From an uncultured Pelagibacteraceae bacterium (GTDB taxonomy: Bacteria; Pseudomonadota; Alphaproteobacteria; Pelagibacterales; Pelagibacteraceae): DNA of 33,474 nucleotides. Shown here in pieces: positions 1 through 33,474 of this stretch. The stretch lies in assembly GCA_902537845.1 (NCBI GenBank), contig CACBDC010000010.1, positions 1-33,474 of the forward strand. The letters are read 5' to 3'. The position numbers and the translations under genes are program-made. How positions within the stretch are numbered: position 1 is the stretch's first letter; every line of letters starts with the position of its first letter. Under the pieces are notes generated by a model. The model was given only the letters and a program-made list of their open reading frames with translations. It did no database searches and had not been told where the DNA came from.

Positions 1-2
1 CT

Positions 3-2210
3 GCTGTAAATCTATCAAATGGCTTGCTAGTAGTTGAATATGAAAATGAAACTCTCCCTAAAAAGTATAGAAAACTTGAGTCTATTACTTTTTCTTCAAA
101 ATTTTCATGTCCTGAAAGTGGTTTTACGATTGAGGAAATTGAACCGAGACTTTTTTCTTTTAATTCTCCATATGGAGCTTGCGAAGAATGTGAGGGAATA
201 GGACATAATCTTAATGTAGACCCAAATTTAGTTGTATCTGATCCTAAAAAAAGTCTTCAAGATGGAGCAATAGAGCCTTGGGCTAAATCAACATCTTTAT
301 ATTATGCACAAACGCTGGCATCTATTGCTAAACATTACAAATTTTCAATGGCAGATCCTTGGAGAAAAATACCAAAAAAAATTCAAGATATTATCTTATA
401 CGGTTCAGATGAAGATGAAATAAAATTTTCTTATGACGATGGTTATGAAGCTTATACAACTAAAAAATCTTTTGAGGGTGTGGTAAATAACCTTGAAAGA
501 CGTTATTTGGAAACTGACAGTGAATGGAAAAGAGAGGAAATTTCTCAATATCAAAGTGAGACAAATTGTGAAAAATGTAAAGGTTTGAGGTTAAAAGATG
601 AGGCCCTTTGTGTAAAAATTAATTCACTAAATATCAGTGAAGTTACAGAAAAGTCTATAGATGATGCTCAAAAATGGTTTGAAAATTTACAAAATATTTT
701 AACAGAGCGTGAAAATAAAATTGCGCAACACATACTAAAGGAAATAAACGAAAGACTAAATTTTTTACTAAATGTTGGTCTAAATTATCTTACTCTTTCA
801 AGAGAATCTGGTACACTTTCCGGTGGTGAAGCACAGAGAATTAGATTAGCTTCCCAAATTGGTTCAGGGCTCACAGGAGTTTTATACGTTTTAGATGAAC
901 CATCTATTGGACTTCATCAAAGAGATAATAAAAAATTAATTAAAGCACTTAAAAAATTAAGGGATCTTGGAAATACTGTAATTGTAGTTGAGCATGATAT
1001 AGAGACAATGGAAAACTCTGATCATATAATTGATATTGGACCTGAAGCAGGATTGAATGGAGGGCAAATTGTAGCTAATGGAACTGTCAAAGAAATTATT
1101 TCTAATCAGAAAAGTATAACCGGTGATTATTTATCTGGTAAAAAATTTATACCAATTCCTAAAAAAAGAAGGTTAGCAAAAAATGGAAGATTCATTGAAA
1201 TAAGTGGAGCCAGCGGAAATAATCTAAAGAAAGTAAATTTAAAAATACCAGTAGGTACTTTTACTTGTGTAACAGGAGTTTCGGGTAGTGGTAAATCAAC
1301 TTTAATTTTACATACATTATACAACGCTTTTAATTTAATCTTGAACAAAAATAAAAGTCGAAAAGTGCCGAAGGCATTTACTGGTTTTAAAGGAACTGAA
1401 TTGATTGATAAAATAATAGACATAGATCAATCTCCTATTGGAAGAACGCCGAGATCTAATCCTGCAACTTATACAGGTGCTTTTGGTCCTATAAGAGAAT
1501 GGTTCGCTGGATTACCAGAGTCAAAAGCTAGAGGATATAAAGTTGGAAGATACTCTTTTAATGTAAAAGGTGGAAGATGCGAAACCTGTGAAGGTGATGG
1601 AGTTATAACTTATGAAATGCATTTTTTACCCGATGTTTTTATACCTTGTGATACGTGTAAAGGAGCTAGATATAATAGAGAAACTTTAGAAATAAGATTC
1701 AAAAATAAAAATATTGCAGATGTTTTAGATATGACTGTTGATGAAGGCTGTGAATTTTTTGAAAATATACAATCGATAAGATCTAAACTCATCACCCTTA
1801 AACATGTCGGTCTCGGTTATATGAAAATTGGTCAACAGGCTACGACTTTATCTGGTGGTGAAGCACAGAGAATTAAGTTGGCTAAAGAATTATCAAAAAG
1901 ACCAACTGGAAGAACTTTATACATATTAGACGAACCTACGACTGGGTTACATTCACATGATATAAAAAAGTTGCTAGAAATACTTCAGGCATTTGCTAAT
2001 ACTGGAAATACTGTTGTAGTGATTGAACATAATTTGGATGTAATAAAAACTGCCGATCACATTATTGATATGGGTCCTGAGGGTGGTGTAAATGGCGGAA
2101 AAATCATTGCCGAAGGAACACCTGAAAAAATTTCTAATATTAAAGAGAGTTATACTGGTAAATTTATCAAAGAAATAATGGGTGATAATTCGATGAAAAA
2201 AACTGCCTGA
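3..2210 (+). CDS. uvrA: UvrABC excision nuclease subunit A, 5'-truncated by window edge
   Basis: UvrA is the damage-recognition ATPase of nucleotide excision repair; it loads UvrB on damaged DNA. The frame is open to the window edge and a TTG at 24 is internal, not the start. About 735 residues are visible against ~940 in the family, so roughly the first 210, including the first Walker A, lie upstream. Numbering from the TTG: a first zinc module (C29, S32, C53, C56), the first ABC signature LSGGEAQRI near 265 followed by LDEPSIGLH, a second Walker [10 protein letters not shown] near 417, a complete four-Cys second zinc module starting CETCEGDG near 519, and a second LSGGEAQRI near 610 with LDEPTTGLH. 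The first zinc module has Ser at its second Cys position, a variant I recall from alphaproteobacterial UvrA. The next gene follows after 27 bp but has its own predicted promoter. Confidence 0.97.
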
Positions 2211-2222
2211 TTTAAAAATTTA

Positions 2223-2231
2223 TGCTATAAT
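2223..2231 (+). promoter_or_regulatory. Extended -10 promoter (TGCTATAAT), probably giving a leaderless mRNA
   Basis: A perfect extended -10 element, TG-C-TATAAT, ends 6 nt before the ATG at 2238. Transcription normally starts about 7 nt after the -10, which would put the first transcribed base on the A of the ATG. No convincing -35 is visible, but extended -10 promoters often do without one. The element lies in the 27-bp gap after the uvrA stop. Confidence 0.5.
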
Positions 2232-2237
2232 AGAATC

Positions 2238-2840
2238 ATGACAGGTATACTGCAATCATTATCTAAAACAATACATCTCTCATTAGGTTTAGCTATTTTG
2301 TTATTCTTAGGATTGCATTTTTTTGGCGATGGATTTTCTTTTGATACTCTTTTTTGGAGTTGGTTGTTTAGATTTGTTCATGTGGTTGTTGCTATAATGT
2401 GGATAGGTCTTTTATGGTATTTTAATTTTGTTCAAATACCTAATATGCCTAAAATACCAGATGAGCAAAAACCAGCTATAGGTAAAATCATAGCCCCTGC
2501 TGCACTCTTTTATTTCAGATGGGCAGCTGCAATAACAGTTATTTCTGGCTTAATTTTAGCGTGGATAAACGGATACGTTCATAGCGCAATGATATTAGGT
2601 TTAGATGGCTCAGGAGGTAAAAATACAGCCATAGGTATTGGAATGTGGTTAGGGATAATTATGGCTTACAATGTTTGGTTTGTGATCTGGCCGAGTCAAA
2701 AAAAGGCTTTGGGTATAATTGAGAGCTCTCAAGAAGAAAAAACTGCTTCGGCCAAAACTGCAATGTTATTTTCGAGAACAAATACTCTTCTTTCTTTACC
2801 AATGTTACTGTCGATGGTAGCTGCACAAAATCTTTATTAA
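2238..2840 (+). CDS. PuuD/urate-oxidase-N-like membrane protein without cytochrome domain
   Basis: A 200-aa integral membrane protein with about four to five hydrophobic spans. It resembles the membrane domain at the N terminus of urate hydroxylase PuuD (Urate_ox_N family): a Trp-rich span with FVHVVVAIMWIGLLWYFNF, where the His could be a heme ligand, then QIPNMPKI, FYFRWAAAITVISG and VWFVIWPSQKKALG. Full PuuD proteins are about 400 aa and end in a cytochrome c domain. No CXXCH motif is present here, so this is a membrane-domain-only member whose substrate cannot be read from sequence. Family assignment is by motif recognition. The start is fixed by the -10 box just upstream. The stop is 1 bp from the convergent secF stop, leaving no room for a terminator. 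No purine catabolism genes are nearby. Confidence 0.72.
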   Translation: MTGILQSLSKTIHLSLGLAILLFLGLHFFGDGFSFDTLFWSWLFRFVHVVVAIMWIGLLWYFNFVQIPNMPKIPDEQKPAIGKIIAPAALFYFRWAAAITVISGLILAWINGYVHSAMILGLDGSGGKNTAIGIGMWLGIIMAYNVWFVIWPSQKKALGIIESSQEEKTASAKTAMLFSRTNTLLSLPMLLSMVAAQNLY

Positions 2841-2841
2841 T

Positions 2842-3738
2842 TTAAGGAACTATTTTTTCTTCCTCTTTTTCAAGAGTTTTATGACTTACTTTAAAAAACT
2901 TTAATATTGGAGATGCAACAAAAATTGACGAATATGTACCTATCAATACACCTAATATCATAGCAAAAGAAAATCCTCTTAAAATTTCACCACCTAGAAT
3001 AAATATAGAAAATAATGCAAGTAAAGTTGTAATTGAAGTTATTATTGTTCTCGCAAGAGTTTCATTTATTGACAAATTAGCAATCTCACTGATACTTAGT
3101 TTGTGAAATTTTCCTAAGTTTTCTCTAATTCTATCGTATATTACCACTGTATCATTCATCGAATAGCCAACAATGGTAAGTACTGCTGCAATAATTGAAA
3201 GGTTAATCTCAAGTTTAAGCAATGAGAAAATTCCAAGAGTAATTATTACATCATGAAATAAAGCAATAATTGATCCAATACTAAATTGCCATTCAAATCT
3301 AACCCAAATATAAAAAAGCATTGCTGCTAAAGATAATGAAATAGCTATAATTCCAGATTGTAAAAGTTCTGCACTGACCTTTGGTCCCACATTCTCAACT
3401 CTTCTGAAATTTATTTCAGAATTTATATTTTCTGAAAGTTTATTTTTTATTTCAGGAATAAATTTATTACTTTCACCTTTTTGTTCAACCTTGATTAAAA
3501 AGTCCCCATCTTTTCCAAATTTTTTTACATTTATATCGCCCAAGTCCATACTTTTAAGAGCATCTCTTATTGTCGAAACTTCTGTATTTATTGATCTTAA
3601 TTCAATTAGAGTACCTCCCTTAAAGTCTATCCCATAATTTAATCCATTGAAAAATATTAAAATTACACTTGTAAAAAATAAAACTAAAGAAAAAATATTT
3701 GCAATTTTAAATTTTGATGAAAAATTGAAATTATACAT
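2842..3738 (-). CDS. secF: Protein translocase subunit SecF
   Basis: SecF is the smaller half of the SecDF complex, an RND-type proton-driven motor that helps proteins crossing SecYEG reach the periplasm. It is 298 aa, typical for the family. An N-terminal membrane span is followed by GLNYGIDFKGGTLIELR, the SecF hallmark, then a periplasmic domain to about residue 125 and five more spans including IVGYSMNDTVVIYDRIREN. The C terminus is charged (KTLEKEEEKIVP). The ATG shares its A with the last base of the secD stop (TAATG), so translation is probably coupled. It ends the long minus-strand run and abuts the convergent PuuD-like gene. Confidence 0.97.
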   Translation of the reverse strand: MYNFNFSSKFKIANIFSLVLFFTSVILIFFNGLNYGIDFKGGTLIELRSINTEVSTIRDALKSMDLGDINVKKFGKDGDFLIKVEQKGESNKFIPEIKNKLSENINSEINFRRVENVGPKVSAELLQSGIIAISLSLAAMLFYIWVRFEWQFSIGSIIALFHDVIITLGIFSLLKLEINLSIIAAVLTIVGYSMNDTVVIYDRIRENLGKFHKLSISEIANLSINETLARTIITSITTLLALFSIFILGGEILRGFSFAMILGVLIGTYSSIFVASPILKFFKVSHKTLEKEEEKIVP

Positions 3739-5282
3739 TAAATTTTAATTCCTTTATCTTTAGAGTTAAGAACTACTAGCGAAGTTAGATGTCTCGCTAA
3801 AAAGTAAGCAGTAAAAAGAGTAGTAATAATTCCAATACCTAGAGTTATGGCAAAACCTTTTACTGGTCCTGAACCAAAAGCAAATAATATAATTGCTGCT
3901 ATTAAAGTTGTAACATTTGCATCTAATACTGTTATTTTTGCTCTAGAATAACCAGAGTCAAAAGCATGTATAATTGACTTTTCAGTTTTCAGTTCTTCTT
4001 TTATTCTCTCAAAAATTAAAACATTTGCATCAACTGCCATACCAACTGTGAGAATAATTCCAGCGATTCCAGGTAAAGTTAAAGTGGCTTCTAAAATTGT
4101 AAGAATACCAATTAACATTAATAAATTTCCAATTAATGCTGTATTCGCAATAAGCCCAAAAATTTTATATTTATAAAGCATAAAGACTATTACTAATACG
4201 AAGCCAACAATTAGAGATGTAATTCCTGACTTAATTGAATCTTCTCCTAAATCTGGTCCAACTGTTCTCTCTTCAACAACTGTCAAAGGAGTTGGTAATG
4301 CCCCGGATCGAAGTAGTAAAGCTAAATCAGTAGCTTCTTGAAATGTGAAATTTCCTGAGATCATTCCATTTCCTGAGGTAATTGGTTCATTAATATTAGG
4401 GGCACTTACAATTTCACCGTCAAGAACTATTGCTAATCTTTTTCCAACATTATCAGTCGTTGCTCTTCCAAATTTTTGAGCTCCTAACCTATCTAAGGTA
4501 AAAGATACAGTCGGCTCATTATTTTGATTTTGTATACTTGGTTGGGCATCTATAAGATTTTCACCACTCAATATTATTCTTCTACTTATATTAAGTTTTT
4601 CTCCATCTTCTGAAAGAAGTTCTTCAATACCAAATTCACTATTATCAGAAACGAGTCTAAAATTTAATTGAGCAGTTTTACCTAATAAATTTTTAATTCT
4701 TTCAGGATCTTTCAGACCAGGCAACTCTACTAAAATTCTTTTTTCGCCTCTTTGTAGAATTGTAGGTTCTTTTGTTCCAACGTCATCAATTCTACGCCTA
4801 ACTATTTCTATTGATTGTTTTAAAGCAGAATTATTTATTGTTAACAAACCAAATTTAGAAAAAGATATATTAATTTTATTATTATCAATTTTTTTATATT
4901 CAAGTTCAAAAGATCTGTATTTATCAATATATGGATTAACTAAATTATCTTTTCTTGAATTAAATAATAAATCAAATTTTTCAATATTATCTAATTGCAA
5001 AGAAAGGTTTTTGTCACTTATTTTAAAGTCATTATAATTAATTTGATTATCTTTAAGAAGTTTTTTGATTGGTATTACTTTTGATTGAATTTTTTCTTTA
5101 ACAAGACTGTCTGAATTTATTTCTAATAAGAGATAAGACCCTCCTTGAAGATCTAATCCTAAATTAATTTTTTTTTCTAATATTCGATTATCTTTTTCCT
5201 GTAGATTCAAAAAAGAAAAAGTAGCTATAACAATAAATATAAGATAAATTATAAAAATATTTATTTTAGAAAAGTTTAACAC
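3738..5282 (-). CDS. secD: Protein translocase subunit SecD
   Basis: Large subunit of the SecDF proton-driven export motor in the inner membrane. It is 514 aa, usual for alphaproteobacteria. It has one N-terminal span (about residues 7-25), the motif INLGLDLQGGSYLLLE, a large periplasmic region with SIEIVRRRIDDVGTKEPTI and RILVELPGLKDPERIK, then a C-terminal bundle of five spans with TVGMAVDANVLIFERIKEEL, which carries the conserved Asp of the proton pathway. It follows yajC after 9 bp and overlaps secF by one base, giving the standard yajC-secD-secF unit. Confidence 0.97.
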   Translation of the reverse strand: MLNFSKINIFIIYLIFIVIATFSFLNLQEKDNRILEKKINLGLDLQGGSYLLLEINSDSLVKEKIQSKVIPIKKLLKDNQINYNDFKISDKNLSLQLDNIEKFDLLFNSRKDNLVNPYIDKYRSFELEYKKIDNNKINISFSKFGLLTINNSALKQSIEIVRRRIDDVGTKEPTILQRGEKRILVELPGLKDPERIKNLLGKTAQLNFRLVSDNSEFGIEELLSEDGEKLNISRRIILSGENLIDAQPSIQNQNNEPTVSFTLDRLGAQKFGRATTDNVGKRLAIVLDGEIVSAPNINEPITSGNGMISGNFTFQEATDLALLLRSGALPTPLTVVEERTVGPDLGEDSIKSGITSLIVGFVLVIVFMLYKYKIFGLIANTALIGNLLMLIGILTILEATLTLPGIAGIILTVGMAVDANVLIFERIKEELKTEKSIIHAFDSGYSRAKITVLDANVTTLIAAIILFAFGSGPVKGFAITLGIGIITTLFTAYFLARHLTSLVVLNSKDKGIKI

Positions 5283-5291
5283 GAAAAAGAA

Positions 5292-5576
5292 TTATTTTTT
5301 TACTTCTTCTTTTTTTAGCAGGCTTGTAATTGTAGATCTTATTATTTGAACTTTAGTATTCTCACCTATCGTTACTTCAATACGGTCATCTTCCATAACT
5401 CGGTCAACTACCCCTATTATTCCACCAGATGTAATAACTTCGTCACCTCTTTTGAGTGACTCGACCATTGCTTTATGATCCTTTACTCTTTTTTGTTGAG
5501 GTCTTATTAAAAAGAAATAAAATATAACAAAGATTAATATTAGAGGTATAAATTGTGCAATTCCTTGTCCGCTCAT
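5292..5576 (-). CDS. yajC: Preprotein translocase subunit YajC
   Basis: Small single-span membrane protein that associates with SecDF. With the ATG at 5576 it has 94 aa: a short N terminus (MSGQGIAQFIP), one span (LILIFVIFYFFLI), the diagnostic RPQQKRVKDHK just inside the membrane, and a small soluble domain with GDEVITSGGIIGVV. An in-frame TTG at 5585 would add three residues, but the -10 box at 5585-5590 overlaps it, so the ATG is preferred. In many alphaproteobacteria surE, pcm and an M23 peptidase gene lie between serS and yajC. Here serS is the direct neighbour. Confidence 0.95.
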   Translation of the reverse strand: MSGQGIAQFIPLILIFVIFYFFLIRPQQKRVKDHKAMVESLKRGDEVITSGGIIGVVDRVMEDDRIEVTIGENTKVQIIRSTITSLLKKEEVKK

Positions 5577-5584
5577 GAAAAACA

Positions 5585-5590
5585 ATTATA
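5585..5590 (-). promoter_or_regulatory. -10 element (TATAAT) upstream of yajC
   Basis: Reading the minus strand, a perfect TATAAT ends 8 nt before the yajC ATG (5576). Transcription would start within one or two bases of the ATG, giving a leaderless or near-leaderless message for yajC-secD-secF. A poor -35 (TTGTTT at 15 nt spacing) is the best available. It lies in the 46-bp gap after serS. Confidence 0.4.
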
Positions 5591-5622
5591 TGAAAAATAT
5601 TAGATAAACAAGCAAATTATAA

Positions 5623-6870
5623 TTAAATTTTTTCTAGATTATTCATGTATTTTTTTAATACATTTGGGATATTAATTGAACCATCTTTGTTTTGATTGTT
5701 TTCTAATAAAGCTATCATCAATCTTCCTACCGCGAGACCAGAGCCATTTAACGTCCCAACAAAATCGTTCCCATTTTCAGATTTGTACTTTGCGCCCATA
5801 CGTCTTGCTTGAAAAATACCACAAGATGAACAACTAGATATTTCTCTGTATTTTTTTTCTGAGGGAATCCAAGCTTCTATATCATAAGTTTTTTCAGCAC
5901 TAAAACCCATATCTCCTGATGATAAAAGAATTACTTGATACGGGATTTCTAATTTTTTTAGAATTTGTTCGGCACAACTTAACATTCTATCTAATTCATT
6001 TTCACATCTTATTGGTTCTACTATGCTGACAAGCTCAACTTTATAAAATTGGTGTTGTCTGATCATTCCTTTGGTATCTTTGCCATAACTGCCTGCTTCT
6101 TTTCTAAAACAAGGAGTTGAAGCAACAAATCTCATAGGAAGTTGTTTCTTTTCAATTATTGATTTCCTTACAAGGTTAGTTAAAACGACTTCAGCTGTAG
6201 GTATTAAAAATTTTCTTTGTTCAGAATTATCAAATTTTATTTCAAACTGATCCTCTTCAAACTTAGGTAGCTGTCCTGTTCCAAACATAACGTCCTCTTT
6301 GACTATAAGCGGTGGTGATATTTCAGTATAATCAAATTCATTTACATGGGTATCAAGCATAAAATTAATTAATGCTCTTTCTAATAAAGCATATTTATTT
6401 TTTAATACAACAAATCGTGAGCCAGATAATTTTGTGGAAGTCTCAAAATCAATGCTATTTTCTTTTTTACCTAATTCTATATGAGACTTCACATTAAAAG
6501 AAAATTTTTTTAGTTCTCCTTCTTTCCTAATTAGTTTATTAGATTTATCATCTTTCCCAATCGGAACATCATTAGAGGCTAAGTTCGGCAAAGAAAAAAT
6601 AATTTTATTTAAATCAGTTTGACTCTGATTTTGTTTCTTTTCTAACTTAATAATCTCTTCAGAAATTTTTTTAGATTTTGAAAAATTAGATTTATCTTTA
6701 GACTTAGATAACAATTTTCTTTCTTGTTCTAATTTCTCCTTTTTACTTATTAAATCTCTATTTAATGAGTCTTTTTTTTTGAAATTTTCTACATCAAAAC
6801 TAACATTACGATCTTGAAATTTTTTTTTATAAATATTTAAATTTGTTCTTAAATCTTTTAAGTTATGCAT
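5623..6870 (-). CDS. serS: Seryl-tRNA synthetase
   Basis: Charges tRNA-Ser (and tRNA-Sec where present) with serine in the cytoplasm. It is a 415-aa class II synthetase of normal length. The N-terminal ~110 residues are a Lys/Glu-rich antiparallel coiled-coil arm that grips the tRNA long variable arm. The catalytic core follows, with TGQLPKFEEDQF, the motif-2 loop TPCFRKEAGSYGKDTKGMIR followed by HQFYKVEL, and the motif-3 region GSGLAVGRLMIALLENNQ. The ATG lies 8 bp inside the tatC end, so translation is probably coupled to tatC. Confidence 0.98.
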   Translation of the reverse strand: MHNLKDLRTNLNIYKKKFQDRNVSFDVENFKKKDSLNRDLISKKEKLEQERKLLSKSKDKSNFSKSKKISEEIIKLEKKQNQSQTDLNKIIFSLPNLASNDVPIGKDDKSNKLIRKEGELKKFSFNVKSHIELGKKENSIDFETSTKLSGSRFVVLKNKYALLERALINFMLDTHVNEFDYTEISPPLIVKEDVMFGTGQLPKFEEDQFEIKFDNSEQRKFLIPTAEVVLTNLVRKSIIEKKQLPMRFVASTPCFRKEAGSYGKDTKGMIRQHQFYKVELVSIVEPIRCENELDRMLSCAEQILKKLEIPYQVILLSSGDMGFSAEKTYDIEAWIPSEKKYREISSCSSCGIFQARRMGAKYKSENGNDFVGTLNGSGLAVGRLMIALLENNQNKDGSINIPNVLKKYMNNLEKI

Positions 6871-7630
6871 CTTTTATATCTTCTTTTTTATTTTTTTTTT
6901 CGGTGAATTTAACTGTTATTATAGATAACTCATAAAGTATTAAAAGGGGTATTGCTAGACCAACTTGAGTGATTGGATCAGGGGGTGTTAGAATAGCTGC
7001 TAATGTAAAAATAATTACTATTACATATCTCCTAGTTTGTTTTAAATATTCGGAATTCACTACTCCAATTCTTGCCAAAAGATTTAGTAATATTGGTAAT
7101 TGAAAGCTAATTCCAAATGCGAAGATTAATCTCATTACTAATGATAAATATTCGTTAACTTTAGCTTCTAGTTGAATTGGTAAACTTGTATTAGATCCTA
7201 TCGTTTCAAATGATAAAAAAAATTTAATAGCTAGAGGCATTACCAAGTAATAAACTAACATACCGCCAAATAGGAAAAGTATTGGTGTTGAAATCAAGTA
7301 AGGTAATAAAGCTTTTTTTTCATTTTGATATAATCCTGGAGCTATGAATTTATAGATTTGAATAAGGAGAACTGGGCTCCCAAAAAAAATTGCTGTGAAA
7401 AAAGCAACTTTTAAATAGGTAATAAAAGTTTCATGTAATGCAGTAAAGATTAATCGTCTAGAGGTTGGATCATCTTTTACAGCTTCTGCATAAGGACTTA
7501 CCAGAAAAGAGTAAATATGTTCAGCAAAAGTATAAGCTATTATAAAAGCAATTAAGATAAAAATTATTGATTTTATTAATCTGGATCTTAATTCTACGAA
7601 GTGACTTGTAAAAGAATGGTTATCACTCAT
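6863..7630 (-). CDS. tatC: Twin-arginine translocase subunit TatC
   Basis: Core receptor of the Tat pathway, which exports folded proteins carrying twin-arginine signals. It is 255 aa with six predicted spans. The cytoplasmic N terminus has the signature SFTSHFVELRSRLIKS, with the conserved Glu13 and following Arg used in signal-peptide binding. The loop KKALLPYLISTPILFLFGG and LAAILTPPDPITQ also match the family. The C terminus is Lys-rich (EKKNKKEDIKDA). It overlaps tatB by 8 bp and serS by 8 bp, so tatA-tatB-tatC-serS reads as one unit. Confidence 0.98.
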   Translation of the reverse strand: MSDNHSFTSHFVELRSRLIKSIIFILIAFIIAYTFAEHIYSFLVSPYAEAVKDDPTSRRLIFTALHETFITYLKVAFFTAIFFGSPVLLIQIYKFIAPGLYQNEKKALLPYLISTPILFLFGGMLVYYLVMPLAIKFFLSFETIGSNTSLPIQLEAKVNEYLSLVMRLIFAFGISFQLPILLNLLARIGVVNSEYLKQTRRYVIVIIFTLAAILTPPDPITQVGLAIPLLILYELSIITVKFTEKKNKKEDIKDA

Positions 7631-7862
7631 TATCTTTTTTGCCGTTTTCTTTATTTATATTTTTTTGTTTATTTAAATCTTTTTCAATATCAATGTTTTC
7701 TGTTACAGAGTTAACTTCTTTTTGAAAGCTACTAAGTGTATTTTTTAATTTTCCAAAGTATGAACCAATTTTTTTTAAAGCTATAGGAAATTCTTTTGGT
7801 CCTAAAACCAATATTGCAATAATGACTATTGCTAAAATCTCTAACCAACCAATTTGCGGCAT
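7623..7862 (-). CDS. tatB: Twin-arginine translocase subunit TatB
   Basis: TatB forms the Tat substrate receptor with TatC. It is a 79-aa single-span protein. The N-terminal hydrophobic helix (IGWLEILAIVIIAILVLGP) ends in the Gly-Pro hinge typical of TatB, followed by KEFPIALKKIGSYFGKLKN as the amphipathic helix and a charged, probably disordered tail. The length is short compared with enterobacterial TatB (~170 aa) but common in reduced alphaproteobacterial genomes. It lies between tatA (6-bp gap) and tatC (8-bp overlap). Confidence 0.93.
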   Translation of the reverse strand: MPQIGWLEILAIVIIAILVLGPKEFPIALKKIGSYFGKLKNTLSSFQKEVNSVTENIDIEKDLNKQKNINKENGKKDNE

Positions 7863-7868
7863 TTAAGG

Positions 7869-8069
7869 TTATTTATTTTCAGAGTTTGAGCTATCAGAGT
7901 TATTATCTGATGTATCATTGCTTGAAGGATTATCATCAGACATACCTTTTTTAAAACTTTTAATCCCTTTTGCAAGGTCACCCATAATGCTTGAAATCTT
8001 TCCTTTACCAAACAAAATCACAACCAAAATTGCGATAATAATTATACCTGTCCAACCAATATTTCCCAT
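7869..8069 (-). CDS. tatA: Twin-arginine translocase subunit TatA
   Basis: TatA oligomerises to form the Tat protein-conducting element. It is 66 aa: a short N terminus with MGNIGWTG, one hydrophobic helix ([13 protein letters not shown]), the Phe-Gly hinge followed by [20 protein letters not shown] as the amphipathic helix, and a Ser/Asn/Asp-rich tail. The FG hinge and the order A-B-C separate it from TatB. A perfect TATAAT ends 6 nt before the ATG, so the gene may have its own leaderless promoter within the larger run. Confidence 0.95.
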
Positions 8070-8075
8070 AACAAA

Positions 8076-8081
8076 ATTATA
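8076..8081 (-). promoter_or_regulatory. -10 element (TATAAT) for a probable leaderless tatA transcript
   Basis: On the minus strand TATAAT is followed by exactly 6 nt (TTTGTT) and then the tatA ATG, the same spacing as at the PuuD-like gene. The expected transcription start therefore coincides with the start codon. No good -35 is seen at 16-18 nt. It lies in the 40-bp gap between scpB and tatA. Confidence 0.42.
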
Positions 8082-8109
8082 TACAATAATTTACTTGAAA
8101 TAAATACGT

Positions 8110-8796
8110 TTATTTTTCTTCGTCTGGAGCTTTTTTTATAGCTTCATCAATATCTTCATAAATATTCTTTTGTTTTTCATTTATAGACTGCTCTTTAAAA
8201 AATTTACCTGTTCCAAAAATAGATTTATCTATATTCGAGGTGTCTATAAGGCCAGCAGAACCAAGCTCGTCAATAGTAGGCAAATCAGAAAGTTTTTGTA
8301 TATTAAAGTGATTTAAAAAATTTTCTGTAGTAGCATATTGAATTGGTTTTCCAGGTACATCTTTTCTACCGGCAGGTCTTACCCAATCCAATTCAAGTAA
8401 TATTTCCAGAGTGTTAGAGGCAAAGGAAACACCTCTTATTTCCTCTATCTCCGATCTTGTCACTGGTTGATGATAAACTATGATAGATAAAGTTTCTATT
8501 GTAGCTTTGGAAAGTTTTTTTTGAGTAGATTTTTGAAGGGACATTAATTTTGATAAATCCTCTGCTGTTCTAAAAGACCATTTGTTTTTAATGCAAACTA
8601 AATTTATACCTCTATTTTTATAAATTGACTGAATATTATTTAAAATTTTTTTAATATTTGCGCTTTGTTGAACTCTTTTTTCAATTGTTTCAATATCAAG
8701 AGGCTCGGAGGCGGCAAATAGTATTGCCTCGACTTGCCTTTCTAATTTTGAAGGAGATGAAGGAAAATTTATTATATTTGTTTTTTTTTTAGCCAT
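8110..8796 (-). CDS. scpB: Segregation and condensation protein B
   Basis: ScpB is the winged-helix kite subunit of the SMC-ScpAB condensin that compacts and separates chromosomes. It is 228 aa. The core begins at LERQVEAILFAASEPLDIETI, followed by TIETLSIIVYHQPVTRSEIEEIRG and the conserved VRPAGRKDVPGKPIQYATTE near residues 138-157. The N-terminal Lys-rich stretch is encoded by a run of ten A's (codons 3-6), and the acidic C-terminal tail is unlikely to be structured. It starts 1 bp after the scpA stop; the pair with nagZ upstream is an alphaproteobacterial arrangement. Confidence 0.95.
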   Translation of the reverse strand: MAKKKTNIINFPSSPSKLERQVEAILFAASEPLDIETIEKRVQQSANIKKILNNIQSIYKNRGINLVCIKNKWSFRTAEDLSKLMSLQKSTQKKLSKATIETLSIIVYHQPVTRSEIEEIRGVSFASNTLEILLELDWVRPAGRKDVPGKPIQYATTENFLNHFNIQKLSDLPTIDELGSAGLIDTSNIDKSIFGTGKFFKEQSINEKQKNIYEDIDEAIKKAPDEEK

Positions 8797-8797
8797 A

Positions 8798-9532
8798 TCA
8801 TGATTTTTTAATCATTAATTTATCGAAAGTTTTTTTTTGAGAAACTTTTACTATGCCCTCTTTTGTTAATTCTAAACTAGCGGCAAAGATTCCAGCTATT
8901 CCAGTTTTTTTCATTTTATTTGAAAGATAAAAATCTGGAATTAGTTCAATAATATTTTTCCAGTCGATAATTGTATTTAATTTGTTTTTTATTTGTTTTA
9001 TGCCCTCTTCAGTTGTAAGTACAGGTAATTTTGGAATACTAATATTTTGAAAAGATTTTTGCATTTGTATACCTGCATAGGTTTTAAGTAGTTCATATAG
9101 AGAAACATCATATACAGGTGTGTTTATAGATCTAATTCCACCTTTCATTCCCCTTGTAAAAATATGAACACCTAGCCTTTTCTTTTGAAGCATTTGATCG
9201 GATAAAATTCTTATAAGTTCAAGTTTTTTAAGTTGTAATTTAAGTTTTTCAGCAACTTCAAGCGCTTTGAAATCATCATCATCTTCCTCTGGTAAAAGTA
9301 ATTTTGATTTTAAATAAGCCAGCCATGTAGCCATTAATAAATATTCTGAAGCTGTTTCTAAATTTAAATTTTTATTTTTTTTTATAAATTCTAAAAATTG
9401 GTCAGCTAATTGCGTGATTGATATTTCTGCTAGATCAACTTTTTGCGTTTTAGCCAAATCTAATAGGGTCTCTAAAGGTCCAGTATAATTTGGAATATTA
9501 ATCGAAATTTGATTTATATTATTTGATTCCAT
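8798..9532 (-). CDS. scpA: Segregation and condensation protein A
   Basis: ScpA is the kleisin that bridges the SMC heads and binds ScpB. It is 244 aa, normal for the family. The N-terminal signature is IPNYTGPLETLLDLAKTQKV followed by DLAEISITQLADQFLEFI, then YLLMATWLAYLKSKLLLPEE with an acidic stretch, and a C-terminal winged helix (GIAGIFAASLELTKEGIVKV) that contacts the SMC head. The family usually reads FDGPLDLLL; here it is YTGPLETLL. It lies 8 bp after nagZ and 1 bp before scpB. Confidence 0.95.
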   Translation of the reverse strand: MESNNINQISINIPNYTGPLETLLDLAKTQKVDLAEISITQLADQFLEFIKKNKNLNLETASEYLLMATWLAYLKSKLLLPEEDDDDFKALEVAEKLKLQLKKLELIRILSDQMLQKKRLGVHIFTRGMKGGIRSINTPVYDVSLYELLKTYAGIQMQKSFQNISIPKLPVLTTEEGIKQIKNKLNTIIDWKNIIELIPDFYLSNKMKKTGIAGIFAASLELTKEGIVKVSQKKTFDKLMIKKS

Positions 9533-9540
9533 AAATAATT

Positions 9541-10485
9541 TTACCTCAAAATTCTATAAATTTCTGATGTTTTTTTTGAAGTAAATTTGTCAATATAAGG
9601 AACAGATTTAATCAATTTAAAGTTGTCTTTAATATTTCCTGCACAATACAAAACTAAATTACAACCAGCTTCTAATGATTTTTTTGCATTTGTTATTAAA
9701 TCAAATTTTAATGCTTTCATAGAAATATCATCAGAAATTAAGATACCTTTAAATTTAATTTTTTTTCTAATTATATTCTTTATGATTTTTTTTGAAAAAG
9801 TGGCAACATTTTTTGGATCAATTTTAGAATAAACAATATGTGATGTCATAGCAATTTTAGCCGGTGAGGACTTAAATGGATAAAAGTCAACATTATTTAG
9901 TATTTTTTGATTAATTTTTACTATTGGCGTTTTAAGGTGACTATCTTCTTTTGAACAACCGTGCCCTGGTATATGTTTTATTATTGGAATTATTTTTAAA
10001 GAATTACATGTTTTAATACAGACATCACCAAGTTCTTTTACTATTTTGGTTTTATTTGAAAAACTTCTATTGCTTATTATTTTATTTGTATTTTTTCTTA
10101 AAACATCAAGGACTGGTATAGTGTTAATATTTATCCCAATATTTTTTAAATAATTACAAAGTGAAATCAGATAACTTTTGTATAAGTTAATTGCAAATTT
10201 TTTGTCTTTTTCATATAAATTACCAAAAAATTTAGCATCAATATTATGATTAATTAAATTATCCAACCTTGAGACATTGGTGCCTTCTTCATCAATCAAG
10301 ATTGGGAAGTTTTTGTCTTTTGTAGTTTTTTTAATGTCAATGATTAATTTTTTAATTTGACTGTGGGAATATATATTTCTTCTAAATAAAATTAACCCCC
10401 ATGGCTTTTCACAAGATAAAAGTAATTTTTCTTTTTTACTTAAATTGTAACCTTCAATGCTGATTATTATTGCTTTTTTTTTCAT
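9541..10485 (-). CDS. nagZ: Beta-N-acetylhexosaminidase (GH3, NagZ-like)
   Basis: A cytoplasmic GH3 enzyme that removes N-acetylglucosamine from anhydro-muropeptides during peptidoglycan recycling. It is 314 aa. Family landmarks are PILIDEEGTNVSRL (usually DQEGGRVxRL), KHIPGHG at 170-176 with the following DSH, and ISDDISMKAL with the catalytic Asp region at 252-253. The sequence is divergent and Lys/Ile-rich, and the second Gly of the EGG motif is Thr. No signal peptide is seen. The ATG overlaps the stop of the 87-aa protein as ATGA. Neighbourhood between argS and scpA supports the NagZ call over other GH3 enzymes. Confidence 0.88.
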   Translation of the reverse strand: MKKKAIIISIEGYNLSKKEKLLLSCEKPWGLILFRRNIYSHSQIKKLIIDIKKTTKDKNFPILIDEEGTNVSRLDNLINHNIDAKFFGNLYEKDKKFAINLYKSYLISLCNYLKNIGININTIPVLDVLRKNTNKIISNRSFSNKTKIVKELGDVCIKTCNSLKIIPIIKHIPGHGCSKEDSHLKTPIVKINQKILNNVDFYPFKSSPAKIAMTSHIVYSKIDPKNVATFSKKIIKNIIRKKIKFKGILISDDISMKALKFDLITNAKKSLEAGCNLVLYCAGNIKDNFKLIKSVPYIDKFTSKKTSEIYRILR

Positions 10486-10745
10486 TTAGTTTTTAACAAA
10501 TTCCAAAAATTTCGCGGCTTATCGTTTTTAATATTGTTTGAAAAACCGTCATTAAATTCAATTACATTATGTGTGTCGTTAGCTAAAAAAGGTAGATTTG
10601 TAATTTTTGTATTAATAATCTGATCTATATTGTTTCTATTATAATCTTTGGTTTCAATGTTTTTTTTGGAGGAATAGAATTTAAAAGTATTAAAAAAAAA
10701 GAAGATTATTATTATAAAAAACAATATATTTATTAATTTTTTCAT
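10482..10745 (-). CDS. Small membrane-anchored protein in the SPOR-protein slot
   Basis: An 87-aa protein with one N-terminal hydrophobic helix (about residues 4-24, LINILFFIIIIFFFFNTF), then a polar Asn/Lys-rich tail that ends NFWNLLKTK. No known domain is recognised. In other alphaproteobacteria the gene between argS and nagZ usually encodes a larger SPOR-domain (peptidoglycan-binding) protein with the same single N-terminal span. This one has no room for the ~75-residue SPOR domain, so it may be a reduced relative or an unrelated replacement. It is embedded by TAATG overlap with argS and ATGA overlap with nagZ, which argues for a real, translated gene. The low-complexity AT-rich sequence limits certainty. 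Confidence 0.7.
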   Translation of the reverse strand: MKKLINILFFIIIIFFFFNTFKFYSSKKNIETKDYNRNNIDQIINTKITNLPFLANDTHNVIEFNDGFSNNIKNDKPRNFWNLLKTK

Positions 10746-12466
10746 TACATTTTATTAGGTAAAGAAACACCTAAAATTTTCATACCGTTTTGAATTACTA
10801 ATGCAACAAGATTAATTATAACTAAAATCTCCGGTCTCTTTAATCTTTCATTTTCAATAAATTTATATTTCTTATCCTCATTGCCTTTACTCCAATACGC
10901 ATGAAATAATGTAGAAAGTTCATAAAGATAAAAAGGTATTTTATGTAAATCAAATTTTTTTGTGGAAGACTCTATAATTTTTGGCCATTCAAATACTTTT
11001 CTTATAATTCTTTCTTCAATTTGAAATAATTGAAAATTATTCTCGTTTAATTCAATTTTTAAGTCAAAATTCAAATTTAGAGTTCTCATTATTGAATTAA
11101 TTCGTGCATAAGCATATTGAACATAAAAAACAGGATTTTCTTTGGTTTTTTCTTTTACTTTGTCAAAATCAAAATCTAATTCAACATCATTACTTCTGTT
11201 AAGCATCATAAATCTTATTTGATCTTTTGTTACTTCTTGTAAAAGATCTTCAGCTGAAATAAATTCACCTGCTCTCTTTGACATTTTAAATGGTTCACCA
11301 TTTTTGTATAGTTTTACTAATTGGCAAACTTTACAGTTAAGTTTGATATTGTTATTAGATAAGGCTGAAACTGCAGCTGTAATTCTCTTTACATAGCCAG
11401 TGTGGTCTGCTCCGAGAATATTTACTAAATTTTTATAATTTCTATTTACTTTATCCATATGGTAAGCAACATCATTTGCAAAATATGTCCAGGTTCCATC
11501 ATTTTTTTGAAGCGCTCTATCGGTATCATCGCCGAATAAGGTTGACTTAAAAATTAATCTTTTAATTTTTTTCCAATTAACATTTGTTTCTCCTTTTGGT
11601 GGTTCAAGAAAACCTTCTTCAACAAAATTTCTTTCCTTAAGCTTTTTAACAGCCTTGTTGACTAAATCTTTATTTACCATTTCTGTTTCAGAAAAAAAAT
11701 TATCATGGGAAATACCCATAAGCTTTAAATCGTTTTTGATTAATTCCATAGAGTACTTTAGTGACTCTTTTTTTAAAAATTCGAAATTTTTCTCAAATTC
11801 ACTAAAATCAGTTTTATCATTTTCCTTTACAATTTTCTCAGCAATATCTTTTATATAAAGACCAGGGTATAAATTTTCTTTTTTCGGAAATTCTTTTTTA
11901 TATTTTATCTCTACTATTCTAAAATAAACAGACTCAACAAAGTTTCTAATTTGACCACCATAATCATTTATATAGTACTCTTTAGTTACTTTGTTTCCAT
12001 TAAACATTAATAAATTTGCTAAGACATCGCCATAAATTGCACCTCTACAGTGACCTACATGCATTGGACCAGTGGGGTTAGCAGAGACAAACTCAATATT
12101 ATATGTTTCGCTGTTAAAAGTGGAGCCGTAAGCGTTATTACTTAAAATTGCATTTATATTTTTTATCAAGGCAGATTTTGATAGTTTAATGTTTAAAAAG
12201 CCAGGGCCAGCAATATCGATTTCTGAAAAATTATTTATTTTAGTTATAAAAATATCTTTTAATTTTAAAGCTAAAGTTTTTGGATTTATCTTATTTTTTT
12301 TACCAAGAACCATTGCAATATTACATGATAAATCAAAGTTAAATTGTTCAGGGGGTATTTCCAAATTTACGCCTTGTAAATTTTCAATAACTTCTAAATT
12401 AAGAGAATCTTTTTCAGAAAGAATTATTTTCCTTATTTCAGATAAATGGTATTCAAAAATATTCAT
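10745..12466 (-). CDS. argS: Arginyl-tRNA synthetase
   Basis: Charges tRNA-Arg in the cytoplasm; class I synthetase, 573 aa, standard length. An N-terminal additional domain (to ~115) precedes the catalytic core, with the HIGH-type motif HVGH at 136-139 in SANPTGPMHVGHCRGAIYGD. Later come ILGADHTGYVKRI and the KMSKR-type loop FKMSKRAGEF. The C-terminal DALR anticodon-binding domain includes VQYAYARINSIMR. The ATG overlaps the dgt stop as TAATG, and its stop overlaps the next start in the same way. Confidence 0.98.
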   Translation of the reverse strand: MNIFEYHLSEIRKIILSEKDSLNLEVIENLQGVNLEIPPEQFNFDLSCNIAMVLGKKNKINPKTLALKLKDIFITKINNFSEIDIAGPGFLNIKLSKSALIKNINAILSNNAYGSTFNSETYNIEFVSANPTGPMHVGHCRGAIYGDVLANLLMFNGNKVTKEYYINDYGGQIRNFVESVYFRIVEIKYKKEFPKKENLYPGLYIKDIAEKIVKENDKTDFSEFEKNFEFLKKESLKYSMELIKNDLKLMGISHDNFFSETEMVNKDLVNKAVKKLKERNFVEEGFLEPPKGETNVNWKKIKRLIFKSTLFGDDTDRALQKNDGTWTYFANDVAYHMDKVNRNYKNLVNILGADHTGYVKRITAAVSALSNNNIKLNCKVCQLVKLYKNGEPFKMSKRAGEFISAEDLLQEVTKDQIRFMMLNRSNDVELDFDFDKVKEKTKENPVFYVQYAYARINSIMRTLNLNFDLKIELNENNFQLFQIEERIIRKVFEWPKIIESSTKKFDLHKIPFYLYELSTLFHAYWSKGNEDKKYKFIENERLKRPEILVIINLVALVIQNGMKILGVSLPNKM

Positions 12467-13602
12467 TATAATTTATTATATAGATTTATTGCATATCTAT
12501 CGGTCATACCAGCAATATAATCACAAATTATTCGATCTATATTTGAATTGCCGTATTTTTTTACATTTATGTATTTTTTTGGATTTCTTTTTATTTTTAA
12601 AAACAAGCTTGTTATTACTTTTCTTCCAAAGTTAGTCTTTGAATTAACGTTTTTATGAAAATACATTTTATGTTTTAAGAAACTTTTTATTTTATTATCA
12701 AATTTTTGCATTTTTTGAGAGAATGCAACTAGTTGATTTTTTGTTCGATAAATATCGTTTAAATTTTTTACCTTATAACGTTTTATATTTTTTTTGGTAG
12801 TTTTAATAACATCACTTACCATTTCATTAATTATTTCTCTTATTATTTGCCTTATGATTAAATCAATGGAGTATCTTTTTAATTTTTTTTTATGTTTTGA
12901 TACAATTTTATTAAGTACTGGTATGTCTGTTAAATGGTTTAAATCAAATAAATTGGATTTCAATCCATCTTCTAGATCATGACTATTGTATGCTATATCG
13001 TCTGATATAGAAGCAATTTGAGCCTCGAGGGATGAATTTAATGTAAAATTAATTTTTTTTTTGAAAAAATTATTTCCTAAAATCTTATTAAATTTGGTCA
13101 TATTTTTAATTGGACCATTGTGTTTAATTAAGCCATCTAATGTTTCAATTGAAAGATTGAGACCTTTAAAATCATAATATCTATTTTCTAGAATTGTTAT
13201 AATTCTTAAAGTTTGTATGTTGTGATCAAATCCACCATAATTTTTCATACAATCATTTAGAGCTTCTTCTCCGGCATGGCCAAATGGAGTATGACCTAGG
13301 TCATGTGCCAAACTTAAGGTTTCTGACAGATCTTCATTTAAATTAAAATATTTAGAAAGCGTTCTAGCTATTTGAGATACTTCAAGAGAATGTGTAATTC
13401 TTGTCCGGAAGTGATCACCAGATGTGTTTACAAAAACTTGAGTCTTGTGCTTCAATCTTCTAAATGCAGTAGAATGTATAATTCTGTCTCTATCTCGTTG
13501 AAAATCATTCCTTAAATTAGTTTTTTTTTCCCTAAAAAATCTTCCTTTAGACACTAAAGGAACGGCAAATTTTGATAATTTTCCAATTGATTTTTTTTGC
13601 AT
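12466..13602 (-). CDS. dgt: Deoxyguanosinetriphosphate triphosphohydrolase-like protein
   Basis: An HD-superfamily dNTP triphosphohydrolase that cleaves dNTPs to nucleoside plus triphosphate, controlling dNTP pools. It is 378 aa. The N terminus carries RNDFQRDRDRIIHSTAFRRL followed by KHKTQVF. The metal site is H71 (in RTRITHSLEV) and H100-D101 (in AHDLGHTPFGHAGEEAL), with a distal Asp in SISDDIAYNSHDLEDG. Length and motifs fit the type-2 Dgt-like group of alphaproteobacteria, where the gene sits beside argS and opposite erpA as here. The C-terminal third is Lys/Asn-rich and less conserved. Confidence 0.95.
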   Translation of the reverse strand: MQKKSIGKLSKFAVPLVSKGRFFREKKTNLRNDFQRDRDRIIHSTAFRRLKHKTQVFVNTSGDHFRTRITHSLEVSQIARTLSKYFNLNEDLSETLSLAHDLGHTPFGHAGEEALNDCMKNYGGFDHNIQTLRIITILENRYYDFKGLNLSIETLDGLIKHNGPIKNMTKFNKILGNNFFKKKINFTLNSSLEAQIASISDDIAYNSHDLEDGLKSNLFDLNHLTDIPVLNKIVSKHKKKLKRYSIDLIIRQIIREIINEMVSDVIKTTKKNIKRYKVKNLNDIYRTKNQLVAFSQKMQKFDNKIKSFLKHKMYFHKNVNSKTNFGRKVITSLFLKIKRNPKKYINVKKYGNSNIDRIICDYIAGMTDRYAINLYNKL

Positions 13603-13625
13603 GCTTACTACATAGATTATATACT
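13597..13625 (+). promoter_or_regulatory. erpA-xthA promoter (TTGCAT, 17 nt, TATACT)
   Basis: On the plus strand TTGCAT at 13597-13602 and TATACT at 13620-13625 are separated by 17 nt, the optimal spacing, with a 5/6 match to the -10 consensus. The predicted start is near 13632, giving a ~9-nt leader before the erpA ATG. The -35 overlaps the first codon of the divergent dgt gene. Confidence 0.42.
13616..13621 (-). promoter_or_regulatory. -10 element (TATAAT) for the dgt operon
   Basis: On the minus strand a perfect TATAAT ends 13 nt before the dgt ATG, predicting a leader of only about 7 nt with no ribosome-binding site. The -35 is poor. It overlaps by two bases the -10 hexamer of the opposing erpA promoter, so both promoters probably cannot be occupied at once. 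Confidence 0.42.
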
Positions 13626-13640
13626 AAATATATATCGTTT

Positions 13641-13955
13641 ATGGAAAAGAAATTAAATTTTACTGATCAAGCCTTAAATCAAATAAATTTGATTACAAAA
13701 GGTGGGGAAAAAAAATATTTTAGAATCACCGTTCAGGGAGGTGGATGTTCTGGTTTTAAGTATAACTTTGGTTTTGACTCAAAATCTAATAGAGATGATA
13801 TTATATTTGGAAAAGCAATTATTGATAAATCATCACTTGATATAATTTCTGGATCTGTAGTTGATTTCAAAAAAGAGATGATTGGGGAGTCATTTGTAAT
13901 AGATAATCCTAAAGCTACTGCTTCTTGCGGTTGTGGCCTTTCTTTCTCTGTTTAA
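13641..13955 (+). CDS. erpA: A-type iron-sulfur cluster carrier (ErpA/IscA family)
   Basis: Delivers Fe-S clusters to target enzymes. With the ATG at 13641 it is 104 aa, matching the family. The three conserved cysteines are present: C36 in VQGGGCSGFKY, and C96 and C98 in the C-terminal SCGCG. The middle segment SGSVVDFKKEMIGESFVIDNP is typical. A longer frame from 13572 would add 23 hydrophobic residues that run through the promoter and into dgt, so it is not used. ErpA versus IscA cannot be settled from motifs alone; the position opposite dgt is the alphaproteobacterial erpA locus. Confidence 0.92.
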   Translation: MEKKLNFTDQALNQINLITKGGEKKYFRITVQGGGCSGFKYNFGFDSKSNRDDIIFGKAIIDKSSLDIISGSVVDFKKEMIGESFVIDNPKATASCGCGLSFSV

Positions 13956-14731
13956 TGAAAATTATATCTTGGAACGTTAACTCTGTTAGAGCAAGAATAG
14001 AAAATATTAAAAATTATATTAAAGACTCTGCCCCTGATGTACTCTTGTTGCAAGAAATTAAAACACAAAATGAAAATTTTCCTACCAATGAATTTGAGAA
14101 TTTAGGTTACATATCATATGTATTTGGTCAAAAAAGTTACAACGGTGTTGCTATTATTTCAAAACATAAATTAGATAAAATTAATAATAATTTCATAAAA
14201 GATGATTTAAAACAATCTAGAATAATTACTGCTGAGTTAGAATTTAAAAAAAAAAAGATAGAACTTATAAATATTTATGTTCCAAATGGAAATCCAGTAG
14301 ATACAGAAAAATATGAATATAAAAAAGAGTGGTTAAAAACATTTATATCAAATGTTACAAAGAAAATTCAAAAAAACTCAAATATTCTTATCGCAGGGGA
14401 TTTTAATATTATTCCTGAAGAAATAGACGTTCATGATTTTAAAAGATATGAAAACGATGCTTTAGGTAGATTGGAAATCAGAAAAAAATATAGAGAATTA
14501 ATTAACTTAGGTTTTAAAGATGTTTATAGATTGAAGAATAAAACAAAACAAGAGTATACCTTTTGGGACTATTTTGCAGGTTCCTGGCAAAAAAATTATG
14601 GTATGAGAATAGATCATTTTTTACTTTCAAATAGTTTAATTGAAAATATAAAATCAATTAATATAAATAAGAAACCAAGATCCAAAGAAAAACCTTCAGA
14701 TCACACACCAATTGAACTAGAAATTATTTAA
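13955..14731 (+). CDS. xthA: Exodeoxyribonuclease III
   Basis: An AP endonuclease and 3'-exonuclease of base excision repair. It is 258 aa from the ATG that overlaps the erpA stop (TAATG), beginning MKIISWNVNSVRAR, the exact ExoIII N terminus. Active-site motifs are LLLQEIK (metal-binding Glu), NIYVPNG, IAGDFNIIPEEIDV, MRIDHFLLS and the final SDHTPIELEI with the catalytic His. The 3' end overlaps the convergent manC end by 8 bp. The longer frame from 13925 is rejected because it lies inside erpA. Confidence 0.96.
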   Translation: MKIISWNVNSVRARIENIKNYIKDSAPDVLLLQEIKTQNENFPTNEFENLGYISYVFGQKSYNGVAIISKHKLDKINNNFIKDDLKQSRIITAELEFKKKKIELINIYVPNGNPVDTEKYEYKKEWLKTFISNVTKKIQKNSNILIAGDFNIIPEEIDVHDFKRYENDALGRLEIRKKYRELINLGFKDVYRLKNKTKQEYTFWDYFAGSWQKNYGMRIDHFLLSNSLIENIKSININKKPRSKEKPSDHTPIELEII

Positions 14732-15926
14732 CTCTACCATATATATCTTGGTATCTAACTATATCAGTTTCTTTCAAAATTGATCCTAATTGAGCTTCAA
14801 TTATTTTTACCGGTTTCTTATATGGATTTTCTATTCTGTGAATAGATTTTGCTGGAATATAAACAGTTTCATTAGTTTTTAAAAAAAATTTTTTTTTGTT
14901 GAGAGTTATTTTTGGAGTTCCTTGAGTAACAATCCAATGTTCAGAACGATGGTAATGTTTTTGAAGACTTAAAACCCCTTTAGGTTTAACAAAAAGTTCT
15001 TTAATTAAAAAGTTTTTACCACTGTACAGGTTTGTATACCTGCCCCAAGGTCTGTAAAAAATATTTTTCTTTTTTTGATATTTAGTCTTTAGTTTATCAT
15101 AGACTTTGCAAATTTCTTTCCAGCTACCTAGATCAGACCAAGGTATATTTAAGTTTATAGAATTTATATCTTTTGATTTTTCCAATATTGCGTAATCAAA
15201 AGAAATTGTCTTACACTTTAAAAAGTAATTTTTATTTAGATAATAAATATTATTTTTGAATTTTGATTTATTTACAGAATTCAAACAATAATTAAAATTT
15301 CTGCTTTGATACCTCTTGAAATTATAAATTATTGATTTTTTTGTAAGAAAAAACATTCCTGAATTCCAATAAGCATTTTTTTTAATGATTTTTTTTGCTT
15401 TTTCTAAATTTGGTTTTTCAATAAATTTTGAAACCTTGTATTTCTTACTTACCCGTTTTGAAAAAAAATAACCAAATTCAGATGAAGGATTAGTTGGTTT
15501 AATACCAAATATAAAGATATTTTTATCCGTCAAATATTTTTGGTGTCGTTTTATAGATTTATTAAATAGGTTTGTTTTCTCAATTAAATGATCTGATGTT
15601 AAAAAAATTAAGGGCTGGTTTTCAGGTATTTCTTTTATTAGTGCAGAGCTGAGTATAGCAGGAGCAGTATTTTTTTTAGCTGGTTCAAGAATAATTTTAT
15701 ATTTTTTAAAGTCTTTTAATCTTAAATGTTTTTTAATTTCACTTATATATTTTTTATTAGTACTTATTATTGGATAATCAAATATTGAATTTTTTATCCT
15801 CTCTAGAGTTTTTCCAAATAACGTCCAGTTTCCAAAATCAATAAACTGCTTTGGTTGATGATGTTTTTTATCGGACCAGAGTCTTGTTCCAGAACCGCCA
15901 CATAAAATTACTGGACGTATTTTCAT
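14724..15926 (-). CDS. manC: Mannose-1-phosphate guanylyltransferase (GDP-mannose pyrophosphorylase)
   Basis: Makes GDP-mannose from mannose-1-phosphate and GTP. It is 400 aa against ~470 for two-domain ManC/AlgA proteins. The nucleotidyltransferase domain begins VILCGGSGTRLWS (signature at 10-17), with PKQF, LEPAKKNTAPA, LTSDHLI, FIEKPN and WNSGMFF. The C-terminal cupin has RPWGRY, HYHRSEHWIVTQGT and ETDIVRYQDIYGR, as in bifunctional mannose-6-phosphate isomerase enzymes. The sequence after GTRLW is SDKKHHQPKQF rather than the usual PLSRxxxPKQF, and the middle is Lys-rich and shortened. It is coupled to ilvD by TAATG. GDP-mannose could feed polysaccharide or mannosylglycerate synthesis; no glycosyltransferase is nearby to decide. 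Confidence 0.9.
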   Translation of the reverse strand: MKIRPVILCGGSGTRLWSDKKHHQPKQFIDFGNWTLFGKTLERIKNSIFDYPIISTNKKYISEIKKHLRLKDFKKYKIILEPAKKNTAPAILSSALIKEIPENQPLIFLTSDHLIEKTNLFNKSIKRHQKYLTDKNIFIFGIKPTNPSSEFGYFFSKRVSKKYKVSKFIEKPNLEKAKKIIKKNAYWNSGMFFLTKKSIIYNFKRYQSRNFNYCLNSVNKSKFKNNIYYLNKNYFLKCKTISFDYAILEKSKDINSINLNIPWSDLGSWKEICKVYDKLKTKYQKKKNIFYRPWGRYTNLYSGKNFLIKELFVKPKGVLSLQKHYHRSEHWIVTQGTPKITLNKKKFFLKTNETVYIPAKSIHRIENPYKKPVKIIEAQLGSILKETDIVRYQDIYGRVK

Positions 15927-17644
15927 TAAATTTTTGAATATTCTTTAACTTCTTTTTTCTTACCTGGATGTGTAGGAGCGCCGAGATAAGCTGGTCCTAC
16001 TGTTTGAGCATATTTCCAAATAGTTCCAGATCCAAAACTTGATTTTTTTTCTTTCCATTTTTTTCTTCTAGATTTTAATTGTGCGCTAGTAAGTCTTACG
16101 TTAATTGATCCTTTTTTTGCGTCTATATCTATAACATCTCCATTTTTAAGAAGTGCAATTGGACCACCCATTGCAGCTTCTGGACCAACGTGACCGACAC
16201 AGAAACCTCTAGTAGCTCCTGAAAACCTTCCATCAGTTATAAGTGCAACTTTTTCACCTTTGCCTTGTCCATAAATAGCTCCAGTTGTTGAAAGCATTTC
16301 TCTCATTCCAGGACCGCCTTTTGGACCTTCATATCTGATTATTATTACATCTCCGTCTTTGTATTTTTTTGTCTGTACTGCTTTCATTGCATCTTCTTCA
16401 TTATCAAAGCATCTAGCTTTGCCTGTAAATTGTAATTTTTTTAATCCTGCAATTTTTACGATTGCCCCCTCCGGAGCTAAATTACCTTTTAATCCAACAA
16501 CTCCACCGTCTGGAGAAAGTGGGTTATTATATTCTCTTAAAACTTTTTGGTTAGTATTAAACTTAATATTAGCTAAATTTTCTTTCATTGTTTTACCTGT
16601 AACTGTCATACACTCGCCGTGAATATATCCTCCGTCAAATAAAGTTTTTAATAACATAGGAACACCGCCAGCTTCCCACATATCCTTAGCTACATATTTT
16701 CCACCAGGCTTTAAGTCAGCAAGATATGGTGTTTTTTTAAAAATCTTTGCCACATCCATTAAATCAAACTTTATCCCTACCTCATTTGCTAACGCTGGAA
16801 GATGTAATGCAGCATTCGTTGAACCACCTGTGGCAGCAACAATTGTTGCCGCGTTCTCTAAGGCTTTTTTTGTTACTATGTCTCTAGGTTTAATATTTTT
16901 CTCTAATAAATTCATTACCGCTTGGCCACTGTTGAAAGCATATTTATCTCTTTCTTCATAAGGAGCCGGTGTTCCGGCTGAATAAGGGAGAGCAAGACCA
17001 ATAGCCTCTGAAACGCAAGCCATAGTATTAGCAGTGAATTGTCCGCCACAAGCTCCTGCACTTGGACAAGCAACTAATTCTAATTCTCTTAGCTCATCTA
17101 ATGACATTAACCCAGATGAGTGTTTCCCAACCGCTTCAAATACATCAACAACTGTTACATCCTTTCCTTTAAATTTACCTGGTAGAATAGATCCACCATA
17201 AATAAAAACACTTGGAACATTTAACCTCAGCATAGACATCATTAATCCAGGTAAAGATTTATCACATCCTGCAATTCCAACTAATGCATCGTAACAATGT
17301 CCTCTCACAGTTAGTTCAGCAGAGTCAGCTATTATTTCTCTCGAAATTAAAGAGGATTTCATCCCTTCATGACCCATAGCAATTCCATCTGTGACAGTGA
17401 TCGTACAAAATTCTCTTGGAGTTCCTCCTGTCTCCTTTACTCCTTTTTTAACTGATTGAGCTTGTCTCATTAACGCTGTGTTACAAGGAGCAGCTTCATT
17501 CCATGTCGAAACAACACCAACAAAGGGTTTAGCAACATCTTTTTCGGTTTCCCCCATTGCATAATAAAATGATCTGTGAGGAGCTCTGTCAGGCCCCAAC
17601 GATGTGTGACGGCTTGGTAATTTTTTTTTATTAAATTTAGACAT
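15926..17644 (-). CDS. ilvD: Dihydroxy-acid dehydratase
   Basis: Dehydrates 2,3-dihydroxy acids to 2-keto acids, the third step of valine, leucine and isoleucine synthesis. It is 572 aa. Cys ligands for the Fe-S cluster are C54 (AAPCNT), C127 ([11 protein letters not shown]) and C199 ([16 protein letters not shown]). Other landmarks are [37 protein letters not shown] and [20 protein letters not shown]. It starts 1 bp after the valS stop and its stop overlaps the manC start, so valS-ilvD-manC is probably one transcript. Pairing with a valyl-tRNA synthetase makes a loose valine theme, though both are housekeeping genes. Confidence 0.98.
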
Positions 17645-17645
17645 T

Positions 17646-20294
17646 TTAATTTATACTAGATACAATACTTCTTAATTTACTATCTTCAATAGTTAATTCT
17701 TTTACTAAATTTTTATCATTTTGCACAATTTCTCTAGGAGCATTTGTCACGTAAGCCTTATTTTTAAGCTTGTTATTCAGGCCAGAGATTTGATTAGCGA
17801 TTGAATCTATTTTTTGCAAGATTCTTTCCTTTTGAGAGGCTAAATTAATATCTTCGTTAAAATTAAGAGAAAGTTTTTCTTTTTTAACTAATATATCTAG
17901 GGAATTTTTATCTCTAGTTTTGGTTTTTAATACGTTCTGTACTCTTCCAATATGTTTTATTAAGTTAATATTTGTATTAACAAGTTTTCTTAATTTACTA
18001 GACTTTTCATTAAAAGAAATGTTGCAATATAACTTTGGAGTAATTTTTAACTCTGCTTTTGTAGATCTTATATTTGAAATTAATTCAATTAGATCATTAA
18101 TATTATTTTGATTTTTAGTAAATTTTTTCAATTTTTTATAATTTGGCCAGCTTGATGAAATTAAAAAATTATTAAAAATCTTTTTATAATCATTTAGTGC
18201 CCACAAGTTCTCAGTAAAAAATGGGATAAAAGGATGAAGAATTTTGAGGATATTTGCCATCATGAATGATGAGAAAGCCTTAGCCTCTTTACTTTCATTT
18301 TTATTTTTTGAATTAAAAATAGGTTTTAAAAACTCTAAATACCAATCACAATAAGAATGCCAAACAAATTGATATACATGTTTAGAGGCTTCATCAAACC
18401 TAAATATTTCAATATTTTTAGTAACTAGATTTTGCGTTTTTAGAAACTCACAATAAATCCATTGATTTATTGGAAGTTTAATAGAACTAAGATTTATCTT
18501 TTTACCTAATTTGCAATTATTTAGTTTTAAAAAATTATTTGCACTCCAAATTTTTGTTATGAAATTTCTATTCCCTGTAACTCTATCTTTTGATAATTTT
18601 ACATCTCTTCCCGGTGAGGCCATCGAGATTAGAGTAAATCTTAAGCTATCTGCTCCATATTCATTTATAAGATCTAATGGATCAATCACATTACCTTTAG
18701 ATTTTGACATTTTCTGACCTTTTTCGTCCCTTACTAACGCATGAACATATACTTTATGAAATGGAGTACTTTTTTTAAAATAATTTCCCATCATTAACAT
18801 TCTTGCTACCCAGAAGAAAATTATATCAAAACCAGTTACAAGAACTGAAGTTGGGTAAAATTTTTCAAGCTCTTTTGTTTTGTTTGGCCATCCAAGTGTT
18901 GCGAAAGGCCATAATGCTGATGAAAACCATGTATCTAAAACATCAGTTTCTTGTCTAAGTTTAAATTTATTATTTTTATTTTTTTTCTTTGCTAGTACCT
19001 CTGCACCTTTTTTATTTTCAGCTACAAAAATATTATTATCATCATCATACCAAACAGGTATTCTATGCCCCCACCAAATTTGTCTTGATATACACCAGGG
19101 CTCAATTTCATTCATCCATTGAAAAAATGTTTTCGACCAATTCTTTGGAAAAAAAGAAGTTTTACCTTCTTTAACTATCTTTATAGGTTTTTTTGATAAT
19201 TTTTTTGCATCTACAAACCATTGTTCAGTTAAAAGAGGTTCGATTATAGTATTGGATCTATCTCCATATGGAACTTTATTATTAATATTTTCAATTTTTA
19301 CTAGGGAACCTATTTCCTTTAACTTCTTAATCAAAAGCTTTCTTGCTTCAAATCTATCTAAACCATGAAACTCTTTAACCCCATTTCTATTTATTTTCCC
19401 ATTTTTTTCAAAAATATTTATTATTTCTAATTTATTTCTCTTACCAACTTCGTAGTCATTAAAATCATGTGCTGGTGTAATTTTTACAGCTCCTGAACCT
19501 TGTTCTGGATCTGCATAATGGTCAGAAATAATTTTTACAGTTCTATTAACAATTGGAATTAGAACATTTTTTCCAATTAGATTAATATATCTTTTGTCAT
19601 TAGGGTTCACAGCTACCGCGGTATCTCCCATCATAGTTTCTGGCCTGGTAGTCGCGATTGTGATTTTTTGATCAGAGTTCTCAATTGAATAATCAATATA
19701 ATATAATTGGGATTGAACATCTTTTTGAATAACTTCTAAGTCGGAAATAGCAGTTTGAAGTTTAGTATCCCAATTAACTAATTTTTTATCCTTATAAATT
19801 AGTTTGTTGTTATAAAGATCAACAAAAACTTTTATTACAGCTTTTGACAAATCTTTATCCATAGTAAACCTAGTTCTTGACCAATCGCAAGAACAGCCTA
19901 ATTTCTTAAGTTGATCTAAAATAATTCCACCTGAATCTTCTTTCCATTTCCAAATTTCTTGAATAAATTTTTCTCTTCCTAAATCATTTTTTTTAATTCC
20001 CTCTTTTAATAGGTTATTTTCTACAACTGCCTGAGTTGCGATTCCAGCATGATCAGTTCCGGGCTGCCATAGAGTTTCCAAGCCTTTCATCCTGTTAAAT
20101 CTTACTAAAACGTCTTGAAGGCTATTATTTAAAGCATGTCCCATATGTAGTCTCCCAGTTACATTGGGCGGAGGAATTACTATGGAAAATTTTTTATTTG
20201 ATTTACTTTTTTTTGGTTTAAATAAACCTTTTTTAATCCAAAAATCTGAGATTTTTTTTTCTTCTTTAACGTGATTATATTTTTTAAATTCCAT
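17646..20294 (-). CDS. valS: Valyl-tRNA synthetase
   Basis: Charges tRNA-Val in the cytoplasm; class I synthetase, 882 aa, near the usual ~880-950. The HIGH-type motif is H50-M-G-H53 in [18 protein letters not shown]. The editing domain includes [16 protein letters not shown] and [19 protein letters not shown]. The catalytic loop is [17 protein letters not shown] near residue 525. The C-terminal anticodon domain and a coiled-coil arm ([20 protein letters not shown] onward) complete the protein. It lies 34 bp after the GH63-like gene on the same strand, so it may be read from the sugar operon. No Shine-Dalgarno site is seen. Confidence 0.98.
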
Positions 20295-20328
20295 TTTTTT
20301 TTAGGTATTTTAAGATATATATCAGATT

Positions 20329-21591
20329 TCAAGATCTATTAAGTTTAAAATCAAGATATAAGGCAGCAGTCCAAGAAAAATTTTTAGCACCCATTCCTAA
20401 CCCTGACTTACAACTATAATATTCTCGAAATTTTTTTCTTTCGACTAAATTAATAGTCTTTTTTCTTATAATTTCTGCGAATTTTTTATCTTTATTTTTC
20501 AATCCTTGATAAATAATCCAGTTGCAATTTACCCATACCGGTCCCCTCCAGTACCTCTTTTCCTCAAAAGATTTATGCTTAGAGCCTATTGAAGGAAAAA
20601 AATATTTCTCGTTTTTATAATATTTTTTCAAACTTTGAATTAATCTTCTATTAATCAAATTATTGTTTAAATCAGCAAATAACATAAAAAAATTAGTTAT
20701 TGACGGTATTTCTACTGAAGTATTATTTTTAAGATCTTTATTTTTAAATTTCATTTTTTTTGAATTAAATAATTTTACAAGTTTGCTCTCATTTAAAAGA
20801 ATATATTTTTTTAACAAAGAGCTCCTTTTACCTATAAATTTAAGTAAAAAATCTAAATCTTTTAAAGCTTTTAAAAAAAGTGAGTTAAATCCTACATCAA
20901 CAACATTAAATTTTGATTTGAAGTAAAGTTTTTTAGGATCATAATTCAATTGCCTTAAGTGATTTTTAATCGTTACATACCTATCGTAATCTATTTTTAA
21001 TGGTCTTTGACTTTTTTTAACAATTTTATTATCTTTTCTTTTGTAGCTAAGTTTTGAGTCTATTTTAATTTTGCTCATAGGTTTGTCCCATAAAGGAGAA
21101 TTATCATACCCGCTTTCCCATGGATGAAGTATAGAAATTAAACCGGTTCTTTTTGGATCTCTGTATCTTATAAACCATTCTAAATATTTTTTAATTTTTA
21201 ATATCAAAGGTTGATACTTTTTTATCTTTTTTTTTGAAAATTTTTTTCTCTCAATAATTATCCTTAAGATACTTGCTAATATTGGTGGTTGAGTTATTCC
21301 AGATGAGGAAATTTTTCCACCACAATTCCAAGCTTTATAGTTAGGCGTATAATTTAAATCTTTAACATGAAAAAGAATATGTGGAATCATTCCATCGTCC
21401 CATTGTCCAGAAATTAAAGTTTCAATTTCTTCAAATGAGTAATCTAAATTAAAATTAGAATATCCTAACGCAATAAAAGCTGAGTCCCAATTCCACTGAG
21501 CTGGATAAAGTTTAGTATTAGTGGGTAAAGTATAATTTGATCTTCTATTATTTATTAAGGTTTTTTTTGCAAATTTTATTGTGTTATTCAT
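20329..21591 (-). CDS. GH63-like glycoside hydrolase (glucosyl-/mannosylglycerate hydrolase type)
   Basis: A 420-aa protein with the (alpha/alpha)6-barrel motifs of GH63-related enzymes, closest by eye to the MGH1-type mannosylglycerate/glucosylglycerate hydrolase group. Motifs in order: QWNWDSAFIALGYS at 32-45, QWDDGMIPH at 63-71, ITQPP at 99-103, HPWESGYDNSPLWD at 156-169 (D163 a candidate general acid), YWRGPVWVN at 347-355, EYY at 390-392 and FSWTAAL at 405-411. There is no signal peptide, so it acts in the cytoplasm on imported substrate. Its start overlaps the stop of the upstream permease gene (TAATG), tying it to the sugar importer. The substrate is inferred: an alpha-linked glucoside or mannoside such as glucosylglycerate, mannosylglycerate or a disaccharide. 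Confidence 0.82.
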   Translation of the reverse strand: MNNTIKFAKKTLINNRRSNYTLPTNTKLYPAQWNWDSAFIALGYSNFNLDYSFEEIETLISGQWDDGMIPHILFHVKDLNYTPNYKAWNCGGKISSSGITQPPILASILRIIIERKKFSKKKIKKYQPLILKIKKYLEWFIRYRDPKRTGLISILHPWESGYDNSPLWDKPMSKIKIDSKLSYKRKDNKIVKKSQRPLKIDYDRYVTIKNHLRQLNYDPKKLYFKSKFNVVDVGFNSLFLKALKDLDFLLKFIGKRSSLLKKYILLNESKLVKLFNSKKMKFKNKDLKNNTSVEIPSITNFFMLFADLNNNLINRRLIQSLKKYYKNEKYFFPSIGSKHKSFEEKRYWRGPVWVNCNWIIYQGLKNKDKKFAEIIRKKTINLVERKKFREYYSCKSGLGMGAKNFSWTAALYLDFKLNRS

Positions 21592-22784
21592 TATCCTTTT
21601 ACGCTTCCAGTTGTTAATCCGCTTACTAAATATTTTTCGAAATATACAAAAATTAAAAGTATTGGCAAAGTGACTACCACTGATCCAGCCATTAAATATT
21701 GCCTTGGTGTTTCAGCATCACCGGTTAAATGGTTTATAGCTCTGGATAGTGTGAATGATTTTGGATTATCTAAAAACATTAGTGAAAACAAAAATTCATT
21801 CCAAGCTATCATAAATACGTACAATGATACTGAAGCAATAGCAGGTAAGCTAAGAGGTATAATTATTTTAATTATTATTCCAAACCAGTTTTGTCCATCA
21901 ATTAGTCCCGCCTCTTCAATTTCTTTGGGTATACTTCTAAAGTAACCCTGAAGCATATAAATTGCTACAGGTAAAGTAGTTGCTGTATAAACAATAAGTA
22001 ATCCCTCTAATGAATTTCTCAAGCCAAGTTGACTAAAAACAGTATATAATGGAATTACTAATACTATAGCTGGAAACATATAGATTATCAATATTGAAGT
22101 TGAGAGAAAAGTTTTCCCAAAAAAATTTAATCTTGCAATTGCATAAGCGGCTGGAATAGAAAATAATAAAGTGATTAGAACAGTTCCAATTGAAACATAA
22201 GAACTTGTTAAAATATATCTACCGAAATCATATGTTTTGAAAATAACAAAATACGATTTAAATATTTCAAAAATATTTTTCGAAAAATCAATACTTAAAT
22301 CAAGAGGATTAATCAATAGAGCGGTCTGCGTTTTAAGGCTAGTAACAAACATAATGTAAAAAGGAAATAATATGACTAATGCAAAAAATATTATTGCAAA
22401 TAAAGATAGAAACTCAAACACAATTTTTTCAAATATAAAATCTTGATTTAAATATTTCAAATCGTATTTTTTTAATTTATTTGTAAAAAATAAAATTAAT
22501 AAAAATATACCTGCCGTAAACCACAGAGGAGAGTTTTCATTCAGAAATGTATATAAGAAAGTAAATAATAAGGATAATATAAAAATCTTTAATAGATTGT
22601 TAAATTTGTTCCCAATAAATATAGATATAAAAGTCAATCCAAATGATAATAAGAGATTAAAATTAAAGTTAAGGCTTGTAAAATTTAAACCCTGTAAGGT
22701 TGCCATTATTGTCCAAATACCAATAATTGTTGCTAAAAAAATTGACGATGCAAATAAAGTTATTATTAAAGCTTTAAATTTCAT
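21591..22784 (-). CDS. Sugar ABC transporter permease (MalG-like) with extra N-terminal spans
   Basis: One of two membrane subunits of a carbohydrate ABC importer (CUT1 type). With the ATG at 22784 it has 397 aa. The C-terminal ~265 residues are a normal MalG-type domain ending in a short tail, with the ATPase-docking EAA loop EEAGLIDGQNWFGIIIKII. The first ~125 residues are additional and form about four hydrophobic spans, making it longer than typical MalG (~280-300 aa). A TTG at 22799 would add five residues, but GAGGG lies just before the ATG and supports the later start. It overlaps the first permease gene by 11 bp. Confidence 0.93.
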   Translation of the reverse strand: MKFKALIITLFASSIFLATIIGIWTIMATLQGLNFTSLNFNFNLLLSFGLTFISIFIGNKFNNLLKIFILSLLFTFLYTFLNENSPLWFTAGIFLLILFFTNKLKKYDLKYLNQDFIFEKIVFEFLSLFAIIFFALVILFPFYIMFVTSLKTQTALLINPLDLSIDFSKNIFEIFKSYFVIFKTYDFGRYILTSSYVSIGTVLITLLFSIPAAYAIARLNFFGKTFLSTSILIIYMFPAIVLVIPLYTVFSQLGLRNSLEGLLIVYTATTLPVAIYMLQGYFRSIPKEIEEAGLIDGQNWFGIIIKIIIPLSLPAIASVSLYVFMIAWNEFLFSLMFLDNPKSFTLSRAINHLTGDAETPRQYLMAGSVVVTLPILLIFVYFEKYLVSGLTTGSVKG

Positions 22785-24033
22785 TTGCCCTCTTTCCAAT
22801 CAATCTAAAATAAATAATCATAAAACTTATTAGTAATAATACGATTACTATTGAGACTGCTGAGCCCATTCCAATATTTGATATAGCAAATCCTTGTTGA
22901 TAAACACTAATTGGTAAAGTTAACGTCCCCGAAGCGCCTCCGGTTAATAAAAAAATGTCTTCAAATTTGTTGAAGTTCCAAATAAATCTAATCATAAATA
23001 AAATAGATAAAATTGCTGTAATTTGTGGGAGTGTGATATAAAAAAATTTTCTAAAAGGTCCGGCACCGTCTACATCAGCAGCTTCATAAAGGTCTTTAGG
23101 AATGGCTTGTAATCTTGCTAATATAAACAAAAAAGCTAATGGAAAGTATCGCCAAATCTCAAAAAATATAACTGTAGTTAATGCTAATCTAAGTTTAAAC
23201 TCAAATCCTAGAAAATTGAAAATTAAATACTTTTGCCCTAGTAAATTTATAGGTTTTTCGATAATCCCATAGCTTACAAGAAGAGAATTAATAGTACCGC
23301 TATTCGGGTCCAAGAGTAAGGTCCAAGTATAAGCCAGGGCAACCACAGGACCTACATAAGGAAAAAGTAATATACTTCGCATAAATGATCTGCCATAAAA
23401 TTTTTGGTTTACTAGTTGGGCAGCAAATATACCAAGTAAAATAGCGCCAAATGTTCCAAAAAAAGTAAAGTAAAAAGTTGTCATCAAAAGCTCAGAAAAA
23501 TTGTTATTAAAGAAAACATTTTTAAAGTTTTTAAGAGTAAATTCTGTAGTCAATAAAATATTGTCAGATTTTCCATTTAAATCTGGTACATTAGATTTAA
23601 TTTTTTGACTGTTAATAGCACTGTTATTTTTGTCTTTGATTATAATTTCAAAATTTTCACGATAACCTGCCTCCCAATTCCCAAAAATACATTTAATTTT
23701 TTGTGATTTGAATTCACATCTTTTATCCAAATTAATTGGTTTAATATTTTTAGGAAATTTATCTGAAAATTTAACTTCCCTTATATCTTGGATTAATGAG
23801 CTATTTCTTAGTTTATAGATAATTTTTAATTCAGAATTGTTATTCTGTATATTTTTAACAATTTTTTTTGCCCTTGGCTCGGGAATTCTTATGTCTTTGA
23901 GTCCAACTTCTTTGAAACTAATCCAAACATTTGCAAAAATCGGAAATAAAATTATTGCAAATACCAAGCATACAGCAGGTAAAAGAAGCGTGTATGCCGT
24001 CCTTTTTTCTATTTTTGATAGTGCGGTGCTCAT
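22774..24033 (-). CDS. Sugar ABC transporter permease (MalF-like) with periplasmic insertion
   Basis: Partner membrane subunit of the sugar importer, 419 aa. The first span (about residues 14-38) is followed by a ~140-residue hydrophilic insertion (42-183) before the remaining spans. The insertion is placed like the P2 loop of MalF, which contacts the binding protein, and has two cysteines (C106, C115) that could pair. The core has LFPYVGPVVALAYTWTLLLD and the EAA loop LYEAADVDGAGPFRKFFYI. It starts directly after a strong hairpin and lacks a Shine-Dalgarno site. Confidence 0.93.
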   Translation of the reverse strand: MSTALSKIEKRTAYTLLLPAVCLVFAIILFPIFANVWISFKEVGLKDIRIPEPRAKKIVKNIQNNNSELKIIYKLRNSSLIQDIREVKFSDKFPKNIKPINLDKRCEFKSQKIKCIFGNWEAGYRENFEIIIKDKNNSAINSQKIKSNVPDLNGKSDNILLTTEFTLKNFKNVFFNNNFSELLMTTFYFTFFGTFGAILLGIFAAQLVNQKFYGRSFMRSILLFPYVGPVVALAYTWTLLLDPNSGTINSLLVSYGIIEKPINLLGQKYLIFNFLGFEFKLRLALTTVIFFEIWRYFPLAFLFILARLQAIPKDLYEAADVDGAGPFRKFFYITLPQITAILSILFMIRFIWNFNKFEDIFLLTGGASGTLTLPISVYQQGFAISNIGMGSAVSIVIVLLLISFMIIYFRLIGKRANEI

Positions 24034-24034
24034 C

Positions 24035-24067
24035 TAAAAGCGGATAATATCCTATTATCCGCTTTTA
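24035..24067 (-). repeat. Perfect 15-bp inverted repeat between binding-protein and permease genes
   Basis: A stem of 15 perfect base pairs with a 3-nt loop: one arm TAAAAGCGGATAATA at 24035-24049, the complementary arm at 24053-24067. On the transcript it lies 13 nt after the binding-protein stop and ends 1 nt before the permease ATG. The 3' arm ends CCGCUUUUAG, so it could work as a weak intrinsic terminator, as an mRNA-stabilising end for the binding-protein message, or as a block on permease initiation. It resembles the role of intergenic hairpins in other binding-protein operons such as malE-malF. Confidence 0.85.
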
Positions 24068-24080
24068 AGAAATATATTTG

Positions 24081-25403
24081 CTAGAATTTTGCTAATTCTG
24101 CGTTAATTTTTTTAACCGCTTCATCAACAGATATCTGATCATCAATGTATTCCCTTGTAATTCTATTTAAGAATTGAGCATTGATGATTTTAGATGCTCT
24201 AGAAAGTTCTCCCTCTTTTACTCCCCACCTGTTCGCAGTATCTAATCCTGCTACAATGTTATTAATAACATCTGGTGAATAAAGTTCAGTTAGTGGTTTT
24301 TTTCTATCCACTCCAACTGGCAGTTTACTCCAAGCTTTTGTGAACGCAGCAGGATCTGAAGAATTTCCTCTTCTTACAGGGAATTTTCCTTCAGGCGCAA
24401 TTGCCAAAGTGCTTGTGTATCCTTCATCCATTGAATACTCAACAAACTTTTTTGCTTCGTCGGTATCTGCGTCAGCAGTAATACCGAAATATCTCACGTC
24501 TGCCCAAGCAGCACCTTTTTTATTGTTTGGTCCACTAAAATTAGTAATGAACCCAGTTTTGGATGCAAGTTCTGGTGAAGTTGGATCACTATTGATTGTT
24601 GGAGGAGCTGAGTCCCTTAGTCCAGCTAATTCATCCATAATAAACGGCGACCAAATTATCATTGGTGTTTTTCCTGCGAAATAAAGTTCTCTAGACTGTT
24701 TCCAGAATAATTCTCCTGGAGGACTAGCCTTTGCTATAACTTTATAAAATTCTAAAGAATTTTTTAGAGCTTTACCTTGCTTTTTTGTTCCGCCCTTTTT
24801 AACAAAGTTTACTCCGTTAGCTAAAAGAACATGCTCAAGAACTTGACTCATAAAGTTTTCATCAGTTTTGGTTGCAGCTACAAATCCAAACATGTCTCCG
24901 CCTGAAAGAACTTTCACAGCTTTTACAATATTCTCGTAACTTGTTGGTGGTTCAAGGCCTGCATTTTTAAATAAATCTTTCCTATAGACTACCATTTGTG
25001 TCCATCCATCAACTGGTACGGCAGCAATTTTTCCACCTTTTTTTGCCATATTCAATGCGCCTGGAGCAAAAGTTTTTTTTCCTAAACTTTTAACTACGTC
25101 ATTATTAGCATTTACATCAAGAATTCCAGCTTCAGCCCAAGGTAAAACATACTGAAGAGTATGGTATATTACATCAGGAAGATTACCTGCAGCTGCAGCA
25201 GCAGTGGCCCTAGACCCCAAATCCTTTTCCTCAACTGGAATGACTTCAACTTTAATACCAGTTTTGGACTCAAACGATTTTGCCATCTCCATTTGTTTTT
25301 CCATTCTTGCTGGCTGAACTTCAGTAGTCCAAAAAGTAATATCGGCAAAACTATTGGACGTTAATAAAGTTAAAGCAAAAATGAAACCTATTATTTTTTT
25401 CAT
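24081..25403 (-). CDS. Sugar ABC transporter periplasmic substrate-binding protein
   Basis: A 440-aa extracytoplasmic solute-binding protein family 1 member that captures sugar for the importer encoded downstream. A signal peptide (residues 1-20, MKKIIGFIFALTLLTSNSFA) is followed by a mature start at DITFW. Family landmarks are ESKTGIKVEVIPVEE, AAAAGNLPDVIY, PVDGWTQMVVYRKDLF and a C-terminal NRITREYIDDQISVDEAVKK. Aromatic residues in the Trp-rich motif suit sugar binding, but the ligand cannot be read. It is the first gene of the minus-strand sugar operon and the only gene here with a consensus ribosome-binding site, consistent with high expression. Confidence 0.95.
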   Translation of the reverse strand: MKKIIGFIFALTLLTSNSFADITFWTTEVQPARMEKQMEMAKSFESKTGIKVEVIPVEEKDLGSRATAAAAAGNLPDVIYHTLQYVLPWAEAGILDVNANNDVVKSLGKKTFAPGALNMAKKGGKIAAVPVDGWTQMVVYRKDLFKNAGLEPPTSYENIVKAVKVLSGGDMFGFVAATKTDENFMSQVLEHVLLANGVNFVKKGGTKKQGKALKNSLEFYKVIAKASPPGELFWKQSRELYFAGKTPMIIWSPFIMDELAGLRDSAPPTINSDPTSPELASKTGFITNFSGPNNKKGAAWADVRYFGITADADTDEAKKFVEYSMDEGYTSTLAIAPEGKFPVRRGNSSDPAAFTKAWSKLPVGVDRKKPLTELYSPDVINNIVAGLDTANRWGVKEGELSRASKIINAQFLNRITREYIDDQISVDEAVKKINAELAKF

Positions 25404-25504
25404 TTTTCCTCCTATTAATTAATTAAATAATGTTTTAAGTTTAACAATAAGGATTAAAATTCTTCTATGATTAAAATGCATATGAGGCTTGAAATATATA
25501 AAAA
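25404..25504. promoter_or_regulatory. Divergent regulatory region of the sugar importer genes
   Basis: A 101-bp AT-rich gap between the binding-protein gene (minus) and the ATPase gene (plus), which must hold both promoters. On the plus strand TATGAT at 25466-25471 with TTAACA at 25441-25446 (19-nt spacing) is the best candidate for the ATPase gene. On the minus strand TTGTTA followed by AT-rich sequence is possible but weak. I found no clear operator palindrome, and no regulator gene is adjacent. Confidence 0.4.
25408..25413 (-). promoter_or_regulatory. Consensus Shine-Dalgarno site of the sugar-binding-protein gene
   Basis: AGGAGG on the minus strand, 4 nt before the ATG at 25403. It stands out because nearly all other genes in the window lack a recognisable site, being leaderless or translationally coupled. 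It suggests strong independent initiation of the binding protein. Confidence 0.8.
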
Positions 25505-26560
25505 ATGGCTTTTTTAGAATTTGCAGATATAGACAAATCTTTTGGTGAAAACAACGTAATTAGTAAATTTAACCTAAAAGTTGAAAAAGGTAAATTTATA
25601 GTATTGCTAGGACCATCTGGTTGCGGAAAATCTACGCTCCTAAGAATGATTGCTGGATTAGAAAAAATAGATAAAGGGAAAATCTTTTTAGAAAATAATC
25701 TTCTTAATGATTTGTTGCCATCTAAAAGGCAAATTGCAATGGTTTTCCAATCATATGCTTTGTATCCCCACATGAATGTTTTTCAAAATATCTCTTTTGG
25801 TCTTACATCTGAAAAAATTTCAAAAAATGATATCAAAGATAAAGTAATTGAAGCAGCAAAAATATTAAAAATTGAAGAGCTTTTAGATAGAAAACCAAAA
25901 GAACTTTCAGGAGGACAAAGACAAAGGGTTGCTATAGGTAGAGCTATCACAAGAAACCCTAAACTATTCTTATTTGATGAACCACTATCTAATTTAGATG
26001 CTGCCCTCAGATCAGAAATGAGAGTTGAAATTTCAAAATTACACAAAAGATTAAAAAGTAATATTGTTTACGTCACTCATGATCAAGTTGAAGCTATGAC
26101 TTTAGCTGATAAAATTGTAATCATGAATAAAGGAAAAATTGAACAGTTTGGTAGCCCAGAAGATATTTACAATAATCCCAGAAATATTTTTGTTGCTGAG
26201 TTTATTGGAAACCCAAAAATGAATATTCTAAAAATTCAAAAAAAAGATATCATAAACAAAAATACTCTTAGATTATTTAATATCGATATTCATTTTGAAA
26301 ATTTAAATTTTGAGAGTGATCTTTATTTAGGAATAAGACCTGAGGACATTTCATTAGAAAATAAAAGTAAAATTAGAGCTGAAGTTAAAATTGATCTCAT
26401 TGAAAATTTAGGATCCGAAAAAATTATCTATACACATATAAATGGTACCGAAATAAGAATAAAAAGCACTAAAAACATCAAAGATAAAATTATTACAATC
26501 TATTTACCTCAAAATAAAATTTATTTGTTCGATAATAATAAAAATAGATTAAACATTTAA
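25505..26560 (+). CDS. Sugar ABC transporter ATP-binding protein (MalK/UgpC type)
   Basis: The ATPase that powers the adjacent sugar importer, 351 aa. Walker A GPSGCGKST at 36-44, Q-loop Q82, signature LSGGQ at 134-138, Walker B FLFDE with D158-E159, and switch H192 in VYVTHDQ. The C-terminal ~115 residues form the MalK-type regulatory (OB/TOBE) domain, including LGIRPEDISLENKSK. It is encoded divergently from the binding-protein and permease genes, so its dosage may be set separately. MalK-type ATPases can serve several permeases, so it may not be dedicated to this one. Confidence 0.95.
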   Translation: MAFLEFADIDKSFGENNVISKFNLKVEKGKFIVLLGPSGCGKSTLLRMIAGLEKIDKGKIFLENNLLNDLLPSKRQIAMVFQSYALYPHMNVFQNISFGLTSEKISKNDIKDKVIEAAKILKIEELLDRKPKELSGGQRQRVAIGRAITRNPKLFLFDEPLSNLDAALRSEMRVEISKLHKRLKSNIVYVTHDQVEAMTLADKIVIMNKGKIEQFGSPEDIYNNPRNIFVAEFIGNPKMNILKIQKKDIINKNTLRLFNIDIHFENLNFESDLYLGIRPEDISLENKSKIRAEVKIDLIENLGSEKIIYTHINGTEIRIKSTKNIKDKIITIYLPQNKIYLFDNNKNRLNI

Positions 26561-26629
26561 TTCTCTTCAAGATTTTACCTATTAATTGGCTAAGTGGTGG
26601 AACAGTTACGAAAAGTATTACAAATTAAT

Positions 26630-26664
26630 TAATGAGCCAAAAATTTGTTTATTAAAGCTCATTA
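26630..26664. terminator. Possible bidirectional hairpin between convergent genes
   Basis: An 8-bp stem (TAATGAGC at 26630-26637 with GCTCATTA at 26657-26664) and a 19-nt loop sit between the convergent ends of the ATPase gene (26560) and the DUF805 gene (26669). Neither strand has a strong U-tract directly after it, so terminator function is uncertain. The rest of the 108-bp gap (26561-26668) shows nothing else that I can support. Confidence 0.35.
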
Positions 26665-26668
26665 TAAT

Positions 26669-27010
26669 CTAATCAAACTTATTATTTTTTTTTTCTCCGA
26701 TACTAGCATACCAAAAAATTAGAGGAATTATGCCTATTATTGTTAATGCTAAAAGTTGATACCAACCAGACTTGCCGACATCGTGTAATCTTCTTGCACC
26801 TACAGAAAGTGTTGGAACCAAAGTAATTAATGTAACTATCCAAATAAAAAACCCATATTCAGTTTCTCCTGTTACATAATCCCAGACGTCAGCAATAAAT
26901 TCACAACCAGTCACAAATAAAAAAAACCACCAAAACTCAGCTCTAGATGCTCTCCCATTAAAATTTGAAAATTTTGCAAAACAAGTTGAAATAGACTCTG
27001 AAAATGTCAT
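26669..27010 (-). CDS. DUF805 membrane protein (stand-alone)
   Basis: A 113-aa DUF805 family protein. The family is small inner-membrane proteins with about three or four spans and no established function. Landmarks are GRASRAEFW at 19-27, hydrophobic spans around 28-40, 53-70 and 85-103, and RRLHDVGKSGWY at 73-84. It is the last gene of the minus-strand five-gene block; its ATG overlaps by one base the stop of the upstream GYF_2/DUF805 gene (TAATG), so the two are translated together. The two DUF805 domains share the GRASR(A/S)E(F/Y)W and RRLHD motifs and may derive from a duplication. Confidence 0.9.
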   Translation of the reverse strand: MTFSESISTCFAKFSNFNGRASRAEFWWFFLFVTGCEFIADVWDYVTGETEYGFFIWIVTLITLVPTLSVGARRLHDVGKSGWYQLLALTIIGIIPLIFWYASIGEKKNNKFD

Positions 27011-27813
27011 TAATTATTTTTTTTCTTTAATTGAAGAGGATATTCTCCAAATTGATTTTTGCCTTGTGTACCTAAAGTTGCACACATAACTAACATAATT
27101 AATCCACCTACAAAAGGAATGAGATAAATTAAAACGTACCAACCTGATTTATCAATGTCATGAAGTCTTCTGACTGACACTGTAAAGCTGGGAATGGTTA
27201 ATATTAAGAAAAGTAAACCAATAAATAGATCGGCATTATCACCTCCAATAATAAATGGTATTACATAAAGTATTAGTGAAAAAAGATAAAAATACCAATA
27301 TTCTGATCTACTAGCCCGGCCTTTTAAAACAAAATATTTTTTAAAACATATTCCTACAGCTTCAAATATATTTATCCCTATTACGTTATCATCATCGTAG
27401 GTATTATCCCTTTTTAATTCAGATTCCTGCAATTCTTCGTCAGTTTTTAATTCATTTTTAAAACTTTTAGTAGAAGCTTCTTTGTTGTTAATAGGTTCAA
27501 TTTTTTCTGCTTTAACTTCCTCTTTAACAACTTCAATTGGTTCAGGAACTATCTCTGGCTCAATTGGTTTATCTTTTGAAATAAATGATTTTATGTCTTC
27601 CTCAGGACTTTCTGGTTTTGCTATTTTTTCAACTTTTTTGTTAAACAAATCCTTTAGCTCATCAATATTTATGGCTGCAGTCCATTTGCCTCTTAGACCT
27701 GCCTTCACCTGAGTGTTTTCTTTTACAGTTTCGCTATCTATTAAAGCTTCTAAGCTAGATAAAGAGTTGACTGTTATTTCGGCGCCATTGTTATCTATAA
27801 ATTTGTAAATCAT
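27010..27813 (-). CDS. GYF_2-like domain fused to DUF805 membrane domain
   Basis: A 267-aa two-domain protein. Residues 1-57 look like a bacterial GYF_2 domain (Tyr3, a short repeat-like fold, KWTAAINIDELKDLF at the end), a class thought to bind proline-rich peptides. Residues 61-140 form an acidic, Glu/Pro/Lys-rich linker with PEIVPEPIEVVKEEV. Residues 148-257 are DUF805 with GRASRSEYW at 165-173 and RRLHDIDKSGWY at 215-226. There is no signal peptide, so the GYF_2-like part should face the cytoplasm, where it could contact the Hsp70-like protein or the cytoplasmic end of the 637-aa protein. It starts 1 bp after the stop of the 637-aa gene. The GYF_2 call is by eye. Confidence 0.82.
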   Translation of the reverse strand: MIYKFIDNNGAEITVNSLSSLEALIDSETVKENTQVKAGLRGKWTAAINIDELKDLFNKKVEKIAKPESPEEDIKSFISKDKPIEPEIVPEPIEVVKEEVKAEKIEPINNKEASTKSFKNELKTDEELQESELKRDNTYDDDNVIGINIFEAVGICFKKYFVLKGRASRSEYWYFYLFSLILYVIPFIIGGDNADLFIGLLFLILTIPSFTVSVRRLHDIDKSGWYVLIYLIPFVGGLIMLVMCATLGTQGKNQFGEYPLQLKKKNN

Positions 27814-27814
27814 T

Positions 27815-29728
27815 TTATTGAGGGAAGGTTAATTTTCCTGGTCTTTCCACTACAAACCCTGCACCACCTCTTCTAAGCACAGATGGTTCAGCTGAATAAC
27901 TTGATCCACTAGTTATAGAGAAAACACCTTTAAAATCTCTTTGTGCTTTTTCAAAATCAAGATTCATGTATGCGGCCATATTTGATTTTACTGTTGACCC
28001 TGGAAAAGCAAAAAATTTATTATCAAAATTTAAACACCAAATCTCTGATTTTTCAAAAGCACGAGGTGAATTAATTAAAATAGTTTTTGTTCCATCCTGT
28101 CTTTCTTTTCTGCTTAAAGCTAAACCATTCCATTTTTGTTTAAAAGTAACAACTTTTGAAAAATCATCAATTGCATCTTTATAGTCTGAGATTAAGTCAT
28201 CATATTTGTTTGCAATAATTTCTTCAGGAGTTTGTGGCTTCTGTGTTGCTTTTGCTGGACTCTTAGATTGATCGATGGAAGAGCGAGAAGATGAAGCTAC
28301 AGACTGTAGTCTCTCAGAAGTTGACTTCAGTTGACCTTCTAACTCACTAAATTTTCTACCAGCACTATCTGTGGCACTACTTAATGATGAAATTTTTCGC
28401 TGTTGGAAATACACATAAGCTCCAATTGCTACAATTAAAGCAAAACCAAGTAAATAAAGTGCGAAATTAAAGTAATTAAATCCTGAACCTACAGTTCTAT
28501 CTAACTTTATTACATCAGTTCTAAGTTGCTCAATATCAAGGATAATTTTTGAATAATTATCAGTTTCCTGTTTAATTTTATTCAATTCTTTCTCTATTGA
28601 TTTGGTATCAATATTGGGACTATCAATATTTTTTTTATACGCTTGTAATCTTTTTTTACTATTTGTTTGTTGTATAGACTTTAATCGATTAGATATATTT
28701 ACATAATCATTTGATGAGCTTAATTCTTCTATTTTTTTTCGAGTATTTTTAATATCACCTTGTAATTTTTTTATTACTGGGCTATCTGGAAAATGCTCTT
28801 CTTTTAAATCAAAAAGTTTTTCATACATTTCAGAAACATTTTTATCGCTTTTATTTTGAATGCTTCCTATTTCAAAAAATTTTTTTATTGATTTTTCAAT
28901 TTTCTTGTAATCATTTGCTAATTTTGAAATATCTTTGTTAATACCATCAAATTTGACTGTTACACTGTTAATAATATCTTTTTGTTCTGTTAATTTTTTT
29001 TCTGCTAATTCTACTATTCCAGGTTTATTTTCGCTCACCCATTTATTTTCTTCAGCTTTAGCAGCTTCATTTTTACGCTTTGCTTCTTTATCTGCTTTTT
29101 CTTTTTTTGTTTCTTCAATTAAGTAATCAGGTGTATAATAAACAAGTGGTCCTATATCATCAGGTACTTTAATTCCATTATCAAATAATTGTTCTCCAAT
29201 CGTAGAAGTACCAGATTTTAAACCATTAAAATCTGCAATTTTTTTTAATATTTCTTTATCATAAGTAATTGATCCGCCTTTTTCAGAATTGATAATACAG
29301 AAGGCTTTAATTATATTTACAAGTTTGCTCTCAGCAGAAAAACCCCATTCGGTGCTTGGTTTTCCTTTTATTGGCTTTACTGAAATAATGTTACCCAGTA
29401 TTTTAGCTTCAGTATCATGATAGTTTGTAATTTTCCAGGTGTTGTTTATTGAAAAATCTAATTCTTTCGAGTCATTTTTTTTGTTCTCTCCTTTTTTGCT
29501 CTCTCCCTCAGTTTCTGATGCTTTATTTTTTGACTTAACTTTTTCTTTTTTATTTTGTAGTTTGACACTTTTAGTACAGTATCTAATTTGAACTTGCTCT
29601 TTAGTTAAATCTGGAGAAATTTTTTCTAATTTAGAAATTTTACTACTATGATGTGAATAAGCGTGAGTGAGCGAAAATAAAAATATAACTCCAGTAACAA
29701 AAAATTGATTAATAAATTTTTTCGTCAT
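27815..29728 (-). CDS. Signal-peptide, coiled-coil, single-span protein of the Hsp70-like operon
   Basis: A 637-aa protein not assigned to a known family. A signal peptide (about 1-23, ending SLTHAYS) starts it. Residues ~25-413 should be periplasmic: two cysteines (C51, C144) that could pair, a Lys/Glu-rich low-complexity stretch (58-90), a Trp-containing globular part (~90-185), then long charged coiled coils (~190-410). One membrane span lies at about 420-441, followed by QQRK, so the C terminus is cytoplasmic by the positive-inside rule. The cytoplasmic part has a Ser-rich coiled coil (~445-505) and a C-terminal domain (~508-637) with KWNGLALSRKE, EIWCLNFDNKFFAFPG and GGAGFVVERPGKLTF. It starts 2 bp after the stop of the Hsp70-like gene. 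It looks like an envelope-spanning scaffold or sensor. Confidence 0.85.
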   Translation of the reverse strand: MTKKFINQFFVTGVIFLFSLTHAYSHHSSKISKLEKISPDLTKEQVQIRYCTKSVKLQNKKEKVKSKNKASETEGESKKGENKKNDSKELDFSINNTWKITNYHDTEAKILGNIISVKPIKGKPSTEWGFSAESKLVNIIKAFCIINSEKGGSITYDKEILKKIADFNGLKSGTSTIGEQLFDNGIKVPDDIGPLVYYTPDYLIEETKKEKADKEAKRKNEAAKAEENKWVSENKPGIVELAEKKLTEQKDIINSVTVKFDGINKDISKLANDYKKIEKSIKKFFEIGSIQNKSDKNVSEMYEKLFDLKEEHFPDSPVIKKLQGDIKNTRKKIEELSSSNDYVNISNRLKSIQQTNSKKRLQAYKKNIDSPNIDTKSIEKELNKIKQETDNYSKIILDIEQLRTDVIKLDRTVGSGFNYFNFALYLLGFALIVAIGAYVYFQQRKISSLSSATDSAGRKFSELEGQLKSTSERLQSVASSSRSSIDQSKSPAKATQKPQTPEEIIANKYDDLISDYKDAIDDFSKVVTFKQKWNGLALSRKERQDGTKTILINSPRAFEKSEIWCLNFDNKFFAFPGSTVKSNMAAYMNLDFEKAQRDFKGVFSITSGSSYSAEPSVLRRGGAGFVVERPGKLTFPQ

Positions 29729-29730
29729 TT

Positions 29731-32700
29731 TTAAATTTTAATTTTACCACTAGTTATATTCTGTATGATTTCTTTTAATCCCTGGATAAATACTGGTTCA
29801 ACAATAGTAGATGTTTTTTGTAATTCTGCAATTGAGTCATCTCCTTCAATAGATTGTTGGTTTTTAGCATTATCTAATGCTCTTGCTTGTCCATTTCTTA
29901 ATTCTGCATTTATTTTTCCCTCTAAATCACCTTCAAATTTTTTAGTAAGTTTTACTGGGATTTTAGAATAAGCTTGTAGAAGCTTTAAAAAATTTTTTAA
30001 TTGCGAAATATCTTTAATTCTCCATTCAGAATCGACATTTAATTTTGACACTATTCCAATATTTGTTTTACCTACTACAACATCTTCTCCTAGGATAGTT
30101 TCATGAGATCTTTCTTTAATATTAAGATCAGTTGCGCCGGTTTGGTCAACAAGTAGGCCGTAAGAAACTTCATGTTTAGGAGTATTAGTAAATTCAACAG
30201 ATATAGAGCTAAAAATTCCTCCCGTTACTTTTTCAATCATTTTAGACAGGCCCTCTTGATCATCACTTTCTTCAAATACAATTTTATAGAGAGTGCTTGC
30301 TTTTCCTCCTAAACAAATTTTTAATGATTTAGATACTCCCTTTTTAAAATGATCATTTTCAATTAAATGATTTAATACTTGTGATATATAGTAAAGTATT
30401 CCAGAGAGAGCTAATTCTGTTAAATTTTTAAGAGCTTTTCCTTTTTCTTTACCACTAATAAGTTCAAATCTACTTTCAAAAGCAGCACCAAATTGTGGGC
30501 TGTTTACTAATAATTCAACACCGTTTTGTAATTTGGCTTTATCTTTTTTTATTTTGACCAAGTTATCATAACTACTTAAAAGTAAATCATCATTTCCACT
30601 TATGTCTTTTATTAAACCTAAATTATTACATAAAAAATCTATAAGAACGTCTTTTCCTGCTAATCTAAATGAATTTCTCCATATCAAATTTAAATTTTGC
30701 CAGATTGAAATATCAGATGTTCCACCTCCTATATCAATTGTTACTATATTTTCGGTAAAGGGAATTTTTTGACCAGATGCAAAATATAATGCACTTGAAA
30801 TACTTTCAGTTAAAAACTTTGTTTTTTCTTGAGTTTTAAAATTTGTATCACTTAAACCAATATTAACAGATCTTTTAGTTATTCTCTTAAAAGCTCTTAA
30901 ATGTTCTGATGTATACGCCTCTGGATAAGAAAAATTAAAATCAAGATTTTCTCTTTTTACTCCATTTGCTGCAGCTTCAACGGCGGCTTGCAGAATAACT
31001 TGAGAGACAAAATATTGAACTTTAGTTCTGCTTTGTTCAGCTTCATCCCATTTTAAGTTAAACTTAAGAGGTCTTTTATCATCTGGTAAATCTTCAATAG
31101 CGTAAAGAACTTGATCTACATAATAAATAAAATTACTTCTAAAAGGCAAATTATCCATTGTAGTTTCTTTAAATATTCTCTCTCTTAAAATTGTCATAAA
31201 AGGAACTGTAACCACTCTGCTTGGAACAAATTCCTTATGAGCCTGCATTACCTCTTCCACCTCTTCTTCGTCAGTACCAGGTTCATAAGGTAAATTAATT
31301 CTATCTTTAAAATTTAATGATTTAGGCTCCTCTTTATTTTCTTTGTAATAAACACAAGAATTTGAAGTACCAAAATCAATACCAATAGACCATTGGTTTG
31401 AAGTTTCTTGAATTTTTTGTGGCTCAGGTATTAGAATTAGACCAACATCAAGTCTTTTACTGTGTTCTGTATATGCATTTCCGGTTGCCTGAGTTGCTAC
31501 ATTACACATTACTGCTTCTGGAGAAGATTTAAGAGTTCTTAACTCTGTTACAGCAGTTGTTCTTTGAATCGGTATTTCTTCTCCTATTACTTGATGAGAG
31601 TTTATCATATTTCCAATGAATTTAATTTTTTCAACTTGGTTTAAAGATTCAAGTTTGTCTCGAACATCGTCAACGGAAAATATATTTTTTGGTAAAATAT
31701 TTACTTGAGCGTTACCGTCATAATAAAAATAGTATTGATCCCAGTTGTTAATCTTAATATCGGGCCAAACACTAAAACCTAACGGAACAGTTCTATTTTT
31801 AACTACGTCTTTAGCTTTATAAATTTTCTCTAGGGTGTAGCTTGTTGAATTTCCTTTTTCATCTTTAAGTTCAAGATATATAGAAGCTTTATACCCATCA
31901 CCAGATGGACTAATTATACAGTTAGTAGAAAGTGATTTTGGATCCATAAAAGTTAACATTGAACTATTTATTGGATACGCAAATTGACTTCCGTCTTTTT
32001 TATGTTCTTTTAACTGTCTGTTGTCTCCAGCAAAAATTACTAATTTTTCTGTAAAAATAGTTTCAGGCGTTAAATATAGATATCCTTGTTGCTCACATTC
32101 TGCTCTTAATGTTTTTGCAAGACCTGGGTCTTGTCTTAAAGAATTTAATGAATAATTATTCCAAACTCTAATATCAGATAAAGTTTTACCGGCAGATTGT
32201 GCCACATTAAAATCTGCAAAAATTGCTCCGTTAACTTGATCTTTAAATTCTGGTCTTGTTTCCAAACCACAGTCAAATTTAGCATTTTGGTCAGAAGCGC
32301 CAATGAAAATTTGGGCTAGCTTGTCATAAACCGGTTGTGCTGGAAGGTTTAAATTAATTTTAACTGGTGTATAACTAGAAAAACTTGCTCCTGAACTTTT
32401 AGCATCGCAAGCAGATTTATAGTCTTGTAAATTTCCAATAATAGAATTGAACACTTCATCGTTAGATGAGCCTAACGATTGAATGCTGTTAATGAGTGTC
32501 TCTAAATAATGTGAAAGAACAACATATTGCTCATTTCTCATGTCTCTTGCGTTACATGGATCTATTAAAAAACCGTCTTCATACCAAGGAAGTTTTCTAA
32601 TTCCCTCAATACCTGTGTAATCTCTTGCAGGAGCAACCATTGTATAAGGGTTTACAACAGCAATAGCTTCATTGTTAAATTTTAAAACACCAACTGCATT

Positions 32701-33141
32701 CCAATCTTGTTCCTTAGCCATTGTGTCATGCGGCAGAACATCAAATAAAATTTTACCTATATGAGCACCCTTAGACTCAGAAGATGAGCTGCTTACGGTA
32801 AAAGGATTTATTTTAATATCTTGAATGTTTACAATACTCGAAGTCAATTCATAAATATGCTTATAGTAAGGTGCCAGAGCTAGTAATGCTAAAGTCCCCC
32901 TCCATTCTCTAACAATTGACTCTCTTTTATCTATTAGACCATTTCTTACAATTAAAACTCTTGCCCAAACATCTGGAACTGAAACTATTTCAGAGGCAGA
33001 GACAACTTCTTCTCCACCCATTTTTAATCCATTAGAAAGTTTTGATAAAAAGGTTGCATCTTCACTTTTCCATTCACCAGACGACGCAATATTTGGTATC
33101 TGATTTTGTTCGTTTAGCGGTGGTAATACTTTTTTAACCAT
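29731..33141 (-). CDS. Large protein with C-terminal Hsp70/actin-like ATPase domain
   Basis: An 1136-aa cytoplasmic protein without signal or membrane span. The ATPase fold is shown by phosphate-1 GIDFGTSNS (D589), phosphate-2 TIDIGGGTSD (D803-D810) and an adenosine-type LGGKAS (G945-G946). The domain spans roughly 585-1035. DnaK has phosphate-1 near residue 8; here ~585 residues precede it, containing SVPDVWARVLIV, REWRGTLALLALAPYY, LPWYEDGFLIDPCN and, around 475-500, KINNWDQYYFYYDGNAQVNI. Only ~100 residues follow, so there is no DnaK-type substrate-binding domain and no C-terminal EEVD-like tail. This is therefore not a standard chaperone. It starts 2 bp after the 105-aa gene. Relation to SrfB-type or other actin-fold families is possible but not established here. 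Confidence 0.9.
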   Translation of the reverse strand: MVKKVLPPLNEQNQIPNIASSGEWKSEDATFLSKLSNGLKMGGEEVVSASEIVSVPDVWARVLIVRNGLIDKRESIVREWRGTLALLALAPYYKHIYELTSSIVNIQDIKINPFTVSSSSSESKGAHIGKILFDVLPHDTMAKEQDWNAVGVLKFNNEAIAVVNPYTMVAPARDYTGIEGIRKLPWYEDGFLIDPCNARDMRNEQYVVLSHYLETLINSIQSLGSSNDEVFNSIIGNLQDYKSACDAKSSGASFSSYTPVKINLNLPAQPVYDKLAQIFIGASDQNAKFDCGLETRPEFKDQVNGAIFADFNVAQSAGKTLSDIRVWNNYSLNSLRQDPGLAKTLRAECEQQGYLYLTPETIFTEKLVIFAGDNRQLKEHKKDGSQFAYPINSSMLTFMDPKSLSTNCIISPSGDGYKASIYLELKDEKGNSTSYTLEKIYKAKDVVKNRTVPLGFSVWPDIKINNWDQYYFYYDGNAQVNILPKNIFSVDDVRDKLESLNQVEKIKFIGNMINSHQVIGEEIPIQRTTAVTELRTLKSSPEAVMCNVATQATGNAYTEHSKRLDVGLILIPEPQKIQETSNQWSIGIDFGTSNSCVYYKENKEEPKSLNFKDRINLPYEPGTDEEEVEEVMQAHKEFVPSRVVTVPFMTILRERIFKETTMDNLPFRSNFIYYVDQVLYAIEDLPDDKRPLKFNLKWDEAEQSRTKVQYFVSQVILQAAVEAAANGVKRENLDFNFSYPEAYTSEHLRAFKRITKRSVNIGLSDTNFKTQEKTKFLTESISSALYFASGQKIPFTENIVTIDIGGGTSDISIWQNLNLIWRNSFRLAGKDVLIDFLCNNLGLIKDISGNDDLLLSSYDNLVKIKKDKAKLQNGVELLVNSPQFGAAFESRFELISGKEKGKALKNLTELALSGILYYISQVLNHLIENDHFKKGVSKSLKICLGGKASTLYKIVFEESDDQEGLSKMIEKVTGGIFSSISVEFTNTPKHEVSYGLLVDQTGATDLNIKERSHETILGEDVVVGKTNIGIVSKLNVDSEWRIKDISQLKNFLKLLQAYSKIPVKLTKKFEGDLEGKINAELRNGQARALDNAKNQQSIEGDDSIAELQKTSTIVEPVFIQGLKEIIQNITSGKIKI

Positions 33142-33143
33142 AG

Positions 33144-33461
33144 TTATTTCTCACACGATTTAAAAAGAACATCCATAAACACTCCAAGTCCTTTTTGATC
33201 TTTATTAATTTTTTTGTAACAAATATTGCTCATTACATTTAGAAGCGTAAAATTACTGTTATCTGTGATTAATTCAGTAAATTGTTTTTTTTCAGAAGAA
33301 TTTAGTTTTTCTTTAAGTTTAACTCTATTAGGGTTTCCTTTAGCGCTAAACTCAGCAAAAAAGTCGGTTTCGACTAAGTTCATTTTCTGATCACTATTAA
33401 CAACTGATGAAAAATTCATATCTGTAATCCAAGTAAGTACATCTTGTGAATATTCCTTCAT
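33144..33461 (-). CDS. Short protein of unknown family, possibly 5'-truncated
   Basis: From the ATG at 33461 this is 105 aa, soluble, Lys/Ser/Asn-rich, beginning MKEYSQDVLTWITDMNFSSV and ending VFMDVLFKSCEK. I do not recognise a family. The frame stays open upstream through four more codons to the window edge, with no Shine-Dalgarno site before the ATG, so it may be the C-terminal part of a longer protein. Its stop is 2 bp from the start of the Hsp70-like gene, which makes it the first visible member of the five-gene block. Two cysteines (one near the middle, one third from the end) are present without a recognisable metal motif. Confidence 0.65.
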   Translation of the reverse strand: MKEYSQDVLTWITDMNFSSVVNSDQKMNLVETDFFAEFSAKGNPNRVKLKEKLNSSEKKQFTELITDNSNFTLLNVMSNICYKKINKDQKGLGVFMDVLFKSCEK

Positions 33462-33474
33462 CAAAGATATTATT

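Follow-up and report, generated by a model that had tools for sequence, protein, structure and literature searches.

A conserved hairpin between the substrate-binding-protein and permease genes of a SAR11 ABC importer as a probable leaky internal terminator

A hairpin with a nearly frozen stem lies between the gene of the substrate-binding protein (SBP) and the first permease gene of an ABC-importer operon in an uncultured Pelagibacteraceae (SAR11) bacterium. Judged from its sequence and by analogy with described importer operons, it is probably a leaky intrinsic terminator inside the operon that also forms the protected 3′ end of the SBP mRNA, by which more SBP than permease would be made. 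Computation yielded the hairpin itself, its fixed position, the selection acting on it as RNA of the operon strand, and the recurrence of this layout behind further SBP genes. The window, namely, the whole stretch of DNA that was analyzed, comprises 33,474 nucleotides (contig CACBDC010000010.1).

The hairpin and the operon around it

The hairpin occupies positions 24035–24067 on the minus strand and was characterized by repeat search, folding, and alignment. In the mRNA sense, it reads UAAAAGCGGAUAAUA-GGA-UAUUAUCCGCUUUUA. In the inverted-repeat search, its arms (24035–24049 and 24053–24067) were 15 nt each, 100% complementary, and separated by 3 nt, and they formed the sole fully complementary pair among the longest 25 of 43 inverted-repeat pairs. 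An earlier note on this DNA had described a 15-bp perfect hairpin located 1 nt before the permease ATG and 13 nt after the SBP stop codon, and both the shape and the position were confirmed. On the minus strand, the SBP stop codon (24081–24083) is followed by a 13-nt spacer (24068–24080), the stem, one nucleotide (24034), and the permease ATG, which begins at 24033. The spacer varies in sequence among relatives, and its length is mostly retained.

Folding, which the earlier note had proposed as a check, agreed with the structure. The segment 24015–24090 (plus strand) folded with −20.4 kcal/mol (z −3.18), and 1 of 200 shuffles was equally good. When the 70 nt past the SBP stop codon were folded on the operon strand, z was −5.1 and none of 300 shuffles was as good; over the first 55 nt past that codon, the minimum free energy (MFE) was −18.5 kcal/mol. 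The stem contains a GC core followed by four U pairing with four A, and the U-tract in the window is only these 4 nt inside the stem. The window hairpin was absent from the sites listed by a simple consensus terminator scan, and those sites were no commoner than in shuffled sequences. A terminator score was only slightly positive for the window hairpin (6.5) and below zero for 6 of the 67 distinct sequences described below.

The SBP gene (24081–25403, minus strand; 440 aa) was assigned to SBP_bac_8/SBP_bac_1 by domain search, its N terminus resembles a signal peptide by eye, and homologues 85–100% identical were found in Pelagibacteraceae (SAR11) contigs. It opens the cluster at the 5′ end, with the permease genes downstream on the same strand. 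Permease gene 1 (22774–24033, minus strand; 419 aa) encodes a BPD_transp_1 protein similar to UgpA/MalF, and permease gene 2 (21591–22799, minus strand; 402 aa as listed, with a TTG start) encodes a MalG-like BPD_transp_1 protein. The next gene of the same-strand run encodes a glycoside hydrolase with an MGH1-like domain (20329–21591, minus strand), the best NCBIfam match of which was glucosylglycerate hydrolase, under the cut-off of that model; a valine-tRNA ligase gene comes after it. The gene of an ABC ATPase of the UgpC subfamily (25505–26560, plus strand) is divergent, and its product is the probable partner of the importer. In both permeases, the part matching the UgpA and MalG/UgpE models is preceded by approximately 110–120 extra residues, which may form a periplasmic domain as in MalF. 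Elsewhere in the window (26669–27813), two DUF805 genes adjoin each other, one with approximately 160 extra N-terminal residues.

The earlier note had also regarded the AGGAGG of the SBP gene, a Shine-Dalgarno-like site 4 nt before the ATG (25408–25413, minus strand), as the only consensus site in this DNA. Indeed, no other listed ORF of at least 80 aa has an AGGAGG in the Shine-Dalgarno position; however, the window holds seven copies of the motif, which is the chance level (mean 7.18). SAR11 genomes have almost no intergenic space. The description of a genome with 0–2-bp gaps was only approximately correct, as the gaps between genes in the window also include ones of 34 to 479 nt.

The size of the gap also bears on whether the hairpin is an ordinary full terminator, with the SBP gene transcribed as a separate unit and the permeases under their own promoter. 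In favor of this, the hairpin is of the terminator type in relatives. However, the two genes are only 47 nt apart, mostly stem, and among the matches listed no sigma-70-like minus-strand site was found in the gap by a scan that performed no better than on shuffles. Full termination was accordingly considered highly improbable.

Conservation on the operon strand

Homologous loci were gathered from overlapping genome searches that yielded 14 of 61 genomes (one with a weak 30% match), 156 of 397, and the best 80 of 475 contigs. Moreover, 40 further fetched regions were added; the genome collections share assemblies, and the rows overlap. Among the resulting 198 loci (L001–L198), 183 matched the window SBP and 174 gaps were kept. 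The gaps dropped were those with an unmatched C terminus (L187–L189) and those with no ATG 38–59 nt past the stop codon (L191–L193, L195, L197, and L198).

Of the 174 extracted gaps, 171 held this core in the corresponding position, giving 67 distinct sequences. Two of the gaps with no such core belong to non-SAR11 loci, and the third (L184; same family, 65% SBP identity) carries a different hairpin there, with the form of a textbook terminator. One locus (L190; G586:C43) comes from a genome classed in another family, and its SBP identity was 88%, its gap was letter-identical to that of L152, and its hairpin was the SAR11 one. Mis-binning, misclassification, or transfer would account for this, and the locus was treated as SAR11-like.

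In the alignment of the 67 sequences, the loop and flanks vary and the stem hardly does. Eight of the 15 pairs were invariant, 97.8% of the pair cells were standard, and three pairs had changed on both sides. The covariation score was reached by none of 500 shuffles, and the count of three two-sided pairs was reached by 30 of 500. Divergence was then compared over 97 loci with an ungapped SBP. With the window as reference, the stem of the 28 loci below 93% SBP amino acid identity differed by 5.8%, compared with 52% at fourfold third positions (medians). In the 69 loci with at least 95% SBP identity, the medians were 0 for the stem and 38% for the fourfold positions.

Changes in the stem were placed by parsimony on a tree built from the first 600 nt of the permease gene (131 nt only in row L185). 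All 14 events inferred in the 12 core pairs led from one standard pair to another. Ten one-sided departures from Watson-Crick pairing were found in the core, namely, seven from A-U to G-U and three from G-C to G-U on the operon strand, and the mirror changes, which would appear as A-C on that strand, numbered zero. If both strands mattered equally, 10 versus 0 would have a two-sided p of approximately 0.002 (binomial, mutational strand bias not being allowed for). In columns 22, 35, and 36 (the outermost pair and two bordering the loop), pairing was lost in 5 of the 21 events placed there. The earlier note had named conservation of the stem in relatives as a check, and the stem proved conserved with pairing-preserving changes (171 of 174 gaps; 14 of 14 core events). 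On this substitution record, the hairpin is under selection. Since the core changes keep pairing on the mRNA strand, it functions as RNA of the operon direction. Changes passing through G-U would also fit a purely structural constraint, the sequence being nearly frozen.

A perfect dyad with near-frozen arms would also be expected of a DNA palindrome, either a repressor operator or a mobile repeat. However, G-U is tolerated and A-C is not, a strand-specific pattern that is explained neither by an operator in the DNA nor by an antisense hairpin. Moreover, the exact core was found once in its own assembly, which is 75% complete, and once per genome in all 34 matching genomes among 121 searched. 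A repeat or mobile element was thus ruled out, the core being single-copy, and the probability of the palindrome reading as a whole was considered negligible. A signal-controlled attenuator or riboswitch-like terminator responding to the substrate would be compatible with the position of the hairpin, but its flanks are not conserved. In addition, the window gave no Rfam match at the gathering score, and it was assigned to no Rfam family. In the 259 nt searched upstream for an antiterminator pairing, the longest perfect complement to either arm was 5–6 nt, and none exceeded 6 nt. Such a regulator is very improbable.

The fixed features of the RNA hairpin extend beyond its core. A T-run of 4–8 nt follows the GC core in 62 of the 67 distinct sequences, with an A-run opposite, and the four of the window are among the shortest. 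Allowing G-U, the SBP stop codon lies 10–14 nt before the outermost pair in 60 of the 67, and in every one of the 67 the stem ends 0–3 nt short of the permease ATG. For permease gene 1, with its ATG 1 nt past the stem, a Shine-Dalgarno sequence would not fit outside the stem. The predicted unpaired probability was near 0 at −33 to −2 except in the loop, although the ATG of permease gene 1 itself is predicted to be mostly open (0.5–0.8). A translational shield, in which the stem blocks ribosome binding at a permease start lacking an outside Shine-Dalgarno sequence, was considered as the main effect. The hairpins L219 and L220, at other SBP genes (see below), likewise end near the ATG. However, at other junctions (L225 and L231–L234) the hairpin is further from the start, so that closeness to the ATG may be mere genome compaction, and the T-tract would be needless for a shield. 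Shielding is improbable as the main effect.

Outside SAR11, a hairpin could be drawn after the SBP stop codon in each of seven alphaproteobacterial orthologues (L191–L197, 53–67% identity). However, z was ≤−2 in only three of the seven (L191, L196, and L197), while it was approximately −1.8 in L192 and L195 and approximately −1 in L193 and L194.

Proposed mechanism and known systems

With its GC core, T-run, and matching A-run, the hairpin has the form of an intrinsic terminator. In the mechanism proposed, RNA polymerase that has passed the SBP gene would transcribe the GC-core stem and the short U-tract. Some transcripts would stop at the hairpin and give a stable monocistronic SBP mRNA, and the remaining transcripts would be read through into the permease genes. 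The stem 1 nt ahead of the permease AUG may also reduce permease initiation in the read-through mRNA, and the outcome would be several binding proteins per channel. From the excerpted findings of PMC9045158 and PMC5927463, we infer partial termination and 3′-end protection; hindered initiation and the resulting protein ratio are likewise deduced.

Leakiness would be expected from the distance to the stop codon. In the excerpt of Li et al. (PMC4824070), a terminator several bp past a stop codon was repressed by the following ribosome, full strength was reached beyond approximately 27–30 nt, and two constructs at 17–18 nt gave 0.12 and 0.8. As the SBP stop codon is 10–14 nt off, leaky and translation-sensitive termination would be expected here.

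The closest described system is that of the cellulolytic Clostridia. Wu et al. (PMC9045158, cited from an excerpt) reported stem-loops in 87.3% of the long gaps of 5′-SBP clusters in eight species. Sixteen internal terminators of R. cellulolyticum were reported to work, with an efficiency of 20.7–96.1%, and to set the SBP:translocator ratio; the same excerpt argues that pairing of the U-tract also stabilizes the SBP mRNA. As in those excerpted cases, the window has a stem-loop in the SBP-translocator gap, stronger than their limit of −10 kcal/mol (−18.5 kcal/mol), and the SBP gene stands first in the cluster, at its 5′ end. The pairing of A-tract and U-tract likewise extends the stem, and the U-tract is short. 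As to the 3′ U-rich tract described in the excerpt, the window has only four U, which lie inside the stem, 62 of the 67 sequences have 4–8, and the consensus scan did not list the site; the hairpin is nearest to their Type II, as given in the excerpt (<5 U in the tail). Unlike the Clostridia in that source, the window comes from an alphaproteobacterium of approximately 30% GC with short gaps, its stem abuts the permease ATG, and termination is predicted.

Another comparison is offered by the 3′-protective structure between malE and malF of E. coli, described in older work. The element at malE is one of the repetitive REP sequences. By contrast, the window hairpin carries a T-run behind its GC core and is single-copy; with one copy per genome, it does not belong to the dispersed repeats of the REP type. 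According to the excerpt of Dar and Sorek (PMC5927463), in malEFG and four other decay-regulated ABC operons of E. coli, it is always the binding protein that is stabilized. The structure in that source and the window hairpin both lie between a sugar SBP and a permease, in a setting where the SBP is needed in excess.

In Candidatus Pelagibacter ubique itself, a bulged-hairpin motif was described at rhtB, proC, livM, and livK (PMC2704228). Both it and the window hairpin are conserved SAR11 hairpins, poly-U follows approximately half of the examples of the motif, and the motif also occurs upstream of livM and livK. Compared by description, the two differ in that the motif is bulged and lies at those four genes. 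Taken together, the best explanation, resting on analogy, is that the hairpin works like the internal terminators of ABC importers, with the positional features present and the U-tract borderline.

Hairpins behind other SBP genes

To place the hairpin within its own assembly (901,403 bases, 27 contigs, 75% complete), a sample of the window and 20 further stretches was used (405,474 nt). Only 16 perfect hairpins of at least 9 bp, with at least three G-C pairs and loops of 3–8 nt, were found in it, 10 of them outside called ORFs. The window stem was the joint longest with one other (L203), and the hairpins of L201 and L203 outscored it (bp plus G-C pairs). Five hairpins scored at least 16, compared with 0.33 per shuffle (three first-order shuffles). 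A poorly coding part of L199 accounts for two of the 10 hairpins outside ORFs. The remaining eight comprise four located behind SBP genes and four behind the genes of HU, recA, a Cys/Met-metabolism enzyme, and metK (recA and metK identified by eye). The SBP hairpins are that of the window, L201:5925 (Peripla_BP_6, directly before a BPD_transp_2 permease), L202:2543 (Peripla_BP_6), and L210:6902 (OpuAC). As a genome-wide terminator signature, GCGG...CCGC was rejected, since it occurred at 17 places compared with 12 for the reversed control, and the other 16 were unlike the stem by eye.

For 417 ORFs in the sample, the 3′ flanks, taken as the 55 nt past the stop, were then ranked by folding energy. 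Eight SBP genes ranked 1, 3, 8 (the window), 9, 14, 23, 200, and 246, which gave p 2.8e-4 in a rank test and 1.1e-3 when the window was left out. These SBP genes came from 41 candidates of a signal-peptide filter, 14 of which were put to Pfam and the rest judged by eye. Family searches recovered the same four SBPs of PF00497, PF13458, and PF13416 in the sampled stretches. A search for these three SBP families in four SAR11-family genomes then gave 35 loci (9, 13, and 13, respectively); these include cross-genome orthologues and are hence not 35 independent cases, and three doubtful SBPs (L238–L240) were counted as misses. An MFE of ≤−15 kcal/mol in the 3′ flank was found for 23 of the 35 SBP genes, compared with 0 of 81 neighbours and 14 of the 417 sample ORFs; 12 of the 35 had no strong 3′ hairpin. 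After removal of the three known from the sample and the three of the window's own kind, including the window, 17 of 29 remained (p 1.3e-6 against the neighbours).

In 25 of the SBP loci, the next same-strand gene was a permease by Pfam, that of L242 being just below the curated cut-off, and a strong hairpin was present at 18 of these 25 junctions. The locus L248 was uncounted, as a small ORF comes next and a longer ORF 268 nt off resembles the permease of L249 by eye; counting it would give 18 of 26. The seven junctions with no strong hairpin (L221, L223, L243, L244, L249, L250, and L252) offer natural controls for the proposed effect on stoichiometry. Between SBP families, the hairpins show no evident sequence relationship, and ahead of the BPD_transp_2 permease (L231–L234) they differ widely from genome to genome. 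Within the SAR11 genomes examined, the layout recurs and strong hairpins are enriched at SBP genes, as judged by predicted folding.

The form of these hairpins bears on how far termination is involved. A T-run of 6–9 nt was counted at 12 of the 23 SBP hairpins (for L231, only the inner stem was picked up in this count), whereas L219, L220, and L253 have one T and L241 has two. As these four have no U-tract, termination cannot be the full explanation. Protection of the 3′ end might even act alone, with RNases cutting the permease part and the hairpin halting 3′-to-5′ exonucleases, as at malE-malF of E. coli. The malE case itself favors this, as does the stabilization of the substrate-binding subunit in all five E. 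coli ABC operons of the PMC5927463 excerpt, and a U-tract is missing from some of the SAR11 SBP hairpins, L241 with its GAAA loop being one example. However, 4–8 T directly after the GC core in 62 of the 67 relatives, with an A-run opposite, would be unexplained, and hairpins at SBPs not before a permease look alike, with T6–T9 (L228, L229, L230, L236, and L237). Protection alone is therefore unlikely, and a leaky terminator that also protects the SBP mRNA is preferred. The excess of binding protein over permease, which the earlier note had suggested, gained support by comparison rather than measurement, namely, from the conservation, the enrichment at SBP genes, and the excerpted Clostridia (PMC9045158) and E. 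coli (PMC5927463) cases.

The principle is already in print, and what is added here is a layout that recurs in the SAR11 genomes examined. Among the matches listed from the open-licence literature, no description of SBP-permease hairpins in SAR11 was found, and that literature yielded no paper on SAR11_0769. The excerpt of PMC5069720 maps SAR11 promoters and reports no operon-internal 3′ ends. SAR11 cells crowd their periplasm with binding proteins (PMC8437039, excerpt), and the hairpins offer a simple, testable answer to how one operon of a small genome can yield more SBP than channel. Their recurrence is frequent enough that the sequence might serve to predict expression ratios of SAR11 importers. 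More speculatively, SAR11 may keep strong hairpins behind SBPs while the near-frozen stem is also bound by a dedicated RNA-binding factor, or is released as the terminus of a small RNA derived from the SBP gene, so that the amounts of binding protein and channel are coordinated. This extension is doubtful; if true, SAR11 would set the excess of binding protein by a genome-wide, translation-coupled code of leaky terminators and not by promoters.

Several other loci of the same genome were recorded. The second SBP_bac_8 importer has a GAAA-loop hairpin with no T-run between the SBP and the permease (L212:16821–16872; G000:C6), so that 3′-end protection with no intrinsic termination would be possible there. 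A tandem pair of OpuAC-type binding-protein genes (L210:5878–7889; G000:C5), the N termini of which are alike by eye, has a strong 3′ flank after the first gene (−17.3) and a weaker one after the second (−11.5). The joint longest stem, a 15-bp perfect hairpin with no T-run, lies behind the HU gene (L203:17512–17546; G000:C1). Finally, a hairpin with a T-run (L209:10983–11037; G000:C4) follows the proteorhodopsin gene (Bac_rhodopsin; 10212–10982, plus strand), the 3′ flank of which ranked 2 among the 417 ORFs, with the next called ORF 174 nt past the stop codon.

Follow-up and report, generated by a model that had tools for sequence, protein, structure and literature searches.

Tubulin-like GTPases of the Tubulin_2 family (FtsZl1) are found together with vWA and membrane proteins, and a membrane-remodelling role was proposed for them by Makarova and Koonin (PMC2875224). 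The DO-GTPase GAP1-N2 conflict systems described by Kaur et al. in 2020 combine tubulin, HSP70, extracellular vWA, and GYF domains joined to trypsin or to regions rich in TM segments (PMC7159879). In Synechocystis PCC 6803, Sll0445 (Tubulin_2), Sll0446 (FtsA-like) and Sll0447 (DivIC) form a native complex with the pilus-assembly proteins Slr2015 and Slr2018, and each knockout of sll0445, sll0446 and sll0447 is impaired in phototaxis (PMC9880817). As these mutants also show altered PSII fluorescence (PMC9880817), the phototaxis phenotype may be indirect. A single SyCRP1 transcription unit contains sll0443-0444 followed by sll0445 (PMC2633013). Here we describe an operon of an uncultured SAR11 bacterium that belongs to a little studied and patchily distributed type of bacterial operon, and compare it with these systems.

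The SAR11 operon is the cut 3' part of a larger unit

The window, that is, the whole stretch of 33,474 nucleotides analysed here, is the entire contig C10. At the 3' end of the window the minus strand carries five tightly packed ORFs (26669-33473; Table 1), and the gaps that we recomputed between them, heading downstream, are the 2, 2, 1 and -1 bp of the earlier note. The tight packing behind the five-gene operon proposed there is thus confirmed, its completeness is not, as only the 3' half of a larger operon is present. Because the window is a whole contig and relatives show upstream genes, the operon must run past its end. In related SAR11 genomes the full unit comprises an exported vWA-like protein, a 4-TM protein, the Tubulin_2 GTPase, the 1136-aa ATPase, the bitopic coiled-coil protein and the GYF-like/DUF805 protein, with trypsin-like and SH3 proteins adjoining it; listing the genes upstream of 33474, as had been suggested, therefore yielded vWA-like, 4-TM and Tubulin_2 genes by way of these relatives. 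The idea that the remainder lies on another contig of the same genome (G000) was dropped, considering that no tubulin was found elsewhere in G000 and that the portion examined of the NAD-kinase contig C11 carries none of the missing genes.

Table 1. Features of the SAR11 operon, in positions of the window
Feature	Position	Strand	Evidence
Tubulin_2 (PF13809) GTPase, C-terminal 109 aa, contig-end fragment	33144-33474	-	homology to L003 and L006 proteins
1136-aa ATPase: ~575-aa unassigned N-terminal region, actin/Hsp70-like core, C-terminal tail	29731-33141	-	
Actin/Hsp70-like ATPase core, aa 575-1022	30076-31419	-	HHalign
Phosphate-1 motif GIDFGTSNSC, aa 587-596	31354-31383	-	alignment of homologues
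Phosphate-2 motif TIDIGGGTSD, aa 801-810	30712-30741	-	alignment of homologues
Adenosine-type motif CLGGKAS, aa 943-949	30295-30315	-	alignment of homologues
637-aa bitopic coiled-coil protein, with a signal-like segment at the N-terminus, a periplasmic part, a single TM and its C-terminus in the cytoplasm	27815-29728	-	
TM segment of coiled-coil protein, aa 422-440	28409-28465	-	hydropathy 2.14
Module-specific C-terminal domain of coiled-coil protein, aa 508-637	27818-28207	-	profile search
GYF_2-like N-terminus + DUF805 membrane protein, lineage-specific accessory	27010-27813	-	DUF805 1.2e-26
Second DUF805 protein	26669-27010	-	PF05656 5.8e-24

The fifth ORF encodes the C-terminal end of a Tubulin_2 GTPase

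The truncated fifth ORF shares 69% identity with a 514-aa protein of the Tubulin_2 family (L003:8454-9998, residues 406-513) and 64% with the L006 Tubulin_2 protein (residues 407-514). The SAR11 contig itself holds only the C-terminal piece. In full-length proteins, PF13809 matched the N-terminal half of the L006 protein (Pfam, E=1e-10) and was also found in G717 (8.7e-12) and Gloeothece (2.2e-10). A further PF13809 match, in G660, looks spurious and has no module context. No significant match was obtained in the PDB profile search for tubulin. The statement of the earlier note that no tubulin-like or vWA partner is visible is therefore overturned, since the fifth ORF is such a partner and a vWA-like gene lies upstream in relatives, and the tubulin/vWA relationship is central to the module.

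A giant actin/Hsp70-like ATPase and its membrane partners

The core of the large ATPase aligned with the profiles of DnaK (HHalign Prob 97.6, pairwise E 2.6e-12, 259 columns) and MreB (Prob 94.6), with shuffled or reversed controls at 0.1-0.2, in agreement with its earlier description as actin/Hsp70-like. Among 9 aligned homologues from three phyla, D589, G591 and T592 of phosphate-1, D803, G805 and G806 of phosphate-2 and G946 of the adenosine-type motif are invariant, and the nucleotide-binding motifs are intact in nearly all module copies. The protein stays below every Pfam/NCBIfam cut-off; PF00012 gave no match at E 1, nor did SrfB (PF07520), an identity that was consequently dropped, and FtsA is the best Pfam match for the Gloeothece and L038 ATPases. 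The AF2 model (5 rows) was unusable (pLDDT 34), and no fold claim is drawn from it.

Topology in the module was assigned by hydropathy and lipobox. The coiled-coil protein has a signal-like N-terminal segment and one TM, which upholds its reading as a bitopic periplasmic/cytoplasmic scaffold. The profile of its C-terminal domain also matches the module proteins G055 PDZ (1.7e-19) and G717 GYF/SH3 (2e-18), and proteobacterial copies of the module carry this bitopic protein together with the C-terminal domain proper to it, on the cytoplasmic side. The two DUF805 assignments likewise hold (Table 1), and the GYF_2-like domain is a sub-threshold match (E 0.27). None of the relatives examined (L003-L006) has a second DUF805 gene downstream of the GYF/DUF805 gene. 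Moreover, the core occurs without DUF805 in G055, in another alphaproteobacterium, in cyanobacteria and in Bacteroidota; the DUF805/GYF genes are therefore a lineage-specific accessory and not core.

The exported vWA-like protein carries a DxSxS-type motif in SAR11, G055 and Gloeothece, which is degenerate in others, and a vWA fold is predicted from this motif. Searches of this protein gave no vWA Pfam family up to E 10 and no significant vWA match among PDB profiles; its AF2 model (4 rows, pLDDT 35) was unusable, and no fold claim is made from it.

The core is inherited together, rare and partly mobile

Gene content and order of the vWA-like/4-TM/Tubulin_2/ATPase core are conserved, and its genes are co-inherited. 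The same order occurs in SAR11, another Pelagibacterales family, another alphaproteobacterium, on cyanobacterial plasmids, in Prevotella and on IMG/VR mobile-element contigs, and the tubulin and ATPase trees have 11 of 13 splits in common, compared with a maximum of 3 under 5000 label shuffles. The earlier note named joint recurrence of the five families in unrelated genomes as support; such recurrence is found for the core, with its order kept, and DUF805 does not follow in all. Scattered homologues are seen for DUF805, not for the core. Matches to the ATPase alone on viral contigs (L031-L037) lack a neighbouring tubulin gene and probably belong to different actin-like proteins.

The module is also rare and partly mobile. 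It was found in 3 of the 297 Pelagibacterales genomes sampled, a fourth, weak ATPase match (in G245) being MreB, and in 2 of 398 genomes at phylum level. Its neighbourhood in SAR11 is variable, and elsewhere it lies on plasmids or adjoins relaxase/integrase or resolvase genes. With this distribution, the module is no core function kept by a streamlined genome, which corrects the earlier note on this point.

A probable counterpart in cyanobacteria

The homologue of the SAR11 module on a Gloeothece plasmid (L015) matches Tubulin_2 (2.2e-10), FtsA (0.0028) and DivIC (0.004), the last two weakly. These labels and their order are those of Sll0445-Sll0447. In addition, the position of sll0443-0444 before the tubulin gene corresponds to that of vWA-TM in the module. 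Therefore, sll0445-0447 are probably the module's cyanobacterial counterpart, an orthology taken from domain labels and gene order, and not from sequence identity. No DUF805 or GYF protein has been reported for sll0443-sll0449. No pilus/T2S-type ATPase was found in the module carriers G000 and G055 (both genomes incomplete), and Bacteroidota are generally not known to have such pili, which rules out pilus control as a general output.

A proposed two-NTPase envelope assembly and its alternatives

In our interpretation, the SAR11 operon is the 3' portion of an accessory module of the envelope that contains two NTPases of cytoskeletal type, and we give even chances to the following assembly. The tubulin-like and actin-like subunits would co-assemble in a nucleotide-dependent manner at the inner membrane, on its cytoplasmic side, with the coiled-coil and TM proteins as their anchors. 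The assembly would connect the extracytoplasmic vWA/protease/SH3 side with machinery of the surface or the membrane, relaying a signal or force between the two. The cyanobacterial output would probably be pilus-dependent phototaxis, and in SAR11 the GYF-like/DUF805 protein may serve as a local membrane adaptor; the interactions of the two NTPases in SAR11 are predicted from genes. The envelope machine of the earlier note, taken as NTP-driven, has good support for its architecture (cytoplasmic NTPases, bitopic scaffold, exported partners, cross-phylum order), with the tubulin, DUF805 and retention points of the note corrected. A bolder reading, which we offer tentatively, is that a tubulin-family GTPase and an actin/Hsp70-family ATPase form one co-assembled cytoskeletal engine, spread horizontally across at least three phyla. 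With the same reserve, this engine might link extracytoplasmic vWA to membrane or surface machinery, and so be of a mixed tubulin/actin type distinct from FtsZ-FtsA.

The main rival is a conflict (anti-phage/anti-plasmid) system, in which the vWA, trypsin and SH3 proteins would sense envelope attack, the NTP-driven tubulin/Hsp70-like assembly would set a threshold and DUF805/TM2 would be the membrane effector. Patchy occurrence, plasmid carriage, mobile-gene neighbours and the variable SAR11 neighbourhood all suit it, as do the systems of Kaur et al. (PMC7159879). On the contrary, among the module genes scanned there was no DO-GTPase, GAP1 or FNIII match up to E 1 and no MoxR or HSP70 family match; in PADLOC 2.0 no core gene matched a defence family at E 0.001 or better, the trypsin domain of the accessory alone matching a protease model; and in cyanobacteria the probable counterpart shows a motility phenotype and is under SyCRP1/LexA control. 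We therefore regard a conflict role as rather unlikely.

Less probable still is a membrane-remodelling or vesicle machine, in which a tubulin-like filament would deform the inner membrane and the actin-like protein would serve as its membrane adaptor. FtsA is the membrane adaptor of FtsZ, and the tubulin/FtsA-like pairing resembles FtsZ/FtsA, given the FtsA matches in Gloeothece and L038; the FtsZl1 context is also similar in its Tubulin_2, vWA and membrane proteins (PMC2875224). Against this, the module genes scanned include none of the usual P-loop GTPase, kinase or OmpA partners, the ATPase has about a thousand residues with a large unassigned N-terminal region, unlike FtsA, and no vesicle phenotype has been reported. 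Finally, a stand-alone Hsp70-type chaperone with incidental neighbours would fit DnaK/Stress-70 as the top profile match and is very improbable, considering the cross-phylum gene order and congruent trees, a DnaK match that covers the nucleotide-binding domain and ends at DnaK position 310, the lack of a substrate-binding domain in HHalign against DnaK, and Prob 0.3 for the N-terminal region.

The two-NTPase envelope assembly unites the Tubulin_2 family, the Synechocystis phototaxis genes and uncharacterised SAR11, Prevotella and plasmid operons as one module of defined parts. It offers candidate partners for a family of tubulin-like GTPases whose function has been in question since 2010, and the giant actin-like ATPase is predicted to be the obligate partner of the tubulin-like GTPase; knockouts of the probable counterpart already exist in a laboratory organism.

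Comparison with known systems

With the FtsZl1 vWA systems the module shares the Tubulin_2 GTPase domain, an exported protein with a DxSxS-type motif in some of its copies, membrane partners and patchiness (PMC2875224). Its tubulin, of 514 aa, is without the long coiled-coil and helical C-terminal region of canonical FtsZl1, whose open frames reach about 1100-1500 aa. Moreover, canonical FtsZl1 loci (G667, G568) are without the giant ATPase, which the main text of Makarova and Koonin 2010 does not mention (PMC2875224). Tubulin, an HSP70 fold, extracytoplasmic vWA, GYF-TM fusions, a trypsin-like protease and SH3 are common to the module and the DO-GTPase GAP1-N2 systems (PMC7159879); the module differs in an ATPase that is not a PF00012 Hsp70 and in its occurrence in cyanobacteria, which have hardly any of those systems (PMC7159879). 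With DnaK/Hsp70, MreB and FtsA the ATPase shares the actin-fold nucleotide-binding core and the phosphate-1 and phosphate-2 motifs; unlike in these proteins, the core is preceded by the long N-terminal region.

The contig end cuts a tubulin-like gene

Four genes of the module are complete in the window and a fifth is cut (table); the gaps of 2, 2, 1 and -1 bp that the earlier note had given for this five-gene cluster are correct when read downstream. It had also stated that no tubulin-like partner was visible. In fact, the cut ORF aligns at 69% identity with the C-terminal end of a 514-aa protein at the equivalent position in L003, a SAR11 single-cell locus carrying the whole module, and its homologue in a second such locus, L006, matches Tubulin_2 (PF13809, 1e-10). 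Therefore, the tubulin partner lies inside the window. The window covers contig C10 completely and comes from a genome of 0.90 Mb at 75% completeness; the remainder of the gene was not found elsewhere in this assembly. Genes upstream of 33474 could be read through relatives L003-L006, in which the order is exported vWA-like (with a DQSLSM motif), 4-TM, Tubulin_2, ATPase (1136-1140 aa), coiled-coil and GYF-like/DUF805, the vWA gene having trypsin-like (PF13365, 1e-14) and SH3-like protein genes next to it.

Module genes in the window and further features observed there and in related loci
Locus	Position	Strand	Feature
Window	26669-27010	minus	second DUF805, complete
Window	27010-27813	minus	GYF-like/DUF805, complete
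Window	27815-29728	minus	coiled-coil protein, complete
Window	29731-33141	minus	ATPase, complete
Window	33144-33473	minus	Tubulin_2 C-terminus, cut by contig end
Window	2238-2840		200-aa protein matching Urate oxidase N-terminal (PF06181), adjoining uvrA
L005 (SAR11)	18224-19351		downstream of module; weak HNH/type IV restriction model matches (4e-5)
L006 (SAR11)	2066-2791		proteasome-like protein (Anbu-type by eye), between ugpE and module
L008 (G055)	5866-7851		bitopic PDZ protein with module-specific C-terminal domain, replacing GYF/DUF805
L019 (G717)	15216-16937		adjoins module, divergent; coiled-coil C-terminal domain copy, TM, two SH3_3 stretches; N-terminus similar by eye to window GYF-like region
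L039 (IMG/VR)	1-2949		relaxase (PF03432) and tyrosine integrase, directly upstream of module
L040 (IMG/VR)	2026-2688		resolvase, near module

The ATPase belongs to the actin/Hsp70 superfamily

The ATPase has near homologues (75-78% identity) in Pelagibacteraceae single-cell genomes, and HMM libraries returned only sub-threshold MreB/FtsA/EutA matches. A profile built from nine homologues matched Stress-70, MreB and FtsA structures. With HHalign, the core (aa 575-1022) aligned to 18 DnaK sequences with Prob 97.6 (pairwise E 2.6e-12, 259 columns) and to MreB with 94.6, shuffled and reversed controls giving 0.1-0.2, and across the nine homologues no key residue of the phosphate-1, phosphate-2 and adenosine motifs varies, bearing out the actin/Hsp70-like assignment first proposed. 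The divergent ATPases of L039 and L040 failed to match at least one motif in a simple pattern scan. The core alignment extends no further than DnaK position 310, and the N-terminal 574 residues gave no match to DnaK or to tubulin; we therefore rejected an Hsp70 chaperone.

A co-inherited core with variable accessories

The vWA/TM/Tubulin_2/ATPase order is kept in G055, from another Pelagibacterales family (ATPase 36% identity), in the alphaproteobacterial genome G717, in Prevotella and in five IMG/VR contigs (vWA profile significant in 3/5). Gloeothece, Picosynechococcus and Synechococcus plasmids carry the core in this order too (about 21-23% identity), except that in Gloeothece the vWA gene is transcribed divergently instead of in line with the others. 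The tubulin gene adjoins the ATPase in all ATPase-recruited module loci with upstream sequence and, reciprocally, in all tubulin-recruited loci read in Prevotella and IMG/VR. The tubulin and ATPase trees have 11/13 splits in common (maximum 3 in 5000 label shuffles); the unit is co-inherited. Composition, gene order, co-inheritance, motifs and predicted topology of the module are what the analysis shows.

Of the families grouped by the earlier note, the ATPase recurs within this core across phyla, while DUF805 was seen in Pelagibacteraceae copies only, among copies compared; a PDZ protein substitutes for it in G055 and a TM2 protein in Picosynechococcus, and the window's second DUF805 gene is an extra local addition. 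The final ~130 residues of the coiled-coil protein are a domain recurring in other module proteins, its profile matching the G055 PDZ protein (1.7e-19) and a G717 protein with SH3 stretches (2e-18).

Distribution and possible function

The ATPase is present in 3/297 Pelagibacterales and 2/398 phylum genomes, both counts including the window's own; a fourth, weak Pelagibacterales match was MreB. In SAR11 the surroundings of the module, close to the ugp transporter and NAD kinase, are variable; relatives lacking it have different genes or none there. The stretch upstream of NAD kinase (L003-L006, L043-L048) varies among SAR11 relatives; four single-cell copies sit there, and the window copy adjoins ugpC, on another contig. 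In L039 and L040, the module is possibly mobile-element cargo.

We infer the module's assembly, direction and output. The tubulin-like and actin-like proteins would assemble on the inner membrane in a nucleotide-dependent manner, with the coiled-coil and 4-TM proteins as anchors and a coupling to the exported vWA side. The main rival is a role in biological conflict, considering that the module is patchy, mobile and similar to tubulin/HSP70 conflict systems (PMC7159879). However, the defining parts of those systems are unmatched by any module gene scanned, and zero core genes had a PADLOC family match at E 0.001 or better.

No experiment on the SAR11 module was found in the literature searched. 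In Synechocystis, Sll0445 (Tubulin_2), Sll0446 (FtsA-like) and Sll0447 (DivIC) co-fractionate with pilus-assembly Slr2015/Slr2018, and insertion in any of the three genes impairs phototaxis and alters PSII fluorescence (PMC9880817). These genes lie in the transcription unit sll0443-sll0449, which is predicted to be controlled by SyCRP1 (PMC2633013); some respond to LexA (PMC4759255), and a comFB mutant shows deregulation of two (PMC12313861). As the Gloeothece module carries the labels Tubulin_2, FtsA and DivIC in the Synechocystis order, these domain labels and gene order suggest that Sll0445-Sll0447 are orthologous to module genes. Pilus control is nonetheless unlikely as a universal output, since no T2SSE/PilB-type ATPase was detected in G000, the window's genome, or G055, both incomplete.

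No paper in the literature searched unites the SAR11, Bacteroidota and cyanobacterial copies, which supplementary tables may already list. Compared with the canonical FtsZl1 system (PMC2875224), the assembly proposed here would work alike, yet the module is distinct: its tubulin is not of the long coiled-coil form, the GTPase, kinase and OmpA partners are absent, and the giant ATPase is an extra component.
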